Assembly (NCBI RefSeq): GCF_900114835.1
Contig: NZ_FOUJ01000002.1
Coordinates: forward strand, 266,374 to 330,373
Length of the DNA stretch: 64,000 nt
From: Methanolobus profundi
GTDB taxonomy: Archaea > Halobacteriota > Methanosarcinia > Methanosarcinales > Methanosarcinaceae
Reading direction: 5' to 3'
Numbering within the stretch: position 1 is the first letter of the stretch; each line of letters begins with the position of its first letter. Shown in pieces: positions 1-64,000 of the stretch. The translations under genes were made by a program, and so were the position numbers. The notes beneath the pieces are model-generated. The model searched no databases, was not told the DNA's origin, and saw only the letters and a list, made by a program, of their open reading frames with translations.

Positions 1-1308
1 ATCCCCATTTACAACCCCTACATGGAGATTTATTCCACTCTTTTCGATGTAACCGTTTATCCTCTCAAGTGCATGGTCCACCATGCCGCCGTGTGTCAGT
101 ATAAGGCATCTCTGCCCGGAGAGTGCATTGAGTATTGACCTGTCAATGACACCGGATGTCACATGTAGATAGATCTCATCCCTTTCAGCGACGATCTTGC
201 TCTTCTTGCCCATTGCACCTACACACTCTATGCCGTCATTCTTCAGGACCTGCAACAGTTCCTCATTATCGTAAGCTGAAGTATCATATATAGAAATAGA
301 GCCAGCCCTCAGGGGTTTCCTTCCCATCTCGACTATTGCAAGACCATCCTCATGTTTGTGAAGGACTTTGCAGTTAGCAGCCTCGTACATAGAATCCTGA
401 GCAAATTCCCCATAGAGGATACCCATGTTTATTGTCTCGCCTTCCTTCACCTCAGGAGGAACATCGACCCACATAAGATTTTGTGGTCTCAGTGTATGAA
501 CAAGGTCCGGGATATCCCTTGGTGGCTTTGAAGCACGTGCAATTCCCCTTTTCCTGATCTCATCATATATCTCAAGGGTGATCGGTCTTTTAAGATAGGC
601 TTCCTTGAGCTTCTCGGTCTGCCTGAATATCTCCTCAGGAGTTCCTTCACTTATCACCTTGCGGTCATTCATAAGGAAAACATAATCGGCCCAGCCATAT
701 GCCAGATCCACATCATGAGTGGATATGATGATCGTCTTTCCGAAGTAATTCAGTTCATTGAGAAGGTCCATGACCTCATCGGCACCTACAGGATCCAGAT
801 TGGAAAGTGGTTCATCAAGAACTATGACCTCAGGGTCCATGGCAACAACACCTGCTATTGCAACCCTCTTCTTCTGTCCGCCGCTCAGATGGTGAGGAGG
901 CTTGTCCTTCAGGTGTGTAAGACCTACGTATTCAAGAGTATCATGAACTATCTTTGCAACCTTATCCTTTGGATAATCAAGGTTTGTCGGACCAAATGCT
1001 ACATCCTGATAGATGGTTGGAGCAAATATCTGGTCATCAGAATTCTGGAAAACTATACCGACGCTCTTTCTCACTTCCCTGAGTGACTTAGAGTCATATT
1101 TCAAAGGTTTTCCATGGAATAGAACCTCGCCTTTTTTGGGACGGTGAGTTCCATTGAGGGTCATGAAAAGGGTGGACTTCCCTGAACCATTGCGTCCTAC
1201 GAAGGCTATTTTCTTTCCTTTCTGAATAGTAATATTGATGTCCTCAAGGGCAAGAGTACCATCAGGATAAGAGTAACTAAGATCCTTTGTTTCTAAAATA
1301 ACCACCAT
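1..1308 (-). CDS. cbiO: Cobalt ECF/ABC transporter ATPase CbiO, 3' end outside window
   Basis: ATP-hydrolysing subunit that drives cobalt import with CbiM, CbiN and CbiQ at the cytoplasmic membrane. The frame starts at ATG 1308 behind GAGGTGA and stays open to the left edge, so the C-terminus is missing. Seen: Walker [10 protein letters not shown] near residues 39-47, Q-loop near 88, signature LSGGQKKR at 141-148, Walker B VIVLDEP at 161-167 and the switch His near 198. A normal CbiO would end near residue 280, but this one reads past 430, so it carries a C-terminal extension of at least 150 residues that I do not recognise. It starts 6 nt after the cbiQ stop, so the two are co-transcribed. 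Nickel instead of cobalt is possible from sequence alone; the adjacent cbiD and cbiE favour cobalt. Confidence 0.9.
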
Positions 1309-1314
1309 TTCACC

Positions 1315-2097
1315 TCAAATAAAAGATATTCCCCTTGTTAGCCAGAAGACCACAAGTACGATCGCAAAATATGCCCCAGTAAGTAACATTTCCGGCATCT
1401 TCACTGGTCTTTTCTCATCATACATTATCATCTTGCCGTCATAACACCTTGAATTCATGGACAGATAGAGCTTTTCACCCTGTTCCCATGACCTGATGAA
1501 AAGATTAGTACCCAGCATCACCATTGACCTGAAAGAGGTCTTGAAATCACGATATCCAAGACGCACGGTCTGAGCATATCTTATCCCCATTGCAACATCA
1601 AGGAAGACAAAGATGTAGCGATACATCATCATCGCTATCTCTACAAAAGAATCAGGGAGTTTGGCGGCTTTGAGCACTGCGAAGAGTTCGATCATCGGTG
1701 TTGTCAGTGACAGGAAGAACAGACATGACATACCACTGATGGTCCTTGCAAGAATGAGCAAGGCCATATTCAGACCCTGTGAGCTCACCCCAAGAGTATA
1801 TCCAAATATATCAAATTCAAAAAGATTGGCACCTTCACCAAAAAAGAAGGCAATGATCACTATGCTCACAAGCACAAAACCTGCAGGAACTGCAAGTATC
1901 TTAAAATAGAATTTTGGAGGGACCTTTCCAAAAAAGATGGTTGCAAAACTCATACACAATGCTATGGTGAACGGAACGAAGGGAGATGAAGATGATACAC
2001 CTGCCAGGATCCCGAAGGTAACAATAGCCAGTTTGAGCCAGTTGTTCCTGTACCTTAATGGACTCAATATTGCATAATCATCCAGAATGTATGTCAT
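1315..2097 (-). CDS. cbiQ: Cobalt ECF transporter membrane coupling subunit CbiQ
   Basis: Integral-membrane T component that couples ATP hydrolysis by CbiO to movement of the CbiM/CbiN substrate unit. The 260-residue protein has several hydrophobic segments (about residues 25-60, 70-90, 110-135, 235-258). In the cytoplasmic part it carries the YLSMNSRCYDG stretch, which matches the conserved coupling motif of CbiQ/EcfT proteins. Length is normal for the family. It lies 295 nt downstream of cbiN and only 6 nt upstream of cbiO, so cbiQ-cbiO probably has its own promoter in addition to read-through from cbiMN. The second coupling protein at 26941 belongs to the biotin system and is a separate gene. 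Confidence 0.93.
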   Translation of the reverse strand: MTYILDDYAILSPLRYRNNWLKLAIVTFGILAGVSSSSPFVPFTIALCMSFATIFFGKVPPKFYFKILAVPAGFVLVSIVIIAFFFGEGANLFEFDIFGYTLGVSSQGLNMALLILARTISGMSCLFFLSLTTPMIELFAVLKAAKLPDSFVEIAMMMYRYIFVFLDVAMGIRYAQTVRLGYRDFKTSFRSMVMLGTNLFIRSWEQGEKLYLSMNSRCYDGKMIMYDEKRPVKMPEMLLTGAYFAIVLVVFWLTRGISFI

Positions 2098-2392
2098 TTT
2101 TCAACCACGTTATTAGAATGGAGTATAATAGCTATCAAATAAAATCCACTTTATTTAAGGTGGATCTCAATTGCTAGGAAATAAGAGATTTTGCTTAATA
2201 CATAAATATATCGTTGTAAAACATTATCAACCAGAAGTATAGCAGATATTAAGAAGATCGATAGAACAGACAAAGATCAAATGCAATTCTCATCAATATC
2301 CTCAGTAAGGAAAAATAAGTTGATTTGTAGAGAATATCTAGGTAAAAATATAGTAAAAGGAAGGAAATGGGATATCTATCCCAGAGAGAACA
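2098..2392. other. 295-nt spacer between cbiN and cbiQ
   Basis: AT-rich stretch without a believable gene; the open frames across it run antisense to cbiN. It holds the dyad at 2144-2165. Its length suggests separate transcription of cbiQO or differential expression within the cobalt operon. Confidence 0.6.
2144..2165 (-). promoter_or_regulatory. Dyad with embedded TATA-like box upstream of cbiQ
   Basis: ATCCAC and GTGGAT arms enclose an AT core; read on the minus strand the core contains TTAAATAA, a good archaeal TATA box 50-60 nt upstream of the cbiQ start. A regulator bound to the dyad would block TBP. The same hairpin is followed by a T-rich run on the minus strand, so an attenuator or terminator is the alternative reading. 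Confidence 0.45.
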
Positions 2393-2701
2393 TCAATTCT
2401 CAGTATCTTTATTGCTCTCGCCCTTTCCTCTGTAGTATCCTATTGTATATCCGATTATTATTGCACCAAATGCAGCCTGAAGTGCAAAGAGCAGACTTTC
2501 TGTTTCGCCACCTGGTGGTTCAAAGAGATATTGCTGGAACCATGGTTCTGCAGGCTCATATCCGGGAGATATCTCAGAGACAAGGTCACCGGCTGCACCG
2601 TCTGCACCGCCAAATTCAGAGTCAGGATTTGCTGCCACTCCATAGAAGAACTGACCGGCAAAGATCAGCACCACTATAGCTACTATATACTCTAACTTCA
2701 C
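2393..2701 (-). CDS. cbiN: Cobalt transport accessory membrane protein CbiN
   Basis: Small membrane protein that activates CbiM in cobalt uptake. It is 102 residues long with two transmembrane helices (about residues 3-23 and 72-90) and a polar loop outside the membrane between them, the standard CbiN topology. The loop holds the PWFQQYLFEPPGGETESLLF stretch typical of the family, with the ESLLFALQAA helix start. Its ATG overlaps the cbiM stop codon by 4 nt (2698-2701), showing translational coupling. The C-terminus is charged. Confidence 0.92.
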   Translation of the reverse strand: MKLEYIVAIVVLIFAGQFFYGVAANPDSEFGGADGAAGDLVSEISPGYEPAEPWFQQYLFEPPGGETESLLFALQAAFGAIIIGYTIGYYRGKGESNKDTEN

Positions 2702-3393
2702 TGCATTGCCTCCTTAAGTTTTGCAACTGTGGTGGTAGTAAGTACATTAAGATCGACAAGTACATCACTCTTGATCTGAACCACATATTTCATAATAAGT
2801 GCTGTAAGAGCACCTTCAAGTATTGCAAGTGGTACCTGAGTAGTTGCAAATACTCCGGCGAATGCTATGAACGAGGCTAATATCCCTCCAGTCGCCGAAG
2901 GGAAGGCCAAAGCAAGTTGCAGAGAAGTTACAACATAAGTCACCCAGTCCGCAATTGCTGTTGCAAGGAAGACATTCATGTAGAAGTTCATGCCAGCTTT
3001 AGATGCTGCCTTGTAGAACATGTAAGCAACAAGAGGACCAATTATTGCCATTGATGCAGCGTTTGCACCAAGGGTCGTTATACCTCCGTGTGCCAGGAAA
3101 ATTGCCTGGTAGAGAAGAACTATTACACCAAGAACTGCTGTAATTGCAGGACCGAAGAGAATAGCTGCCATTCCGGTACCGGTTGGATGAGAGGAACTTC
3201 CGGTAACGGAAGGAAGCTTCAGGGATGAAAGAACAAATATGAACGCTCCGGCCACTGCCAGCAGAGGGACTACCTCTCGTCTTTCACTTACGAGCTTGTT
3301 CATCTTGTACATACCGTACAATATAACTGGAATAGATATTGCAAACCATGCTTGCCACCATGGGTACGGCAGAAAGCCCTCAAATATATGCAT
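2698..3393 (-). CDS. cbiM: Cobalt-binding transporter subunit CbiM
   Basis: Substrate-specific S component of the cobalt ECF transporter. The protein begins MHIFEGFLP; the family binds the metal through the mature N-terminus and a His near position 2, and both His2 and the HIxEG-like start are present. It is 231 residues long with about six to seven transmembrane helices and contains the SSHPTGTG stretch typical of CbiM near residues 66-73. Start at ATG 3393 is supported by GGAAGGTGA about 7 nt upstream. It is the first gene of cbiMN(QO) and is separated by 305 nt from cbiE, which is upstream on the same strand. A NikM (nickel) assignment cannot be excluded from this protein alone. Confidence 0.92.
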   Translation of the reverse strand: MHIFEGFLPYPWWQAWFAISIPVILYGMYKMNKLVSERREVVPLLAVAGAFIFVLSSLKLPSVTGSSSHPTGTGMAAILFGPAITAVLGVIVLLYQAIFLAHGGITTLGANAASMAIIGPLVAYMFYKAASKAGMNFYMNVFLATAIADWVTYVVTSLQLALAFPSATGGILASFIAFAGVFATTQVPLAILEGALTALIMKYVVQIKSDVLVDLNVLTTTTVAKLKEAMQ

Positions 3394-3698
3394 TAATTTT
3401 CACCTTCCATTTTTGATCACATTACAATAATCAATTAGTGTACCATCCATAATCAACTAAAATTGTTTTGGATACTGGATGTAATATGTTATGGTACATA
3501 AACATAACGATTCACGATTTAGATTACCACTGTTTTTCAAAGTACTAACAATAGATACCTAATTGAGAAATAACACTATGCACATACGCACACTAGTGTC
3601 ATTGTTAATGCATTGGATTCATGTGAATTATCAGGAAACAAAGCAAAACAGAATCAATTGTTCTATTATAAAAAAATAAAGTTAAATTGAAATAAGAT
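3394..3698. other. 305-nt spacer between cbiE and cbiM
   Basis: No gene seen. Just after the cbiE stop, the minus strand has the U-rich run TTTATTTTTTTATAA, which can end transcription in archaea. Nearer cbiM lie a dyad (3488-3508) and the cbiM ribosome binding site. I saw no cobalamin riboswitch core. Confidence 0.6.
3488..3508. promoter_or_regulatory. Inverted repeat GTTATG-N9-CATAAC upstream of cbiM
   Basis: Perfect 6-bp arms separated by 9 nt, about 95 nt upstream of the cbiM start, next to TATA-like AT-rich sequence. The position and the gene it serves suggest an operator for a metal-sensing repressor (NikR or DtxR type), but the regulator is not identified in this window. Confidence 0.45.
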
Positions 3699-4280
3699 CT
3701 AACGCACTATGACGATGCAGTACATATCGGAATTATTTTCAGGTGGCTCAGCCACTGTGCCACATACCGCGCGTTCATAAGGATAACCAATGTCCTCATA
3801 GATACAGATACGTGCATCAACACCCACATCCTGAAGTACTGCCGCAACTTCCCTGGGACCAAAGCTGTCCGCTGGCAGGAGGAAGATATTCTTACCCAGG
3901 CCGATCTCCCTGATGAAAGCCTCTTTTGCAGGTGCAGGGTCCCTGCCATGTGCGGTTATCATAGCCAGAGTGGACATGTCGACATGGAAACGTGCACATG
4001 CGGCCTGAATAGATGAAACACCCGTGACAATCCTGTCCTTCTCAGTGGCGAACTTGCCAAGACCGGAGAACATAGGATCACCTGTAGAGAGAATTACTGC
4101 ATCCTCAGGTAAAAGATGAAGATTCTTATAATCTTTAATTAAATGAGCCTCGCATTTGATAAATTCCTCTGCGATCTCAATGGAACGTTTTGAGCCGTAC
4201 ACCACAGGAGCATTACTTATGACCTCAATGGCTTCCTGGGTCAGCATCTTAGGCCCTACGCCAACACCCACCACGATCAT
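3699..4280 (-). CDS. cbiE: Cobalt-precorrin-7 (C5)-methyltransferase CbiE
   Basis: SAM-dependent methylation of the corrin ring at C5 in the anaerobic cobalamin pathway. The 193-residue protein begins with the tetrapyrrole-methylase motif GVGVGPKMLT (residues 4-13; usual GxGPG with one G changed to K). It has APVVYGSKR near 28-36 and the STGDPMFSG motif near 84-92, which marks the active-site strand of this fold. It matches CbiE alone and lacks the fused CbiT domain of CobL. It begins 2 nt after the cbiD stop, so the two form an operon. Methanosarcinaceae need much corrinoid for methyltransferase-based methanogenesis, which fits the cobalt transporter next door. Confidence 0.88.
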   Translation of the reverse strand: MIVVGVGVGPKMLTQEAIEVISNAPVVYGSKRSIEIAEEFIKCEAHLIKDYKNLHLLPEDAVILSTGDPMFSGLGKFATEKDRIVTGVSSIQAACARFHVDMSTLAMITAHGRDPAPAKEAFIREIGLGKNIFLLPADSFGPREVAAVLQDVGVDARICIYEDIGYPYERAVCGTVAEPPENNSDMYCIVIVR

Positions 4281-4282
4281 AA

Positions 4283-5293
4283 TTATTCCCCGCTGTCCAT
4301 CAGGACAGTACCGTCCCTGTCAACAACAACAATACGAGCACCCTTGCCTTTTTTCACAGCCATGTTAAATGCCTGTTCCAGACGGTCGTTCTCAGGGTCG
4401 AGGTCCAGCATCTCAACAACAGTGGCATAGCCGCTGTCCTTCAGCATATCAGGATCTCCCCATTTCAGAACAAGACCGGGAAGGCCACAGATAACAACAT
4501 CGCCATGAGCTGAATCAAGCGCTTCGGATATGCGACTGCCTGCAAGAACAACAGTGTGATCTGGGAAAAGCATTGTAGAATAACGGATACCTACCCTGCC
4601 TGTTGTGAGTACGACCTTATCAGAACATCTGATCAGATCACCTTTCATCTCACCCAGATGGTCGTTCCATGGCTCCACAAATCCTGTGCTGCCAAGAATA
4701 GATATACCATCGATAATACCTATACGGCTGTTCAGGGTCTCCTTTGCGATCTCCTTGCCCCTTGGAAGATAGATGGTTACCTCAGCACCTTTCAGTCCGA
4801 GCTCATCCACAGCTTCCTGTATCGAGTTCTTTATCTGTCCCATTGGTCCGGGATTTATGGCAGGATGACCTTTCTTTGATTCAAGACCGCTGCGTGTAAC
4901 GATACCTATTCCTTCACCTGCATAGATAGTGATACCTTCTGCCTCTTTGGCATCAGCAACGAACTCAAGACCTCTGGTAATATCAGATTCATGATCGTTA
5001 TTTACCTTCACTGCAACAGCATGCCCTTTACTGCCCTTGACCTCCGATTCGGCACGGAGTCCCACAGGAGTTGGGACGGATACATGTTTCACCTCGCCTG
5101 CAAGGGATAGAACTGCTGCCTTTGCAGCCAGTGCTGCAGTGGTTCCGGTAGTGTATCCTCTCTTCAATACAGAACCATCGCTCAGAACTACAAGAGTTCC
5201 GTTCTTTATGCCTTCTACAAGCTCTTCACGTGGCATTTTAGAGCGATCCAGCCATTCTTCTGGTATCTTGGATTTATTTACCGGGTCGATCAT
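4283..5293 (-). CDS. cbiD: Cobalt-precorrin-5B (C1)-methyltransferase CbiD
   Basis: Transfers a methyl group from SAM to C1 of cobalt-precorrin-5B in the anaerobic corrin pathway. The 336-residue protein has the family's [16 protein letters not shown] stretch near residues 45-60, the NPGPMGQIK region near 146-154 and the later [11 protein letters not shown] motif near 200-210. Length is normal. It starts about 40 nt after the mutL stop and is followed 2 nt later by cbiE. Transcription probably runs mutL-cbiD-cbiE, or from a promoter in the short gap before cbiD, which holds the AT-rich run ATTAATACTTTTAAAA when read on the plus strand. Confidence 0.92.
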
Positions 5294-5334
5294 CTCTGGT
5301 CAATTGTAATTAATACTTTTAAAATCTACCGACT

Positions 5335-7368
5335 CTATCCGGTCCTTTTGAAGAGCTTTGCCAGTTCATCCATAGTGAAAGATATCATGGTCGGACGACC
5401 ATGTGGACATGTGTATGGATTATTACAGAGCATCAATTGGCGAATAAGTTCTTCCATCTGTTTGGTATTGCACACAGCGCCTGCCTTTATCGCTGCCCTG
5501 CATGCCATAGTACTGCAAAGAAGGTCATACCTCTCAGTATCCTCCTTCACCCTGCCAACAGATAGCAGATCAGAGATTATATCATGGATAACATCAGTAT
5601 TTTCCAGCTTCCCGAAGATGCTTGGAACTGTTGTAACCACATAGCTCTTAGGACCGAACTCGGATACGGAGAATCCCATCTCCTCAAGTTGCGGAATGAA
5701 CTCTTCGATAATGGCCTTCTCCTTCTGGCTCAGGTCAAGTGTCACAGGAGTGATAAGTTCCTGCCACCCCAGGTCCTGCATCCTCAGCACCTGCTCATAC
5801 ATTATGCGTTCATGTGCAGCATGCTGATCAATGAGAATAAGCTTGCCATCCATATCACTTATTATGTAAAGGTCAGCATATTGCCCGTAGACCTTCACAT
5901 CCGATGGAGTAAAAGATGCATTCAGTTCTGCCACTTCATCTAATGTAACGCTCATCTGCAGCCTTTCACTTTTTTTCAGACGGCGCTGAGTGTCTTTTGC
6001 AGGATATTGATAAGGCTCTTTTTCCTCTTTTATCACATTCTTCCTTGATATCTCATCTGATGAACTATCTGGAATTATGATGGGAGCGGTGGTTTCAGAA
6101 TTGGAGACGGCCTGATAACCATCGGAAGATGCAGTAGAGGGAACTGGAACCTGTGACCTGGATGACACTGCACTGCCTGATCCATCCTGTTCGGGAACTT
6201 CTGTTGAGGCAGGCAATCTCACTGATCCTGTTGCTTTGTAAGCATTAGATATTTCTGAAGAAGATGAAGAAGAAGGTCTTTCAGGTTCACGAACATTCAA
6301 CCGTGACTGGACAGGAACATCTTTTTTATTCAACTGTACTTCGGGCACAAGAGAATCCCTGGCAAGAGCTTTCTCTACAGCCGATACGATCATAACACTG
6401 ATCTCTTTCTCATGGCTCAGTCTGACTTCCCTTTTAGCAGGATGAACATTCACATCAACGTTCACCGGGTTGATCGTGAAATTCAGGAAGGCTGCCGGAT
6501 AGCGGCCTTTTGGAAGCAGGGTATAGTAACCAAGTCTGACAGCATTGCTTAACTGTTTTGAGAATATGGGTCGTCCGTTGATAAGAAATACCTGCAGGTC
6601 CTTCCCGCTTCTTGTAAGTTCGGGTTTTGAGATGTAACCTGAAATAGATATGAGGTCTGAATCATATTCCAGAGGAACAAGGGAACGTGCAACGTCAGCA
6701 CCATAGAGATGAACGATGCTGTCAAGCATTTTGACAGATGAAGGTGATCTCAAGGTCACCTTGCCATCTATAATAAGAGTAAATGATACATCAGGATGTG
6801 CAAGGCAGTTTCTGGAAACCACATCAACGATATGTGCTATCTCGGTTCTGGCACTTTTGAGATACTTCTTTCTGGCTGGTGTACTGTAGAACAGGTCATT
6901 GACAAGTATGCTGGTTCCCACAGCAGTCCCTGCGGAAGTGATACTTCTTATCCCACTGCTGTCAACAACGACCTTTGTCCCTTCCAGCTCACTTTCCTGC
7001 CGGGTGACAAGTTCGACCTTTGCAACCGAAGCAATGGATGCCAGTGCCTCACCCCTGAATCCCATTGTGAGTATGCTGTCAAGGTCCTCGATCCTGTTTA
7101 TCTTGCTCGTAGCATGCTTTTTAAAGGCAATGGAAGCATCCGTGTGGCTCATTCCGATGCCATTGTCAACAATTAACATGCTTTTCGTGCCATACCCCCC
7201 TATTTCCACTCGAACATCGGTTGCATGGGCATCAATAGAGTTCTCAATAAGCTCCTTTACCACAGATGCGGGACGCTCAATAACCTCTCCCGCTGCTATT
7301 TTATTGATAGTGGACTCATCCAGCAATCTTATTCTGGAACTATTCATATCACATGCTTTGTCTGTCAT
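5335..7368 (-). CDS. mutL: DNA mismatch repair protein MutL
   Basis: ATPase and matchmaker in mismatch repair, acting after MutS. At 677 residues it is full length. The N-terminal GHKL ATPase shows ENSIDAHATD near residue 42, the DNGIGM motif near 68-73 and GFRGEAL near 104-110. A Ser/Pro-rich linker covers about 360-470. The C-terminal domain carries DQHAAHERIMYE, the metal-binding nicking endonuclease motif (DQHAxxExxxxE), and later CPHGRP, so it is of the endonuclease-bearing type rather than the E. coli type. Start at ATG 7368 follows AGGAAGTGA. mutS lies 1.4 kb upstream beyond an opposite-strand MFS gene. In archaea, MutS/MutL are thought to have come from bacteria. Confidence 0.96.
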   Translation of the reverse strand: MTDKACDMNSSRIRLLDESTINKIAAGEVIERPASVVKELIENSIDAHATDVRVEIGGYGTKSMLIVDNGIGMSHTDASIAFKKHATSKINRIEDLDSILTMGFRGEALASIASVAKVELVTRQESELEGTKVVVDSSGIRSITSAGTAVGTSILVNDLFYSTPARKKYLKSARTEIAHIVDVVSRNCLAHPDVSFTLIIDGKVTLRSPSSVKMLDSIVHLYGADVARSLVPLEYDSDLISISGYISKPELTRSGKDLQVFLINGRPIFSKQLSNAVRLGYYTLLPKGRYPAAFLNFTINPVNVDVNVHPAKREVRLSHEKEISVMIVSAVEKALARDSLVPEVQLNKKDVPVQSRLNVREPERPSSSSSSEISNAYKATGSVRLPASTEVPEQDGSGSAVSSRSQVPVPSTASSDGYQAVSNSETTAPIIIPDSSSDEISRKNVIKEEKEPYQYPAKDTQRRLKKSERLQMSVTLDEVAELNASFTPSDVKVYGQYADLYIISDMDGKLILIDQHAAHERIMYEQVLRMQDLGWQELITPVTLDLSQKEKAIIEEFIPQLEEMGFSVSEFGPKSYVVTTVPSIFGKLENTDVIHDIISDLLSVGRVKEDTERYDLLCSTMACRAAIKAGAVCNTKQMEELIRQLMLCNNPYTCPHGRPTMISFTMDELAKLFKRTG

Positions 7369-7432
7369 TTTTCACTTCCTGTCCACGATAAGTATATTTA
7401 TGAACTCCAACCCTCAAGCCAAAAATATCTGT

Positions 7433-7456
7433 TTGTTAGTATTTTTGTGTTTGCAT
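7433..7456 (-). promoter_or_regulatory. 24-nt element upstream of mutL, identical to one upstream of mutS
   Basis: The plus-strand text runs TTGTTAGTATTTTTG and continues to TTGCAT. The same 24 bases occur at 11433-11456 in the same orientation relative to mutS. It lies 65 nt upstream of the mutL start. Read on the minus strand it includes AAAAATACTAA, which could serve as a TATA box, but 24 identical bases exceed what core promoter elements need. It sits in a divergent promoter region, so the MFS gene at 7533 could also be affected. Confidence 0.6.
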
Positions 7457-7532
7457 TCGTAAATAAACAATTAATGCCCAACACAATTATATCCATTCGT
7501 GATGTTAGAGGCGACATAAAGTTAGAAGGTTC

Positions 7533-8717
7533 ATGATGAACGATTCTGGAAAAATTAAGAACATAGTACCTTTGTTAGCTCTTTTGACAGCCTTCCCGGC
7601 TTTTTCCACAGACATGATATTGCCTGCGATACCGTCCCTTGCCATTCTATGGGACAAGCCTCTGGCAGTGGTCAATCTGATACTCATTTGTTTCTTCGTG
7701 ACCTATGGGTTCTCTTTACTATTCTATGGACCGATATCAGACAGGTACGGACGTAAGAAGCCCCTGATGGCCGGCATCACATTATACATATTTGCCAGTA
7801 TACTCTGTTCAATGGCCAGCGGGGCCACCGCATTGATAGTGTTCCGAATACTACAGGCTGCTGGTGCTGCTGCCAGTGCAGCATTGTCAATGGCAATGAC
7901 AAAGGACATATTCTCAGGAACTGAAAGACAGAGGATACTTGCCTATATCGCTGTGATCATGGCACTTGCACCAATGTTCGCCCCTATTGTTGGAGGATGG
8001 ATACTGGCATACCTTAAATGGAACTGGATATTCATAGCCCAGGGGATCATGGGACTTATCGGTCTCCTCGGGGTTATCAGAACACCAGAGACACTGAAAG
8101 AGAGATCGAAAGTACCCATATCTAAAGTAATGCATTCCTATGGTAACCTTCTGCTCAACAGGAACTATGTTATCATGGTCCTTGTGATGTCCGTAAGCCT
8201 GTTACCACTATACAGCTTCATCGCCAGTTCCTCAGCCCTTTACATCAACGGATTCGGAATGACAGAACAGGGCTTCAGTTACTTCTTCGCCTTCAATGCC
8301 CTTGCACTTATGGCAGGGTCCATGTCGTGTCTGAAACTGACGGACAGGATGAACTCGAACCATTTGATAACTGCGGGTTTTGCAGGAATAACACTGGGAG
8401 CAGCAGCCATCCTTCTGATAGGTCAGAACGGACCCTGGAGCTTCGCAATACCAATGGCACTTGTGACATATTCAATAGGCCTCAGCAGACCACCAAGCAA
8501 CCACCTGGTACTCGAACAGGTACATAAGGATGCAGGAGCTGCATCATCCCTGTTGATATTCACATACTTCACCCTCGGAGCTGTAGGAATGTGGCTCGTT
8601 TCCCTTGAATGGATGGAGCGCATGCAGATACTTGGAACCATCACTCTGGTCTGTGGTGCTCTTGTACTGGCTGCCTGGCTGATATTACAGAAAAAAGGAA
8701 TTGGTACAGAGAACTAG
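7533..8717 (+). CDS. MFS drug-resistance transporter, Bcr/CflA type
   Basis: Proton-coupled exporter of the major facilitator superfamily with about 12 transmembrane helices over 394 residues. The loop between helices 2 and 3 carries GPISDRYGRKKP, the family's motif A, and helix 4 has RILQAAGAAASAA, like the Bcr/CflA drug:H+ antiporters. The start has two adjacent ATGs (7533 and 7536); AGAAGG lies about 7 nt upstream. It is divergent from mutL and convergent with mutS. The substrate cannot be told. The C-terminus runs to within 30 nt of the mutS stop. Confidence 0.85.
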   Translation: MMNDSGKIKNIVPLLALLTAFPAFSTDMILPAIPSLAILWDKPLAVVNLILICFFVTYGFSLLFYGPISDRYGRKKPLMAGITLYIFASILCSMASGATALIVFRILQAAGAAASAALSMAMTKDIFSGTERQRILAYIAVIMALAPMFAPIVGGWILAYLKWNWIFIAQGIMGLIGLLGVIRTPETLKERSKVPISKVMHSYGNLLLNRNYVIMVLVMSVSLLPLYSFIASSSALYINGFGMTEQGFSYFFAFNALALMAGSMSCLKLTDRMNSNHLITAGFAGITLGAAAILLIGQNGPWSFAIPMALVTYSIGLSRPPSNHLVLEQVHKDAGAASSLLIFTYFTLGAVGMWLVSLEWMERMQILGTITLVCGALVLAAWLILQKKGIGTEN

Positions 8718-8745
8718 TATCTAAAAATAAAGGGCTTATAAAGCA

Positions 8746-11394
8746 CTATGAAAGCCTGCCCTTTATCTCGTTCAACTTATTCAATGCCTCGATAGGTGTC
8801 ATTGAATTGATATCCAGTTCTTTAAGCTCTTCAATTACAGGATCAGGAGTTGACTCACTATAATTTGCATCCTGATCGAAGAGTATGACCTGAGTGTATT
8901 TGGCACTGCTACGCTGTTTCTTCCTGCCTTTGCGGTCCTCTTCACTGATCATACACTCACTTTCAATGTCCTCAAGGATCTCTTTAGCCCTTGAAGTGAC
9001 CGCATGTGGAACACCTGCTATCCTTGCAACATGGATACCATAACTCCTGTCAGTAGCACCCGGAACGATCTTACGCAGGAATACAAGATCATCTCCCTCC
9101 TCCTTTACAGCGATATGATAGTTCTTCACGCGCTTGAGATTACCTGCTACCTCCGTGAGCTGATGGTAGTGGGTGGCGAAAAGTGACCTTACACCAACAC
9201 GTCCTTTGTTGTGGATATATTCAACCACGGCCTTTGCGATACTGTAACCATCGTAAGTACTGGTACCCCTGCCGATCTCATCCAGCAGCACGAGGCTCTT
9301 TGGAGTTGCATTGTTCAGGATATTGGCAAGTTCCACCATCTCCACCATGAAGGTACTCTGGCCACTTGCAAGGTCATCGAAGGCTCCAACTCTCGTAAAG
9401 ACCCTGTCAACAACACCTATAGATGCATGTGAAGCAGGAACAAAAGAACCTGCCTGTGCCATTATAACGATCATGGCGATCTGTCGCATGTATGTGGATT
9501 TACCTGCCATGTTGGGTCCGGTTATGAGCTGGAACTGATCCTCACTGCAATCCATCTCCGTATCGTTTGGAACAAAACCTCCCGGAACCGTACTCTCCAC
9601 AACAGGATGCCTTCCATCCCTGATAAGAAGCCTGCAATCTGGAGTGATCGCCGGCCTTACATAATTATTATTAGCTGCCACCTCTGCAAGGTTTGCCAGA
9701 ACATCCAGCATACCGATAAGGGCTGCCGTTTCCTGTAACTGCCTTGAGTGGGATGCTACGATAGAATTTATCTCAGTGAGAAGTTCGTGTTCAAGGGCCA
9801 CCATTTTCTCATCAGCTGAGAGAATGGCACTCTCACGTTCCTTTAGCTCAGGAGTATAGAACCTCTCGGCGTTTGTCATGGTCTGCTTTCTGATATAATC
9901 ATCAGGCACCTGTGCTATGTTCGCTTTTGTGACCTCAAGATAATAACCGAATACCTTGTTGTAACCAACCTTCAGTGATTTTATCCCGCTCCTGTCACGC
10001 TCTTTCTGCTGGAACTTAGCGATCCATTGCTTACCGTTCTTCGAGAGGTCGAACAGTTCATCAAGCTGATCATTGTATCCGGGTTTGATCATTCCCCCGT
10101 CCCTCACACTAAGTGGAGGTTCTTCAACTATGGCACTGTCGATCAGTTTTGCAAGATCGCCAAGTTCCCCAAAGGAAGATAATTGCGATACAAGGCTTTC
10201 CAGCAGGTCAACGCCCTCACATTCTACGAGAGAGTCGAGCAAAAGTGGAACTGATTCGAGGGACTTCTTCAGGGAATAAAGGTCCCTTGCGTTGGAGTTA
10301 CCATACATAACCCTTCCAACAAGTCGCTCCATATCCTTTACATAGGAAAGATGAGCACGAATATCAAAGCGAACAAGAGTATTATCATGAAGCCATGCAA
10401 CCGCATCAAGACGGTCATTTATAGCATCCACTGAGACAAGCGGTTTCAGCAGCCATTTCTGAAGCTGTCTTCTTCCCATTGGCGTTTTTGCATCATCAAG
10501 TACCCCGATAAGAGAGGAATCATTGCCCTCACCTCTCACATTCCTGACAATCTCGAGGTTCCTCAGGGTGATTGCGTCCAGCACCATGAACTCTGAATCA
10601 AAATATGTCTTGAGGGACTGAACCTGTGAGAGTTCTCTCATCTGAGTGTCGGTGGCATAGCGCAATGCTGCACCTGCAGATGATACAGCGACCACCAGTT
10701 CACTGCATCCCATGCCTTCAAGAGTTGAGACATTGAAATGCTGTTTAAGCATTTTCTCAGCCATTCCCATATCGAAGGCATCCTCGTTGAAATCATGAAT
10801 GATTATACGGAGTTCCTTCAGACGCTCTGTAAGGTGAGGATCATTGAACAAAGAAGGCGGCATGATGCACTCGGACGGACCCATACGTGCAACCTCACTG
10901 GCGATGCGGTCATATGGTGCACTATCCGTGAACTGCGTTGTCAGGAACTCGCCGGTGGAAATATCCAGGAACGACAATCCGTACTCATCCTTCTCACCAT
11001 ATAGTGCCATCAGATAATTATTAGAAGAATCCGAGAACATGGATGAATCCATTGCAGTTCCGGGAGTTACAACCCTCACGACACCACGTTTCACAACACC
11101 TTTGGCCTTCTTCGGGTCCTCAAGCTGCTCACATATAGCAACCTTGTAACCCTTTTTGATGAGCCTCGGGAGATAGGTGTCGATAGCATGATAAGGAATA
11201 CCAGCAAGCGGCATCTTCTCCCCGTCCTTACTCTTACCACGAGTGGTCAGGGTGATCTCAAGTTCTTTAGCTATGGTCTTTGCGTCCTCGCCAAAGGATT
11301 CATAGAAGTCCCCCATCCTGAAGAATATGAGGGCATCCTTATGCTCTTCCTTGGCAGCATAGTATTGTTGCATGGCAGGGGTTACTTTGCTCAT
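8746..11394 (-). CDS. mutS: DNA mismatch recognition protein MutS
   Basis: Recognises mismatches and recruits MutL. The 882-residue protein is full length for bacterial-type MutS1. Domain I carries the mismatch-reading FYES motif (GDFYESFGEDA near residue 28-38). Connector, lever and clamp domains follow. The ATPase has Walker A GPNMAGKSTYMRQ near 626 and Walker B VLLDEIGRGTSTYDG near 700-714, then a helix-turn-helix dimer interface. Start at ATG 11394 follows GGATGATC. It is convergent with the MFS gene and 39 nt downstream of the 24-nt element shared with mutL, so the two repair genes may be co-regulated although they are not in one operon. Confidence 0.97.
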   Translation of the reverse strand: MSKVTPAMQQYYAAKEEHKDALIFFRMGDFYESFGEDAKTIAKELEITLTTRGKSKDGEKMPLAGIPYHAIDTYLPRLIKKGYKVAICEQLEDPKKAKGVVKRGVVRVVTPGTAMDSSMFSDSSNNYLMALYGEKDEYGLSFLDISTGEFLTTQFTDSAPYDRIASEVARMGPSECIMPPSLFNDPHLTERLKELRIIIHDFNEDAFDMGMAEKMLKQHFNVSTLEGMGCSELVVAVSSAGAALRYATDTQMRELSQVQSLKTYFDSEFMVLDAITLRNLEIVRNVRGEGNDSSLIGVLDDAKTPMGRRQLQKWLLKPLVSVDAINDRLDAVAWLHDNTLVRFDIRAHLSYVKDMERLVGRVMYGNSNARDLYSLKKSLESVPLLLDSLVECEGVDLLESLVSQLSSFGELGDLAKLIDSAIVEEPPLSVRDGGMIKPGYNDQLDELFDLSKNGKQWIAKFQQKERDRSGIKSLKVGYNKVFGYYLEVTKANIAQVPDDYIRKQTMTNAERFYTPELKERESAILSADEKMVALEHELLTEINSIVASHSRQLQETAALIGMLDVLANLAEVAANNNYVRPAITPDCRLLIRDGRHPVVESTVPGGFVPNDTEMDCSEDQFQLITGPNMAGKSTYMRQIAMIVIMAQAGSFVPASHASIGVVDRVFTRVGAFDDLASGQSTFMVEMVELANILNNATPKSLVLLDEIGRGTSTYDGYSIAKAVVEYIHNKGRVGVRSLFATHYHQLTEVAGNLKRVKNYHIAVKEEGDDLVFLRKIVPGATDRSYGIHVARIAGVPHAVTSRAKEILEDIESECMISEEDRKGRKKQRSSAKYTQVILFDQDANYSESTPDPVIEELKELDINSMTPIEALNKLNEIKGRLS

Positions 11395-11432
11395 TGATCA
11401 TCCACACATAATTGGTGCTGCAAATTATCGGG

Positions 11433-11456
11433 TTGTTAGTATTTTTGTGTTTGCAT
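11433..11456 (-). promoter_or_regulatory. 24-nt element upstream of mutS, identical to one upstream of mutL
   Basis: Same 24 bases and same orientation as 7433-7456; here it lies 39 nt upstream of the mutS start. Flanking sequence on both sides differs between the two copies, which argues against a recent duplication of a larger block and for retention of a functional site. Confidence 0.6.
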
Positions 11457-11566
11457 CAGGAAGGGAAATAACAATATATATTAATCAGATAACACTTTTA
11501 TAATAACACAAATAAAATTTGATATTTGGCAGATCAAGTATCATATGTTTGGGAAATGGTGGTCCC

Positions 11567-11908
11567 GTGGAATCATATCTGAGTTCTATTGATGATAACA
11601 AGAAATTTTGTACAAAATGTGGAGCTATTATTTTAAAGGAAGCTGAGGTCTGTCCACAATGTGGTGTCAGACAGCCTCGTTCTTATGCAGATCATTCAGG
11701 TAAGAGCAGGAAAGATAAAACTGCAGCCGGTCTGCTCGCCATTTTCCTTGGAGGACTGGGAGCACATAAGTTCTATCTGAACAATTCTGGTGCCGGACTT
11801 CTCTATCTATGCTTTTTCTGGACATATATTCCAGCCCTTCTGGGATTGGTGGAAGGAATACTCTTCCTGACCATGTCAAATGAAGAGTTTGATAGAAAGT
11901 ACAATTAG
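11567..11908 (+). CDS. TM2-domain membrane protein with N-terminal zinc ribbon
   Basis: Small membrane protein of unknown role. The N-terminus has a zinc ribbon with two CxxC knuckles (KFCTKCGA and EVCPQCGV). The TM2 domain follows: KDKTAAGLLAIFLGGLGAHK, then FYL and a second helix ending in a short tail. I chose GTG 11567 (protein VESYLSS..., 113 residues) because GGTGGT lies 5 nt upstream; the frame also opens earlier at TTG 11519, without a good ribosome binding site. It is divergent from mutS, and the next gene starts at or just after its end. Confidence 0.8.
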   Translation: MESYLSSIDDNKKFCTKCGAIILKEAEVCPQCGVRQPRSYADHSGKSRKDKTAAGLLAIFLGGLGAHKFYLNNSGAGLLYLCFFWTYIPALLGLVEGILFLTMSNEEFDRKYN

Positions 11909-11945
11909 GATCAAAACAGCACAAGAGCACAAGATATCAGCTACA

Positions 11946-12410
11946 ATGACAGATATCGCTTCACTGAAAAATGAGATAGTTTCAGGTTGGAATGAGACAT
12001 CAAAGTATCTGATATCCCATCACGAGTGCCATGAATACTACAAATGTCTGGAACTGAACTACAGGGGAAAAAAGCAGTATATTTGTTCCAGATGCCTTGG
12101 AGTATATATCGGCATATTATCAGGGATCCTTTACTATAGTTACATTTCAGCAACCCACCTTTCGTACACAATGATCGCATTACTTCCTATGGCAGCACTC
12201 ATAGATTGGTCGGTCACAGCTTTTAGGATCAGCAAGAGCAACAACATTTTCAGAGTAACGTCCGGTTTCCTGCTGGGAATTGCATATTTGAATGGAGCAT
12301 TACTATTTCTCCAGAACAGGACCGACTACATGATACTTGCAATAGGAGTATTCTATGCATCCGCCTCCCTGTTGCTGCTTTATTTGAAGAAAAGAAGAAT
12401 GCAAATTTAA
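11946..12410 (+). CDS. DUF2085-type membrane protein
   Basis: Predicted membrane protein of unknown function. The N-terminal soluble part has HHECHEYYKC and then YICSRCLGVYIG, the His/Cys cluster and CsRCxGxYxG motif that define DUF2085. Three to four hydrophobic helices follow, and the C-terminus is basic (LKKRRMQI). The frame also opens at ATG 11880, which would overlap the TM2 gene by 29 nt; ATG 11946 leaves the conserved region intact and avoids the overlap, but neither start has a strong ribosome binding site. Likely co-transcribed with the TM2 gene. The Cys/His cluster could bind a metal; this is inference. Confidence 0.75.
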   Translation: MTDIASLKNEIVSGWNETSKYLISHHECHEYYKCLELNYRGKKQYICSRCLGVYIGILSGILYYSYISATHLSYTMIALLPMAALIDWSVTAFRISKSNNIFRVTSGFLLGIAYLNGALLFLQNRTDYMILAIGVFYASASLLLLYLKKRRMQI

Positions 12411-12434
12411 AATAATGCGGTCTGATGATCCCTG

Positions 12435-13118
12435 TCAGGAATTCATGATCACCAGCATAGTATTCCCACCTTTCTGGAACTCATAATTCACCTTTTTCTC
12501 GGAGACGAGAAGACCACGGGATAACAGAGAATCTATCACCTCGTCAAGATGTATCGACTTTCTTGAATTAAGGTCTACCAGTGGGAATATCCTTAGCTCA
12601 TTTGCAACCCTTAGCAGTTCGTCAATGGCCTGAAGATGGAATTCAAAGGAAAGCTGTTCCGAATACAGGAACAGAAGATGTGATACCAGTGCAAGGTCAA
12701 AAGAATTATCATCAAATGGCAATTCCGGCAGTCCACCTGCTATATAGCGACCCTCTTCCTTGCCGTTCTCAAAGTCCCCAAGGAACAGTTTCATGGAAGA
12801 CATACGGATCTCACCCAGTTCCTCTACTGAGGAAATGCTCTCCCATACGAACTTATCCTGATTCTCCTGGGTCTGCTCAAGAACCTCGGTGTAGGTCTCA
12901 TCGATCCTCTGCTCGATGACAGCCCTGTCAAGAGAATATATCGGATCCACAGATACAACAGACCTGCCCTTTCGTGTCATCTCGCAGTTAAAACTTGCAG
13001 GACCATCACCACAACCCAGAATAGACTTGTCAAGGTCTTCGTCTGTAAGACTGAACATGTCGACATATTCCTGAAGAGAACGTCCCCAAGGAACTACATT
13101 CTGATAATGGATTGACAT
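12435..13118 (-). CDS. SAM-dependent methyltransferase-like protein
   Basis: Probable class I methyltransferase of 227 residues. Seen: a motif I-like strand-loop ILGCGDGPASFN near residues 33-44, the acidic end of strand 2 (SVVSVDP near 53-59), and the motif IV-like region LPFDDNSFDLALVSHLLFLY near 131-150. A long helical insertion (about 65-105) separates them. The C-terminal sheet (SRGLLVSEKKVNYEFQKGG) is usual for the fold. The substrate is unknown. It is convergent with the DUF2085 gene and divergent from the next. The ATG lies about 30 nt from an AT-rich TATA-like run and has no clear ribosome binding site, so its mRNA may be leaderless. Confidence 0.65.
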   Translation of the reverse strand: MSIHYQNVVPWGRSLQEYVDMFSLTDEDLDKSILGCGDGPASFNCEMTRKGRSVVSVDPIYSLDRAVIEQRIDETYTEVLEQTQENQDKFVWESISSVEELGEIRMSSMKLFLGDFENGKEEGRYIAGGLPELPFDDNSFDLALVSHLLFLYSEQLSFEFHLQAIDELLRVANELRIFPLVDLNSRKSIHLDEVIDSLLSRGLLVSEKKVNYEFQKGGNTMLVIMNS

Positions 13119-13224
13119 AAAAAATGATTGTTTCGATGTCAGATAAATGTGGTGAATATGATGAACAATATAAAAGATAAACAGCGTGCAAAAGTATATG
13201 ATTTTACAAAATTAATTATGATTA

Positions 13225-13713
13225 ATGTTTGGGATTGAATCATTATACTCTGCAGAAGGTATGTTTGCCTATGCACTGGTATTTTTGCTGGCAGCTACAC
13301 CGTGGATAGAAATACTTGTTGTAATCCCGGCAGGAATAGCTCTTGGACTAAATCCTCTGGCAGTTTCCATACTTGCATTCACAGGAAACCTGACAACTGT
13401 CTATTTACTGATTTTTGCCTACCAGTACTTATCCTCTACATTTGATAAACACAAATCCGGCGAGAACAAAAAACAGCTTTCAAAGAGAAAAAAGAAAGCA
13501 CTTCATATCTGGAACAAATATGGTTTTCCAGGGCTTGCATTCATCTCTCCGTTGACAGTTGGCACACATTTTGCTACATTTGTTGCCCTTAGTTTCAAAT
13601 CAAAAAAATATATGGTGACAATGTGGATTACAGGGAGTATTTTTGTCTGGACTGTTATTGTCACGGTTGTATCCTATTACGGAATAGAAAGTCTGAAATG
13701 GCTTTTGGGATGA
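13225..13713 (+). CDS. Small multidrug export (COG2426-type) membrane protein
   Basis: Membrane protein of 162 residues with four hydrophobic helices. The N-terminal TPWIEILVVIPAGIALGLNP stretch (residues 25-44) and the later HIWNKYGFPGLAFISPLTVG match the putative small multidrug-export family (PF06695). A basic cytoplasmic loop (KRKKKALH) separates the two halves. The actual substrate is unproven for the family. Its promoter region is shared with the divergent methyltransferase gene; a TATA-like AGTATATGATT lies about 30 nt before the ATG, which suggests a very short or absent 5' UTR. Confidence 0.78.
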   Translation: MFGIESLYSAEGMFAYALVFLLAATPWIEILVVIPAGIALGLNPLAVSILAFTGNLTTVYLLIFAYQYLSSTFDKHKSGENKKQLSKRKKKALHIWNKYGFPGLAFISPLTVGTHFATFVALSFKSKKYMVTMWITGSIFVWTVIVTVVSYYGIESLKWLLG

Positions 13714-13720
13714 AGATATT

Positions 13721-14107
13721 TCAATTTTCCCGCTGCATCAGCACATATCCCATCCCTATAGTGTAAATCGGCATGGAAAGATACCTCATTCCAATGTCAG
13801 TAAAGTATTGAGTAACTGACATCTGGAAAAATCCACCGTACACCATTGAAAGATCCAGTGCAAGATTGATTACCAGCCATATCAGCCCAAGAACTATTCC
13901 TTCATTCAGATAATCCGTATCAACATCCCTGAAATACCTTACTGCAAGAATCACACCAATAAAAGCACCAGTGACCACCATGATGGATTTAAAGAATGTC
14001 TCATCGATTGTGAAATTACCTTGCTGGTCAACGAATGCAAATGACACTATAAAAGGAACCATCCACACGATCAGTCCATAAAGGAACATTTTGATATATT
14101 TGTTCAT
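13721..14107 (-). CDS. Four-helix membrane protein of unknown function
   Basis: 128 residues with four predicted transmembrane helices (about 5-25, 40-60, 67-90, 105-122) and short loops. I do not recognise a family. The start at ATG 14107 is followed by a basic residue and a hydrophobic helix, as expected for a polytopic protein. It is convergent with the small exporter gene (7 nt between stops) and shares the minus strand with merR upstream, about 90 nt away. Confidence 0.65.
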   Translation of the reverse strand: MNKYIKMFLYGLIVWMVPFIVSFAFVDQQGNFTIDETFFKSIMVVTGAFIGVILAVRYFRDVDTDYLNEGIVLGLIWLVINLALDLSMVYGGFFQMSVTQYFTDIGMRYLSMPIYTIGMGYVLMQREN

Positions 14108-14195
14108 TTGGAATCCTCTTTTAATTTATAGTTTATAATATCTGGACTTGACTGAAATAAATACTTAATATTTCGAAACTATTTCCTGCAAAATA

Positions 14196-15050
14196 TTACA
14201 ATGGCGTAACAGGAATCTGGACCTCAGTCAGGAATTCTTCCTCAGGAACTTCATTCGGGTCGTTCAGGTACAATGACCTTGAAGGACCTGCAGCCTTGAG
14301 ATCATTATTATTTATGTATTCAAAAAGACGGGTATATGCTACACCCACTTCCTCATAGGGACCCTTATGGATAACCGATACAACAGTAGCAGCCGGTAAT
14401 GTTAACAGTTCAACTTCAAAATCATCGGTGGAAATGCTACCTGATACTGGAAGAGCAACTTCAATATTTGCTCCTGTTTCCCTGTATTCCTCATCATGGC
14501 AGATGAACATACAGGGTCCTGTCACCTTTAGATCGTTTCGGGGATTATTTTGTGATCCAATGAACCCGAATAGTTCTCCTATGAGTTTCCCGATCGTGAC
14601 TTCATAGCTTCCTATCTCTTTTTTACTTAGCACACGCATCTGTGGAACTTCTCTGATCGCTGGTTCTGATACTGACATACTATACAACTCCAATGTGTCT
14701 TTTTGTCTGAGCAAGACCTGTTGTACTTTCTGCAGTCTGAGAATCTCCTTCTCAGTGTGTGCACATCGTTTCTGCATAAGTACACTGATGGTGGCACTGT
14801 CACTTTTTTCCTCTGCATCCAGCAACGTAGCGATCTCATTAAGGGAGAAGCCCATCCAGGAAAGAGTTCGTATCTTTACTCCTCTTTCTATCTGATCATA
14901 GGTGTAGCAACGGTAATTTGTGAATGCATCCTTTGCCTCAGGTACAAGAAGACCTTTCTTATCATAGAGACGAAGGGCTTTCTGCGTCAGGTGCGTCATC
15001 AGGGAAAATTTTCCAATTGGTATCCGATCGAATTTCATCTTGTTCAACAC
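14196..15050 (-). CDS. MerR-family regulator with GyrI-like effector domain
   Basis: Transcription regulator of 284 residues. The N-terminal winged helix begins IPIGKFSLMTHLTQKALRLY near residue 10, the MerR DNA-recognition motif, followed by the second wing and a coiled-coil dimer helix near 85-115. The C-terminal GyrI-like/BmrR-type fold (about 130-284) binds small hydrophobic ligands in relatives; LPAATVVSVIHKGPYEEVG is its typical strand-helix. Archaeal MerR proteins are uncommon, so a bacterial source is likely. A TATA-like TTAAATAT (minus strand) lies about 20 nt before the ATG, so the mRNA is probably leaderless or starts at the second Met (15038). The dyad at 15084-15099 may be its operator. 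Confidence 0.85.
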   Translation of the reverse strand: MLNKMKFDRIPIGKFSLMTHLTQKALRLYDKKGLLVPEAKDAFTNYRCYTYDQIERGVKIRTLSWMGFSLNEIATLLDAEEKSDSATISVLMQKRCAHTEKEILRLQKVQQVLLRQKDTLELYSMSVSEPAIREVPQMRVLSKKEIGSYEVTIGKLIGELFGFIGSQNNPRNDLKVTGPCMFICHDEEYRETGANIEVALPVSGSISTDDFEVELLTLPAATVVSVIHKGPYEEVGVAYTRLFEYINNNDLKAAGPSRSLYLNDPNEVPEEEFLTEVQIPVTPL

Positions 15051-15083
15051 AGAATTGGGTTGTACATATTTAATGTGATTTTT

Positions 15084-15099
15084 TCTGACATGGGTCAGA
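15084..15099. promoter_or_regulatory. Dyad TCTGAC-N4-GTCAGA upstream of merR
   Basis: Perfect 6-bp arms with a 4-nt spacer, lying 34 nt upstream of the merR start and just upstream of its TATA-like box. This position suits activation or autoregulation by the MerR protein. The surrounding 15051-15286 spacer has no gene. Confidence 0.45.
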
Positions 15100-15286
15100 G
15101 TTTGTTCAGTAAGACAAATACACTGTAATAGAATATAGCTCAGCTTGTAGAAATTCTGTTAATTGAAACTTGGAACTGAGCAATTTTGATAAATGCATTA
15201 TTTCAGTAGCCTTCAAATTAGTAGTGACAGGAACATGCCGCCTGCTGCGGTAGATCGTGTTGTTCTTTGTTCACCAATGATCATAC

Positions 15287-15883
15287 CTAATATCTCTGAA
15301 TGATGTCCTGCAATATCCCATAAGCAGCTTTTACTTCCTCACCCATATCTTCAACACGTTTTCCCGAAGGAACGAACAGGACATGTGTTCCATTGGACTC
15401 GATGGCATAATTTCTTCCGATCCTCTCTGCCAGGGAATCGTTCATTAAAGAAGTATCTCCTTTCAGGGAGAAGTATTTGTTATACGCATTCTTTGATATC
15501 GGCGAGCGAGGCTGCAATTCAAAGATAGGAGCTTTTTCCTTAAAGATAATACCTGATGATTTGAAACTCCCTCCATGAGAGCTTGTTGAACCCGTTATAA
15601 AATGGCCAATGACTATCGTAATGTCAAAGAATATCACCTGCATACCATCGAACGTGCCTGTGAGAACATTGTACACCTTTTGTTTGTTTCCAAGCTGGGT
15701 CTGCCTGAAGCCAATTGATGTGACAATATCTTTTGTAGCTGGCTCAAAACCTATTCCTCCTGCTTGTTCTGCAAGGTTCTTTGATCTGCGTTTCTCATTG
15801 AGGTAAGTGATAACAATTGCCAGCAGGATAACTGTAACAACAAAACCTGCAAATCCTAGAATGAAAATTAGTCTGAAGTCCAT
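15287..15883 (-). CDS. Membrane-anchored protein of unknown function
   Basis: 198 residues: one N-terminal transmembrane helix (about 5-28), a basic cytoplasmic junction (NEKRRSKN), then a soluble domain of about 165 residues on the inner side. I do not recognise the family; the alternating strands and the DIIQRY helix end suggest an alpha/beta fold. It stands alone between merR and the macroglobulin gene, about 110 nt from the latter. Confidence 0.6.
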   Translation of the reverse strand: MDFRLIFILGFAGFVVTVILLAIVITYLNEKRRSKNLAEQAGGIGFEPATKDIVTSIGFRQTQLGNKQKVYNVLTGTFDGMQVIFFDITIVIGHFITGSTSSHGGSFKSSGIIFKEKAPIFELQPRSPISKNAYNKYFSLKGDTSLMNDSLAERIGRNYAIESNGTHVLFVPSGKRVEDMGEEVKAAYGILQDIIQRY

Positions 15884-15997
15884 ATTATCAGATCCCTTGA
15901 AAGTGAGACCACTTTCATAGAATATACAATTACAACTTATAAAAATTGATGGAAGGGAGAGAGGTCATCCCTTCCATTATTCACTTCCTTTATACAC

Positions 15998-18900
15998 TCA
16001 GACCACGGTCACATTCATTCCCTTCACCTCAGCCACAACCTCTGGATTGTAGTACGAATACGCTTTACTCTCTGATACAACAGCCTTCACAGGGAACAGT
16101 GCCTGAACCTGCATGCTGAAACTCAGCACCTCGCCGGGCTGCATGTCATCGATATAGAATATGACCTTCCTGCCTGCGATCTCGTAGCGGGTTATCTTAT
16201 CCTCGTTCTCTTTGGTAGCCTCAAGACTTGAAGAGACCGGACTAAAACCAGTGGGAACCGCAAGGTCAACTATCATCATTCCACTTGAACTCACACTGCC
16301 ATCGATACCCTGAATGCCATTGTACTTCACAGTTGCATTCACAGTGACGATATCGTTCACTGCAACATCGGTGGAATCATAGTCCACATCCAGTTCGATC
16401 TCATCGTACTCGATAGCATCCGGCAGAATGACGTTGAAGCGCCTTACAAGCTGGTAGTTCAGGTCACCGGTCCCATCCATCTCAAGAGTGATACTGGATG
16501 TTCCCTCGGGGATCTCGATTATCTGGACCACATCGAAGTTCTGCTGGTTTACATCCACCGACCTTATCTCAGTTCCGTCAGTAATCACATGCACCGTTGC
16601 ATCGATATCCCTTCCTGCAGATGCTGCCGCGCTCATCAGTGCCCTGAAAGCCATGACGGTGTCCTGAGTACTGGAGAATCCTCCGTTGGAATTGCGCTGT
16701 GCAGCTATCCATTTCAGTGATGATATCGCTGTGGGGTTCTTTGCCTCGATAAGAGCAAGGGTTGCGTATGCGGTTGTTTCCACATTCTTGCTGGATGGTG
16801 CTATGTAGCTGTAACCAAAGTCATCGTATGGCATTGGAACTGCGCCGTCACCATATCCCCAGTAGGTGCCGTCATCATCCTGCTTTGATATCGCCAGCAG
16901 GTCGTTCAGTGCTTCATCAGCGAACGGACTGTCGAGTTTCTGCAACGCAAGGGTGCCGATAGCAAGAGCATACGGGTCTTCCTGGTCTGCAAGGTTATCC
17001 TCAAGATACTTCTGTGCGTTTGCCATGACAACAGGACTTACAGAACCATACTCATCCAGTGCCAGGGTCGTGTATGCTGTCAGTGCATAGGTGCCGCTGA
17101 CACCACCCATCATGTCCTGATGGATAACAAAACCGACCTGCTCCCATGAACCATCCTCCTGCTGATGGGATTCGATCCAGTCAGCAGCCTCGGAAAGGAT
17201 ATTCTCATCGATCGTGGTCACATCCCTTGCAGCACTGAACTGGGACAGCACGAATGAAGTGAGCCAGAGACTTCCGCTCTCATCACTCTCACCAAATGCT
17301 GAGAAGGAACCATCACTGTGGCGGTATGTCAGTTCACGCTGGTAACCGGTGATGATATACATCTCGGCCTTTGCCCTCACTTCCGGATTGTCCTGACCTG
17401 TTGCTTTCAGATATCTCAGAACCTCCACATCGGTGGAGAAGAGCATCATGTTCTGTTCACCACAGCCATAAGGCATACCGAGCAGGTCATCCACTCCGCT
17501 TATGCTCTGTGCCACGATGCTCGGGGTGAAGCTCACAAGCACCTTCCCGGAATCCGGAACAATATCAACAGGTAGTGTTGTATCAAGTTCCACTGAACCA
17601 TTGTTCAGAACTCCATTGTCAACAAGCTCACGGGTAGCGCCCTCTGCTTCAACAATGATATCCTTCCTGACAGCATCCGCCCTCTTTGTGGTCTGACCTG
17701 TGATCTCAACTAATTGTTTTCCAACCTCTGTCGGGCTTATCGTGAAACTGGCATATCCAACACCATTGGCATCAACGGTCACGGTCTGCACATCATCACC
17801 AATGATATCGAACCATTCCGCACCTGATAGTGTCAGTTTGACATCCTGCTCTGTGTCCAGATAATTGTAGACCTGCACCTGTACAGGGAACTCTTCACTC
17901 CTTGTTACAGAATATGGCAGATCCGGGTCAACAAAGAAATCCTGGAACACCGTCAGGCTGGATTCAGATATACCGATTCCCTCAGGACCTGAAGATACTG
18001 CATGAAGTCTCCATGTAGTGATGCTGTCAGGTGCTGTCAGGTCCACACTTGCAAGACCTGCATCGTCAGTGAGAAGCTCAGGCATCCAGACCCAGGTTTC
18101 AGGGAAGAACTGGCGCACACGCTGAACTTCTGCGAGTTCTTCATCTGTGTTAACACTAGAGGAAGTGAGCTCATATCCAGATTCCGCATCCATCGCAGGC
18201 ATTTCTTCCACTGCCTCTTCTTCCACTACCATGTCATCCATAGCCACATCCACTTCCATTCCAAACCCTGCAAATTTACCATTATCAATCGCCATAGATT
18301 CAGAACGTGGAACCTCTATTCCCGGCGAAGCCATTACCACCATTCCGGCATTCTCCAGCGTATCATAGGCACCTTCAGAATACCAGTATGGGTGTGATTC
18401 TGCCTGCGGTTCCATGAAACGCTTTTCAAGCTCATCGAATACCTGTTTGAGATTCAGCCTGCCCTCGCTGAGCGCATATACAGACTCATCCACGATGGAG
18501 AATCCTATCATAGACTGGCTTCCGGCATCGAAGTCAACTGTAACATCATCCCCCGGTTCTGCCATTTCACTGCTGAAGGAGCTTGAAAGGTCGATCTGTG
18601 TGGAGAATTCCACATCGAACGGAAGTACATCCACAGAAACCTCGCTATTTGGATTTATCATGTAGGCAACGACCTTTGCCTGTGGGCTCATCTGCGGTGT
18701 CACTGGTATGCTGATTTCATTTTCATCGCTGGTAGCAGAATATACGGTCCTGCCATTGGCGAAGACATCATAATACACAGTACCCGGATTTGTGGAGTAG
18801 ACATGGAAAGATATGCCATCTCCAACTTCCGGCACACCGTCGCTGGTCTGGGTGATATGGATGAAGCTGGCACTTGGAGAATAAGCTGCATTCAGTGATT

Positions 18901-20239
18901 CACTGGTCCAGGCATTACTGTCATCAATATATGCATCCATATACAGGTTGGTACTGCCATTTGGGATATCCAGTTCAATAAGCGCAATACCATTCTCCGT
19001 TGTAACTGTCATTTCATCTTCTGTATATTTATAGGAGTCATCACGCAGTCTGGTGTCCACTATGACCTCAGTATCCACAGGTTCCCCTCCCGGGTCCTTT
19101 GTTACAACAAGCACCTGCAATGGCATTCCTGGTTTTATGGTACTTGATTCAGGTATAAGCTGAAGGACTATCGGTGACCCGGATATAGTAAGCAACTTAT
19201 TGGTGCTCTCACTGTGATTGCCCGTATCTGTGACGGTCACGTTGAGCATGAGACTTGCCTGCCCGCCTGCACCGTATGTACCGGCTGCATATTCCACCTC
19301 AGGAAGCTCGAACTCGATCAGGCCATCCTCAAGTGTACCGGAAAATGTTGCATATTGCTCCCATTCACCAACATAACGTGAAGCTTCAACCAGAACATCG
19401 CCCTCTACTTCCTTTCCGAAGAAATAGTTGGCTGATACTGTACCTGTGATCCCATCGGATACAAGGAACCATTCCTGTGGTGTTTCCAGTGAGACATCGA
19501 ACTTAGGAAGCACATATTTGTCTACCTGAATGTCGACATTGGAACTTGAATCGCCTGCCGTTGCAACCATCTTCCATGTACCAAGGTTCAGTTCTGATGC
19601 CAGAGGAAGGTCGAAAGAAGCAACACCATATTCATTGGAGTCCAGTTCCTCTTTGAATACTTTGATGCCTTTTGCATCTGTGATCTCCACAGTGATGTTC
19701 TCCTGCACAGGAACAAGGTTATTGTTCAGGGAGAGGATCCTTCCATGGATCGTCTGTCCGGGTTTGTAGATCGGCTTATCGGTCTCAATAAAAAGAGGAT
19801 TGTTTCTTACCACTTCCACTGTTGCCTTGAATTCGGTATCGAACCCTGATGGTTTTGCAGTGAGCACATAACTGCCTTCCTCAACATCAGGCACTTCAAA
19901 GGAAGCAACAACATTCCCATCCTCAGATGTTGATGCCTGTATGAGAGATATCTCATTGTTGTCCTCATCAGTAAGAGTGTATTCCACACAGCGTACCACC
20001 GGTTCACTATCAGAGAAAGCCGCCATGGTCACTGAACTCTCCCCTCCTGAGAAAAGCATCTTCGGTGCAAGTATCAGGAACTCATCTCCTGATGAAGAAA
20101 GCTGATCGGTGCATGGACCCGCTATATTCGAAGGCATGACTGAATCGAGAGTGTCGCCTCCGATACACCCCGAGATAATAACTGCAAATAACGATACCAG
20201 AACAATTAATGTTCCTGTTTTCTTTCCTGTAAATTTCAT
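15998..20239 (-). CDS. Alpha-2-macroglobulin family lipoprotein with intact thioester
   Basis: Predicted secreted, lipid-anchored protease trap. I chose ATG 20239 (GGAGTGG upstream); it gives a signal peptide ending in the lipobox ISGC, so Cys25 would be lipidated. The 1413 residues show, in order, MG1-MG4-type beta domains including ETDKPIYKPGQTIHGRILSL near 150, a Met/Glu-rich bait-like segment near 620-710, FPETWVWMPELL opening the A2M domain, the thioester motif YGCGEQNMM near 925, the alpha-helical thioester domain and a receptor-binding-like C-terminal domain. Length, order and motifs resemble animal thioester proteins (A2M, CD109, TEP) more than the usual bacterial 1600-1900-residue form paired with PBP1C. 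No penicillin-binding protein is nearby, which fits a pseudomurein-free archaeon. Confidence 0.92.
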   Translation of the reverse strand: MKFTGKKTGTLIVLVSLFAVIISGCIGGDTLDSVMPSNIAGPCTDQLSSSGDEFLILAPKMLFSGGESSVTMAAFSDSEPVVRCVEYTLTDEDNNEISLIQASTSEDGNVVASFEVPDVEEGSYVLTAKPSGFDTEFKATVEVVRNNPLFIETDKPIYKPGQTIHGRILSLNNNLVPVQENITVEITDAKGIKVFKEELDSNEYGVASFDLPLASELNLGTWKMVATAGDSSSNVDIQVDKYVLPKFDVSLETPQEWFLVSDGITGTVSANYFFGKEVEGDVLVEASRYVGEWEQYATFSGTLEDGLIEFELPEVEYAAGTYGAGGQASLMLNVTVTDTGNHSESTNKLLTISGSPIVLQLIPESSTIKPGMPLQVLVVTKDPGGEPVDTEVIVDTRLRDDSYKYTEDEMTVTTENGIALIELDIPNGSTNLYMDAYIDDSNAWTSESLNAAYSPSASFIHITQTSDGVPEVGDGISFHVYSTNPGTVYYDVFANGRTVYSATSDENEISIPVTPQMSPQAKVVAYMINPNSEVSVDVLPFDVEFSTQIDLSSSFSSEMAEPGDDVTVDFDAGSQSMIGFSIVDESVYALSEGRLNLKQVFDELEKRFMEPQAESHPYWYSEGAYDTLENAGMVVMASPGIEVPRSESMAIDNGKFAGFGMEVDVAMDDMVVEEEAVEEMPAMDAESGYELTSSSVNTDEELAEVQRVRQFFPETWVWMPELLTDDAGLASVDLTAPDSITTWRLHAVSSGPEGIGISESSLTVFQDFFVDPDLPYSVTRSEEFPVQVQVYNYLDTEQDVKLTLSGAEWFDIIGDDVQTVTVDANGVGYASFTISPTEVGKQLVEITGQTTKRADAVRKDIIVEAEGATRELVDNGVLNNGSVELDTTLPVDIVPDSGKVLVSFTPSIVAQSISGVDDLLGMPYGCGEQNMMLFSTDVEVLRYLKATGQDNPEVRAKAEMYIITGYQRELTYRHSDGSFSAFGESDESGSLWLTSFVLSQFSAARDVTTIDENILSEAADWIESHQQEDGSWEQVGFVIHQDMMGGVSGTYALTAYTTLALDEYGSVSPVVMANAQKYLEDNLADQEDPYALAIGTLALQKLDSPFADEALNDLLAISKQDDDGTYWGYGDGAVPMPYDDFGYSYIAPSSKNVETTAYATLALIEAKNPTAISSLKWIAAQRNSNGGFSSTQDTVMAFRALMSAAASAGRDIDATVHVITDGTEIRSVDVNQQNFDVVQIIEIPEGTSSITLEMDGTGDLNYQLVRRFNVILPDAIEYDEIELDVDYDSTDVAVNDIVTVNATVKYNGIQGIDGSVSSSGMMIVDLAVPTGFSPVSSSLEATKENEDKITRYEIAGRKVIFYIDDMQPGEVLSFSMQVQALFPVKAVVSESKAYSYYNPEVVAEVKGMNVTVV

Positions 20240-20380
20240 GATACCACTCCAGAACGGGTATTGTTTTCCTGTTACAGGATTTGGAGTGGAACTGTATATA
20301 CTTTGCTTAAACTTCAAAGATGTTCGTAGTTATGTGGAGGAGAGCAGGGTGGTTTTGAAAAACAGAGAATAATAAAAAAA

Positions 20381-21667
20381 CTAAATTTCTGTTATTTCCC
20401 AATGATCATACATCTCAGCAATATTCACAGACACTCCATCACCCCTTACTGCTGTTGTATCGTTTATCATTGTGAATTTGCCCTGATATGCACCCGTTAT
20501 AATATCCCCATTCAGGAAAAGTAACACATTTTCACCATATTCAAATGATGGAGTATCTTCGACCCAGATGGAATCATCACCTACAGTACCTCCCTCAACC
20601 CTTATTACCCACTCCTGAGTATCATATTCATTTTTAAAATACCTATTAACATGAATTCCAATGTCAGTATAGATCATATCTTCAGTTCCGATGTTCAGTT
20701 CACTACCAGGTTTATCAGGTCTTTGTCCGTCAGGAGTATTCCATCTTGACGGATAAGCACCTGTGACAGTTCCTGCAATAATAAGGAATGAACAGGAATC
20801 CAATTCTTCAATACTTACAGATTCAGCTATTCCTGAAACTTCTACGTTTAACCCTTCATGACCGGAAACTGATTCTAAGTGAATAAACTCTTCAAATTCT
20901 GCCAGATCAATAGAAGAATCAACAATTTCATAGGGAACGTCAGCTATCTCTATTGATTTATTGTCAACAATGCTGACACGGGAAAAACCACCTGAATAAT
21001 TATATAAATAAATGAAATATCGATAGCCACCAATAAAAGGTTCTTCGGCTTCTACCAGCTTATATCTGCCAAGATCAGAAAGTAGTTTTCTGATCTCGGT
21101 TATATTGTCAGTACTACCAGATTTCCTGCTCATTCCATTTACAATTGACACTTTTGTCATTTCGTATGTATTAATGTCTATAAGAGAACTGATACTGATG
21201 TTTCCTTCTTCATTTCGTTTAACAGGTAAATCCAGAGGATTTATGAGCCCTCTCAGTTCAGTCATATTGATGTGTGTGTTGTTGACCTTATAGTAAACTC
21301 CATCAATTTCCAGAAGGTCGTCCTGAATTATGCTTAAATTATAGATTTCAGTTGAATTATGGTAAAATGTAAGAGTATAATAGGTTCTGCTTGAAACCGA
21401 TCCAATACCTATTTCTTCTAAATTGAGTGTATCAAGAATTTTAATCAATTTATCAATGGTTTCTTTATCCCCGATTGTAACCAGTTCATCATTTAATCCG
21501 TTTCTGGCAGAAACACTGGTAATATCATAATCATCAATACCGGTTAACATTGTCACTGTATTGTTTTCGGTTTCTTTCTGCTCGGCTATGCAACCTGAAA
21601 AAAAGAGTGAGCTGCACAAAAGAAAACATAAGATAAAATAGCTCATTATTTTGTTCATTCCAATCAT
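20381..21667 (-). CDS. Lipoprotein with a C-terminal domain shared with the protein at 22348
   Basis: Secreted lipoprotein: hydrophobic leader ending FFSGC (lipobox), then about 240 residues with two related beta-rich segments (each starting near a serine-rich ...ITSVSARNGLNDE or ...MTKVSIVNGMSRK stretch), then a C-terminal domain from about 275. That domain (LIIAGTVTGAYPSRWNTPDG ... IYTDIGIHV ... GENVLLFL ... YQGKFTMINDTTAVRGDGVS) is clearly homologous to the protein at 22348-23034. Starts near one another (ATG 21667 or 21658) are possible; the frame opens at TTG 21676. Function unknown. It is 140 nt upstream of the macroglobulin gene on the same strand. Confidence 0.7.
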   Translation of the reverse strand: MIGMNKIMSYFILCFLLCSSLFFSGCIAEQKETENNTVTMLTGIDDYDITSVSARNGLNDELVTIGDKETIDKLIKILDTLNLEEIGIGSVSSRTYYTLTFYHNSTEIYNLSIIQDDLLEIDGVYYKVNNTHINMTELRGLINPLDLPVKRNEEGNISISSLIDINTYEMTKVSIVNGMSRKSGSTDNITEIRKLLSDLGRYKLVEAEEPFIGGYRYFIYLYNYSGGFSRVSIVDNKSIEIADVPYEIVDSSIDLAEFEEFIHLESVSGHEGLNVEVSGIAESVSIEELDSCSFLIIAGTVTGAYPSRWNTPDGQRPDKPGSELNIGTEDMIYTDIGIHVNRYFKNEYDTQEWVIRVEGGTVGDDSIWVEDTPSFEYGENVLLFLNGDIITGAYQGKFTMINDTTAVRGDGVSVNIAEMYDHWEITEI

Positions 21668-21819
21668 CACTACCAAAGCTGAGAGAAAACAACTCTAAAG
21701 TTACAGCATCATATACTAAAAATTAGAGAATAGTTTAAATTAATTATGGCCATGCCTCCAACTGAAAGGTTCAATCGGTTTCTACAAAGACCTAAAAACA
21801 AAGCTATCACATTTTGAAT

Positions 21820-22281
21820 CTACAGAATAGTGATATTATCAATCCTGGCAAACCGATACCTTGGTATTTTACATTTAACTTTGTTATCGATCTTTACTTT
21901 GTTGAAGTCTTCCAGACTAACATAATAAGTGCATGTTTCACCTTCATACACACCATTAGCAGGGTCATCAGAGATGAGCCTTACACCAACATAGTAATCA
22001 ACGCTGGCATATTTCCGTTCCAGAAACTCTTTCAGAGAATCATTTACATAGAGATTCATATCGCCCTGAGTGAAAAACGGTTCAAAGTCTTCATCGTCTG
22101 CAAGTATCCATGACTCAGCAGGATGCGGGGCGTTGAATATACTATCACAGGTGTTTCCATAATATCCATTGATAACTTTGTGTTCAACCACACCTTCTAC
22201 TTCAACCGGAATCACATAATAGACCAATGATAGGGAAAAAATAATGAGTGACAATAATAGCATTTTCTTAAATGTGCTCAT
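21820..22281 (-). CDS. Membrane-anchored exoprotein of unknown function
   Basis: 153 residues: N-terminal hydrophobic anchor or signal (about residues 6-26) and an exterior domain with three Cys residues (GNTCDSIF, GETCTYYV, KVKCKIP). I do not recognise a family. It lies between two genes that share a domain with each other, on the same strand, so all three may form an envelope-protein group. It is not itself a copy of that domain. Confidence 0.6.
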   Translation of the reverse strand: MSTFKKMLLLSLIIFSLSLVYYVIPVEVEGVVEHKVINGYYGNTCDSIFNAPHPAESWILADDEDFEPFFTQGDMNLYVNDSLKEFLERKYASVDYYVGVRLISDDPANGVYEGETCTYYVSLEDFNKVKIDNKVKCKIPRYRFARIDNITIL

Positions 22282-22347
22282 ACCCAGCCTGCCTTTTAGA
22301 GTACTGCGAACTGATTTTTAACTACTCCATATCTACTGTTTTTTCTA

Positions 22348-23034
22348 TCAAGAAGAAATCATTTCAACTAATTCTTCCTGACTTATAGTTCCATGTACAC
22401 CTACAGCAGTTCCATCATCCATTATTGTCAATTTGCCCTGCGCTGAACCGGTGACAAAATAATGTTCCGGACCCAGGTCCTTTGTGTACTCCCAATCATC
22501 TTCGATAAGATAAAGGAAGACCTTTTCTTCGGTCTGGAAAGAGGGTTCATAATCGGCCGTGCTAACATCTCCATCAACGGTTCCCGTGAACACACGCACT
22601 ACAACTTCATCTGTCGCTGACGAACTCTTCAGATATTCATCAACGGTGATCACAACATCAGTGTAGATCACATCATACCATTCAAGATCATTACTAGAAT
22701 TATGCGGTCTCTTGCCATCTATAGTATTCCATTTGCCCGGAAGAATCTCTTTTACTGTGCCTGCAATGATCAGGTCTGACTTCCTACTCAAATATTCATA
22801 GCTCACTTCTTCGATCTCAACATAAGATTCTCTTGTAAAACCTTCCGACCCATTGAGATCGATAGTAAGCTCTCCATGCCCTCCAAAAGTATAGACAGGT
22901 CCATTAATATCGGTATTATGTAAGGAACTGCCCCCATAGAGTATGAGACCCCCAGCATAGAATATGCCCACTAATATCAATGAAAACATAATTGACATAG
23001 CCAAAATTGACTTCATTGTCATTTCTTTCTTCAT
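22348..23034 (-). CDS. Membrane-anchored exoprotein, paralogue of the C-terminal domain at 20381
   Basis: 228 residues: a single N-terminal transmembrane helix (about 10-30), then a beta-rich domain from about 85. The stretch LIIAGTVKEILPGKWNTIDG, then VIYTDVVITVDEYL, EEKVFLYLIEDD and the C-terminal QGKLTIMDDGTAVGVHGTIS match the last 145 residues of the lipoprotein ending at 20381. The conserved run of GTV...W(N/D)T, YTD and G(K)xTI suggests a small beta-barrel or Ig-like sandwich. Function unknown. Confidence 0.68.
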   Translation of the reverse strand: MKKEMTMKSILAMSIMFSLILVGIFYAGGLILYGGSSLHNTDINGPVYTFGGHGELTIDLNGSEGFTRESYVEIEEVSYEYLSRKSDLIIAGTVKEILPGKWNTIDGKRPHNSSNDLEWYDVIYTDVVITVDEYLKSSSATDEVVVRVFTGTVDGDVSTADYEPSFQTEEKVFLYLIEDDWEYTKDLGPEHYFVTGSAQGKLTIMDDGTAVGVHGTISQEELVEMISS

Positions 23035-23105
23035 GACAATCTACTAAGCAGCGCGACTATATAAATTTACATCGATGTCACCAAAAATAAATCATTTTAT
23101 AGGGA

Positions 23106-23723
23106 TTATTCCCCTACCAGCTTCTTTGCGATCTCAGCAACATGCCTGCCCTGAAACCTCGCGATCCCAAGCTCATTCTCACTTGGATGCCTTGTATCAG
23201 GACCACTGCCAGCAATTGTAGAAGCACCATAGGGACTTCCACCTGTGATCTCATTAAGGACAGACTGCCTTGTTTCCGAATATGGAACACCCACCAGTAT
23301 CATTCCATGATGCAGCAGAGTAGTGTGGAAACTCAATATCGTTGATTCCTGACCGCCGTGCTGGGTGCTGCTGGATGTGAAGACACTGCCAATTTTTCCG
23401 ATGAGCTCACCCTTTGACCAGATACCTCCTGTCCTGTCAAGAAAAGCACGCATCTGTGCAGCCATCATTCCAAACCTTGTGGGAGTGCCAAAAATGATGG
23501 CATCTGCTTCTGTGAGATTCTCTATTGTTGCAACGGGGATGTGCTCAAAGCTCTTTTTGGACTCTGTTGCTCCCATCTTTTCCAGTATCTCCGGTGTAAA
23601 GGTTTCCTGTATCTGGTACAATCCGACATCTGCACCTTCAACTTCTCTGGCACCTTCTGCCACTGCTTCAGCCATCTTATAGTTGTGACCGTACAAACTG
23701 TAAAAAATAACGTTTATCTTCAT
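23106..23723 (-). CDS. wrbA: WrbA-type NAD(P)H:quinone oxidoreductase (flavodoxin fold)
   Basis: FMN-dependent two-electron reduction of quinones or other acceptors; in methanogens WrbA-like proteins are linked to oxidative-stress defence. The 205-residue protein has the phosphate-binding [13 protein letters not shown] loop near residues 8-20, [20 protein letters not shown] near 79-98, and the WrbA signature [20 protein letters not shown] near 117-136. Length is normal. Start is ATG 23723. It is transcribed away from the DUF2178-XRE operon; the dyad at 23805-23823 lies between the two promoters. Confidence 0.92.
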
Positions 23724-23804
23724 GATCCCACTTCCTGGCCTGTAAAGAACGATAACATATACAGTGCTGAATATGGGTCGATCACACGATAAATAGTTTA
23801 TTGG

Positions 23805-23823
23805 TCATTCGAATAATGAATGA
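23805..23823. promoter_or_regulatory. Dyad TCATTC-N7-GAATGA in the wrbA/DUF2178 divergent region
   Basis: Perfect 6-bp arms, about 80 nt upstream of both wrbA and the DUF2178 gene. It lies between TATA-like boxes for the two directions, so one protein could affect both. It differs in sequence from the ATGTTA/TAACAT sites further right. Confidence 0.4.
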
Positions 23824-23836
23824 TCTTAAATAACAA

Positions 23837-23889
23837 ATGTTAGATATAGATAACATAGTAATACTTATTTCTAACATAATGTTAGAAAT
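23837..23889. promoter_or_regulatory. Two clustered operator dyads before DUF2178-XRE
   Basis: Site one, 23837-23856: ATGTTA-N8-TAACAT. Site two, 23867-23889: perfect 11-bp arms (ATTTCTAACAT and ATGTTAGAAAT) around a single A. Both use the same ATGTTA half-site. They lie downstream of a CTTAAATAA TATA-like box (about 23825-23834) and before the AGAGGA ribosome binding site, the right place for repression by the XRE protein encoded in the operon. Confidence 0.65.
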
Positions 23890-23906
23890 AGATTAGAGGA
23901 AATCGA

Positions 23907-24302
23907 ATGGAAAAGCTGGAAAGATATATAAAGATCAGTTACACCCTGTCATTGATATGTATCATAGCCGGAATCGTGCTGATCGCAATTGTTGAGGACT
24001 ACCATCAGACAGGGATCAGCCTGATAAACATAGGGTCGATAATCCTCTTTGTCACTTTCATACGGGCAAAGAGATATCGTAATGGTCCTGTAAAAGATGA
24101 GAGGACAATAAAGATAGGAGCTTACGGACTTTCTTACTCATGGCTGATAACTTTTATCCTTATATCGCTCTTGTTCTGGGTAGAGGAGTTCGGACTGGCA
24201 CAACTAACAGTGAAAAATGTACTTGCAATACTGATGGTCACAATGCTGGTCACCGCAAAAGGTATCCAGTGGTATCTCTTTAGAAAAGGGGATATCGAGT
24301 GA
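23907..24302 (+). CDS. DUF2178 membrane protein
   Basis: 131 residues with four transmembrane helices (about 10-30, 36-55, 75-95, 105-122). The central [20 protein letters not shown] stretch is typical of DUF2178, a family usually found beside a small XRE repressor, as here. Function is unknown; it may be the sensor or the target of that regulator. The ribosome binding site AGAGGA lies 7 nt before ATG 23907. The next gene follows 19 nt later. Confidence 0.8.
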
Positions 24303-24321
24303 CCGAACAAGGGATGATAGG

Positions 24322-24531
24322 ATGAGAACAAGGATCAAGGAACTCAGGGCCAGATATGATATGACCCAGGAGGACCTTGCAAAGAAAGTTGGTGTCAGGC
24401 GGGAAACAATAGGTTTTCTGGAAAAAGGGAAATACAATCCCTCACTAAAACTTGCATATAAAGTGGCAAATACCCTGGAAACAACGATAGACGAACTGTT
24501 CATCTTCGAGGACTCGGACCTTGAACAATGA
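24322..24531 (+). CDS. Small XRE-family DNA-binding repressor
   Basis: 69 residues, almost entirely one helix-turn-helix domain: [20 protein letters not shown] then [28 protein letters not shown]. It matches the compact Cro/CI-type regulators paired with DUF2178 membrane proteins. No effector domain is present, so control likely comes from the partner protein or from autoregulation at the dyads 23837-23889. Co-transcribed with DUF2178 and probably with the ModE-like gene 17 nt downstream. Confidence 0.88.
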
Positions 24532-24548
24532 GCGGGAGGGAGAGAAAC

Positions 24549-25094
24549 ATGGAAGCAAAAACAAAAGTATGGCTTGCAGAGGATGGAAAACCACTGATAG
24601 GAGCAGGTAAAGTGGAACTCCTTAAAACCATAGATGAGGAAAGATCACTTCGCAAAGCCTGTATGAAAATGGATATATCCTACAAACATGCCTGGAACGT
24701 TCTCAACAAGATAAGTGAAAGACTGGGCAAGGATGTGGTCAAGACCGTCAGAGGAGGAAAGGATCAGGGAACATTCCTCACCGAAGAAGGACGCAGACTA
24801 ATAAATGAATATGAAATGAACAGGAAATTCATCAACAGCACTATGGAGGATGAAGGATCCTGGGAGAATATCGGACTTGCAATATCCGCACGTAATAAGA
24901 TACCCGGGAAAGTCGTCAGTGTTGACAAAGAAGGTATCGTTGCCAGAGTTAAGATAGAGATAGACCCAAGTGCACTTACATCCGTGATAACTTCCGAAGC
25001 CATCGACAGACTTGATATCAAAGAAGGTGATGAAGTATTTGCCATAATCAAGTCGACTGAGGTCCTTATTGGGAAAAAGATGAAAACTGAATAA
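24549..25094 (+). CDS. ModE-like regulator: LysR-type HTH plus Mop (TOBE) domain
   Basis: Probable molybdate- or tungstate-sensing transcription regulator. I chose ATG 24549 because GGAGGGA lies about 8 nt upstream; the frame opens 21 nt earlier. Residues about 15-95 form the ModE N-terminal winged helix (ERSLRKACMKMDISYKHAWN, then RGGKDQGTFLTEEGRRLI). Residues about 115-181 form a single Mop domain (SARNKIPGKVVSVDKEGIVA ... TSEAIDRLDIKEGDEVFAII) that binds oxyanions in relatives. E. coli ModE has two Mop units; this one has one. No molybdate transporter is adjacent. Methanogens need Mo or W for formylmethanofuran dehydrogenase. Confidence 0.88.
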   Translation: MEAKTKVWLAEDGKPLIGAGKVELLKTIDEERSLRKACMKMDISYKHAWNVLNKISERLGKDVVKTVRGGKDQGTFLTEEGRRLINEYEMNRKFINSTMEDEGSWENIGLAISARNKIPGKVVSVDKEGIVARVKIEIDPSALTSVITSEAIDRLDIKEGDEVFAIIKSTEVLIGKKMKTE

Positions 25095-25158
25095 AACTTA
25101 TTTTTTTTAGATTTACATTCAAAAACCGTATATACTTTAAAGTCCCAATTATTATTGC

Positions 25159-25177
25159 ATATATCTCAGAGATATAT
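25159..25177. promoter_or_regulatory. Perfect palindrome ATATATCTC-A-GAGATATAT
   Basis: Nine-bp arms around one base, 27 nt before the start at 25204 and just downstream of a TATA-like GTATATACTTTAAAG. It overlaps the likely transcription start, so it may be a repressor site for the small gene, or form a 5' UTR hairpin. Confidence 0.5.
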
Positions 25178-25203
25178 CCATACAATTTGAGAATGGGGAC
25201 GTT

Positions 25204-25419
25204 ATGCCTAAAAAGGAAGATTTTTCGTGGGAGAATGGCAAGATCAAAGAAGCAGGAACCCTTGGAAAAATAGTCAGTATACCTACTCAGGAAGAAGAGT
25301 TAGAAAAGGCTGAGAATATCAGACCAAAAAGTGATGATCTGGAAGACGTAGTTGTGGATGAGTTCAAAGAAAAGATGGCTGAGATCCTTTCAAGAGAACT
25401 CCACAAAAAAAGAAAATAA
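25204..25419 (+). CDS. Small charged protein of unknown function
   Basis: 71 residues, strongly charged (MPKKEDFSWENGKIKEAGTL at the start, KEKMAEILSRELHKKRK at the end), without Cys or membrane helices; the C-terminal half is likely helical. A strong ribosome binding site (GGGGACG) precedes ATG 25204, and the palindrome at 25159-25177 sits in its leader. I do not recognise the family. It is convergent with the permease gene, 7 nt apart. Confidence 0.65.
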   Translation: MPKKEDFSWENGKIKEAGTLGKIVSIPTQEEELEKAENIRPKSDDLEDVVVDEFKEKMAEILSRELHKKRK

Positions 25420-25426
25420 CTACATC

Positions 25427-26542
25427 TCACACTTTTGATCTCTTTTGCCGATATACACCATATACCATTAAAGGTACTAGCAACAGTGCAAACGCTGTTT
25501 TTACTTCCGGGGCTAATACATCACTGGCACTGCCAACGATGGAACTCACTTCTATGCCCAGCCTGACATAGATGACATCGAGCAGTAGTCCAAATGCCAG
25601 TGAACACAACGCGATCATTGAAAGATAAATGGTTGCACTTCTTTTTCCCAGGAACTTTGTTACCATTGTAATAGTAGCTGCATTCGTTGCCGGGCCTGCG
25701 AGCAGGAACACAAATGCAGTTCCCGGGCTCATTCCCTTTGCTACAAGAGCTGCAGCCAGAGGTGTTGAAGCTGTGGCACATATGTATAGAGGAATACCTA
25801 TGACCAGCATTATCAGCATGGAGAATACACCGCCTCCAAGGTAACCTTCTATTATCTCATCAGGGATCACATAGGTGATCACACCTGCAATTATGATACC
25901 AAGGACCAGCCAGCTGGTAATATCTCCCAGGAGTTCAACGAAAGAATACCTGAATGCTTCCCTGAGCTTCTGGACCATTGAGGCATTTTCATCAAGAGCA
26001 GGACCAGTGTGGCAGCCACAGGAAGAATCACTGCATGCAGCCATTGGCTGAGCCATGAGGAGGTTACTCTTTTGCGGGACTGGCTCCTTCTTGCTGGCGG
26101 CCCTTTCACCAAGTATATTCTCAGTAACACCAGTAAGCAAAGCAGTCACCATGGTGGCTATCGGACGGAATATGGTCATAATAGGATCCAGCAATGCGTA
26201 CGTTATAGCTATAGAATCCACTCCGGTCTCGGGTGTCGAGATAAGGAACGAGAGCGTTGCTCCTTTTGTAGCACCTCTGTTCTTCAGTGAGAGGGCAGTA
26301 GGAACCACACCACATGAACAAAGCGGAAGAGGAATACCGAAAAGTGATGCATTCAGAGCTGATCTGAACTTACCTGCAGACTTACCAAGATGCTTCAATA
26401 TCTTCTCATCAGGTACAAGCACATGCAAAAGACCTGCAACAGCAAAACCAAGGAACAGATATGGTGCTGCTTCCTCGAACAGCTCCCATGATGCTACTGC
26501 TACCCCGATGACAACTGATACCACCTGATCTGATAATGTCAT
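25427..26542 (-). CDS. SO_0444-type Cu/Zn efflux permease (PF03773)
   Basis: Predicted metal exporter of 371 residues with about eight to ten transmembrane helices in two halves. The first half has the PLPLCSCGVVPTALSLKNRG stretch and STPETGVDS, the second GIPLYICATASTPLAAALVA and LLAGPATNAATITMV, both hallmarks of the permease family. The cytoplasmic loop between them contains CSDSSCGCHTG, a Cys cluster that could bind the metal. The ArsR repressor gene lies 5 nt upstream, so the two form one metal-induced operon. Substrate (Cu, Zn, Cd or arsenite-like organics) is inferred only from the family. Confidence 0.85.
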   Translation of the reverse strand: MTLSDQVVSVVIGVAVASWELFEEAAPYLFLGFAVAGLLHVLVPDEKILKHLGKSAGKFRSALNASLFGIPLPLCSCGVVPTALSLKNRGATKGATLSFLISTPETGVDSIAITYALLDPIMTIFRPIATMVTALLTGVTENILGERAASKKEPVPQKSNLLMAQPMAACSDSSCGCHTGPALDENASMVQKLREAFRYSFVELLGDITSWLVLGIIIAGVITYVIPDEIIEGYLGGGVFSMLIMLVIGIPLYICATASTPLAAALVAKGMSPGTAFVFLLAGPATNAATITMVTKFLGKRSATIYLSMIALCSLAFGLLLDVIYVRLGIEVSSIVGSASDVLAPEVKTAFALLLVPLMVYGVYRQKRSKV

Positions 26543-26547
26543 TTATA

Positions 26548-26895
26548 TCATTCCTCCACGTGTTCCCTGCACATTGACATGAACGTCTCTACATGTTCGT
26601 CAGCCAAATGATAGACCGCGAACCTTCCTTCTTTTTTCACTCTTACAAGATCGATCTGCCTGAGATTTTTCAGACTATGCGATATCGCAGACTGTGATAT
26701 ACCAAGTGCATCCTCGATCTCTTTCACACACATCTCACCCTGAAGGAGAAGGAACAGTATCTTCAGGCGTGTGGTGCACTGGAGAGCATTGAATATCTGG
26801 CACATAGAGGATATCGACCTTTCAGAAGGCAGTTTCCTGACCTTCTCATTGATGAGAGTATCATCTGCACAAGTATGTTCCAGCTTTATTACCAT
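26548..26895 (-). CDS. ArsR/SmtB-family metal-sensing repressor
   Basis: Winged-helix repressor of 115 residues that should release DNA when metal binds. The N-terminus has Cys9 (LEHTCADD), as in CadC-like sensors, then FNALQCTTRLKILFLLLQGE with Cys near 40. The recognition helix is DALGISQSAISHSLKNLRQI; the C-terminal helix holds the His/Glu/Cys-rich ADEHVETFMSMCREHVEE, possibly an alpha5 site. The ATG at 26895 has no ribosome binding site and lies 26 nt from a TATA-like core (TTAATATATG), so the mRNA is probably leaderless. Its operator is the 12-2-12 dyad at 26900-26925; the permease is co-transcribed. Confidence 0.92.
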   Translation of the reverse strand: MVIKLEHTCADDTLINEKVRKLPSERSISSMCQIFNALQCTTRLKILFLLLQGEMCVKEIEDALGISQSAISHSLKNLRQIDLVRVKKEGRFAVYHLADEHVETFMSMCREHVEE

Positions 26896-26899
26896 TATG

Positions 26900-26925
26900 A
26901 ATATATGAGCATATGTTCATATATT
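26900..26925. promoter_or_regulatory. SmtB-type 12-2-12 operator overlapping the arsR promoter
   Basis: AATATATGAGCA-TA-TGTTCATATATT: two 12-base arms with 11 of 12 complementary positions, the classic ArsR/SmtB operator form (core TGA-x-CA...TG-x-TCA). It lies 5 nt upstream of the arsR start codon and covers the likely TATA box, so the bound repressor would shut its own promoter and that of the permease. Confidence 0.85.
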
Positions 26926-26940
26926 AATATTACCCCATGG

Positions 26941-27714
26941 TCACAATACTGTTAAAAACAATATAAGAAATACGAACATGGCAAAAGATACATGGTCCTT
27001 ACCCGTGAACTTCATCTCATGCATGGAACTACGTCCTGTACTTTGATAACAACGGCTTTCCATGGCAAGCGCTACCTCTTCCACCCTTCTTACAGAGCCG
27101 CTCACCAGCGGAACGACGATCGAGAATATGGCTTTTACAGGTTCCTTTCTGATATCCAGACCCCGGGATATTTGGGCTTCTCTAAGGCTTGTGAAACTAT
27201 CATAGAACATTGGTACAAAATAGATAGACAGTGACATCATCATTGCCATATCGTGTGATGTGATACCGACATATCTCAATGGCAACGGACGAAGCAGTCT
27301 TTCGATGCCAGACGTTATCCGTGAAGGAGAGGTTGTAGCAGTGATAAGTGCTGCGAACAACAACAGGAAGACAAATCTAAGAGTAATGGTCGTTCCAAGT
27401 AGCAAACCCTCATATGTGACCGACAGAGAACTGAAATGCCATACTTCCCTGCCTTCTGTGAAGAACAACTGCATCAGGAAAAGGATAGCAAAAAAGAAAA
27501 GCATTGGACGGACCGAGCGAACAAAATGTCCCAATGGCAACCTACACGATAGGACAAGAACTGTAAAAACAAGTGCTATAAAAAACATGTCTGCAAAAGA
27601 TGAAGCATCAAGAATGCAGAAGCTCACAAGCATAAGACCAATGATCTTTGTCCTTGGATCAAGCCTGTGAAGCACAGAGTCACCGGGAACAAAAGACATG
27701 AAAAGGTCATTCAT
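26941..27714 (-). CDS. ecfT: Biotin ECF transporter membrane coupling subunit EcfT (BioN-type)
   Basis: T component linking the two ATPases to BioY. About 257 residues with five to six helices; the cytoplasmic region carries EEVALAMESRCYQS, the coupling motif of EcfT/CbiQ. I chose ATG 27714 (protein MNDLFMSFVPGDS...) because GAGGAG lies upstream and it overlaps the preceding ATPase by only 8 nt; the frame also opens at 27744. It is the last gene of bioY-ecfA-ecfA-ecfT. Because it is beside dedicated ATPases and BioY, it probably serves biotin only, although ECF modules can be shared. Confidence 0.88.
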   Translation of the reverse strand: MNDLFMSFVPGDSVLHRLDPRTKIIGLMLVSFCILDASSFADMFFIALVFTVLVLSCRLPLGHFVRSVRPMLFFFAILFLMQLFFTEGREVWHFSSLSVTYEGLLLGTTITLRFVFLLLFAALITATTSPSRITSGIERLLRPLPLRYVGITSHDMAMMMSLSIYFVPMFYDSFTSLREAQISRGLDIRKEPVKAIFSIVVPLVSGSVRRVEEVALAMESRCYQSTGRSSMHEMKFTGKDHVSFAMFVFLILFLTVL

Positions 27715-28540
27715 CCTGACCAGCTCCTCTTTTCTCAAGTGCATTGACTATCTCTTCAAAGGCATCATCAATAGACAGTATATCATCACGCACATCGAAA
27801 CCTTCCCGGATGAGGTCTTTCATCAATAATGTGATCTCAGGCAAAGGTGAACTTACTGAGCGGACATACTCCACCGGCGTGCCATTAAAGCTTACCCAAC
27901 CATTGTCAAGAAGTATCACTTTATCTGCAAGCGGGAGGAATTCACACACCTGATGCGAGACAACAACCACTGAGATACCGGAGAGGTGTAGCTCTTTCAA
28001 TGTTGCAAGCAGGGATGAACGGTTCTCCGGGTCCAGACCAGATGTCGGTTCATCAAGGATAAGATATTCGGGCTGCATTGCCAGAACCCCGGCAAGTGCC
28101 ACAAGCCTCATCTGACCTCCACTAAGACTGAAAGGTGACAGGGAACCGATATCCCTTCCAAGACCTGCCTGCTCCAGAGCATCAGCAACTCGCTGTTCAA
28201 GAGCATCACCTTTTATTCCAAAATTTGAAGGTCCGAATGATACATCCTCGAAAACCGTTCTCCCGAACAATTGCTTTTGAGGATATTGCATCAGAAGTCC
28301 TGCCTTGTGTCTGACATCCCTGTCAGTGGAAGCCATTCCACTTACTGTTACAGAACCGGACTGAGGTTTCAGGATACCATTGAAGTGGCGGACAAGAGTG
28401 GATTTTCCGGAACCTATCTCTCCCCCAATAAGAACGAACTCGCCTTTCCCTATAGAAAGACTGACATTGTCAAGAGCACGTTTTTCAAGAGAAGTACCCC
28501 TGTTATAACAAAAGCTCAGGTCTTTCACTTCGATCGACAT
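27707..28540 (-). CDS. ecfA: ECF transporter ATPase, second of two
   Basis: Cytoplasmic ABC ATPase (277 residues) that pairs with the product of the upstream gene. Seen: Walker A GGEIGSGKST near residues 38-47, Q-loop QYPQKQLFG near 85-93, signature LSGGQMRLVALAG near 138-150, Walker B YLILDEPTSGLDPE near 160-173, switch His near 197. QYPQKQLF is typical of EcfA2-type subunits. The start overlaps the preceding gene by 16 nt, which indicates translational coupling. Length is normal. Confidence 0.9.
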   Translation of the reverse strand: MSIEVKDLSFCYNRGTSLEKRALDNVSLSIGKGEFVLIGGEIGSGKSTLVRHFNGILKPQSGSVTVSGMASTDRDVRHKAGLLMQYPQKQLFGRTVFEDVSFGPSNFGIKGDALEQRVADALEQAGLGRDIGSLSPFSLSGGQMRLVALAGVLAMQPEYLILDEPTSGLDPENRSSLLATLKELHLSGISVVVVSHQVCEFLPLADKVILLDNGWVSFNGTPVEYVRSVSSPLPEITLLMKDLIREGFDVRDDILSIDDAFEEIVNALEKRGAGQDE

Positions 28541-29346
28541 AATACCTCCCTGAGCTCAGCCCTTGATAAAGGAAAAGATGACGGATCAGCAGGTATCAAA
28601 CCCGAATCTGCAAGTCTCCTTGCCAGTTCAATGACCGGAGGAAGATCGGATCCGAACTGTTCAGGATCATTCCTGCTCAGGATCTCACGTGGATGTCCAT
28701 CATGAACGATGCGACCGTTCTCCATTACAACAAGACGGTCCGCATGAACAAGTTCCTCAAGATGATGGGTCACGTATACGACAGTGGTCCCGTTCTCATG
28801 CAAGTTCTCTATCAATGACAGTATATCTTTACGGGAGCAGGGGTCCAGCATGGAAGTGACCTCATCGAACAGTATGATATCAGGTTTCATTGCAAGGACA
28901 GATGCAAGTGCAACCTTCTGTTTCTGACCACCGCTTAAGGACCTTGGAGTATGATATCTGTACCCTTCCATACCTACATTCTGAAGAGAGAGATCCACAC
29001 GTTCATTAATCTCTCTTTGAGAAAGACCAAGGTTCTCGGGACCGAATGCAACATCTTCTTCAACGGTCATCCCTATGAACTGGGAACCCGGATCCTGAAA
29101 GACCATGCCTGCCGTTCGGCGTATGTCCATCAGTGATGAAGGATCGGATGTATCCATACCATTAACGACCACAGAACCCTGACAGGGAAGAAGAAGGCCA
29201 TTCATATGACGTAACAGAGTGGATTTTCCACATCCGTTCTTCCCTGCTATGGCTACGAACTCTCCCTTGTTAATATTCAATGAGAGTGAGTCGATCGCCA
29301 GAGTATTGTCCGGATACCTGTATGAAATGTCCTTTATGTGGATCAT
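28525..29346 (-). CDS. ecfA: ECF transporter ATPase, first of two
   Basis: ABC ATPase (273 residues), partner of the next gene. Seen: Walker A AGKNGCGKSTLLRHMNG near residues 34-50, Q-loop VFQDPGSQFIG near 83-93, signature LSGGQKQKVALAS near 138-150, Walker B IILFDEVTSMLDP near 158-170, and HHLEEL with the switch His. In Walker B the residue after the catalytic Asp-Glu is Val, and the D-loop is SMLD; both are common in EcfA1. It starts 6 nt after bioY. Confidence 0.9.
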   Translation of the reverse strand: MIHIKDISYRYPDNTLAIDSLSLNINKGEFVAIAGKNGCGKSTLLRHMNGLLLPCQGSVVVNGMDTSDPSSLMDIRRTAGMVFQDPGSQFIGMTVEEDVAFGPENLGLSQREINERVDLSLQNVGMEGYRYHTPRSLSGGQKQKVALASVLAMKPDIILFDEVTSMLDPCSRKDILSLIENLHENGTTVVYVTHHLEELVHADRLVVMENGRIVHDGHPREILSRNDPEQFGSDLPPVIELARRLADSGLIPADPSSFPLSRAELREVLCRSK

Positions 29347-29352
29347 GGTCCA

Positions 29353-29895
29353 TCATATAGTGTATCTCGAGGTTATTATGGATGCTGCCAGTACTTTAAG
29401 AATAGAACCTGGAATGAACGGGAGCAATCCCAGAGCCAGGGCTTCTGTGAGTGAGAGACTTGCAATGTTCATTAGCTGAAGTATGCCCAGAAGGTAGATA
29501 ACAAAGAGACCGACCAGCATGAAAAGTACATTGAAGTGTATCTTTTCCCTGCCATACCTGTCACAAAGTGAACCGATAACAAAGGCACCTAGCACAAAAC
29601 CTATGAGATAACCACCTGTCGGACCGAAGAACATGCCAAGACCGGAGCTGCCTCCTGAGAATACAGGCAATCCGGCTATACCCAGAAGCAGATAGACAAG
29701 CACACTTATCGTACCCCATCTGGCACCAAGCATTGCTCCTGCCATAAGGATGAAAAGTGTCTGAAGTGTGATAGGTACAGGACTTATAGGAACAGGGATC
29801 TCAATGTAGGCACCTACTGCCATCATTGCAGCGAACATTGATGCATATACCATTTTTCTGATGTTATTATTTTGAGAATAGACTTTTTCTTCCAT
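29353..29895 (-). CDS. bioY: Biotin transporter substrate-binding subunit BioY
   Basis: S component that binds biotin in the membrane. About 180 residues with six helices. Family motifs seen: IEIPVPISPVPITLQTLFIL near residues 30-50, then GMFFGPTGGYLIGF near 90-104, both conserved in BioY. The start is taken as ATG 29895, with GGTGGT 4 nt upstream; the frame opens at GTG 29904. It is the first gene of a four-gene operon with two ATPases and EcfT, a complete group-I-like transporter. No biotin synthesis gene is seen here. The upstream dyad at 29966-29998 looks like a BirA operator, so the operon is likely repressed when biotin is plentiful. Confidence 0.93.
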   Translation of the reverse strand: MEEKVYSQNNNIRKMVYASMFAAMMAVGAYIEIPVPISPVPITLQTLFILMAGAMLGARWGTISVLVYLLLGIAGLPVFSGGSSGLGMFFGPTGGYLIGFVLGAFVIGSLCDRYGREKIHFNVLFMLVGLFVIYLLGILQLMNIASLSLTEALALGLLPFIPGSILKVLAASIITSRYTI

Positions 29896-29965
29896 AAGGA
29901 CCACCGGTCATGTATCAAATACCAGAATATGAGCAACGTTAACCAATATCGTTATCTCAAAAGTA

Positions 29966-29998
29966 TTGTCAACCTTTTTAATTGCTAGTGGTTTACAA
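29966..29998. promoter_or_regulatory. BirA-like biotin operator before bioY
   Basis: TTGTCAACC, 15 nt, GGTTTACAA: one mismatch from a perfect dyad and very close to the known BirA site TTGTAAACC-N(14-16)-GGTTTACAA. It lies about 70 nt upstream of bioY. The TATA-like ATATATTTTG (minus strand) sits just upstream of it, so the site would cover the transcription start. The BirA protein itself is not encoded in this window. Confidence 0.85.
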
Positions 29999-30043
29999 AA
30001 TATATAATCCTTATGCAAGGTACATATCAGGAAGAAATGTAAG

Positions 30044-30078
30044 AAAAAAAGATAATAGCGTGCAGGAAGAACCTGCAC
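30044..30078 (-). terminator. Hairpin-plus-T-run terminator after the thermosome gene
   Basis: GTGCAGG and CCTGCAC arms (7 bp) around TTCTT, then GCTATTATC and seven T on the minus strand. It starts about 10 nt after the thermosome stop and separates it from the bioY operon. Confidence 0.75.
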
Positions 30079-30088
30079 AAAAGGGATA

Positions 30089-31705
30089 TTACATATCCAT
30101 ATCAGGCTGTGGCATACCTGGTGGCATTGCGCCGCCTCTGCCGGTTGCAGCCACAACATCATCGATCCTGAGGATCATTACTGTTGCTTCTGTTGCTGCG
30201 TTAATTGCCTGGGTCTTTATTCTGAGTGGTTCAAGGACATTGTTCTCGTACATGTCAATTACCTTTCCGGTATAGACATCGAGACCCATGTTCTTGTTAC
30301 CCTGCTCGTGCTGTGAACGAAGGTCAACGAGCTTGTCTATTGGGTCAAGACCTGCATTCTCTGCAAGTGTCTGCGGAATGATCTCAAGTGCTTCTGCGAA
30401 CTTAGCTACTGCGAGCTGTTCTCTGCCCTTGAGGGTTGCTGCATAGTCCCTGAGTCTGAGTGCGAGCTCGATCTCAGGTGATCCGCCACCAGCAACGATC
30501 TTCTTGTCTTCCAGTGCTACACCGATAACACAGAGTGCATCGTTAAGTGCGCGTTTGAGACTGTCTACGATGTGTGTTGTACCACCGTGGAGAATGAGTG
30601 ATGCTGTCTTCTGGTCCTTGCATCCAAGGAGGAAGGTCATCTTTGAACCGTGGAGGTCACGCTCTTCTACAACCTCTGCTTCACCAAGGTCTTCGGTCCT
30701 GATGTCAGTTACATCCTGGAACAATGTTGCACCGGTTGCCTTTGCGAGCTTCTTGAGGTCGCTCTTTGTGATCCTTCTGCATGCGTAGATGCCAGCCTTC
30801 TCGAGATAGTACTGTGCAAGATCGTCAATACCCTTCTGTGAGAATACTACATTTGCGCCACTTGCAATGATCTTGTCGACCATTTCCTTGACCATTTTCT
30901 CTTCCTGTTCGACAAAGAGGTTCATCTGGTCAGGTGAGGTGATCTTGATCTCTGCGCTCTTCTCGATCTTCTGGAACTCAATTGCGAAGCTTGCGAGGAG
31001 GACCTTTGCGTTCTCGACCTTCTTTGGCATGTTCGGCCTTACTCTTTCCTTGTCGATAACAAGACCTGTGACAAGTTCAGACTCAAGGATACTTCCGCCT
31101 TCGCGCTTCTCGATAGTGATGTCATCGACATCTACCTTGATCTCGCCATCGCTCTCTTCGACAACTGAAAGGACCGCATCAAGAGCTTTCTCTGCGAGGA
31201 AGTCCTTGTATTCGCCTGCTGCTTTTCCTGTAAGGGAGGTCTTTGCCAGCTTCATCAGGGTCTCTCTGTCATCTGTGGAGACATCGATGGTTATGGTCTT
31301 TAAGATCTCAACAGCTTTCTTTGCTGCATGTCTGTATCCACTTGCAATGATAGTTGGGTGAACACCTTTGTCAATAAGCTCTTCTGCCTTTGTGAGAAGT
31401 TCGCCTGTGAGTACTGCTGCTGTTGTTGTACCGTCACCGACCTCATCGTCCTGTGACTTTGAGACCTCGACCACCATCTTTGCTGCCGGATGTTCGATAT
31501 CCATTTCCCTGAGGATGGTAGCACCATCGTTGGTAATTACGATATCTCCGAGTCCGTCAACAAGCATCTTGTCCATACCTTTTGGACCAAGGGTTGTCCT
31601 TACTGCTTTTGCAACTGCTTTCCCTGCAAGGATGTTAATGCTCTGTGCATCCCTTGCACGGGATCTGTTCCTGTTCCCTAACGCATACGTAGGCTGTCCT
31701 GCCAA
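30089..31705 (-). CDS. thsA: Thermosome subunit (group II chaperonin)
   Basis: ATP-driven protein-folding chamber of archaea. The 538-residue protein has the group II ATPase motifs: [20 protein letters not shown] near residues 39-58, NDGATIL near 59-65 and the phosphate loop [15 protein letters not shown] near 91-105. It ends in the Gly/Met-rich tail [15 protein letters not shown]. The start has a strong ribosome binding site (AGGAGG, 7 nt before ATG 31705), in line with high expression. Methanosarcinaceae have several paralogues (alpha to gamma), and I cannot tell which this is. Transcribed alone, ended by the hairpin at 30044-30078. Confidence 0.96.
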
Positions 31706-31924
31706 TTTTTAACCTCCTAATGATAATAATATAGATAGAGTGATATCTGTAAATTAAGTACTATTACTCGTACTGCTCAATCTAGATGAGAGCAGTTCTA
31801 TATAAAGCTAACTGATGGAATCTCAGTATACCGATTAAAAATATTAAGGCAGGGGATGAAAGTCCCGCATCGGAAAAACATTGGATCTACGAGAAGAGGA
31901 TCCCCGGATAATTATCCAGACCGA

Positions 31925-32338
31925 TCACACGTACCTTTCATAGAGACGGTTCAAATGTAGTCGCATCATCGAATTAACATATGTCCTGTACTGGTCCTTG
32001 TCAGGTATATCAAAGATGGCAATTCCACCTGCACTCCATGAGACATTCGATATTACCATCTCCCTTCCCATATCATCGATAACCTGTTTGAGAAGTGAAA
32101 GGTCATCAACGGTCTCTCTCCAGTCACCTGCATGAACTCCTGGAGAAGCAGGGCCTGAAGCAAGTTCAAGTTGTTGAAGGATGAAAGTATACACCTGGAA
32201 CAAATGAGCATCATCCTTTGTGAACCCTATCAACCCTTTTTTTGAATCCTGATCAAGAACTTTAAGGATCAATGGAACATCAGATGAACGGAACGTATTG
32301 TTGTTTATCTTTTCGATATATAGGTTGATCTCATTCAT
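31925..32338 (-). CDS. Small soluble protein of unknown function
   Basis: 137 residues from ATG 32338 (GGGTGTG upstream); the frame opens 27 nt earlier. Soluble, mixed alpha/beta, no Cys pairs or membrane helices. Recognisable stretches are LILKVLDQDSKKGLIGFTKD and VNSMMRLHLNRLYERYV at the C-terminus. I do not recognise the family. It lies between the thermosome and asd on the same strand, with about 100-200 nt on each side. Confidence 0.6.
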   Translation of the reverse strand: MNEINLYIEKINNNTFRSSDVPLILKVLDQDSKKGLIGFTKDDAHLFQVYTFILQQLELASGPASPGVHAGDWRETVDDLSLLKQVIDDMGREMVISNVSWSAGGIAIFDIPDKDQYRTYVNSMMRLHLNRLYERYV

Positions 32339-32438
32339 AATTTCACACCCGTGATAATACCCCATTTAAAGATGGATGTGAAAGCACATAAGAATTACCC
32401 GAATATCTCAAAAACAAATATGATCTGAACGTAAATGG

Positions 32439-32468
32439 AAAAAAGATGGACGATGCACTTTCAGTGCA
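32439..32468 (-). terminator. Hairpin-plus-T-run terminator after asd
   Basis: TGCACT and AGTGCA arms around three bases, followed on the minus strand by CGTCCATC and six T. It begins about 20 nt after the asd stop. Confidence 0.7.
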
Positions 32469-32488
32469 CCGGTCATATATTAGAACGA

Positions 32489-33481
32489 TCAGAGCTTTTC
32501 AGCGATCTGAACAGCATTAAGGGCTGCACCCTTGAGCAACTGGTCACCACAGACGAAGAACTCAAGTCCGTGGTCACCAAAGACAATGTTCTGTCTGATC
32601 CTTCCAACTTCCACGTCATATTTCTTTGTAGCTGTTATTGGCATTGGATAGACATTGTTCTCGATATCGTCCTTGAGTTCCACACCTTCCACTGAACTCA
32701 GAAGTTCTTTAGCTTTAGCAGGGTCAACTGGCTTTTCAGTCTCGATGATGATGCTCTCCGCATGTACTCTCATGGTAGGGATCCTTACACATGTACAGCT
32801 AATAGGCATGTCAGGCTCATTGAATATCTTCCTTGTTTCCCAGACGACCTTCATTTCCTCACGGGTGTAGTCATTATCCTGGAAACTATCGATGTGAGGG
32901 ATAGCATTGAATGCGATCGGGTAAGCGAATACCTTGTTACCTACTTCCTTTCCATCAAGGTAGTTACGGGTCTCTGCTGCAAGTTCATCCATACCTGCTG
33001 CTCCTGCTCCGCTTGTTGCCTGATAGGTGCTGATAAGTACCTTCTTGACACCGAACTCCTTGTGGAGTGTGTAAAGAGGAATGGCTGCAATAGCAGTTGT
33101 ACAGTTTGGATTGGCTATGAGCTTGGACTCACCAATGGCATCTGAATTTATCTCAGGGACCACCAGAGGTACATTCTCATCGTACCTGAAAGCACTGCTG
33201 TTATCAATTACATAGCAACCTGCACTGGTAGCTTTCTCAGCGTTCTCCTGACTCCATCCACCGCTGATAGCAAAGAATGCGATGTCAAGCTCTGAATAAT
33301 CTGCAAGGTCAGCATTTTCAATTGTTATTTCCCCGAATGGGGTTTCCATTGTTTTGCCTGCACTCCTCACTGATGCGAACAGTCTTAATTGTTCCACTGG
33401 AAAGTTCCTGTTGTGCAATACATCTATGATCTCTCTGCCTACTGCACCGGTGGCGCCCATGATTCCTACTTTGTAACTCAT
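32489..33481 (-). CDS. asd: Aspartate-semialdehyde dehydrogenase, bacterial type
   Basis: Converts aspartyl phosphate to aspartate semialdehyde with NADPH, on the path to lysine, threonine and methionine. The 330-residue protein has the dinucleotide loop GIMGATGAVGREI near residues 6-18, the catalytic Cys127 in NPNCTT, and the acid-base region CVRIPTMRVHAES with His near 246. The sequence style (RLFASVRSAGK, YQATSGAGAAGM) is that of Gram-positive bacterial Asd rather than the archaeal/fungal branch, so transfer from bacteria is likely. It is transcribed alone; no aspartokinase is adjacent. ATG 33481 follows GGATGA. Confidence 0.95.
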   Translation of the reverse strand: MSYKVGIMGATGAVGREIIDVLHNRNFPVEQLRLFASVRSAGKTMETPFGEITIENADLADYSELDIAFFAISGGWSQENAEKATSAGCYVIDNSSAFRYDENVPLVVPEINSDAIGESKLIANPNCTTAIAAIPLYTLHKEFGVKKVLISTYQATSGAGAAGMDELAAETRNYLDGKEVGNKVFAYPIAFNAIPHIDSFQDNDYTREEMKVVWETRKIFNEPDMPISCTCVRIPTMRVHAESIIIETEKPVDPAKAKELLSSVEGVELKDDIENNVYPMPITATKKYDVEVGRIRQNIVFGDHGLEFFVCGDQLLKGAALNAVQIAEKL

Positions 33482-33679
33482 GATTATGTCATCCGTTGGG
33501 GTTCTTGAGCTCCATTAGAAGCCCAATGTAATTAAATGGATATGTGATATTCCGCAAATCAAGCGTTTTTCCTGCCAGTATCATATATATGGAATGATAT
33601 GAAGATTATCCTTGGTTATACTGAAATAGCAGAAAATGAACGAAAATGGAATATATAGGGCAAAATAGCCAAAGAAGAG
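33482..33679. other. Spacer upstream of asd
   Basis: AT-rich, holds the asd promoter (TATA-like CATTTAATTAC on the minus strand near 33534). A 19-codon plus-strand frame from ATG 33599 exists but has no further support. No other structure seen before the terminator at 33680. Confidence 0.5.
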
Positions 33680-33715
33680 AAAAAAGCTATTTGATCCCGG
33701 AAAGATCAGATAGCT
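33680..33715 (-). terminator. Terminator of the 51-residue gene's transcript
   Basis: AGCTATCTGATC and GATCAAATAGCT (11 of 12 paired, minus strand) around a 7-nt loop, followed directly by six T. It is the best hairpin terminator in the window and lies 65 nt after the small gene's stop. Confidence 0.75.
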
Positions 33716-33779
33716 ATTGCTTTGTTTATTGGCAAGGTCGCATTTTTAAGCGCTTGTGCCGCTTATTGGATGTGTATTA

Positions 33780-33935
33780 TTAGTATGATACCAGTGTCTG
33801 GATGCAAGCACTTTTCACGAAGTTGATCATGTTGCATCTGAGTTTGAATTCCTGCTCAGAGAGGTCATCGGTTTCCAGATATCTGGAGAACATTTCCCTG
33901 AACTCATCAAATTTCTTTTCGTCTTGTTGTTTCAT
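33780..33935 (-). CDS. 51-residue protein with its own promoter and terminator
   Basis: A short minus-strand frame: MKQQDEKKFDEFREMF at the start, KSACIQTLVSY at the end, two Cys (CNMIN and SACIQ) and a helix-forming acidic/basic middle. ATG 33935 follows the strong ribosome binding site GAGGGG at good distance. A TATA-like TTTATATAAT lies about 55-60 nt upstream (33988-33997), giving a leader of about 30 nt, and the hairpin at 33680-33715 ends the transcript near 290 nt. The promoter, ribosome binding site and terminator make it a gene, not chance. I do not recognise the family; regulatory small proteins of this kind are known in Methanosarcina. Confidence 0.72.
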   Translation of the reverse strand: MKQQDEKKFDEFREMFSRYLETDDLSEQEFKLRCNMINFVKSACIQTLVSY

Positions 33936-33987
33936 AAATTCCCCTCGAATTTACGTAGAGCATATAAACACATATTAATCTGTTTCT

Positions 33988-33997
33988 ATTATATAAA
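33988..33997 (-). promoter_or_regulatory. TATA-like box of the 51-residue gene
   Basis: TTTATATAAT on the minus strand, with AT-rich flanks, about 53 nt before the start codon at 33935. Transcription would begin about 26 nt downstream. Confidence 0.5.
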
Positions 33998-34134
33998 AGT
34001 ATTCTGATGCGGATTTCTATATAGACACATAGAGTATTGGAAATATAGGAAAAAATAATGTCCTTTTTCAGAGTTCTTGTCTAAAGAACAAATGATCCAG
34101 GTAGTTTTATAAGTATAGATGTCAGGTAAATAGC

Positions 34135-34422
34135 ATGCAGGAAAAAAGATATCCAAAAGGTCATTTCATCGCCATAGGCATGCTAATAGGTCTTCCACTG
34201 GGAATTCCCATAGGCATTGCCATGGGAATAATGGCGATAGGACCGGCAATAGGACTGGCCCTGGGACTGGGTATCGGTACATATCTTGAGAAGAAGCACA
34301 ATCCCAACCCTCTCCCAATGACACCTGAAGAGGAAGACCAGAGAAGAAAGATACTTGCAGTGCTTGCCGGAGTGTTCCTGCTTGGGATCCTAATGTTCAT
34401 TGCTCTTTTTATGATCACCTGA
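34135..34422 (+). CDS. Small glycine-zipper membrane protein
   Basis: 95 residues with a long Gly/Ile/Met-rich hydrophobic region (IGMLIGLPLGIPIGIAMGIM, then IGPAIGLALGLGIGTYL) made of repeated GxxxG steps, a charged loop (EKKHNPNPLPMTPEEEDQRRK) and a final helix. The pattern suits tightly packed or oligomeric membrane helices. No family recognised. It lies alone between the 51-residue gene and the convergent RNase H gene. Confidence 0.65.
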   Translation: MQEKRYPKGHFIAIGMLIGLPLGIPIGIAMGIMAIGPAIGLALGLGIGTYLEKKHNPNPLPMTPEEEDQRRKILAVLAGVFLLGILMFIALFMIT

Positions 34423-34473
34423 GCTTATGGTCGATAAGGGATCCAGAATTATAGAAAGAAAAGTATCAGGCTT

Positions 34474-35343
34474 TCAGAAAGCGAAAGCCCTTCTGTTCAG
34501 ATAATATTTTGCACCGCCTGAAGAATGTGTTTTCTTTTTAGCAGGTGAATTCTTTTCTTTTGTCTTAACAGGTACTTTATTGCTTGCTTTTTTCCGGCCC
34601 ATACTGTCAAAGCGGACCTTTTTGACAGCAAGGTCCATGGCAAGTCCCCTGAGCATCCAACGAAGGACCTGAGCCTGATGACGTTTATTACGACCCTGCT
34701 TTCCTGGAAAGGCTTCAGCAGCTATATTAGTTGCTTTCTTCCCTGCCATCTCCTGTAATTCAAAGAGGGACCTGTCAGAGAGAACATCTCTTGAAGCCGT
34801 GTGAAGACGCTTGTACATAGCATTGGTTGGAACTGGAGTAGAGTTCATCATAGCGATATTCTTCCTTATTTTCCCTGTTGCTGGTGAATTTTGTAGATCG
34901 ATGAGGACCTCACGGTCATTGGGATAAAGTATACGCACTTTCTGTTTGGTCTTGGAAAGATGGTCTGCCTGCTTGTTCTGCACCCTGGGCACCCAGCGGA
35001 AATGGATATCAAGCTCGTATTCCCGGATGATGTTGGTGATCTCAGAATAGATGTTCCAGATATCATCATCCACTATAGCGTAGATACCACGCATCTGGTT
35101 GATCACGGTCTGACTATCCCCCATCACAGTGAGAGGACCCTGACCTTTGGCTTTGACGTATTCAAGCATACCTTTTTTCAGGGCAAGATATTCTGCAAAA
35201 AGAGCGTTATTACTGGTGTCTTTTTCAAGCCGGTCGTTTCCGAGTATTGAAAAGGAGTTGTTCTGCAAGGTAACAACCCAACCTAATCCCATGCATCCAC
35301 CCGGATTCGGAGTGCATGAGCCGTCGAAGGTTATTGCATCCAT
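34474..35343 (-). CDS. RNase HI-like protein with basic C-terminal extension
   Basis: Likely cleaves RNA in RNA-DNA hybrids. The first 135 residues are an RNase H fold with all four acidic residues: Asp7 (TFDGS), Glu51 (FAEYLAL), Asp76 (VMGDSQT) and Asp127 (KQADHLSK). This fits the ARI/plant-type variant without the basic protrusion. Residues about 140-289 form a Lys/Arg-rich extension (RNKRHQAQVLRWMLRGLAMD, then the KKASNKVPVKTKEKNSPAKK tail) that may bind nucleic acid; I do not recognise it. A bare RNase HI is about 150 residues, so the extension doubles its size. Confidence 0.85.
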   Translation of the reverse strand: MDAITFDGSCTPNPGGCMGLGWVVTLQNNSFSILGNDRLEKDTSNNALFAEYLALKKGMLEYVKAKGQGPLTVMGDSQTVINQMRGIYAIVDDDIWNIYSEITNIIREYELDIHFRWVPRVQNKQADHLSKTKQKVRILYPNDREVLIDLQNSPATGKIRKNIAMMNSTPVPTNAMYKRLHTASRDVLSDRSLFELQEMAGKKATNIAAEAFPGKQGRNKRHQAQVLRWMLRGLAMDLAVKKVRFDSMGRKKASNKVPVKTKEKNSPAKKKTHSSGGAKYYLNRRAFAF

Positions 35344-35549
35344 GTTTCTCGTACTTTAGAATGTATCTTCAGCCGTACACAGGAACTTTCCCTTGCATCA
35401 TAATATTGACTTAAAAATATATAACTGTTAGGAAATGGATGTATTGGGAAATATATAGATAGAAGATATTGTTATGGACCAAAAAGATGGTGATATCACC
35501 AACAAGGTTTATGGGTCAATATTGAATATAGTATATTGGAGTGAGTAAA

Positions 35550-35804
35550 ATGTATACAGTCTACATCAGAGCGCTGGATGGTTCGTACATAAATGTTGAC
35601 CAGATAATCCAGATATATGCTACAATATTTGAGGACGAGGAATACATAATGGCAATGTCTTCCTATGAGACTGCTGATCCGATCCTGGATTATACAGGTA
35701 ACAAAGATCCGGACCAGTTGATATTGAATGCACTTTCTATGATAGCAAATGCAAAGATAGAGTCACAGACCATTGGAGATGTCGTAATAGTAGACCTTGC
35801 ATAA
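35550..35804 (+). CDS. Small protein of unknown function
   Basis: 84 residues from ATG 35550, chosen because GGAGTGAG lies 6 nt upstream. MYTVYIRALDGSYINVDQII at the start suggests a beta strand pair; the end (TIGDVVIVDLA) is another strand. No Cys, no membrane helix, no family recognised. Convergent with the next gene, and divergent from RNase H across 200 nt of AT-rich sequence. Confidence 0.62.
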   Translation: MYTVYIRALDGSYINVDQIIQIYATIFEDEEYIMAMSSYETADPILDYTGNKDPDQLILNALSMIANAKIESQTIGDVVIVDLA

Positions 35805-35822
35805 CCGGTGGATAGCTAAAAA

Positions 35823-36638
35823 CTAGCAAAAAGCCAGAAAGATCATTTCTCTCACCCGGTCGATCAGTTCTCTTGCCCCGTCTTCCAGATCAACATCATT
35901 CTCATCGGTAGTGGTACACCTATCACTTAGAACTACAAGATAGTCAATTGTCTCAAGCATTTCCTGATCTGGCTCGTTAGCCCTGCCAATATCACGGAGC
36001 CTCTGCACCATTGCAGCTATGGTTTCTTCTGGCTCAGGTTCGAGATCGTTCACCTCACACAGCATCCTCAGATATATTTCAAGAGCATCACCGGCAATTA
36101 GGCCTGCAGAACGAACGGACCCCTGCTCATACAGTCTCTCGGCTTCGTCAAGTTCAGAGTTCATCTGTTCTATTATAGACATCCTCTCATGACCGTTCTG
36201 AGCTGAAGCGATAAGAGGTAGAGGTTCCATAGAGTTGAGCATACTCACCATGACATCAAAACTGGCCCTGAATTCTTTTTTCAGGTCACTTTTCTCGTTG
36301 GAATTGCTGACAGGATCCTTCAGACCGATGAGAGAGAGCATCGTTTCATTGAAGCCTGAGAATTTGTCATATTTTGATCTCCTGCTCCTTGATGTGCTTG
36401 CCTGAATAGATTCCCTGCAAGCTTCATACCAATCCCCGTACCTCTCAAAAAGAGCACGTTGCAGAGGCTCGTTCTTAGAATTGATCAAACATATCCGGTA
36501 TTCGACATTCTGTAACCCTGTTGAACCGTCATCCACTCGCTTCATCCTTTTCTGGGTGGTGCCTTCCAGCAGGTCCATATACATCTTTTCGATTATCTCA
36601 GCCTCTCTGATGCATGTGTCAATGTCCGGATGGTCCAT
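35823..36638 (-). CDS. Helical protein with possible HEPN-like C-terminal region
   Basis: 271 residues, mainly helical and acidic. The N-terminal part is uncharacterised; residues about 165-271 (ERLYEQGSVRSAGLIAGDAL, then EIYLRMLCEVN and ARELIDRVREMI) resemble the DUF4145/HEPN-type helical bundle seen in defence-related proteins, but I see no RxxxxH active site. Assignment is therefore weak. No partner gene of a known system is adjacent. Confidence 0.55.
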   Translation of the reverse strand: MDHPDIDTCIREAEIIEKMYMDLLEGTTQKRMKRVDDGSTGLQNVEYRICLINSKNEPLQRALFERYGDWYEACRESIQASTSRSRRSKYDKFSGFNETMLSLIGLKDPVSNSNEKSDLKKEFRASFDVMVSMLNSMEPLPLIASAQNGHERMSIIEQMNSELDEAERLYEQGSVRSAGLIAGDALEIYLRMLCEVNDLEPEPEETIAAMVQRLRDIGRANEPDQEMLETIDYLVVLSDRCTTTDENDVDLEDGARELIDRVREMIFLAFC

Positions 36639-36757
36639 AATATATGAATGTAAAAAATCGTATTTAAAGGAGTGGAAGCAAGTGTGACCTTTGTGAGTAT
36701 GTTCAGGGACACAAACACTAAATATACACAGCCCAATTCATATTTAGGGGTTAAACT

Positions 36758-37018
36758 ATGCAAGATCTAGTATCGATAGATATGAGCGAACGTACTACGG
36801 AACAGATCCAGAGACACATAGCCTTAATTCAGGACGATATGGAGAATTGCTGTACACCATGCCGTTGCACCTGTATTTCAGAAGCCATGCAGCAATTATA
36901 CAACAACCATCCTCCTGCCAAAATTCAGACCTTGCTGATGGAATTCGAGGATAGATGTCATAGAAGACCTAATAATACGTTCTTCCAGGCACTAAAAGAG
37001 CTTCTGTTCATTGATTGA
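36758..37018 (+). CDS. Small cysteine-cluster protein
   Basis: 86 residues with a tight cluster ENCCTPCRCTCISEA (five Cys within eight residues near 31-38) and one Cys further on (EDRCHRR). The rest is helical. The cluster could bind a metal ion or Fe-S unit. I do not recognise the family. ATG 36758 is preceded by AGGGG. It is divergent from the helical protein gene across 119 nt. Confidence 0.65.
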   Translation: MQDLVSIDMSERTTEQIQRHIALIQDDMENCCTPCRCTCISEAMQQLYNNHPPAKIQTLLMEFEDRCHRRPNNTFFQALKELLFID

Positions 37019-37088
37019 AACCACTGAAAGAGAATTCAGGCTGTCTCTTTTTTGAAAGTAGTGGTCAGCTTGTCTTTTACATATCCTG

Positions 37089-37946
37089 TCAGTTGTCGGA
37101 AATTGCTGAGAGGATCAGAGGAACGAAGATCCCGAAAAAGTAGCCTGTGTAATGACCGACTGAATTGACAATGGCACCGTTGCGCATGATCTCCTCAGGA
37201 ACCAGAACAGGCAAGATGAATATGTAATTCAGGGTTACGATCAGTAGACCCAGGAAGTACAATTGCTTGAAATTGGGGAAACATCTCAACCAGTTCCTGA
37301 TATCGAAATTCTTCTTGATGACCTCTACGATGACATCCTTTTGCAGGTAGACCAATACCAATGCGAATGTAATTATGAATATGTACTGGAACACTTGTGA
37401 AGGAATGTTCCCAAGGACCAGTAAGAGATTCATGATAACTATCAGGAAAAGGAATGTGAGGTCCATGCTCTTGCAGCAGTATTCTTTCAGGAACCTATAG
37501 ACAATATATGTCAGATATCCGAACAAGGAACTGATAAGTCCTGAAAAACCCTGATATGTTGTGTTTGGCCCGATCATGCTCATAGATACGATCGATATCA
37601 CCCAGGGTAAGAACAGGAACATGAACCCCGAGTACACATAGAAGTTACGTTTGTTCGTCTCAAGATTGAAGATGAGAAAACAAAGTGCCAGATAAGTAGC
37701 CAGATTTCCGGTAAAGTGTGCCAGATCATTATGTACATAATTTGAGAGAAAGAGCGAATACAGTGTTATCCTTGAAGGATACAGGATGAAATATGTCTCT
37801 TTCAAGCTCATGGGAAGATAAAAGATGAAGATCAGTAATGCCGGAACCAGCATAAAATAGAACAGACCATCCCTCTTTTTCCAGCCTGCTGAAAATAAGT
37901 ACCTTGATGAAAATGATCCAATATGGCACTTTATAGTTCCTGACAT
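37089..37946 (-). CDS. Rhomboid-family intramembrane protease
   Basis: Membrane serine protease of 285 residues with seven or so helices. The catalytic pair is visible: Ser135 in YQGFSG (the GxSG motif) and His265 in NSVGHYTGYFFG in the last helix. The HNDLAHFTGN stretch (His72, His77, Asn81) matches the rhomboid H-x4-H-x3-N motif that forms the oxyanion region. Substrates are unknown. It sits alone on the minus strand near tRNA-Arg. Confidence 0.85.
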   Translation of the reverse strand: MSGTIKCHIGSFSSRYLFSAGWKKRDGLFYFMLVPALLIFIFYLPMSLKETYFILYPSRITLYSLFLSNYVHNDLAHFTGNLATYLALCFLIFNLETNKRNFYVYSGFMFLFLPWVISIVSMSMIGPNTTYQGFSGLISSLFGYLTYIVYRFLKEYCCKSMDLTFLFLIVIMNLLLVLGNIPSQVFQYIFIITFALVLVYLQKDVIVEVIKKNFDIRNWLRCFPNFKQLYFLGLLIVTLNYIFILPVLVPEEIMRNGAIVNSVGHYTGYFFGIFVPLILSAISDN

Positions 37947-38069
37947 TTAAAATGTATTTTAATTTAAATGTAGATATGTTTTTGGTTTTACAGAAGTTAC
38001 TGAATAATCATTGATTAAAATTAAAAACATACGACATTGATATGTTGAAACAACAAAAATAAGAAGAGC

Positions 38070-38140
38070 GTCCCGACCGAGGATCGAACTCGGATCTAAG
38101 GCTCCGCAGGCCTCAAGGATATCCATTACCCTACCGGGAC
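38070..38140 (-). tRNA. tRNA-Arg (anticodon GCG)
   Basis: Cloverleaf of 71 nt on the minus strand: acceptor GTCCCGG with 3' TCGGGAC (last pair G-U), D arm GGGT...ATCC, anticodon stem-loop GAGGC-CTGCGGA-GCCTT with GCG at positions 34-36, and T arm CCGAG-TTCGATC-CTCGG. CCA is not encoded (the next bases are GCT). It reads CGC and CGU. No intron. Confidence 0.93.
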
Positions 38141-38284
38141 ATTGGGGTTCATGCTCTAATGTCTTTCTCGCATATAAAGATTATTGGTTGGAGAATAAAT
38201 AACCATGCATTTTTGGGCATTATTGCACTCAAAGATGTGTGAACGATCAATAAAAGTTAAATGCTGCAAGGCTGATTACTAATC

Positions 38285-39469
38285 ATGTCGATGACAATAG
38301 GACTTGCAGGGAAACCTAACGCAGGGAAATCCACATTCTTTAAGGCTGCAACACTTGCAGACGTTGAAATTGCTAATTATCCATTCACAACCATCCATGC
38401 AAACAAAGGAGTCACCTACGTAAAGTCAGAATGCCCGTGTGTCAGCCGTGACAAGCGCTGTGGCAACTGTTCAGATGGCATACGTTACGTTCCTATCGAG
38501 CTCATAGATGTTGCAGGACTGGTACCTGATGCGCACCAGGGGCGCGGACTTGGTAACACCTTCCTCGATGATCTTCGTCAGGCACAGGCCATCATTCACG
38601 TCATAGACGCATCCGGTGGAACAGATATCGAAGGGAATCCTGTAGATATCGGAGACCATGACCCACTCGGAGACATCGATTTCCTCAACCACGAACTTAC
38701 CATGTGGATCCATAGTATTATAATGAGGAACTGGACAAAACTGTCACGCAAGATACAGGCAGAAGGACTTAACCTCGAGCATATACTAGCAGACCAGCTC
38801 ATGGGAGCAGGAGTTAACGAGCAACACATCAGTGAAGCACTCAACGAATGCAAACTTGACAGGAACCACCTCTCCACATGGAGCGAAGAAGACATAGTCC
38901 ACTTCTGTGACGTTATCCGCTCCCTCAGCAAACCAATGATCATCGCCGCTAACAAGATGGACGTGGCACCACCGGAGAACGTCAGCAATCTCCAGGCACT
39001 TGAGCAGATGGTCGTGCCCACAAGCGCAGCCGCAGAACTTGTCCTGAGATCAGCATCAAAAGGACAGGCTATCAGCTACGAGCCAGGGGACAAGGACTTC
39101 ACAATAATCTCAGAAAAGCTCAGCCCTGCCCAGAAGAAAGGACTTGAGAACGTACGCAGCCTGATACAGAAGACCGAAGGTACAGGTATCCAGGAATGTA
39201 TAAACAGTGCCGTATTCGAGCTTCTGGACCTTATAATCGTCTATCCGGTAGAAGATGAAGGCAAGTGGACCGACAAGAACGGCCGCATGCTCCCTGATGC
39301 ATTCCTCATGAAAAAAGGCTCCAATCCACACGACCTTGCATACAAGGTACACTCAGATATTGGAGACCGTTTCCTCTATGCAGTTGACGCAAAGACAAAG
39401 ATGCGCCTTGGGGAGAAGCACGAGCTCAAAGACGGAGACGTTGTGAAGATAGTATCCACAGCAAAATAA
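38285..39469 (+). CDS. OBG-type GTPase with C-terminal TGS domain (Ygr210/MJ1332-like)
   Basis: Translation-associated P-loop GTPase of 394 residues. Seen: Walker A GKPNAGKST at residues 9-17, switch region YPFTTIHANKGV near 34-45, DVAGLVPDAHQGRGLGN (G3) near 78-94, and NKMD (G4) near 222, which points to GTP rather than the ATP preference of YchF. A Cys cluster CPCVSRDKRCGNC interrupts the G domain near 50-62. The final 70 residues form the TGS domain. Such proteins associate with ribosomes. The next gene follows 29 nt later on the same strand. Confidence 0.9.
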   Translation: MSMTIGLAGKPNAGKSTFFKAATLADVEIANYPFTTIHANKGVTYVKSECPCVSRDKRCGNCSDGIRYVPIELIDVAGLVPDAHQGRGLGNTFLDDLRQAQAIIHVIDASGGTDIEGNPVDIGDHDPLGDIDFLNHELTMWIHSIIMRNWTKLSRKIQAEGLNLEHILADQLMGAGVNEQHISEALNECKLDRNHLSTWSEEDIVHFCDVIRSLSKPMIIAANKMDVAPPENVSNLQALEQMVVPTSAAAELVLRSASKGQAISYEPGDKDFTIISEKLSPAQKKGLENVRSLIQKTEGTGIQECINSAVFELLDLIIVYPVEDEGKWTDKNGRMLPDAFLMKKGSNPHDLAYKVHSDIGDRFLYAVDAKTKMRLGEKHELKDGDVVKIVSTAK

Positions 39470-39498
39470 GATAACTACCACAAACAGCGCTGACCACC

Positions 39499-40158
39499 AT
39501 GAGCTTTGTCACATCCCTCTATGAGAAACACCTGCTGCAGCAGATAAAGAAATATCCCAGCCCGGAACACATGTCACTTGTGATATCCGAAGCTGACCTG
39601 CTGCAAAAGGGCGGGCTCAAAAAGCTCAGGGATTACATACTCTGGTGCAAGCAGCTCAATGTCAAGATCGTTAGTATCTACGTTGATGTCCTTGACACCG
39701 AAAAACCACTTCGTTCACAAATGATAGCACAGCTTGCCGGACAGCTTAACGATATACTGCAAAGAACACCTGAACAGATCGGCTACGATATATTCGGCGA
39801 GAATGGTGAACCCTGCTGCAAACGAAAAGGGAATGGATTTCAGGTCTATGTATCCGTAGGATTTGGTGGGCGTGAAGAGGTCACAAAAGCAGTAAAGGAC
39901 ATACTGCAAAAGGTGAAGGAAGGCACCATGAGACCTGAAGATATTGATGAGAATGCCATCGAATCCCGCCTTGTGGTCAAACACGAGCCAGACGTCTTCA
40001 TCCGTTCAGGAGGAAGACATCTCTCCGATTTCCTGATATGGCAATCCATATACTCTGAATACTACTTCACAGATGTCAACTGGCATGAAGTAAGAAAACT
40101 CGACCTGCTCAGGATAATAAGGGACTTCCAGAAACGTCAGAGACGATTTGGAAAATAA
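39499..40158 (+). CDS. Cis-prenyltransferase-like subunit lacking the catalytic Asp motif
   Basis: Homologue of undecaprenyl/dolichyl diphosphate synthases (219 residues). The C-terminal half is clear: VSVGFGGREEV near 118-128, EPDVFIRSGGRHLSDFLIWQ at 163-182 and SIYSEYYFTDVNW at 183-195, ending in RRFG (residues 215-218), the RxG motif used by cis-prenyltransferases. At the N-terminus, where catalytic subunits read MDGNRRWA, the line is EHMSLVISEADLLQKGG: the catalytic Asp and Arg are absent. This is the NgBR/Nus1 pattern, so it is probably the non-catalytic partner in a heteromeric enzyme making the lipid carrier for S-layer glycosylation. Archaeal heteromers of this kind have been described. 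No catalytic partner is in the window. Confidence 0.82.
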   Translation: MSFVTSLYEKHLLQQIKKYPSPEHMSLVISEADLLQKGGLKKLRDYILWCKQLNVKIVSIYVDVLDTEKPLRSQMIAQLAGQLNDILQRTPEQIGYDIFGENGEPCCKRKGNGFQVYVSVGFGGREEVTKAVKDILQKVKEGTMRPEDIDENAIESRLVVKHEPDVFIRSGGRHLSDFLIWQSIYSEYYFTDVNWHEVRKLDLLRIIRDFQKRQRRFGK

Positions 40159-40164
40159 CACTTA

Positions 40165-40590
40165 TCAGATATCCTTGCCCATCACAATGGCATTGTCATC
40201 TAAATAATAGCCGTCTACTTTTCCCTCGACCACAAAACCATTATTGGAATAGAAAAGCTGGGCACTCACATTCTTTTCTCTTACCTCAAGTGTCATCCTG
40301 TTGAAACCATATAGTCTCACAAGATCGATACACCATTCAAGCAGCTTGCTGGCAATTCCCTGCCTCCTGTGATCGCGGTGAACAGCAATGCTCTGGAGAT
40401 GAGCTGTTCTTTTATCCTCAGAAGAAGCGACTATGGCATAACCAAGCACCTTATCCTCTTCATAGACAAGGAATCCCGGATTGCTAAGGTGTGCCTTGAA
40501 AAGAAAATCAGGCCATGGAACCTCAAAAGAACAATTCTCTATCTCAACGATATCAGAGATATCCGATTCCAGCGCTCTTCTGATGCTCAT
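40165..40590 (-). CDS. rimI: N-terminal acetyltransferase RimI-like (GNAT)
   Basis: Transfers acetyl from acetyl-CoA to protein N-termini or other amines. 141 residues from ATG 40590 (protein MSIRRALESDI...). Seen: motif A LQSIAVHRDHRRQGIASKLL with the CoA-binding RRQGIA loop, and motif B NVSAQLFYSNNGFVVEGKVD near the end. In archaea this family acetylates many N-termini, like Ard1/NAA10. The frame opens 9 nt earlier at TTG. It is divergent from the zinc-ribbon gene. Confidence 0.88.
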   Translation of the reverse strand: MSIRRALESDISDIVEIENCSFEVPWPDFLFKAHLSNPGFLVYEEDKVLGYAIVASSEDKRTAHLQSIAVHRDHRRQGIASKLLEWCIDLVRLYGFNRMTLEVREKNVSAQLFYSNNGFVVEGKVDGYYLDDNAIVMGKDI

Positions 40591-40663
40591 GTTCTCCAAC
40601 CAGTTCTCCTGTCAATTATCAGTGAGAGTTACTATTTATATGATACATACTAAAAAGTTACCG

Positions 40664-41164
40664 ATGGCATACGGCGTTATTATATGCACAAAATGCAGGA
40701 AGCAGGCACAGATAATAGAAGTAGGCAGTTCAAAGACAACACGCTGCCAGAGATGTAATGCTATCCTGAACACAAGAAAACTACGCCTTTTCTTTTCCTC
40801 AGATAATCTTGATGAAGCCATCGCGGTCAGAACCCAGATACAGGCGCAGATAGCTGACACCGGAACATATACACCCAAAAGCGAGGCAGAGGACGAGACC
40901 CCACAGCATCAGGTCTTTGGCAAGGAGATCGATCAGAAGGCAGCTTGTCTGATAGACAACAGAAAGACCCAGAAGAAAAAGAAGCCTGACGAGGTCATCA
41001 TTGAGATACTCACGTCAAATAACGGAAAGATGGCACACGATGATCTGAAAAAAGCTGCTATTGCCATGGATGTGGATGAAGAGCGCTTTGAAGATATACT
41101 GAAAAAACTGTTACATGCAGGTGAGGTTTACTCACCCTCAAAAGGATCAATAAAGATCGTTTAA
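40664..41164 (+). CDS. Zinc-ribbon protein with C-terminal winged-helix (DUF5817-like)
   Basis: 166 residues: N-terminal zinc ribbon MAYGVIICTKCRKQAQIIEV with partner CxxC TTRCQRCNA, a flexible linker, and a C-terminal helical DNA-binding-like domain KPDEVIIEILTSNNGKMAHD then AAIAMDVDEERFEDILKKL, ending HAGEVYSPSKGSIKIV, like the wing of an MCM/replication-type winged helix. Archaeal DUF5817-type proteins have this make-up; role unknown. ATG 40664 is chosen because the zinc ribbon begins there. A hairpin follows the stop. Confidence 0.75.
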   Translation: MAYGVIICTKCRKQAQIIEVGSSKTTRCQRCNAILNTRKLRLFFSSDNLDEAIAVRTQIQAQIADTGTYTPKSEAEDETPQHQVFGKEIDQKAACLIDNRKTQKKKKPDEVIIEILTSNNGKMAHDDLKKAAIAMDVDEERFEDILKKLLHAGEVYSPSKGSIKIV

Positions 41165-41204
41165 GTGGTCCTGAACAAACATGTGCAAACACGTAGAGAC
41201 CACT
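41164..41204 (+). terminator. Hairpin after the zinc-ribbon gene
   Basis: AGTGGTC and GACCACT arms (7 bp, perfect) around 27 nt, followed by ATTTTG. It begins on the last base of the stop codon. The long loop makes it weaker than the other terminators. Confidence 0.45.
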
Positions 41205-41326
41205 ATTTTGCAAAAACAGTAAATATATTCACTGAGAGTATACAAAAAATATATCTAAAAAGATGTATAATATGTAATGTCTGAATGGTTTGCTTTCGAT
41301 TAAAAATGATTTGACCTGGTATGATT

Positions 41327-42598
41327 ATGTCCGATATAACCCTTGATATTGTGGAACTGCTACTGACAGCACAAATATATAACAAATATTCAGAGATGGA
41401 TGCAAGTGACCTGCCCAAAGATATACGTAAGTATTACTGGAGCCGGGATCAGAGAAATGTTCCAAGACCTATAAGAGTTACTGCGGCAGATGTCGAGAAG
41501 ATACTTGGCGAAGAGAAGCTCGACAGCAAGATCAGAGCACTCCCCTTTGCGAACATCGATGATCAGGAATTCTCTGCAAAGATCACAGCACTTGACGTAG
41601 GAGCAGAATGGTTCCAGAAAAAGGATGAGAAACGGGACAGAATATCACACAATCCGGTCCTTGCATTCTTTTACGAGAAAAAGAAGACCGAAGGTGCAGA
41701 CTACACCAGTGCCAGGTCCAGAGTAAGACCAAAAGAGGTCGACAGGGAATGGATAGAATCCCTTATAGCTGATATCGAAAAGGAAGAAGGCGGTACTGAC
41801 ATGCTCAAGCTGGCACAGATCAGCGCACCTGAAGATATACCACAGAGCATGAATGACTTTGTCCTCACACACGAACAGGAAGAGGAAACAAAGAAGATAG
41901 TCAAAGCCATCCAGTACAGAGATTACCTGAAACACATCGGACTCTATGATGTTGGTAAGGTGCTCATGGTAGGACCACCTGGTACCGGAAAGACATCACT
42001 TGCCAAGGCAATGTCAGAACACCTGGCTATTCCTTTCGTTGAGGTCAGACTTTCAATGATAACGGACCAGTACCTTGGAGAAACAGCAAAGAACATCGAC
42101 AGGGTGTTCAATCTGGCAAAGAAATTAAGTCCATGCATTCTCTTTATCGATGAGTTCGATTTCGTGGCAAAGACACGTTCATCCGATGAACATGCAGCTC
42201 TCAAAAGAGCGGTCAACACACTTCTCAAGGCCATTGACAATATAAGCCTTACAACTGACGGAGTGCTTCTTCTTGCTGCAACCAACCACCCCAAGATGCT
42301 AGACTCCGCAGCATGGCGTCGTTTTGATGAGATCATGAAGTTCCCGTTACCTGATGTAGAGATGCGTAAGAAGATACTCGACATTGTCACAAAGGAGATC
42401 AAAGGTGACTTTGACACAGCAGAGATAGCAGCACTCACACATGGTTACAGCGGATCCGACCTGAGAATGGTCATTCGTGAAGGTGTGCTCACCGCACTTA
42501 TGACAGAAAGAATGGAGCTCACGCAGAAGGATATGCTGAATGCAGTGGCATCATTCGATGAAAGAGCTGTCATCAAGACCAACGAATACGAAGAATAG
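41327..42598 (+). CDS. AAA+ ATPase with unrecognised N-terminal domain
   Basis: 423 residues from ATG 41327 (a preceding ATG at 41321 is also possible). Residues about 1-180 are a helical, charged domain I do not recognise. The AAA module has Walker A GPPGTGKTSLAKAMSE near 216-231, Walker B CILFIDEFDFVAKTRSS near 275, sensor 1 LLLAATNHPKML, arginine finger region SAAWRRFDEIMKFPLP and sensor 2 GYSGSDLRMVIREG. It is of the classical FtsH/p97/SpoVK-like AAA clade, single ring, with no protease domain. Likely a remodelling ATPase. The MBL gene follows 18 nt later. Confidence 0.85.
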   Translation: MSDITLDIVELLLTAQIYNKYSEMDASDLPKDIRKYYWSRDQRNVPRPIRVTAADVEKILGEEKLDSKIRALPFANIDDQEFSAKITALDVGAEWFQKKDEKRDRISHNPVLAFFYEKKKTEGADYTSARSRVRPKEVDREWIESLIADIEKEEGGTDMLKLAQISAPEDIPQSMNDFVLTHEQEEETKKIVKAIQYRDYLKHIGLYDVGKVLMVGPPGTGKTSLAKAMSEHLAIPFVEVRLSMITDQYLGETAKNIDRVFNLAKKLSPCILFIDEFDFVAKTRSSDEHAALKRAVNTLLKAIDNISLTTDGVLLLAATNHPKMLDSAAWRRFDEIMKFPLPDVEMRKKILDIVTKEIKGDFDTAEIAALTHGYSGSDLRMVIREGVLTALMTERMELTQKDMLNAVASFDERAVIKTNEYEE

Positions 42599-42615
42599 TC
42601 CTTTCAGGTCAACTC

Positions 42616-43359
42616 ATGAAGATCACACTTCTTGGAACAGGAGATGCCACCGGAACTCCTGTTATCGGCTGTAATTGTCCCACATGCCAGGATGCTCACA
42701 AAGGTGGTAAAAGCCAGCGTACAAGGTTTGCTATCCTTGTGGAATCATCTGAAGGGACAGTACTCATAGATTCAGGGCCTGATCTTCGATACCAGTTACT
42801 CAAACAGGGAACAAAGCACATTGATGGTGTTATCTGGACACACGGCCATTACGACCATTTTGCAGGTTTTGCTGAATTCCACAGGGTCCAGTACAATGTA
42901 GATGTCTACGGACTGCCTGAAACCCTTGAATACATCCTTGATTACCTTCATTTCCTTCGTCCAAAGATGCACAAGCAGGAAATGTATGAACCATTCGAGC
43001 TTATAGGACTTGAATTCACTCTTTTCGAAGTTATCCATCCACCTGTAAAAAGGTCAATTGGGGTTATGATAAAAGATGGAGATACTAAAGTTGTGATCAC
43101 CGGAGACACTCAAAGGGATATTCCAAAAAAGAGCATCGAGATGATCATGGAACCGGACCTTCTCATTGCAGATGCTATTGTTCCGCCTACAGTAGAAGTA
43201 AAAAAGCACATGAACACCGAGGAAGCCAGCGACCTTGCCAGGGAAATAAAAGCAAAAGAAGTGGTTTTCACCCACCTCAGTCATTTCTTCAAACCACATG
43301 AAGAAGCCATCAAGGAATACCCATTGGGTTATGATGGAATGGTATTCGAATACCCTTGA
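42616..43359 (+). CDS. Metallo-beta-lactamase-fold hydrolase, PhnP/RNase Z-like
   Basis: 247 residues. The metal site is visible: THGHYDHFAG at residues 75-84 (HxHxDH), the Asp in GDTQRD and the later His pair in VVFTHLSHFFKPHEE. The N-terminus MKITLLGTGDATGTPVIGCN with CNCPTC resembles PhnP and related phosphodiesterases, with a Cys/zinc structural site. A cyclic phosphodiesterase role is inferred from the family; no phosphonate genes are near. Co-transcribed with the AAA+ gene. Convergent with the lipoprotein gene, 5 nt apart. Confidence 0.88.
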   Translation: MKITLLGTGDATGTPVIGCNCPTCQDAHKGGKSQRTRFAILVESSEGTVLIDSGPDLRYQLLKQGTKHIDGVIWTHGHYDHFAGFAEFHRVQYNVDVYGLPETLEYILDYLHFLRPKMHKQEMYEPFELIGLEFTLFEVIHPPVKRSIGVMIKDGDTKVVITGDTQRDIPKKSIEMIMEPDLLIADAIVPPTVEVKKHMNTEEASDLAREIKAKEVVFTHLSHFFKPHEEAIKEYPLGYDGMVFEYP

Positions 43360-43363
43360 ATTA

Positions 43364-44278
43364 TCAATCCTTTCCTTTCTTTTTAGGCACAGTTACCTGA
43401 CTTTCGATATCCTTCCTGATACTTTCCAGTCTCTTCTTTTCTCTCCTGTACCTAGAATAAACGAACAGTGCGATAAGACCAAGGATCGTTGCTGCAATTG
43501 AAAGATCCCTTGGAGCATTTTCTGTGTAGAACTTTGCAGTGATCAGCTTTGGTATCGGGTCGATCTCTTCCTCATCTTCCTGTGAATACCTGCCAAGCAT
43601 GCTCAGGAAGCCGCTTGTTGTCACCTCGTTCTTCCACACGAGATTCTCACGGTCCATATCATCATAGTATATCTCATCAGGAGATGGTTTGACCTTTCCT
43701 ACCAGGGAATTACCTGTGGTGTACCCTTCCGGCAGTACGAAACGAACAACTGACGGTGGTGTTGTGATATACATGAAGTCCTGTCCCGCTGGCGTTGACA
43801 TTGTGTAGGCTACAAACCCAGTGATCGGCTCTTCGAATGTGATGAATACATGCTTCTGCCCGCTAATAACATCATCAGACACGGTATAATTGATATCTGA
43901 TGCTTCTTCTCTAACAGAAAGAGCTGCAAATACTTCCTTTGTTGGCTCGGTCTGGTTGGCCAGATCCCCGAGTATTACGATATTTGCCACAGGTTCGGTC
44001 TGTGAAGTGCTCAGGTCTTCCAATGGAATAATATCGATCACAGTCTCGTTCTCAATGATCGAAACAACCTTTGCAGAGCCGTTCTTCGAAAGATAGAACG
44101 TATGAGTAGGGATGAACGCATCCTCTTCATAACTATTGTTGAGGAAAACATCGAACTCATATGCAGATAATTCCTGCAGGGTGACCTCATTGTCCACTGG
44201 TACAAGATCATCTATACAGCCGCCTGCAAACACAACCAGACCCAGAATACACAGCATGAGGAAAAAGTATCTTTTCAT
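43364..44278 (-). CDS. Lipoprotein with C-terminal membrane helix (DUF5803-like)
   Basis: 304 residues: signal peptide with lipobox FAGGC (Cys21), an exterior beta-rich domain (about 30-250) with several NxS/T glycosylation sites, one transmembrane helix near 262-280 (LSIAATILGLIALFVYSRYR) and a basic cytoplasmic tail ending PKKKGKD. Similar archaeal proteins are annotated DUF5803; function unknown. It lies between the MBL gene (convergent) and the ABC exporter operon. Confidence 0.68.
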   Translation of the reverse strand: MKRYFFLMLCILGLVVFAGGCIDDLVPVDNEVTLQELSAYEFDVFLNNSYEEDAFIPTHTFYLSKNGSAKVVSIIENETVIDIIPLEDLSTSQTEPVANIVILGDLANQTEPTKEVFAALSVREEASDINYTVSDDVISGQKHVFITFEEPITGFVAYTMSTPAGQDFMYITTPPSVVRFVLPEGYTTGNSLVGKVKPSPDEIYYDDMDRENLVWKNEVTTSGFLSMLGRYSQEDEEEIDPIPKLITAKFYTENAPRDLSIAATILGLIALFVYSRYRREKKRLESIRKDIESQVTVPKKKGKD

Positions 44279-44387
44279 TGCTACACCAATCGACCATCTG
44301 TTTTATCAAACTATCGTCACGCATAATATAATAATATATCAGTATCGATGCACCCTGAAAGACAAAAATGTATGACTTCTGGCTGCC

Positions 44388-45179
44388 TCAGACCACCAAT
44401 CTCTTCTTCATCAGGTTTATCGAAAGTACCAGAAGGATCGCAGTTACCACCAGAACCCATGCAACATCGAAAAGTATGGATGTACTAAGCACTCCGAATG
44501 AAAGCAACCTTATGACATTCACGATATGTGTCAGAGGCAGGAAAGCAATTGCAAAATACTGAATTGGAACAGGAAGTGCGCTGAGCGGGAAGAACGTTCC
44601 ACTGAAAAGGAACATCGGAGTAATGAACAACAGTACCGGATAATTGATGGACATGATATTTGGAGTGACAGCAGTGAAGCACATGCCTATGGCTGCAAAT
44701 AGCAGACCACCTAGGAATGCGAAAGGAATTATCAGAAGTGAATATTTCATGTCGATCAGTCCGAAAAGAGCTATAACCGGGATCATCACAGTGGCGTTTA
44801 TCATGCTCCTTGTGGCACCCCACATAAGTTCACCTGCTATGACATCTTCAATAGTGAGAGGGGTTGCGATTATCGCATCGAATGTCTTCTGATAGTACAT
44901 CCTGACGTAGGAGCTGTAACTGCACTCAAAAAATGAAGCATACATCACTGACACCGCTATCAGTGCAGGTGCTATGAACTTTGCATAAGGGACACCGTCG
45001 ATGCTCTCCACGAACTTCCCGAGACCAAAACCAAGAGCTATCAGGTACAATATGGGTTCAAGGAAAGGAGGAAGGAAGTTCAGTTTTATGTCCTTCATGA
45101 AAACATCCTTGTTCCTCTGCCAGACCTTATAGGATCTGGAACTAACAGAAGGTATCCTGAAGTGATCCACCAGCTTCAT
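44388..45179 (-). CDS. ABC-2 type exporter permease
   Basis: Membrane part of a multidrug-, lipid- or polysaccharide-type ABC exporter. 263 residues with six transmembrane helices and the NodJ/DrrB-like pattern: a cytoplasmic N-terminus ending RNKDVFMKDIKLNFLPPFLE, YQKTFDAIIATPLTIEDVIA after helix 2, and FLFSGTFFPLSALP before the last helices. The start overlaps the ATPase stop by 4 nt (ATGA), so the two are translationally coupled. Confidence 0.9.
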   Translation of the reverse strand: MKLVDHFRIPSVSSRSYKVWQRNKDVFMKDIKLNFLPPFLEPILYLIALGFGLGKFVESIDGVPYAKFIAPALIAVSVMYASFFECSYSSYVRMYYQKTFDAIIATPLTIEDVIAGELMWGATRSMINATVMIPVIALFGLIDMKYSLLIIPFAFLGGLLFAAIGMCFTAVTPNIMSINYPVLLFITPMFLFSGTFFPLSALPVPIQYFAIAFLPLTHIVNVIRLLSFGVLSTSILFDVAWVLVVTAILLVLSINLMKKRLVV

Positions 45180-46084
45180 TCTCTCAGACTCCTTCCGGTC
45201 AGTTTCAGGAATACGTCCTCAAGGGTTGCCGGTCTTGCACTTATCTTCGTAAGGGAACATTCCATGAGCAGATACTCGGAAAGTTCCATGGCATTGTCAG
45301 GATAGATATGTACCATATCTCCGATTATCTCGTAGTTGGCATCCCTTTCCCGCAGACATTCCAGAAGTTGCGGGTTATTCTCTGCCTCTATGATATTCGA
45401 ACCAATGAACTCCTCTATCACACCAGCAGGACTTCCTTCGACCAGGATCTTACCATTGTCCATCACCACCAGCCTGTCACAGAGTTTCTCCACCTCATCA
45501 AGATAATGTGAGGTCAGGACTATGGTCACACCCTGCTTTTTAAGACTTCGAAGCTTTTCCCATATAAGATGACGTGCCTGCGGGTCGAGTCCAACTGTTG
45601 GTTCATCGAGTATCAGAAGACGTGGACGATTTATCAGCGCCCTTGCAAGAACAAGTCTGCGTTTCATTCCACCGGACAGGCTCTCTGTCATCACATCCTT
45701 CTTCTCCTGAAGATGAACAAAATCCAGTAATTCCTCTACTCTTCTTTCAGCCTCATCCTTCGGAATATCGAAGTACCGTGAATATACAAGTAGATTCTCA
45801 TAGACAGTGAAATCACCATCAAGATTGTTCTCCTGTGGAACTACACCCATCTGGGATTTTATCTCCCGCTGCCTGCTGGCTACATCCATGCCCAATACAT
45901 CAAGACTACCGCCTGATACCGGAGAAACGCATTGTATCATCCGCATGGTAGTTGTCTTACCTGCCCCGTTGGGACCAAGAAAACCGAACACTTCACCTTC
46001 ATCAATGCTGAAGCTTATGTTGTTGACCGCCAGCAGGGATTTGAATGACTTCTGCAGGTCCTTTGCTACAATTATTGGAACTAT
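45176..46084 (-). CDS. ABC-2 exporter ATPase with a probable AUA start codon
   Basis: DrrA/NodI-type ATPase. Seen: GEVFGFLGPNGAGKTTTMRM (Walker A), LSGGMKRRLVLARALINRPR (signature), LLILDEPTVGLDPQ (Walker B), TSHYLDEVEKL. The first GTG in frame (45991) would give MFGFLGPNG and lose the two N-terminal strands and the A-loop. Homology runs about 30 codons further up: IVPIIVAKDLQKSF then KSLLAVNNISFSIDEGE. No ATG, GTG or TTG occurs there, and an in-frame TAA lies four codons above the ATA at 46084. AAAGGTGG is 6 nt before that ATA, the ideal distance, so I place the start there (302 residues). A sequencing error is the main alternative. Confidence 0.82.
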   Translation of the reverse strand: MVPIIVAKDLQKSFKSLLAVNNISFSIDEGEVFGFLGPNGAGKTTTMRMIQCVSPVSGGSLDVLGMDVASRQREIKSQMGVVPQENNLDGDFTVYENLLVYSRYFDIPKDEAERRVEELLDFVHLQEKKDVMTESLSGGMKRRLVLARALINRPRLLILDEPTVGLDPQARHLIWEKLRSLKKQGVTIVLTSHYLDEVEKLCDRLVVMDNGKILVEGSPAGVIEEFIGSNIIEAENNPQLLECLRERDANYEIIGDMVHIYPDNAMELSEYLLMECSLTKISARPATLEDVFLKLTGRSLRE

Positions 46085-46215
46085 TAGAGACCACCTTTAA
46101 GAAAGTTGGAAAGACTTGGTATTAATGATTACGACTGGGACTGGGTTTTGTGCATTGTATGCAAACAGTATTTTAACAATGAAAGATATAGAGCTATATT
46201 ACGGGAGTATCAAAG

Positions 46216-46623
46216 ATGACCGAAGTAAAGGATCTGATAACAACAGCAAAAGAGAAGGGTTCTTTTCCAACCCTTATGAAAGCGGCAGAGAAGCTCAAGC
46301 TCGTCAACAAATACAGCAACGAAGGTCCGTTCACCATCTTTGCACCGGTGGAGTCGGCTTTTGAGCCTATACCTGACGAGGTCATCGATGAATCATTTGA
46401 TGACCATGGCTACCTTCTGGGAATAATCAATTATCACATCGTTGAAGGAAAATACACCACAAAAGAACTTGCCGAGCTCACAGAACTTGAGACGATCAGC
46501 GGTAACAAACTAAAGATTGCTGTGAAGAATGGGATCAAGGTCGATACTGCAAATATCATTGAAGCTGATATTGAATGTAGCAATGGAATCATCCATGCTA
46601 TTGATGAGATATTGATCCCGTAA
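46216..46623 (+). CDS. Single FAS1 (fasciclin) domain protein
   Basis: 135 residues, one FAS1 domain: DLITTAKEKGSFPTLMKAAE at the start, the H1 box GPFTIFAPVESAFEPIPDEV near 36-56, a central YH motif (IINYHIVEGKYT) and the H2 box NIIEADIECSNGIIHAIDEIL near 112-132. FAS1 domains mediate adhesion. No signal peptide is visible, so export, if any, uses another route. It is divergent from the ABC exporter and convergent with the large surface-protein gene. Confidence 0.9.
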   Translation: MTEVKDLITTAKEKGSFPTLMKAAEKLKLVNKYSNEGPFTIFAPVESAFEPIPDEVIDESFDDHGYLLGIINYHIVEGKYTTKELAELTELETISGNKLKIAVKNGIKVDTANIIEADIECSNGIIHAIDEILIP

Positions 46624-46701
46624 CCACAACACAATACAGAACATACACAATATTCAAAGAATAAGTAGAACGGATAATATTGTGTTGACCCTTTTTTGAT
46701 C

Positions 46702-46739
46702 AAAAAATAAAAAAGAAATGAAGGTTTTAAACCTTCATT
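46702..46739 (-). terminator. Terminator overlapping the stop of the surface-protein gene
   Basis: AATGAAGG and CCTTCATT arms with a TTTAAAA loop (near-palindrome), then TTTCTTTTTTATTTTTTG on the minus strand. The hairpin includes the stop codon. Confidence 0.7.
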
Positions 46740-49700
46740 CATTCCTGTTCTTTGGACGCAACAAAGCTGCTACCAGAGAAACACCAAGAATTCCGAATAT
46801 CATTTCAAATCCTGGTGTGTCAGGTGTTTCTTCTTCCACAGGCATTTCATCAGTATCATCTGCCATCTCACCTGTACCTGTCGTACTATCCTCTGAGGTT
46901 ACATAGGTCTCTTCGCTGTCCGAACGGGTGCTTATTGCAAATGTAGAGAATCCCGGTGTCTTAGCAACATAGTACACGTATTCACCATCATCATCTGAAA
47001 CAGATGTCTCAAGCTGCTCCCAGGCGCTTCCTGCATAGTGAGAAAGTACGACATCGTCTGTTGATATTCCATTCTGCTCAAGCCATGTCTTCTCTACCTT
47101 GAAGGTAATGGTGGCTCCTGCAATGTTCTCAGCATCGATATCACTTACTTCGATGTTCAGGTAACTGTGAACCTTGCCCGGTGCAGCGCCCGGAATATTG
47201 TCAGGCTTTGAGTCAAGTTTCTGTACGGATACGGATATCTTTGCAACTTCCACATCGGACTCCACTTCAACTCCTGTAACCTCTGTCTTTGTCAGCTCCA
47301 CAGAGATGACCTTCACAGGTTCGCCAAGTATCTTGCCGGTAGATTCCTGAGTTACGATCTTAGCTCCCTCATAAGTGCTTCTGGCATTATTGAGGATCTC
47401 CCGGGTCACAGATGAACCACCGTCAGAACTGCTTCCTGGATCGGAGCTTGGTGCTGAAGGACCGGTGTATGAAAGACTTGTGTTGGTGACCGCGTTACTT
47501 GCATTATCCGTTGCGATAACTGTCACGGTATTTGCTCCATAAGCTGCGGATATGGTTCCGTTCCATATGTCACTGCCCTGATCCACAAGAGATGTTCCGG
47601 CTGCAGTAACGCTCTTTATGCCGCTTCCACTGTCAGATACATTCACAGTGACCTCGATACTTTCGCCATATGATGTCGGTGTCTCGGTGCTAAGTGTCAG
47701 ATTATTGAATACAGGGTCGGTGTTGTCAATTATCACTTCAAAAGTTGCTGATGCACTGTTATTGACATTACCTGCCTGATCCGTTGCTGTCACATTGAGC
47801 AGATATGTACCATCGGCTCCTGCGATCACAACACTGTCATTCACCCAGTAGTCGGTGGATGAGACACGATCCAGTATCACAGAGCTATATGCACTTATGC
47901 TGCTCACATTATCGACCGACATGGCAGTGGAAACACCTGAAAGACTGCCGTCAGAGACTGTTGCATTGAGTGTCAGGACAGAGCCATTGTTAACTGCTGT
48001 ATAACCTGTCGGATATTCGGTCTGAGCAGCGGAGATCAATGGTTCGGTGTTGTCTATCTTGATAGTAAGGTTCACCGAGTCATTCACATTGCTTGCATTG
48101 TCATAGGCCACTACAGTAAGGTTCAGCGTTCCCTCTGCAGATGCTGCAATTATGAGCGAGTCATTGAACCAGTAGTTACCTCCTGCATGTTCAAGGATCG
48201 CCAGTGATGAAGCATTCACAAGAGAAACATTGACAGTAGCATTATTGACACCTGTTCCGGAATCGATTATAGTAGCATTGAGGTCAAGGGTGTCACCATC
48301 CATGAACCACTGGGAACCCGTAGGGGAAACCGGAGTTACAGTTGGTCCTACATTGTCGATAACAACTGATATGGAACCACTGGAGTTCATATTGGTTGCG
48401 TTATCGGATGCCCTTACTGGCAGGATGACCGTTCCTGAACTCGAATTGTTAACGATAACAGAGAGTGTATAGTCATCGCCACCTGCTGCAGTGAAGGATT
48501 CCCAGGAAAGGGAACTGTTAAGACCCGATGCATTGACCTCTACAGAAGAAGCATTGATACCGGAGAGGACATCGGTAACAGTTACGTTCAGTACAACAGT
48601 ACCGCCATCACTGACGGCATTCATGCCAGCCTGATAAACAGCTTCAGTATTGGTGAACACTGGAGCAGTGTTGTCTACTTTCACTGAAAGATTGACACTG
48701 GTATTCACATTACTGAGATTGTCAGAGGAACTGACAGTGAGGTTGATAGTCCCTTCGTTTGATGTCAAGATCGTAAGTGAGCTGTTGGTCCAGTAATCAC
48801 CAACGGAATTGGTCAGGATCGCAGTACTGGTGGCTGAAGCATCAGAGGTATCCACAGTTACACTACCCATTCCGGCAGAGCCAACATCGGTACTGGATAC
48901 GTTGATGTCAAGGGTAGAGCCATTGATAAGCCAACTGGTACCATCAGGAGAGATACCAGTAACCAGTGGTGCGGAATTATCAAGGACCACTGAAATGCTC
49001 TGACTGGTATTGACATTGGTGGCATTGTCAGAGACACTTACCGGCAGAAGAACAGTTCCGGTGCTGGAATTGTCAACGAGAACAGATAATGTGAAGTTGT
49101 CACCACCTGCTGAACTGAGTGTTTCCCACGTTAGGGAACTGTTAAGACCGGAGACATTGACCTGCACTGAAGAGGAATTGATACCTGAAAGGGTTTCAGT
49201 TGCACTGAGGTTCAAAAGAACTGTGCCACCACTGTTTACTACGGAATAACCGGACGGATAAGAAGCAACTGCATTGCTCACTATAGGAGCGGTGTTGTCG
49301 ATCTTAATTGTAAGGTTCACCGAGCTGTTCAGGTTGCTTGCGTTGTCATAGGCCAGCACAGGAAGACCAATAGTTCCTTCGGAAGATGCAACGATCGTAA
49401 GTGAACTATTGACCCAGCTGTCACCTGCAATGTTGTCAAGTATTGCAAATGTCGAGGCATTCACAGCAGAGACATTCACAGTAGCATTCTTTACACCTGA
49501 TGTTAGATCGTTAATGGTGGCGTTCAGGTCAAGTGTATCACCATCCCTGAACCATTGGGAGCCTATTGGGGAAACTGCGACCACGGATGGACCGTCATTG
49601 TCGATGACAACTGATATGGAACCACTGGAGTTCATATTGGTTGCGTTATCGGATGCCCTTACTGGTAGGATGACTGTCCCTGAACTTGAATTGTTAACGA

Positions 49701-51966
49701 TAACAGAGAGTGTGTAGTCATCACCACCTGCTGCAGTGAAAGATTCCCAATCAAGTGAACTGTTAAGACCGGAAGCATTGACCTCTAAAGAAGAAGCATT
49801 GATGCCGGAGAGGACATCGGTCACAGTTACGTTCAGTACAACAGTACCGCCATCACTGACAGCATTCATACCAGCCTGATAAACAGCTTCGGTATTGGTG
49901 AATACTGGAGCAGTATTGTCTACCTGCACTGAAAGATTGACACTGGTATTCACATTACTGAGATTATCAGAGGAACTGACAGTGAGGTTGATAGTTCCTT
50001 CGTTTGATGTCAAGATCGTAAGTGAGCTGTTGGTCCAGTAATCACCAACGGAATTGGTCAGGATCGCAGTACTGGTGGCTGAAGCATCAGAGGTATCCAC
50101 AGTCACACTGCCCATTCCAGCAGAACCGACATCGGTACTGGATACGTTGATGTCAAGGGTAGAGCCATTGATAAGCCAGCCGGTACCATCAGGAGAGATA
50201 CCGATGACCAGTGGTGCGGAATTATCAAGGACCACTGAGATTGTCTGGCTGGTGTTGACATTGGTAGCATTGTCAGAGACACTTACCGGCACAAGAACAG
50301 TTCCGGTGCTGGAATTGTCAACGATAACAGATAATGTGAAGTTGTCACCACCTGCTGAGCTGAGTGTTTCCCATGTGAGGGAACTGTTAAGACCGGAGAC
50401 ATTGACCTGCACCGAAGAAGCGTTCAAACCAGATGTTGCATCGGTTGCTGTGAGGTTCAAAAGAACTGTACCACCACTGTTAACTGCGGAATAACCGGAT
50501 GGATAAGAGACGACTGCATTGTTCACTACCGGAGCGGTGTTGTCAACATTCAATGTCAGATTTACACTATTATTAGTATTGCTTGCATTGTCTACGGCAG
50601 TTACCACCAGATCAATGTTTCCTTCTGAAGGAGCAGCAACGGTAAGTGAACTGTTGGTCCAGTAGTCACCGGCAGAATTGGTAAGTATAGCTGTTGCACT
50701 TGCATTGACAGATGACACATCAACTGTCACACTGCTTATGTTACTTGCATTTGAACCGCCGAGGTCAACCGCACTGACATTCAAAGTTATCGCAGAACCG
50801 TTGTTGACCCATGGGTCCGAGATAACCGGGGATATTGCAGTAACAGCAGGTGCCACATTGTCCACCCATACATTGAAACTGACACTGTTGTTCACATTGC
50901 TCACGTTATCTGTGGCCGTAACAGGCACAGCAACGGAACCCTGTGTACTGGTACCTATAATAATCGTATCATTTATCCAGTATCCGCCAGATGATGATAG
51001 GGATACCGAACCTAAAGAGTCATTCACATTGCTTCCATCGACAGAGACAGAGAGAATACCAGAGCCTGAGCCATCATCTACAGTGGCGTTCAAAGTGATA
51101 GTTGTCCCATTGTTGACCCATGAAGGAGTATCTCCGAATGTGTTCAACGTGACCGTTGGTTCGGTGTTATCTACCCAGACAGTAAAATTGACACTGTTGT
51201 TCACATGGGATACATTATCATATGAAGTGATAGGCAGGTCATGCTGACCATCGGCAGCATTTACCATGAATGAACTGTTGATCCAGTAATTGGAGAATAG
51301 GTCAAGGTTGATCACTCCGGCACTTGCATTAACAGAAGTGATGTCAACAGTTGCATTCTTGACACCTGAGGCTGAATCGGTAATTGATGCATTGAAATAA
51401 AGAGTTGTACCGTTCTTTACCCACGTCTGAGGAGATTGTGTGTAATTCACGGCAGTTACTGATGGTTCACCCTCGATGGTCAGATAGATAGTTACATCGG
51501 ATGGTGTTGCACTTGTATTAAGATTGAAGGAATAGGTCGTGTTGGTAAGGGAACCCCACGTGTATGTAAGGTTCGCACCATGTAAGTTCATGGAAAAATC
51601 AATTCCTGCAGGAACTATTATGTTGCTCCCGTTAGAGATCGTCAATACGTTGCCACTGAAAGACACATTATCAGCAGAGACGTTCTCAAAACCTGTAAGA
51701 TCATAATTGGAGGCACTTGAATTATCAAAAGTTATGCCTGTTGGGAAAGTTAGATTCAATGATGTGATAGACACACTGTCATTTGCAGTGAAGTTCAAAG
51801 ACGAGTTTATCGAATGTTCTGTTATGTTCGAACCATAGTCTGTCTTTACACCATTCCCGGAAATGGCTATAGCACCACTTGCCGAGATAACTGAAAATAA
51901 AACAATAATTAGAACTATTCCTAATAGTAAGAACAGTTTATTGCGCTTAGCTTGCTCTTTTATCAA
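46735..51966 (-). CDS. Giant Ig-repeat surface protein with PGF-CTERM sorting signal
   Basis: Predicted S-layer-associated exoprotein of 1743 residues. I chose TTG 51966, with GGAGAGGG 5 nt upstream; the frame opens at TTG 51984. Order: signal helix (LFLLLGIVLIIVLFSVISAS), a short first domain, then about a dozen Ig/cadherin-like modules of 100 residues each, each closed by a (V/I/L)DN-x-xP boundary (VDNTEP, VDNVAP, VDNTAP, LDNSAP, IDNDGP and so on). A PGF-pre-PGF domain covers about 1525-1690. The end is TPGF, a hydrophobic helix and RPKNRNE, the PGF-CTERM signal cut by archaeosortase A. NxS/T sequons are extremely dense. A 1245-bp direct duplication lies inside (48045-50534). Confidence 0.93.
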   Translation of the reverse strand: MIKEQAKRNKLFLLLGIVLIIVLFSVISASGAIAISGNGVKTDYGSNITEHSINSSLNFTANDSVSITSLNLTFPTGITFDNSSASNYDLTGFENVSADNVSFSGNVLTISNGSNIIVPAGIDFSMNLHGANLTYTWGSLTNTTYSFNLNTSATPSDVTIYLTIEGEPSVTAVNYTQSPQTWVKNGTTLYFNASITDSASGVKNATVDITSVNASAGVINLDLFSNYWINSSFMVNAADGQHDLPITSYDNVSHVNNSVNFTVWVDNTEPTVTLNTFGDTPSWVNNGTTITLNATVDDGSGSGILSVSVDGSNVNDSLGSVSLSSSGGYWINDTIIIGTSTQGSVAVPVTATDNVSNVNNSVSFNVWVDNVAPAVTAISPVISDPWVNNGSAITLNVSAVDLGGSNASNISSVTVDVSSVNASATAILTNSAGDYWTNSSLTVAAPSEGNIDLVVTAVDNASNTNNSVNLTLNVDNTAPVVNNAVVSYPSGYSAVNSGGTVLLNLTATDATSGLNASSVQVNVSGLNSSLTWETLSSAGGDNFTLSVIVDNSSTGTVLVPVSVSDNATNVNTSQTISVVLDNSAPLVIGISPDGTGWLINGSTLDINVSSTDVGSAGMGSVTVDTSDASATSTAILTNSVGDYWTNSSLTILTSNEGTINLTVSSSDNLSNVNTSVNLSVQVDNTAPVFTNTEAVYQAGMNAVSDGGTVVLNVTVTDVLSGINASSLEVNASGLNSSLDWESFTAAGGDDYTLSVIVNNSSSGTVILPVRASDNATNMNSSGSISVVIDNDGPSVVAVSPIGSQWFRDGDTLDLNATINDLTSGVKNATVNVSAVNASTFAILDNIAGDSWVNSSLTIVASSEGTIGLPVLAYDNASNLNSSVNLTIKIDNTAPIVSNAVASYPSGYSVVNSGGTVLLNLSATETLSGINSSSVQVNVSGLNSSLTWETLSSAGGDNFTLSVLVDNSSTGTVLLPVSVSDNATNVNTSQSISVVLDNSAPLVTGISPDGTSWLINGSTLDINVSSTDVGSAGMGSVTVDTSDASATSTAILTNSVGDYWTNSSLTILTSNEGTINLTVSSSDNLSNVNTSVNLSVKVDNTAPVFTNTEAVYQAGMNAVSDGGTVVLNVTVTDVLSGINASSVEVNASGLNSSLSWESFTAAGGDDYTLSVIVNNSSSGTVILPVRASDNATNMNSSGSISVVIDNVGPTVTPVSPTGSQWFMDGDTLDLNATIIDSGTGVNNATVNVSLVNASSLAILEHAGGNYWFNDSLIIAASAEGTLNLTVVAYDNASNVNDSVNLTIKIDNTEPLISAAQTEYPTGYTAVNNGSVLTLNATVSDGSLSGVSTAMSVDNVSSISAYSSVILDRVSSTDYWVNDSVVIAGADGTYLLNVTATDQAGNVNNSASATFEVIIDNTDPVFNNLTLSTETPTSYGESIEVTVNVSDSGSGIKSVTAAGTSLVDQGSDIWNGTISAAYGANTVTVIATDNASNAVTNTSLSYTGPSAPSSDPGSSSDGGSSVTREILNNARSTYEGAKIVTQESTGKILGEPVKVISVELTKTEVTGVEVESDVEVAKISVSVQKLDSKPDNIPGAAPGKVHSYLNIEVSDIDAENIAGATITFKVEKTWLEQNGISTDDVVLSHYAGSAWEQLETSVSDDDGEYVYYVAKTPGFSTFAISTRSDSEETYVTSEDSTTGTGEMADDTDEMPVEEETPDTPGFEMIFGILGVSLVAALLRPKNRNE
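48045..50534. repeat. Tandem direct repeat, period 1245 bp, inside the surface-protein gene
   Basis: Two copies (about 48045-49289 and 49290-50534; ends approximate) encode the same block of four Ig modules, 415 codons each. Long stretches are identical, for example 48860-48920 against 50105-50165. Local differences (IDNDGPSVVAVSP against IDNVGPTVTPVSP) show that the copies have begun to diverge. Confidence 0.85.
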
Positions 51967-51984
51967 ATATACCCTCTCCGTCAA

Positions 51985-52203
51985 TTTAAAAAACGTACTT
52001 TATACTCATTACATATTATTGCATAGATTATTACAAATGCTATCCACAAGTGATAGTTTAAGTATCAATAGACTTCTGATACAAATATTTCAACAATTGT
52101 ATATATGATGCATAGTATATGTAAGTTCTTAATTGTTGCACAAATCATGACCATTAGCCATTATTACACCCAAAATAGAAAGATACAAATTGATATGATG
52201 AGA
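51985..52203. other. Spacer between the surface-protein gene and the tRNA-Pro repeats
   Basis: AT-rich; holds the surface-protein promoter. I see no gene. Minus-strand frames reaching into the repeats below arise from the repeats themselves. Confidence 0.5.
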
Positions 52204-52410
52204 AGATCTGCAACCAGATGACGCTTCTGGAGCGCGAGAAGAGGTATGACACTACGTGTAATACCTCATGGATCAAGTGAACAGAGAAGTTGGTGGGACT
52301 GCGGAGATCTGCAACCCAGATGACGCTTCTGGAGCGCGAGAAGAGGTATGACACTACGTGTAATACCTCATGGATCAAGTGAACAGAGAAGTTGGTGGGA
52401 CTGCGGAGAT
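52204..52410. repeat. 102-bp tandem repeat carrying the tRNA-Pro 3' end
   Basis: Two copies (52204-52308 and 52309-52410, period 101-102 with one inserted C). Each ends, on the plus strand, with TGGTGGGACTGCGGAGAT, which is the last 14 bases of tRNA-Pro, the discriminator and CCA; only the right-hand copy belongs to a full tRNA. Each copy also holds a strong hairpin, GAGGTAT...ATACCTC with inner ACAC-TAC-GTGT (52241-52267 and 52343-52369). Confidence 0.88.
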
Positions 52411-52470
52411 TTGAACTCCAGTCGCTAGACCCCCAGCCTAACAGGATGGACCAGGCTACCCTACAGTCCC
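52393..52470 (-). tRNA. tRNA-Pro (anticodon GGG), CCA encoded
   Basis: Minus strand. Acceptor GGGACTG with 3' CAGTCCC, discriminator A and an encoded CCA (52393-52395). Anticodon stem-loop TTAGG-CTGGGGG-TCTAG gives GGG at 34-36 with U33 and G37. T arm GGAG-TTCAAAT-CTCC. Reads CCC and CCU. Unlike tRNA-Arg at 38070, the CCA is in the DNA. Its 3' end is duplicated downstream. Confidence 0.9.
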
Positions 52471-52567
52471 GCAGGATTGTTGTAAAATAGACATTACAGT
52501 ATTTTAGTGTTTCCGAGAACAGGATCTATGTTCTAAAAAAAGGAACAGGGAATATCCCTGTTTTAAT

Positions 52568-53893
52568 TCACAGACGTTTCCTTAGAGCAAAGAATGATAG
52601 ACCAATGCTTGCCAGAGTTACGGTGAGGGAAAGCGGACTTTTTTCTTCAGTTGTTTGAGAAGAGGTTTCATCTTCTGTGACTTCCTCCTCCTGTAGTTCC
52701 GGATCAGTATAGAGGACTATAAGACCATCTTTTTCATTGACCTCATAAGAACGTTCATCTCCTGCAGCTACATAGAGTCCATTGGAACCTGCAATTGAAT
52801 TAAAAGATGAGGAATAATATCCATCGTATGTTTGATTCCATATCTCTTCACCATCTCCATCTATTTTCAGTAATACAGCATCATACCTATCAACTCCGAA
52901 AGAAGCAGTCACTGATCCATCCGGGACCTGACCCACAGCTCCACCTACAATGTAATTGTCATCAGTATCTGACATGATGGAATTAAAAGATGAGTCTGAG
53001 CCTTCAAAGTACCTTTTTTCCCATAAGATAGTACCATTTGAATCTGTTTTTACAATAATCCCATTAAAAAGGGATTCACCGTATAGCTTGCTTTTACCTA
53101 CAGCAATATACTCCCCACCGGAAGTGACAAACACCGATGACAAAACATCTATATCCACATCACCAAAGGTCCTGTTCCATAATTCATCACCATTGGAATC
53201 TACTTTTACCAGCCACCCATCTGTCAGTCTGCTTGAACTATAGGACAACGTGTTTCCAGCCATAATAAAACCCCCATCAGGCGTTTCTTTAACTGACTGG
53301 AAATTATCATAATTGTAAAGTCCACCTAACCCAAAGGTCTTTGACCATTCTTCAACACCTTCAGAATCTGTTTTCAATATCATTGCAAGTGGTGACCATG
53401 CGTTATAGATTCCCACAAGGACAAAACCTTCATCAGAAGTTTGTTGAGCTGAGTAGGCAAAAGAGTACGAACCATCAAAGAAAGTTTTGTTCCATAGTTC
53501 ATCACCATTTTGATCAACTTTGACCATCCATGCAGATACACCAGATGGACTATATGAGAAAGTATTTCCTACTGCAACATAGCCACCATCTTTGACATCT
53601 ATAATTTCAGTAAATTGGTCAGCTTGCTCTCCTCCGAACACTGAACTCCAGATAAGAGTACCATTTGGACCAATATTATACAAAAAAGCGTCATTATCAG
53701 TATTTATAGCACTGATACCCATTGTTCCTGCAACAAGATAGTTTCCTGACCCTGTTATCATAACATTGGATACATAGTTATCATCTTCTTCGTCGAATGT
53801 CATATTCCACTGTTCTTCCAGTGGACCATTTGTCGAAGCACATACTGTCCCGGTTACGAAAGAAAGTAACAGGAGAAATAGAAGTGAACTCAT
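52568..53893 (-). CDS. Exoprotein with beta-propeller-like W..T.GG repeats and C-terminal anchor
   Basis: 441 residues: signal peptide (LLFLLLLSFVTGTVCAS), then about six repeats of 55-60 residues, each with a TxDGGxxxxGN strand pair followed by a (V/L)KxDxxGxxxWxxTF block (for example WLVKVDSNGDELWNRTFGDV). This is a beta-propeller-like fold common in methanogen surface proteins. The end is KSPLSLTVTLASIGLSFFAL then RKRL: one hydrophobic helix and a basic tail, like a sortase-type anchor but without PGF. Function unknown; surface binding is plausible. Confidence 0.82.
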   Translation of the reverse strand: MSSLLFLLLLSFVTGTVCASTNGPLEEQWNMTFDEEDDNYVSNVMITGSGNYLVAGTMGISAINTDNDAFLYNIGPNGTLIWSSVFGGEQADQFTEIIDVKDGGYVAVGNTFSYSPSGVSAWMVKVDQNGDELWNKTFFDGSYSFAYSAQQTSDEGFVLVGIYNAWSPLAMILKTDSEGVEEWSKTFGLGGLYNYDNFQSVKETPDGGFIMAGNTLSYSSSRLTDGWLVKVDSNGDELWNRTFGDVDIDVLSSVFVTSGGEYIAVGKSKLYGESLFNGIIVKTDSNGTILWEKRYFEGSDSSFNSIMSDTDDNYIVGGAVGQVPDGSVTASFGVDRYDAVLLKIDGDGEEIWNQTYDGYYSSSFNSIAGSNGLYVAAGDERSYEVNEKDGLIVLYTDPELQEEEVTEDETSSQTTEEKSPLSLTVTLASIGLSFFALRKRL

Positions 53894-54020
53894 TTTTAAA
53901 ATATATCTAATAATACCACCACGTAAGCAACATGCATTGCAAATAATTTACAGTGGCTGCTAAAAGTTCACGCAGTTAATAAACATTTCTAAATGATCTT
54001 GCATAGTTGCCACTATGTCC

Positions 54021-54058
54021 AAAAAGAAAAAAAAAGATCAACTAGAAAAAGAGAAAAA
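54021..54058 (-). terminator. U-rich terminator after ribB
   Basis: Minus strand carries TTTTTCTCTTTTTC and, 10 nt later, TTTTTTTTTCTTTTT, directly after the ribB stop. No strong hairpin precedes it; in archaea U-runs alone can stop transcription. Confidence 0.5.
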
Positions 54059-54066
54059 TATTGCTC

Positions 54067-54810
54067 TCATTGAGAGCTCAGCCAGATATCATAAGCCTCG
54101 ACGACTTCCTCACCTTCTACAAAGACAAGGTCATTGTCCTTACCATACTGCTTAGCATCGGTCTTTTCAAGAGCTCTGCCATTCTCATCATCCAGCATCT
54201 CGCATACTACCATTACAGGAGTGATGCCTGCGATCTTCGCCAGAGCAATAGAAAGTTCTGTTTGTCCCATGCGTTCATGGACAAGTCCCTTTGCAGCACG
54301 GAGGGTTGCAACATGCCCTGGAGTTCTGAACTCACTGCCGAAATGTACCTCTTCACCTGCGAGGGTCCTGTCAACGATCTCACCAAGCTTGTTGATGGTA
54401 AGTGCTCTGTCGTTGTCTGGAATACCGGTACGTGTGTCCCTGTGATTTACCCAGATAGAGAAAGATGAACGTGAATCGTATTTGAGGTCTCCACCCTTTT
54501 CCACGATCTTGTGGAGTGCTGTACTGCACTGGGTAGCTTCCCTCATTACATCTGCCATGAAAGGAAGACCAAGTTCTTCAGAAGCTTCGGAATCAAGAGC
54601 TACACAGATCAGTCCGCCTGCATCCTTGCGCATCCACCTGACATCCTCAGGTGTCACAGCGTTTGCAGCGATAGTGAAATCAGTCTCAGCCTCACGACCT
54701 TCGAGATCGAAAAGCAGGATCATCTCACCTCTCTGGAGAGCCTTGATCGCCTTCTGTATATTCTTACTGTATGCTTTTGCACTTGAATCCATATTATCAC
54801 ATTCACTCAT
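54067..54810 (-). CDS. ribB: 3,4-dihydroxy-2-butanone 4-phosphate synthase
   Basis: Makes the four-carbon precursor of riboflavin from ribulose 5-phosphate. 247 residues from ATG 54810 (GGGAAG upstream). Seen: FDLEGREAETDFTIAANAV near residues 34-52, the metal and substrate loop, then NHRDTRTGIPDNDRALT near 122-138 and GHVATLRAAKGLVHERMGQT near 163-182, all conserved in RibB. Length fits the stand-alone archaeal enzyme, not the RibBA fusion. It starts 19 nt after ribK on the same strand, so both belong to a riboflavin operon under the site at 55516-55548. Confidence 0.94.
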   Translation of the reverse strand: MSECDNMDSSAKAYSKNIQKAIKALQRGEMILLFDLEGREAETDFTIAANAVTPEDVRWMRKDAGGLICVALDSEASEELGLPFMADVMREATQCSTALHKIVEKGGDLKYDSRSSFSIWVNHRDTRTGIPDNDRALTINKLGEIVDRTLAGEEVHFGSEFRTPGHVATLRAAKGLVHERMGQTELSIALAKIAGITPVMVVCEMLDDENGRALEKTDAKQYGKDNDLVFVEGEEVVEAYDIWLSSQ

Positions 54811-54829
54811 CACTGATACTTCCCGATCA

Positions 54830-55501
54830 TCACTTGCATTTTTGTGGGTTCTTCACCACTATCTTCACTTCGTCACCATCGTTTAGCTTGAGAACTTCAC
54901 GCAGTTTTACTGGTGCGATTATCTCAAGGAGGTCTGCCGGATAATGTGTCCTGTCCGGTATGATGACTGCACTCTTTATGCCTTCGATCTCAATATGATA
55001 GCATTTCCCACCACCGAAACTTCGCTCTCCATCATTGAAACCGTGGATGATAAGAGGTTCCATGAAGTCCATGTTGTCACGTATTTGAGCACTCTCATCG
55101 TTGAGACGAACATTGAGCGTTCCGGGGAATGGGTTGAAATCGAGCTTGTCCCTGAACTGGGACATGTAACCGTCCTTTGCAATGTAATACTGTCCTTCTC
55201 CAAGACCTGTTATGACCTCTCCGTAGAGTTCAAGGTCAAGATGGTCCTTGCAGAATATCTGCTGATAGTCAGCATACTCATTTTTGAGAAGCCCTACACC
55301 TGCTTCCGTGAGGTGAACCATCTGTCCACCTGCTACGAGTTGTCTTGAGATGTAACCATCTTCCTCAAGCTGTTTGAGCACCCTTGCAGCGGTCTTGGAA
55401 CTGGCGGATATGTGATGCATGAACTCTGTTGAAGATATCTTCAGAGGCTTACCTATCGCACCGAGCAGTGCCAGTTTCTTGAGGGACTTTGTTGTGTACA
55501 T
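54830..55501 (-). CDS. ribK: CTP-dependent riboflavin kinase with N-terminal HTH (RbkR-type)
   Basis: Phosphorylates riboflavin to FMN with CTP and probably represses its own operon. 223 residues. Residues about 1-85 are a MarR-like winged helix (KKLALLGAIGKPLKISSTEF, then SKTAARVLKQLEEDGYISRQ). Residues about 95-220 form the archaeal kinase barrel: GLGEGQYYIAKDGY, then FNPFPGTLNVRL, and PVKLREVLKLNDGDEVKIVV at the end. Archaeal kinases with this HTH fusion (RbkR) are known dual-function regulators. Two direct repeats lie 15 nt upstream of its start codon. Confidence 0.93.
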   Translation of the reverse strand: MYTTKSLKKLALLGAIGKPLKISSTEFMHHISASSKTAARVLKQLEEDGYISRQLVAGGQMVHLTEAGVGLLKNEYADYQQIFCKDHLDLELYGEVITGLGEGQYYIAKDGYMSQFRDKLDFNPFPGTLNVRLNDESAQIRDNMDFMEPLIIHGFNDGERSFGGGKCYHIEIEGIKSAVIIPDRTHYPADLLEIIAPVKLREVLKLNDGDEVKIVVKNPQKCK

Positions 55502-55515
55502 TGACCTACCACTTC

Positions 55516-55548
55516 AATCTCATATTTGAGTAGAATCTCATATTTGAG
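55516..55548. promoter_or_regulatory. Two 15-bp direct repeats, probable RbkR operator
   Basis: AATCTCATATTTGAG occurs twice (55516-55530 and 55534-55548), period 18 nt. Each contains a small dyad (CTCA...TGAG). They lie just upstream of the ribK start and would cover the promoter or transcription start, so RibK/RbkR probably uses them for feedback control. Confidence 0.7.
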
Positions 55549-55711
55549 CAGAGAGTAAATAAAGGTTTTGATACTGGAATAATGATGGTAGCTTTTGTTT
55601 TGTTCATCAGATCTAAGATCATATTAAAGTATTACACTCTGATGCAAAATAAAAATGAATTACAAATAAAAATTTTAAAGTAGATGCACGCCATTTAGTT
55701 GACGTGGTTTG

Positions 55712-56257
55712 ATGTATAGCTATTGTCCTGAATGTGAAGAACAAAATGAAGAATCTGCAACAGAGTGCAAAAACTGCGACCCGGAACAAAAAATAGAGTC
55801 TTCAATGCAACCTGATCAATCAATGTATGCAGGTTTTGGGAGAAGGACTGTTGCTTTTATTATAGACGAGGTTTTATTGACAATGATCGGTTTTATGATC
55901 ATTGCTTTCATTGCACCTATTGTATGTGACATAACTCCTCCTTATTATGAATTATATAAAGACTTGTTTAACTGGATCGACCTATTGTTTTATGTAATTG
56001 ACATTGTTCTTACTTTGTTCTATTTTGCGCTTATGGAAAGTTCAGTCGGTCAGGCCACTTTTGGAAAAGATGTAATGGGCATTATAGTGACAGACCTGGA
56101 AGGAAATAGGATCTCTTTTGCAAAAGCCTTCATGAGACATATTAGTAAATTAATTACAACATTAGCTTATGGAATCGGATACCTGACAATCATTTTCTCC
56201 AAAAAGAGACAGGGACTATACGATATGATGGTTGGAACGGTTGTTGTGTATAGATAA
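55712..56257 (+). CDS. RDD-family membrane protein with N-terminal zinc ribbon
   Basis: 181 residues from ATG 55712. N-terminal zinc ribbon (SYCPECEEQNEES, TECKNCDPE), then a three-helix RDD domain: GFGRRTVAFIIDEVLLTMIG near 42-61, a second helix near 90-110 and SSVGQATFGKDVMGIIVTDL near 115-135, ending SKKRQGLYDMMVGTVVVYR. RDD proteins are sometimes transporters or ion-handling proteins; the role here is unknown. Divergent from ribK across 210 nt of AT-rich DNA. Confidence 0.85.
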   Translation: MYSYCPECEEQNEESATECKNCDPEQKIESSMQPDQSMYAGFGRRTVAFIIDEVLLTMIGFMIIAFIAPIVCDITPPYYELYKDLFNWIDLLFYVIDIVLTLFYFALMESSVGQATFGKDVMGIIVTDLEGNRISFAKAFMRHISKLITTLAYGIGYLTIIFSKKRQGLYDMMVGTVVVYR

Positions 56258-56304
56258 TAGAATAGTTTTTTGTGAGAATGAATGTTACATGAAACTTAAT
56301 AAGA

Positions 56305-56631
56305 ATGATAAATAATATTGTTGCGAATATGAATTCTGCTAAAAAAGAAAATCAGATAGATGAATATAAGCAGACTATTCTTCCGATACTCATTCGAAAT
56401 GATGTTGATAAAGCAGGTATCTTTGGCTCGTTTGCAAGGAACGAAGCAAGAGATGACAGTGACATCGATATTCTTGTAAGCTTCAAGAGCAGGAAAAGCC
56501 TTTTTGACCTTTCCAGATTAGAGATGGAACTTGAACGGGAGTCTCACAGGAAAATTGAGGTCATCACCTATGATTCCATAAGCCCTCTTATACGGGATAG
56601 AATCCTGAAAGAAGAAGTGAAGATACTATGA
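56305..56631 (+). CDS. MNT-type nucleotidyltransferase, unpaired copy
   Basis: 108 residues. The polymerase-beta-type active site is GIFGSFARNEARDDSDIDIL: the GSF motif, then DxD. The C-terminal SHRKIEVITYDSISPLIRDR is typical of MNT. Such proteins are usually the antitoxin next to a HEPN toxin, but this one points toward the HEPN gene from the other strand, and a second MNT (56977) sits in the usual place. It overlaps the 3' end of hepT by 6 nt. Confidence 0.85.
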   Translation: MINNIVANMNSAKKENQIDEYKQTILPILIRNDVDKAGIFGSFARNEARDDSDIDILVSFKSRKSLFDLSRLEMELERESHRKIEVITYDSISPLIRDRILKEEVKIL

Positions 56632-56967
56632 ATTCAATTCCCTCAATAAATCCTCTATTACAGGTTTTGCTTCGGGAATACCTTCTTTCACACTAAGCCA
56701 TACAACTTCGAGATTTACACCAAAATAAGCATGTATCAACTTGTCCCTGATGCCTGCCAGATCTTTCCACGGGACAGTAGGATACTGTTGTCTGATATCA
56801 TCTGGAACGTTCTTTGCTGCCTCGCCGATAATTTCCAATGCTCTTATAACAGCATACTGTGTCTTTGTGTCCTCAATAAAATCATCGAATGAGTAGTTAC
56901 TTACAAAGTCTTCCGCTGATTCCATGGCATTATAGATATCCTGCACATAGTCCTTTATGTCCCGAAT
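56626..56967 (-). CDS. hepT: HepT-like HEPN protein (toxin of an MNT/HEPN pair)
   Basis: Helical HEPN protein of about 113 residues (DUF86). It shows YAVIRALEIIGEAAKNVPDD and the active-site RDKLIHAYFGV (RxxxxH followed by AYF). In the MntA-HepT system this RNase-like toxin is neutralised by adenylylation of the tyrosine. The next MNT gene is upstream, 9 nt away, in canonical order. The first GTG (56946) leaves off the usual N-terminal RDIKDYVQDI; an ATT at 56967 lies 5 nt after GAGGTG and restores it, so I end the CDS there. GTG 56946 with AAAGGA is the alternative. Confidence 0.8.
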   Translation of the reverse strand: MRDIKDYVQDIYNAMESAEDFVSNYSFDDFIEDTKTQYAVIRALEIIGEAAKNVPDDIRQQYPTVPWKDLAGIRDKLIHAYFGVNLEVVWLSVKEGIPEAKPVIEDLLRELNS

Positions 56968-56976
56968 TCTAACACC

Positions 56977-57285
56977 TCAAACAGCTTCAACTTCATTCAG
57001 TATGTACTTCCCAATATTCGGCTTTAGTGCATCTTTCATTACAAGATCGACCTTAATTCCAAGAGAATCAGAAAGATAGTTCTCAAGATGAACGAACCTG
57101 AAAATAGTAGGAGTTTTGCTAAATTCTACCAGCACATCAAGGTCACTTTCCAGAGTGTGCTCTCCACGTACATAGGAACCGAATAGTCCTATGTAACTGA
57201 CATTGTATTCTGCTTCCAGCTCTGGCATTATCTCATGGAGCTTTTTCCTGTAAGTATCAATATCTTTTTTGGCTGGCATTTTCAT
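56977..57285 (-). CDS. mntA: MntA-like nucleotidyltransferase antitoxin
   Basis: 102 residues with the active site GLFGSYVRGEHTLESDLDVL (GSY...DxD), then FSKTPTIFRFVHLENYL and the C-terminal helix ILNEVEAV. It probably adenylylates HepT, encoded just downstream on the same strand. This is the complete mntA-hepT toxin-antitoxin pair, with an extra MNT gene facing it from the plus strand. Confidence 0.85.
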   Translation of the reverse strand: MKMPAKKDIDTYRKKLHEIMPELEAEYNVSYIGLFGSYVRGEHTLESDLDVLVEFSKTPTIFRFVHLENYLSDSLGIKVDLVMKDALKPNIGKYILNEVEAV

Positions 57286-57381
57286 CTCGAAAAGTGTTTT
57301 TCAGTTATATGTTATTTTTAATATGTATAAGTTCCCTGTTAATTTCAATACTGTTTTATTTATTGAAACTGTTTATTTTAT

Positions 57382-58677
57382 GTGGGCATGCTACCAAATA
57401 AATTGACAGATTTCTTCGACAAACCTGCGTGGATTAACAGAACACTGTTCTACGCTAGTATATTTCTCAGCATAGCCTTGATATTCATTATCGTTTTTGG
57501 AGTCTTCAATTTCATTTTCCCAAATTTCACATTCCCAAACAACGCCATAGACTACGACAACGAGCGCTATCTTCTCAGCGCCCTTGTCCAGAGTCTCGCC
57601 GCCACCATCGCTTTAGTTATCACACTCAGCCTCGTAGCCGTACAGCTCGCAGCCCAATCCTACTCTGCAAGGGTAATTGATGTCTACAAACGGAACCCCG
57701 ATATGTGGATACTTCTCTGCATCTACATTTTTACTATATTCTATGGACTTGGATTAACTAAGATCATTGGACTTGGCATTTTAGGAAATTATATGGAGAA
57801 CGCTATTTTTTTGGCTTACTTCATGGGGTTCTTTGCTTTTGTTTGTCTGGTGCCGTATATGTTGAAGACTTTGGATTTGCTGAAGCCTTCAACATTGATT
57901 ATGGAATTAGCAAAGAACATTACAAACGAGAATTTGTTAAAAGCAATTTACGCAGAAAACAATAAGATTGATGAACTCGACCCAATACAGCCCTTGATTG
58001 ATATTTTGAATAGTTCTCTAATGAAATATGATAACGAATCAATAAGAAACTGCCTGAAAGCAATCACTGAAAGCACAAATAATCTTTTTGCGGAGGGAAT
58101 TGATGAAAGAGATGAAAAAGAAGTAGCATCTTTTGTATTTCAACACATATCTTCTGCTGTATTCTTAGCAATTGAAAAACAAAATGAAGATGCAATTTGC
58201 AATTTAATATTAAGCATGAAACAAAATGCATCAAAAGCAATTGAAATGAAAAATAAACTAATTCTTGAATTTTTAATTGATTCTTTTAGAAAAATCGGAG
58301 GAAAAGCATACGAGAATAGGATGTATTCTGTTACGAAAGATTGTGTAAAAGCAATTGGAAAAATAGGCCAAGATAGTATTGGGGAAAAAATGGAGAATGT
58401 AACAGATGAAATAGTAATCAAGTTTGACTTACTGTCACAAGTAGCTATAGAAACTAAAGCAATATATGGATCAGAAATTGTAATGCAACTCTACAAAATA
58501 GGTAAGGAAGGACTAAAAAGAGAAGCATACGATGAAACTGAACAGATATTATGTGAACTAGAAGCAATAGCTAATTATGCAAAAGATTCCGGTCATTTAG
58601 AAAACCTTGCCCATGTTGAGTCCAGAAAATTAAAAAAAGAATTTGATGAGAAAAGAACACAGTCATCAAAAATCTAA
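57382..58677 (+). CDS. DUF2254-like membrane protein with helical C-terminal region
   Basis: 431 residues. The first 170 residues hold four transmembrane helices with VQSLAATIALVITLSLVAVQ and AAQSYSARVIDVYKRNPDMW, the DUF2254-type SYS-x-R motif. Residues about 190-431 are a soluble, lysine-rich helical repeat region (NDESIRNCLKAITESTN type helices). Composition shifts within the gene: the first 400 bases are ordinary, while about 57900-58670 is much more A/T-rich. That suggests a chimaera or an imported C-terminal part. Start is GTG 57382 or ATG 57388. Function unknown. Confidence 0.7.
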   Translation: MGMLPNKLTDFFDKPAWINRTLFYASIFLSIALIFIIVFGVFNFIFPNFTFPNNAIDYDNERYLLSALVQSLAATIALVITLSLVAVQLAAQSYSARVIDVYKRNPDMWILLCIYIFTIFYGLGLTKIIGLGILGNYMENAIFLAYFMGFFAFVCLVPYMLKTLDLLKPSTLIMELAKNITNENLLKAIYAENNKIDELDPIQPLIDILNSSLMKYDNESIRNCLKAITESTNNLFAEGIDERDEKEVASFVFQHISSAVFLAIEKQNEDAICNLILSMKQNASKAIEMKNKLILEFLIDSFRKIGGKAYENRMYSVTKDCVKAIGKIGQDSIGEKMENVTDEIVIKFDLLSQVAIETKAIYGSEIVMQLYKIGKEGLKREAYDETEQILCELEAIANYAKDSGHLENLAHVESRKLKKEFDEKRTQSSKI

Positions 58678-58678
58678 A

Positions 58679-59374
58679 TCATTCCTCATCATCCACAAAC
58701 ATCTTTGCCACAAGACCCAGATGGTCCTCGTGGAAAGGATCAAGTTCCTTCCTCTCCAGCACCTCGAACTCAATGTCAAAGCCGCTTTCGAGTTTGCGGA
58801 CCTCTTCCTTGAATATCTTTTTCGGGCTGGCTACGGTGTCGATGCTCCTTGACTTGATGGAGAGCATCAGATGACCGTGTTCTTCTAAGAAGTACTTTGA
58901 ATTGATCGCTGCGATCTCAGCCTGGTTGGGCTGGGCAACGTCCTGGAAGATGACATCCACCTGTTCTACGATGTGAGCGTAGGACTGGGGTTTGTTAGCA
59001 TCAGCAAGGATAGGTATGATGTTCGGGCGCTGGTCGCAGAGCTGGATAAGGTCACGCATGGTACGTGGGGAGAACTCAACCGCATAGACAAGTCCGTCTG
59101 TCAGTATATCGGAAACGTGGCTGACAGTTGTTCCTGAAGCAGCACCAAGATAGAGAACTGTGGAATCAGCCTCAAGAGGGATGTCGAAGTTCTTGAGCAC
59201 CATGGCTCCGAGCTTACTTCTGCTGGGGTCCCACTGACGGTATTCCGTATCATCATCAGTTATGAGACGCTCGCCGTAGACACTCAGGCCGGGCATGATA
59301 TTCTTAGTTGCAAGCATCTTCCTGTCATCGATATCCAGTTCATAGATACCGCTGGATAATTCTCTTACCGGCAT
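58679..59374 (-). CDS. flpA: Fibrillarin, rRNA/tRNA 2'-O-methyltransferase
   Basis: Catalytic subunit of box C/D RNPs; uses SAM to 2'-O-methylate RNA. 231 residues. It has the archaeal N-terminal domain (residues about 1-50), SAM-binding VLYLGAASGTTVSHVSDIL near 78-96, VYAVEFSPR near 103-111, and VDVIFQDVAQPNQ near 146-158 with the catalytic Asp. Its ATG shares a base with the nop5 stop (59374), so the two proteins that bind each other are translationally coupled. L7Ae is not adjacent. Confidence 0.95.
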   Translation of the reverse strand: MPVRELSSGIYELDIDDRKMLATKNIMPGLSVYGERLITDDDTEYRQWDPSRSKLGAMVLKNFDIPLEADSTVLYLGAASGTTVSHVSDILTDGLVYAVEFSPRTMRDLIQLCDQRPNIIPILADANKPQSYAHIVEQVDVIFQDVAQPNQAEIAAINSKYFLEEHGHLMLSIKSRSIDTVASPKKIFKEEVRKLESGFDIEFEVLERKELDPFHEDHLGLVAKMFVDDEE

Positions 59375-60444
59375 TAGCGTTTACCTCCAGTATTCTTTCC
59401 TTTGCCTTTTCCTCTGTACTTACGCTTGCCACCCTTGCCGCCTTTGCCCTGTGGCTTATCCTCTGGCTTCCTCTCAGGAGGATTCGGATTGGCCTGTCTT
59501 ATGCTTTCCAGCTTCTTCTCAAGGGCTTCCTTGATGGATGGGTCCAGTTCACCAGAGTAGAAATCGGTCCTTGCAGCCAGACTTATCTTGGAAGCAAGTG
59601 CCCTTGCAAGTTTACCTCTCTGCCACCAGGGCGCATTCTTGATAGCAGGATTATTGAATATAATTCCATGTTTCGGGGATGGAGCCTTGGAACGCAGATG
59701 CTTGAAAAGCGCCCTGTTCGCACCTATCACCTGCACCGTGCTGGATGGGAAGGCAGCCAGCTTCTGAAGACTTCCTGCCATACTCATAAGGCGGGCACCA
59801 AGTGATGCTCCTGTGATATTACAAAGGTTCGGTGCAACCGAGCCCATGCTAGTATTAATGTAATTCTCGATGTACCTGCGGGTATCATACAGACTGCAGA
59901 TGTTCTTCGCAAAAGCCCTCAGAAGCTCCTCATCCGAGAACAGGAGTTCAGCACCCATAGACTGTGATGCCTTCTGTGAAAGCTCATGGTCATCCGGTAC
60001 ATTTGCCCGGGAACCATAGGCAGAAACGAATACTGCTAACTCTTCACCTGTCATATCCAGTTCCGGGAAATATCTTCCGTACCACTCGAACAGGCGCTCG
60101 CTGAGTTCATTCACATTCTTATCGATATCATCCAGCGCCTCAACAGCCTGGATGATCCTTGAATCGTCAGTGTCTGTCTGGGATATCTGGCTCTTTGCAG
60201 CTCTGATACACACATCTCTCAGAAGGATATCGTAATCCTCATCAAGATCAACAAAACCACTCTCCAGTGCAGCTTCCCTGAGGTCTGCCCTTTTCAGAGG
60301 AACAGCCTGAACATTATCATGCAGCTCAACAACAAGCTCAGCCAGCTTTTCAGGGTTCTTATCAAAAAGCTCACAATCCCTGATCTCACCATCTTCATCC
60401 AGTTCGATCTTACCGAACCATGCAGTGAATTCCATACCGGTCAT
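59374..60444 (-). CDS. nop5: Nop5 (Nop56/58-like) box C/D RNP core protein
   Basis: Scaffold of the archaeal box C/D RNP: binds fibrillarin, L7Ae and guide RNA. 356 residues. N-terminal fibrillarin-binding domain (about 1-110), coiled coil (about 110-220), and the Nop domain with APNLCNITGASLGARLMSMA near 223-242, IGANRALFKHL and KHGIIFNNPAI near 270-280. The C-terminal tail is very basic (KGGKGGKRKYRGKGKGKNTG), common in Nop5. It is 1 nt after mptG on the same strand. Confidence 0.95.
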   Translation of the reverse strand: MTGMEFTAWFGKIELDEDGEIRDCELFDKNPEKLAELVVELHDNVQAVPLKRADLREAALESGFVDLDEDYDILLRDVCIRAAKSQISQTDTDDSRIIQAVEALDDIDKNVNELSERLFEWYGRYFPELDMTGEELAVFVSAYGSRANVPDDHELSQKASQSMGAELLFSDEELLRAFAKNICSLYDTRRYIENYINTSMGSVAPNLCNITGASLGARLMSMAGSLQKLAAFPSSTVQVIGANRALFKHLRSKAPSPKHGIIFNNPAIKNAPWWQRGKLARALASKISLAARTDFYSGELDPSIKEALEKKLESIRQANPNPPERKPEDKPQGKGGKGGKRKYRGKGKGKNTGGKR

Positions 60445-60445
60445 A

Positions 60446-61405
60446 TCAGACCCTCCTTATCTCTGCACCTGTGTTGTTCGCCTTTGTTACCAAAACCTTG
60501 CCACCTATTGTCCTGTCAAGGAGTTCCTGCACATCCTCCTGCAGATATGCAGCATCCTCATGATTATCAACAATACCATAGACAGCCGGACCGAAAGAGC
60601 TCATACCAGCGCCATAGGCACCATTATCCTGCATCAGTGCCATAACATCCTTCACAACCTGATGCTGGAGAGCTACTTCTCGTTTCTTGAAACCGATATT
60701 CTGTATGTGATTGATACAATAACCAAATGCTTCGATGTCCTGCTCCATTATCGCAGGCATCATTTTCATAAGAATGATATGGGAGAGTTCCTGAACCTCG
60801 TTCAGAGGTATTGGACACTCCTTCTGGAATATATCGACCTCATTGGCATCGTGTGCACCCTGGGTTTCAGGCAATGCAAGAACTATATCCCAATCCGGGA
60901 AATCATGTCTGAAAAGAACCGGTGCCGGGTCAGCTCTGCTTGCAGATGATGGAGAGAATGAACCTTTATCACTAAACTTATGCCCGCCGTCAACGATGAA
61001 ACCGCCCATCTCAAACGATGCCACACCGATCCCTGAAGTACCGCCACGTCCAACGGCAATAGCAAGATCCCTTACGCTCATACCAAGATCATATAGTTCG
61101 TTCACAGCCGCAGCAGCAGAAAGCGCCGCCTGTGTACCGGAACCAAAACCAACGTGTGCCAGCATATCCTCTTCGATCTTAAGGCTTATACCCTCGCCTT
61201 CAGGAAGTACCTGCTTCACAGCATTTATCATCCTCTCAGCAAGGAATGAGTCACCCACCACCTCAATAGTATCTGATTCCTCTGCTGATATCACAACATG
61301 AGGGGAATCCAGAGAGATACCGGCGCCTCCATCCACCCTGCCAAGCTGGGCATTCAGATCGATAAGAGTAAGATGAAGCCTTGATGGGGACTTAATAATG
61401 ATCAT
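60446..61405 (-). CDS. mptG: Beta-ribofuranosylaminobenzene 5'-phosphate synthase
   Basis: First committed enzyme of methanopterin biosynthesis: joins phosphoribosyl pyrophosphate and 4-hydroxybenzoate (p-aminobenzoate-type) with loss of CO2 and pyrophosphate. It is a GHMP-kinase-fold protein; seen are SPSRLHLTLIDLNAQLGRVD near residues 5-24, AHVGFGSGTQAALSAAAAVN near 82-101 and GRGGTSGIGVASFEMGGFIV near 117-136. I chose ATG 61405, 27 nt from a TATA-like TTTAATAG, so the mRNA may be leaderless; the frame opens at GTG 61426. It marks the genome as a methanogen or close relative. Confidence 0.93.
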   Translation of the reverse strand: MIIIKSPSRLHLTLIDLNAQLGRVDGGAGISLDSPHVVISAEESDTIEVVGDSFLAERMINAVKQVLPEGEGISLKIEEDMLAHVGFGSGTQAALSAAAAVNELYDLGMSVRDLAIAVGRGGTSGIGVASFEMGGFIVDGGHKFSDKGSFSPSSASRADPAPVLFRHDFPDWDIVLALPETQGAHDANEVDIFQKECPIPLNEVQELSHIILMKMMPAIMEQDIEAFGYCINHIQNIGFKKREVALQHQVVKDVMALMQDNGAYGAGMSSFGPAVYGIVDNHEDAAYLQEDVQELLDRTIGGKVLVTKANNTGAEIRRV

Positions 61406-61432
61406 GTCATGGATTATCAGTGACACATACTA

Positions 61433-62125
61433 TTAAAGATTAACACTTGGTCCTTTGGATCTGCCAGCCCTTTTATTCATCAGAAGTTTCCATGAGAAAC
61501 GCAGGACATTCCTGTTAAGGATGAATAGAAGAATTACAGGAATGAATCGATACAATCTTATACGGACAGTTCCCGACATGTCAAGATCAAATCGGGTCTC
61601 CTGAAAATCAGGCACAAGTTGTAGATCCATATTATTGGAATGGCGGGCAAGATAGCCTTTGAGCGCATGAACATAGCCATAGGCCATTCCGGTGTATGCA
61701 GGATCAGGGAACCCATAGGCAACATTGATATTCGCATAAGGTATCCGCATGGCATAGATAAGCCCCTTTAACAATCGAATGACAGGAGACCTTAGTTGCC
61801 TGAAAGCCTGCAACATCTCCGAATAGGACATATCAGTTCTCTTTTTCTTTTCCTTCTTCTCCGACCCTTTGCCCTGAAAATGTGCAGTCACACGCTCGGT
61901 CACGAACTGCTCCGCCTCTTTAAATTCCTCAGGAATATCATCATCAGACCCATCATCCTCTGAAGGGCTTACGATGCGAGAGAAGAAGAGCCAGTGAACA
62001 GTAACACTATGTTCGACGGAAACACCGGAACCCTTTGCCTCAAAGACAATATCAATTGCGACGATCAGGACTAACAGGACTGCAAGTACGATAAGAAGCA
62101 GTATCCCTGCTAAGACAGATAGCAT
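61433..62125 (-). CDS. DUF2953 membrane protein (YtfI-like)
   Basis: 230 residues: an N-terminal hydrophobic helix (LLLIVLAVLLVLIVAIDIVF), an acidic linker (SEDDGSDDDIPEEFKEAEQF), and the DUF2953 region from about 115 (YANINVAYGFPDPAYTGMAY, then GYVHALKG and DLQLVPDFQETRFDLDMSGT), ending in a second hydrophobic segment. In Bacillus the partner YtfJ/GerW is encoded next to YtfI, and the same pair occurs here. Function in archaea is unknown. Confidence 0.85.
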   Translation of the reverse strand: MLSVLAGILLLIVLAVLLVLIVAIDIVFEAKGSGVSVEHSVTVHWLFFSRIVSPSEDDGSDDDIPEEFKEAEQFVTERVTAHFQGKGSEKKEKKKRTDMSYSEMLQAFRQLRSPVIRLLKGLIYAMRIPYANINVAYGFPDPAYTGMAYGYVHALKGYLARHSNNMDLQLVPDFQETRFDLDMSGTVRIRLYRFIPVILLFILNRNVLRFSWKLLMNKRAGRSKGPSVNL

Positions 62126-62163
62126 AGCTGCTCCATGCAGGACCGAAAATAAAAATGAAAGGA

Positions 62164-62577
62164 TCAGTCTTCAGATGGTACATCTTCCCCTTCACAGGGT
62201 TCTGAAACTTCTTCGCAGCTTTCATTCTTCTTTGACTTCTTCATTGACTTGACCTTTTCGATCAGTCCGGGTACGGATTCGAGTATTTTCCCGAAATCGG
62301 TCTGGCCGGATAAGGTCATCAGTTTAGTGCCATCTGGTGAGATCACGATGAATGCCACAGGTTCTATCTTTGCACCTGCTCCACCGCCACCACCGAAGCC
62401 TTCTTCTTCGCCTTTCTTCTTGCCCTCTCCACCGCCGGTACCAAAGCCGAATGATACCTTGGTGACAGGGATGATGGTGGTCTCCCCTACGACCATAGCC
62501 TCCCCGACAACGGTCTTTGTGCTCACTAATCTTTCAAGTTCTGCAGATACTTCTTTCATCAGGTCTTCAAGTGCCAT
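62164..62577 (-). CDS. GerW/YtfJ-family protein (PF09579)
   Basis: 137 residues. Begins with MALEDLMKEVSAELERLVST, then KTVVGEAMVVGETTIIPVTK and VSFGFGTGGGEG, a glycine-rich middle (GFGGGGGAGAKIEPVAFIVI), and ends acidic with Cys (NESCEEVSEPCEGED). All match the GerW/YtfJ family known from Bacillus spore germination. Archaea do not form spores, so the function must differ. Located 38 nt before the DUF2953 gene, presumably one operon. Confidence 0.88.
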   Translation of the reverse strand: MALEDLMKEVSAELERLVSTKTVVGEAMVVGETTIIPVTKVSFGFGTGGGEGKKKGEEEGFGGGGGAGAKIEPVAFIVISPDGTKLMTLSGQTDFGKILESVPGLIEKVKSMKKSKKNESCEEVSEPCEGEDVPSED

Positions 62578-62714
62578 TACTAAAACCCCTTAAGAATAGA
62601 TTTACCTTCATTGGTAATATTCTTTCCTAAAAAGAGAGAGTCATCAAAATATAAAGAAGTAGCCCCTATAAAAATTGGAAAGTATGGATGCTTATAGAGT
62701 TGAATATAGCATGA

Positions 62715-64000
62715 TCATTCTGCATTATCCTGGAAGAAGTTCATCAAGGAATACTTCACCTTTTCAGGCTCCACATCGATGAATTCATCTCTCTCATCCT
62801 CAGGGAACATCTCAAATACAGAGAATTTTCCAAACTTCCTGGGAGCCTCAGTGGTGAAACGTCCGTCAAGAAGGATCCTGACACCGTAATCAACAGGTGA
62901 GCGTACGACCCTGCCCATTGCCTGTCGGATCTTGCGGATAGTTGGTACCTGAACAGCGAATTCCCATCCTGCACCATAACCAAAAGTATGATCATAGGCA
63001 GACTCCACCGCATTCATCCTGTCATTAAGGGCCGGATAACCAACGCCTACTATGATGACGGTCCTGCCTCTTCCGTCACGATAATCGATGCCTTCACTAA
63101 GAGTTCCCCATAGATATGAGACCAGCACAGCTTTTCCGCCTGCTTCGCCTACCCTGAAGAAATCCTCCCTGACCTCCTGGGATGAGACACCCACCTCGTC
63201 AAGGAAAACAGGTGCATCTACTCTGGAATCGAGCTTACTGTAATAACGTCTGGCTTCAAAGGAACTCTGGAAGAAGATGATGACATTCCCCTGTGACTGT
63301 TCCACAGCATCGAACAGGACCTCTTCAATAGCCTGCAGGGTCTGCGGATCATCCCTTGTCTTTGCAAAGAGCGGAGGTACTGAGACCGAAAGTGTCAACC
63401 TTCTGTCCTCCGGGAAAGATGTCGCATAGGAAAGCTCGCAGGTGGTCCTTGATATCCCCAGCGTGGACTTGACCATATCGAACGGACGCAGCGTTGCTGA
63501 CATTAACACGGCAGAAAAGACCGAATCGAAGAGAGGTTCTGTCACATTCTTAGGAATACATGTGAAAAGCTCTATTCGGCCATAGATCTCGTCGTTCATA
63601 TCGCGCCTTACATTAAGGACCGGATAATAGTTCAGATTGTTAGATAATACCAGATATGATGAAAGGAAATCTGCTGCATACTTTATATGTGAACGCTTGA
63701 GGACACCGGTGAGACCTTTCTTGTACTGCTCACGATAGTTCTCATCGAGCATTGCACCAAATGCACTTGCTTCTGAAAGGACTTTCTGGATCTCCGGCTC
63801 GTCACCGAAACCTGCGTCCTTTGCCAGTTTAAGGAATTTTCCTCCCACCATGTCGTTGCGCTCATAGGGATCACTGATACGCATATCATACCAGTGCCTT
63901 CCAACCCGTTCGCGCTCGCCGAACTTGAAACGTGAATTATAGATATCTTTCATCACATTGTTGAGCATTTTCAATAGATTATGGATACCGCCATCAGGCA
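62715..64000 (-). CDS. XPD/DinG-type superfamily 2 helicase, 5' end outside window
   Basis: The frame is open at the right edge (reading PDGGIHNLLKMLNN into the visible part), so the Walker A and Fe-S parts are missing. The visible 427 residues are the helicase C-terminal half: SAVLMSATLRPFDMVKSTLG, GNVIIFFQSSFEARRYYSKL, KAVLVSYLWGTLSEGIDYRD (motif V), and PTIRKIRQAMGRVVRSPVDY (motif VI) with GVRILLDGRF. It belongs to the XPD/Rad3/DinG group of 5'-3' DNA helicases. The archaeal XPD role in repair is inferred. Confidence 0.9.
   Translation of the reverse strand, partial: PDGGIHNLLKMLNNVMKDIYNSRFKFGERERVGRHWYDMRISDPYERNDMVGGKFLKLAKDAGFGDEPEIQKVLSEASAFGAMLDENYREQYKKGLTGVLKRSHIKYAADFLSSYLVLSNNLNYYPVLNVRRDMNDEIYGRIELFTCIPKNVTEPLFDSVFSAVLMSATLRPFDMVKSTLGISRTTCELSYATSFPEDRRLTLSVSVPPLFAKTRDDPQTLQAIEEVLFDAVEQSQGNVIIFFQSSFEARRYYSKLDSRVDAPVFLDEVGVSSQEVREDFFRVGEAGGKAVLVSYLWGTLSEGIDYRDGRGRTVIIVGVGYPALNDRMNAVESAYDHTFGYGAGWEFAVQVPTIRKIRQAMGRVVRSPVDYGVRILLDGRFTTEAPRKFGKFSVFEMFPEDERDEFIDVEPEKVKYSLMNFFQDNAE

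Follow-up and report, generated by a model that had tools for sequence, protein, structure and literature searches.

A gene-specific element upstream of mutS and mutL in Methanolobus and its relatives, probably a mismatch-repair core promoter

In Methanolobus profundi the mismatch-repair genes mutL and mutS are preceded by the same 24 bases, even though the two genes are separated by a transporter gene on the other strand. This raises the question of what the shared sequence does and how it came to stand before both genes. The locus was analysed within a 64,000-nucleotide stretch of genomic DNA (the window), to which all coordinates below refer unless a genome is named. The relevant features are:

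5335-7368, minus strand: mutL, 677 aa (Pfam DNA_mis_repair and MutL_C)
7433-7456, minus strand: 24-nt element, mutL copy; exact match, found before mutL in 14 genomes from a single Methanolobus clade
7533-8717, plus strand: MFS transporter gene between mutS and mutL (Pfam MFS_1), its presence varying among relatives
8746-11394, minus strand: mutS, 882 aa (Pfam MutS_I to MutS_V)
11433-11456, minus strand: 24-nt element, mutS copy; exact match, conserved in Methanolobus and other genera

Position, extent and exclusivity of the element

The initial annotation placed identical strings in the same orientation relative to mutL and mutS, and this was borne out: both copies match ATGCAAACACAAAAATACTAACAA exactly on the gene strand, ending 64 bases before the ATG of mutL (start at 7368) and 38 bases before that of mutS (start at 11394). 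Pfam agrees that an MFS gene on the opposite strand keeps the two genes apart. When the whole genome (3,107,200 bases) was searched at up to three mismatches, ATGCAAACACAAAAATACTAACAA had two sites in total, those at mutL and mutS, and no copies at unrelated places. The number of matches expected at 3 mismatches from shuffled windows was 0.00, none of them containing even one. When the window's upstream regions (200 nt each, 780 pairs) were compared, the longest string otherwise shared was 14 nt. Two identical copies 4 kb apart could in principle be a dispersed repeat, or the end of a mobile element, that lies at two places by accident. The genome-wide search refutes a mobile repeat, as it returned no further copy, and the position relative to the gene is constant across genera; we regard the likelihood of such an origin as negligible.

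A length of 24 nt had been assigned to the element. This is the length of the exact identity, but the likeness runs on, with GATA 3 bases further at both sites. The shared module, consisting of the 24-mer and this second conserved block, measures about 31-36 bp. Alignment of 70 distinct copies gave the consensus aATGCAAAnACAAAAATA[CG]nnAnnAnnn[GA]ATA, in which the order on the gene strand is ATGCAAA(C/A)AC, then AAAAATA, then GATA at a fixed distance. The inner parts of the two copies are:

11440-11446, minus strand: AAAAATA core of the mutS copy, a proposed non-canonical TATA box; little or no variation among 70 distinct sequences from three families
7440-7446, minus strand: AAAAATA core of the mutL copy, a proposed TATA box on the same basis
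11426-11429, minus strand: GATA block 3′ of the mutS copy at fixed spacing, a proposed -10 region, delimited by per-column conservation
7426-7429, minus strand: GATA block 3′ of the mutL copy, likewise delimited by per-column conservation

Exclusivity was measured in 27 Methanolobus genomes with a query for the core and second block (AAANACAAAAATASNNANNANNNRATA, one mismatch), using the reversed pattern as a control. Matches lay at mutS or mutL in 37 of 41 cases and elsewhere in 4; the control gave 5 matches, so the four are at the chance rate. A repair regulon with further members elsewhere had been envisaged, and with the remainder at chance level no further member was found in these 27 genomes. 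A degenerate scan of about 85,000 genomes with ATGMAAAVACAAAAATASYAACA returned 20 stretches. Seventeen belong to Methanosarcinaceae (Methanolobus, Methanococcoides and others), and each of these lies where mutS or mutL begins; the other three come from unrelated bacteria and have neither gene there. Family-wide, 42/112 genomes had a match at up to three mismatches, and all those examined among the matches with two or fewer mismatches were at mutS or mutL. Sub-motif searches yielded weaker matches without a pattern (one set was checked gene by gene, and many were inside genes), while a de novo EM search for promoter motifs in 31 upstream regions returned only a noise motif. In a literature search covering titles and the beginnings of abstracts, we found no description of the element and no report on the control of archaeal mutS and mutL.

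The element at mutS

From the mutS copy to the ATG there are 36-39 nt in Methanolobus, 39 nt in Methanococcoides and 19 nt in g21, and the DNA directly upstream of it is unrelated between species. Outside the family, 12 of the 20 f5 genomes searched carry ATGCAAAAACAAAAATAGGAATAA or a variant of it at mutS, with (G/A)AATATC after it, one per genome save for one extra A-rich match; in f2 the sequence is CCCCAAAACAAAAATAC followed by CAATA. Since it occurs at mutS in other genera and, in diverged form, in two other families, the element is primarily a mutS element. The expected conservation in relatives was found upstream of mutS, but at mutL it extends to one Methanolobus clade only. Two additional mutS genes were noted: one at G125:C36:67676-70282 whose upstream element is of the f2 type, a case of transfer or contamination, and one at G003:C19:795-3434 with 45% identity.

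The element has also been lost. Methanosarcina-like genera and several others lack it, and in some Methanococcoides (G056, G061 and G062) its left half is gone, which indicates that mutS can do without it. In G024 the element and mutS are set apart by an insert of about 1.1 kb; here 3/24 positions of the mutS element have decayed and GATA has become GGTA, while the mutL copy in the same genome is perfect. This decay shows only that the element matters when it adjoins mutS. The insert itself (L194, C1, about 12300-13500) carries an opposite-strand gene with collagen-like repeats, the C-terminal part of which resembles, by eye, a phage tail collar protein.

Within the genus, conservation was 0.94 at mutL and 0.90 at mutS (the displaced G024 copy included). 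Both values are unexceptional: of 16 promoters tested in the genus, 11 contain a 24-nt window conserved at 0.90 or above. A high score within the genus was therefore no longer counted in favour of a regulator. In a comparison of six genera the scores were 0.86 for the mutS promoter and 0.63 for the TBP promoter; these genera were picked for having the element, and the TBP promoter is the only control gene. With within-genus conservation ordinary, the strong points of the element are its sharing, exclusivity and depth. A block before cbiM, a cobalt-uptake gene (2698-3393, minus strand), offers a parallel in the window: at about 3480-3503 it is likewise 24 nt long and similarly conserved within the genus (0.93), but it is partly palindromic and precedes a transport gene. 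This strongly conserved block, GTTTATGTACCATAACATATTACA, is possibly a metal-regulator site. The window also encodes, on the minus strand, an archaeal alpha-2-macroglobulin family protein of 1439 aa with bait and thioester domains (15998-20317) and a 1749-aa protein with Ig-like domains and long internal repeats (46735-51984; for example at 48362 and 49607, 1245 bases apart).

The mutL copy and the split operon

The mutL copy is confined to one Methanolobus clade, in which an inverted MFS gene parts mutS from mutL. All 14 split genomes of this clade have it (14/14) and the two contiguous ones do not (0/2); in the latter, G012 and G020, mutS directly adjoins mutL. In a MutS tree of 29 rows, G012 and G020 fall into one supported group with the 14 genomes that have a mutL copy. 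In some genomes of the other Methanolobus clade the same MFS gene also lies between the two genes, and a different conserved block precedes mutL; at L078-L083, which belong to that other clade, the block upstream of mutL reads roughly AAGGAAAAGTATGTGTATTCCCTGATACTTCTTA.

Within a genome the mutS and mutL copies evolve separately, each keeping its own downstream sequence, and their exact 24/24 identity in the window is most simply explained if both have retained the ancestral form. Apparently, the old mutS promoter was copied in front of mutL in the split lineage. Alternatively, the two copies could have converged independently on a common promoter type, without duplication. Convergence would fit the unrelated flanks of the window copies past about 36 bp and the lack of concerted evolution between copies in one genome, but the likeness covers both the 24-mer and the GATA.TTT part, and the motif, being absent from other genes, does not represent a common type of promoter. 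We consider convergence improbable.

On the favoured reading, the element would originally have been the core promoter of mutS, or of a mutS-mutL operon, going back to a common ancestor of several families in the order. A copy of the promoter module would have been placed before mutL in one Methanolobus clade, with the MFS gene inverted between the two genes, and selection would hold both copies, leaving MutS and MutL, which are partner proteins, still under the same control. In this clade mutS and mutL are likely co-controlled, and both genes probably retain one control switch. As the initial annotation proposed, the element, which is real, gene-specific and conserved upstream of mutS in relatives, would bring the two genes under shared control.

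Core promoter or regulator site

We estimate a probability of roughly 0.7 that the element is a mismatch-repair core promoter with an unusual TATA box, ancestral to mutS and copied as a module before mutL. This reading draws on the minimum spacing to the gene, a canonical TATA box in an apparent homologue, the second block at the position of melting, and the decay in G024. From the centre of AAAAATA to the ATG the distance ranges from 29 to 116 nt in about 70 copies. A start 22-30 nt past the TATA position would fall at or before the ATG in all of them, and the minimum of 29 nt agrees with a TATA box whose centre lies about 27 nt ahead of the start. At Methanosarcina acetivorans msvR, 27 nt separate the centre of the TATA box from the mapped start downstream of it (PMC3729527). 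The apparent homologue at mutS in g22 (G088), ATGAAAAAACAAATATATCAATAC, has a canonical TATA (ATATAT) at the position in question, and g19 has a TATA-like box at the corresponding position. In the proposed layout ATGCAAA(C/A)AC would supply an upstream and BRE-like part, AAAAATA would occupy the TATA position and GATA, at about -12, the melting region, with transcription starts predicted near 11416 for mutS and near 7416 for mutL. These sequence features suggest that the element contains a core promoter. The initial annotation had taken so long an identity to exceed a TATA box plus BRE; position, the apparent exchange for a canonical TATA in a relative and the 29-nt minimum all suggest that the core promoter lies within it.

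The likeness to the archaeal core promoter (PMC5378194) extends to the upstream position, an A-rich stretch before a box at the TATA position, a minimum spacing to the ATG and, in a relative, a canonical TATA that has apparently taken the place of the box. In contrast to that promoter, the element has AAAAATA in place of TATATA, is found at mismatch-repair genes only, and has a conserved stretch of about 31-36 bp that recurs across genera and, in diverged form, across families. BRE and TATA are predicted for 81.6% of Methanolobus psychrophilus primary transcripts in this dRNA-seq paper, the text of which makes no mention of mutS or mutL (PMC5378194). AAAAATA is a non-canonical and poor TATA box, and the TBP promoter in the same genomes has TATATA boxes. 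A specialised extra TBP that reads the odd TATA was considered and rejected: most Methanolobus show two TBP-repeat matches, which fit one TBP gene and so indicate no specialised TBP. Three such matches were seen in the genome of the window (G000) versus two in most Methanolobus, perhaps reflecting an extra TBP-like gene.

The stretch ATGCAAACACAAAAATACTAA is readable as MQTQKY-stop, and a leader peptide or an RNA element in the 5′ UTR was considered. Although the window copies have an ATG and an in-frame stop, single-base insertions break the frame in several Methanolobus copies, and others have lost the stop or the ATG while keeping the DNA motif. For an RNA element, neither a fold (z-score +1.7) nor an Rfam match was obtained at the element. 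A leader function of either kind is very improbable.

More weight attaches to a possibility that is still less likely than not, namely that a dedicated regulator, with a regulon of mutS and mutL only, has its operator here; this operator would overlap the promoter, and the bound protein would block or recruit TBP/TFB. Conservation reaches back to ATGC, some 10 nt before the TATA position and beyond the usual extent of a BRE, and ATGC is still kept at L005-L009, where one base is inserted between it and the core, as if it were a separate contact. Its conservation across this change of spacing hints, at the level of sequence, at an additional contact. The element is also exclusive to mismatch-repair genes, occurring nowhere else above chance, and a weak TATA suits a promoter in need of help. 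Against a regulator, inspection of the 24-mer showed neither dyad nor direct-repeat symmetry, the genes next door include no consistently recurring regulator, and conservation of this degree within the genus is common (11/16 promoters). Single-site factors require no symmetry. No third target was present in any genome searched, and hence no autoregulated regulator gene bearing the site. The nearest known parallel in methanogens, the MsvR operator, is a short conserved motif that overlaps or flanks the BRE/TATA and is bound by its regulator; it is an inverted repeat, TTCGN7-9CGAA, with more than 40 sites in M. acetivorans, and lies also at the gene of the regulator itself (PMC3729527), and the element shares none of these features. 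Neither half of the MsvR motif (TTCG or CGAA) lies within the element. That a dedicated regulator with mismatch repair as its sole target operates in several families of the order, sets MutS and MutL together and could tune the mutation rate seems unlikely.

The element is a specific, testable sequence that marks mutS and mutL alone and is older than the genus. If it is the core promoter, as is probable, its apparent duplication, which would have preserved co-expression after the operon was split, gives a clean natural example of a promoter that followed its gene. Should a dedicated factor bind it, the element would offer a way into the control of mutation rate in these archaea.

Follow-up and report, generated by a model that had tools for sequence, protein, structure and literature searches.

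A predicted NgBR-like, non-catalytic cis-prenyltransferase subunit in Methanolobus profundi and its probable DGNRR-bearing partner

Introduction

Can a protein of the cis-prenyltransferase family that has lost its catalytic motif still take part in making the lipid carrier for archaeal glycans? The gene at position 39499 of the window (the whole 64,000 nucleotide stretch of the Methanolobus profundi genome that was analysed) raises this question. A first-pass annotation of the sequence had proposed a non-catalytic subunit with the layout of eukaryotic NgBR/Nus1, had pointed to heteromeric precedents in Archaeoglobus and Methanosarcina, and had suggested that the carrier lipid would serve the glycosylation of a protein encoded at 46735.

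The Methanosarcina precedent is real. MM_0618 and MM_1083 of Methanosarcina mazei form a heteromeric cis-prenyltransferase with C45-50 products, likely for glycosyl carrier lipid, and MM_0014 is a separate homodimeric paralogue (PMC8131916, which cites Emi et al. 2019 for the heteromer). A Methanosarcina acetivorans enzyme is listed as belonging to a heteromeric complex, that of Sulfolobus acidocaldarius as homodimeric (PMC6921004). Human NgBR ends in R290-L291-G292-K293; the carboxylate of K293 contacts R37 and R85 of DHDDS, and the backbone amides of L291 and G292 bind phosphate in the acceptor site (PMC7573591). Yeast Nus1, with an Asn in the RxG motif, is an exception (PMC7573591, PMC7839719).

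Results

The window protein lacks the catalytic loop and keeps the RxG end

The features of the gene are as follows.

39499..40158, plus strand: predicted NgBR-like non-catalytic cis-prenyltransferase subunit (ATG start, 219 aa)
39586..39600, plus strand: degenerated catalytic DGN.R loop (residues 30-34, SEADL), placed by column alignment to E. coli UppS D26-R30; the loop is contracted, with a Pro-Trp spacing of 27 versus 38
40003..40044, plus strand: retained RSGGRHLSDFLIWQ region (residues 169-182), placed by alignment and one residue shorter than in catalytic enzymes
40144..40152, plus strand: C-terminal R-F-G (RxG, residues 216-218), with one further residue before the stop; its predicted role is to complete the active site of a partner

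Alignment to E. coli UppS confirmed that the protein is without DGNRR and retains the RSGGRHLSDFLIWQ region and the C-terminal RxG, as first annotated. M25-D26-G27-N28-G29-R30 of UppS become I-S-E-A-D-L, so that neither the catalytic Asp nor the DGN.R loop remains, and the equivalents of D26, N28, R30, H43, N74 and R77 (E. coli numbering) are replaced or deleted. R194 and the Trp-Gln-Glu core are retained, R200 is replaced by H, and the chain ends in RRFGK. The PF01255 profile scores 108.7 bits against a cut-off of 27 (Pfam), over residues 110-218 only. By inspection, some 20 residues precede the cis-prenyltransferase core; they include a charged helix (residues 3-17) and no transmembrane anchor. 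An AlphaFold2 model built with 16 homologues (pLDDT 83.5) has the cis-prenyltransferase fold, and Foldseek matched it to Bacillus subtilis UppS and human DHDDS. Against known structures the best VIA hit had a Z-score of 16.8 (rmsd 3.3 over 197 residues), a comparison that does not single out NUS1: the 50 VIA rows hold one chain per entry, and the chain shown for the human complex is DHDDS, which makes them uninformative on NUS1.

The source genome encodes one probable DGNRR partner

The source genome (3.1 Mb, 99.96% complete) holds exactly two PF01255 genes by profile search, the window gene and one encoding a DGNRR protein.

Contig C8 of the source genome (G000), match 56393-57070 (locus L001, 1396-2277), on a different contig from the window gene: DGNRR partner, 293 aa, about 246-246.9 bits

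Thus, the canonical homologue that the first-pass annotation had proposed to look for exists as a single copy, and it lacks RxG. MDGNRR is intact and the whole PF01255 profile is matched (Pfam, score as above); where RxG would stand the chain continues with RMREKHQR, and a helical tail is predicted at its end. The partner model (pLDDT 74.3) also matches UppS and human DHDDS, and was used solely to note the C-terminal helices, a long one followed by a short one, since confidence is low near residues 214-238. The same search found no third paralogue of the MM_0014 type. The pair is therefore the only PF01255 cis-prenyltransferase of this Methanolobus.

Motif loss is reciprocal across the two classes

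We compared 154 distinct NgBR-like sequences, 86 distinct partners, two MM_0014-type proteins and six bacterial UppS (from plasmid records). They include sequences from 100 survey genomes, with both subunits read in 73 of these and only one in 27. Classes were set by the presence of DGNRR and by profile scores, and RxG was not used for sorting. DGN.R occurs in 0/154 NgBR-like sequences, an absence that is partly by construction, even though 16/154 hold Asp in the D26 column; the RxG and tree results are free of this bias. No Arg is found at position 30 among the residues listed (150/154 sequences), the H43 column is a gap in 149/154, and the RSGG..LSDF region is one residue short of that in catalytic enzymes, with a gap at E198 in all 154. 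The loop from the conserved Pro to the Trp has a median of 27 residues in the 153 usable NgBR-like sequences (27 in 119, range 18-36) versus 38 in 86/86 partners.

The RxG arginine is present in 152/154 NgBR-like sequences, with K in the other two, and RxG stands in register in none of the 86 partners versus 6/6 bacterial enzymes. All 86 partners keep D26, N28, R30, S71, N74, R77, R194, R200 and S202 (E. coli numbering); the six bacterial UppS carry DGN.R and RxG together on one chain. By alignment, NgBR-like and partner proteins have degenerated reciprocally in their active-site motifs. The NgBR/Nus1-like layout noted in the first annotation matches human NgBR (PMC7573591) down to the chain end, which lies exactly one residue past RxG in 154/154 archaeal proteins, an ending not unique to the NgBR-like class, since the MM_0014 type and two single-chain enzymes of actinobacteria share it. 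Partners have between 0 and 59 residues after the RxG column, and a DHDDS-like C-terminal tail is thus not universal among them.

Several sequences depart from the common pattern. Methanohalobium evestigatum (G061; L243, L244, L259) has an extra DGNRR-type catalytic subunit gene on plasmid pMETEV01 beside its chromosomal copy, and its NgBR-like protein ends in RKFGK, with K for R in RxG; locus L090 has the same ending and L036 has RKYGK. In family f15 (G049, G059; L254, L255) the NgBR-like frames span only 164-168 residues and retain the C-terminal RxG end, which would make them near-minimal helper subunits. The partners L227 (family f19) and L236 (family f25) end in ..DQRRRSG.. and ..DQRIRAGE, an RxG-like triplet out of register that may be due to chance.

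The pair is close to universal in the sampled phylum

A search of 40 genomes with the window protein, its own included, found a match in all 40 and two matches in 39, the exception being G014, which is 70% complete. The match spans at least residues 24-219 in 39/40 genomes, with G014 again the miss, and other Methanolobus genomes show the same order of genes around it; the reading frame is therefore not a chance one. One same-genus genome in this search encodes a protein 84% identical to the window protein. A further contig search gave the best 80 of 400 confirmed matches, named as methanogens, ANME archaea or unspecified Euryarchaeota; among these 80, the Methanolobus loci are 59–72% identical.

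Both subunits turned up in 116 of 120 evenly sampled genomes of the phylum, a one-to-one presence of the two genes. G123 (89% complete) has the partner only, and G046, G056 and G066, all of family f12 and 86–91% complete, have no PF01255 gene at an E-value of 0.01; the gap in f12 reflects either missing data or another route to the carrier lipid.

A quick tree of 104 sequences separated an NgBR-like clade (support 99) from a partner clade (77). The careful tree of 72 sequences, obtained by removing six rows (f15 and MM_0014-type) and thinning a further 26, gave supports of 100/99 and 100/98 respectively. The bacterial outgroup is split, and the position of the root is uncertain. A single duplication with division of labour, earlier than the radiation of the phylum, would explain these trees most simply.

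Gene order differs between groups of loci

Two genes flank the window gene.

38285..39469, plus strand: YchF-related GTPase (PRK09602 subfamily), immediately preceding the NgBR-like gene on the same strand
40165..40599, minus strand: RimI-like acetyltransferase, a convergent neighbour 6 bases downstream (context only)

Among the best 80 of 400 matches, the YchF-related GTPase lies directly upstream in 49/49 loci of the group L053-L101; it was not found in the flanks (at most 3 kb, some shorter) of the other 31 loci, L102-L132, where a convergent DHDDS-like partner is the tail-to-tail neighbour in 12/31. In the phylum sample the subunit genes are at most 10 kb apart in 43/116 genomes from 14 families, and all 43 pairs are convergent; 35 lie within 1 kb, with match coordinates overlapping in some.

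For genes that encode subunits of the same enzyme, a fixed tail-to-tail order is unusual. We set aside the idea that it is a sign of co-regulation, inheritance from one ancestral arrangement being simpler.

A candidate client of the pathway lies in the window

46735..51984, minus strand: 1749-aa repetitive protein rich in N-glycosylation sequons, a candidate client of the lipid-linked glycan pathway

This protein has 110 sequons versus 47.6 ± 6.0 (maximum 64) in 1000 shuffles. The source genome encodes one STT3/AglB oligosaccharyltransferase and one PAP2 phosphatase. It is plausible that the carrier lipid serves the glycosylation of the protein at 46735, as first suggested. The C-terminus of this protein ends in TPGFEMIFGILGVSLVAALLRPKNRNE, which we take to resemble a PGF-CTERM sorting signal.

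Discussion

We consider it very likely that the window protein serves a heteromeric cis-prenyltransferase as its structural, non-catalytic subunit, that it pairs with the DGNRR protein of contig C8 and completes its active site, and that the product is about C45-50. By analogy with the M. mazei and human enzymes, the partner would bind Mg-pyrophosphate and house the sites for prenyl donor and acceptor as well as the product tunnel, and the window subunit would dock onto it by the dimer face usual in cis-prenyltransferases. The RFGK-COOH tail would then cross the interface to complete the active site of the partner. Starting from a short allylic diphosphate, such a complex would build a chain of roughly C45-50, from which would come the polyprenyl or dolichyl phosphate carrying N-glycans to the single AglB/STT3. 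Two points count against this reading: the partner could be partly active by itself, as human DHDDS alone is a weakly active homodimer (PMC6921004), and the two genes are unlinked in this genome.

Judged by sequence, the window protein is an orthologue of the characterized heteromeric kind and not a new kind. It shares the features of the M. mazei-type subunit, namely PF01255 homology, loss of DGN.R with retention of RxG, and a DGNRR partner without RxG. It falls in one clade with the Methanosarcina subunit, is 52% identical to it and has the same upstream GTPase, in a comparison made with Methanosarcina sequences rather than with the M. mazei gene. The 52% identical protein is that of Methanosarcina sp. 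MSH10X1 (G150), a member of the same methanogen family that has exactly three PF01255 genes, the same set as M. mazei: a partner type whose DGNRR protein is without RxG, an NgBR-like type and an MM_0014 type. The source Methanolobus genome differs in having no such third paralogue. The MM_0014 type (PDB 7caq) is also a PF01255 protein and occurs in some of the same genomes, but it has DGNRR, ends in ITLGG instead of RxG and is homodimeric, a pattern that the window protein does not show. These proteins (L253, L256) are a caution against taking the loss of RxG by itself as proof of heteromery, as they too are without it and MM_0014 forms a homodimer (PMC8131916). Homodimeric bacterial UppS has the same fold and its C-terminal half aligns with the window protein residue by residue, but it carries DGN.R and RxG in one chain; the window protein has RxG only, which is the NgBR motif pattern.

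Three other explanations were considered. The loss of the catalytic loop and the poor conservation of the N-terminal half would suit a decaying pseudogene or a functionless paralogue of undecaprenyl diphosphate synthase. This we find scarcely credible, because the frame is open, 47 positions are invariant across 16 sequences of the order, the gene is kept in nearly all genomes sampled from the phylum (116/120), and both the RxG arginine (152/154) and the chain end (154/154) are held fixed. The fold, together with the retained R194 and Trp-Gln-Glu core, might instead point to a homomeric enzyme that works on its own and has an unusual metal site, but with the six residues from D26 to R77 listed above replaced or deleted this is very improbable. 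Emi et al. in 2019 reportedly found the M. mazei subunits nearly inactive singly, which also counts against it.

A regulatory or scaffolding protein of the same fold that acts outside the active site, perhaps together with the neighbouring YchF-related GTPase, is slightly less improbable but still unlikely. The GTPase is directly upstream and on the same strand throughout L053-L101, but the linkage is seen only in that group, and the DHDDS-like gene is the neighbour in 12 of the other loci; moreover, the motif that is retained is the active-site RxG, exactly what the partner has lost. We know of no functional link between the GTPase and the NgBR-like gene. All three explanations were set aside in favour of the non-catalytic subunit of a heteromeric enzyme.

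The comparison with the human complex (PDB 6z1n, 6w2l) is close in motif layout, with DGNRR but no RxG on one subunit and RxG but no DGNRR on the other. The shortened Pro-Trp loop is also shared (25 residues in NUS1, counted on the alignment, versus 27 in archaea). In contrast, NUS1 has an N-terminal transmembrane anchor with no counterpart in the window protein, overall similarity is low (profile E about 7e-9), the IRSGG..DFLIWQ stretch is better kept in the window protein, and the expected product is shorter. Because the eukaryotic membrane anchor is absent, ‘NgBR-like’ denotes a manner of working and not membership of the eukaryotic NgBR subfamily.

With a profile of the N-terminal half of 13 NgBR-like proteins, human DHDDS matched in the helix and strand that follow the loop (E 9e-5) and human NUS1 along a colinear stretch that starts at the first strand and takes in the shortened loop (E 2e-4); homodimeric enzymes ranked behind both (E 0.014 or worse). 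The N-terminal half of the window protein alone gave a weak, non-significant match to NUS1 (E 0.31). The NUS1 stretch scored 23 bits on the N-terminal NgBR-like model versus 9 on the partner model and 9 on the bacterial model, the last built from six sequences. In its shortened N-terminal loop the window protein is closer to human NUS1 than to any catalytic cis-prenyltransferase. Profile and loop length favour common descent of NgBR-like proteins and NUS1, but convergent loss of the same loop could look alike. We put forward only tentatively, as possible rather than probable, that the two-subunit enzyme was an archaeal invention already present in the phylum ancestor and that eukaryotes acquired both halves, the DGNRR clade giving rise to DHDDS and the RxG clade to NUS1/NgBR.

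New here are the near-universal presence of the pair in the sampled phylum, the two well-supported clades and the tail-to-tail gene neighbours. Among open-licence papers, judged by titles, openings of abstracts and passages, we recognized no earlier report that the pair is widespread in archaea or that NUS1 is of archaeal origin. A split system that, to our knowledge, had been known in archaea from one biochemical study is thereby extended to nearly all genomes sampled from the phylum. The source Methanolobus appears to depend on the split cis-prenyltransferase as its sole such enzyme, and the pair is therefore probably essential for its surface glycoproteins. Mutations in human DHDDS and NgBR cause disease, and the archaeal pairs would offer small, anchor-free models of that complex and make the origin of the eukaryotic pair testable. 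If the proposed ancestry is true, the eukaryotic heteromeric dolichol synthase would be an inheritance and not a eukaryotic innovation.
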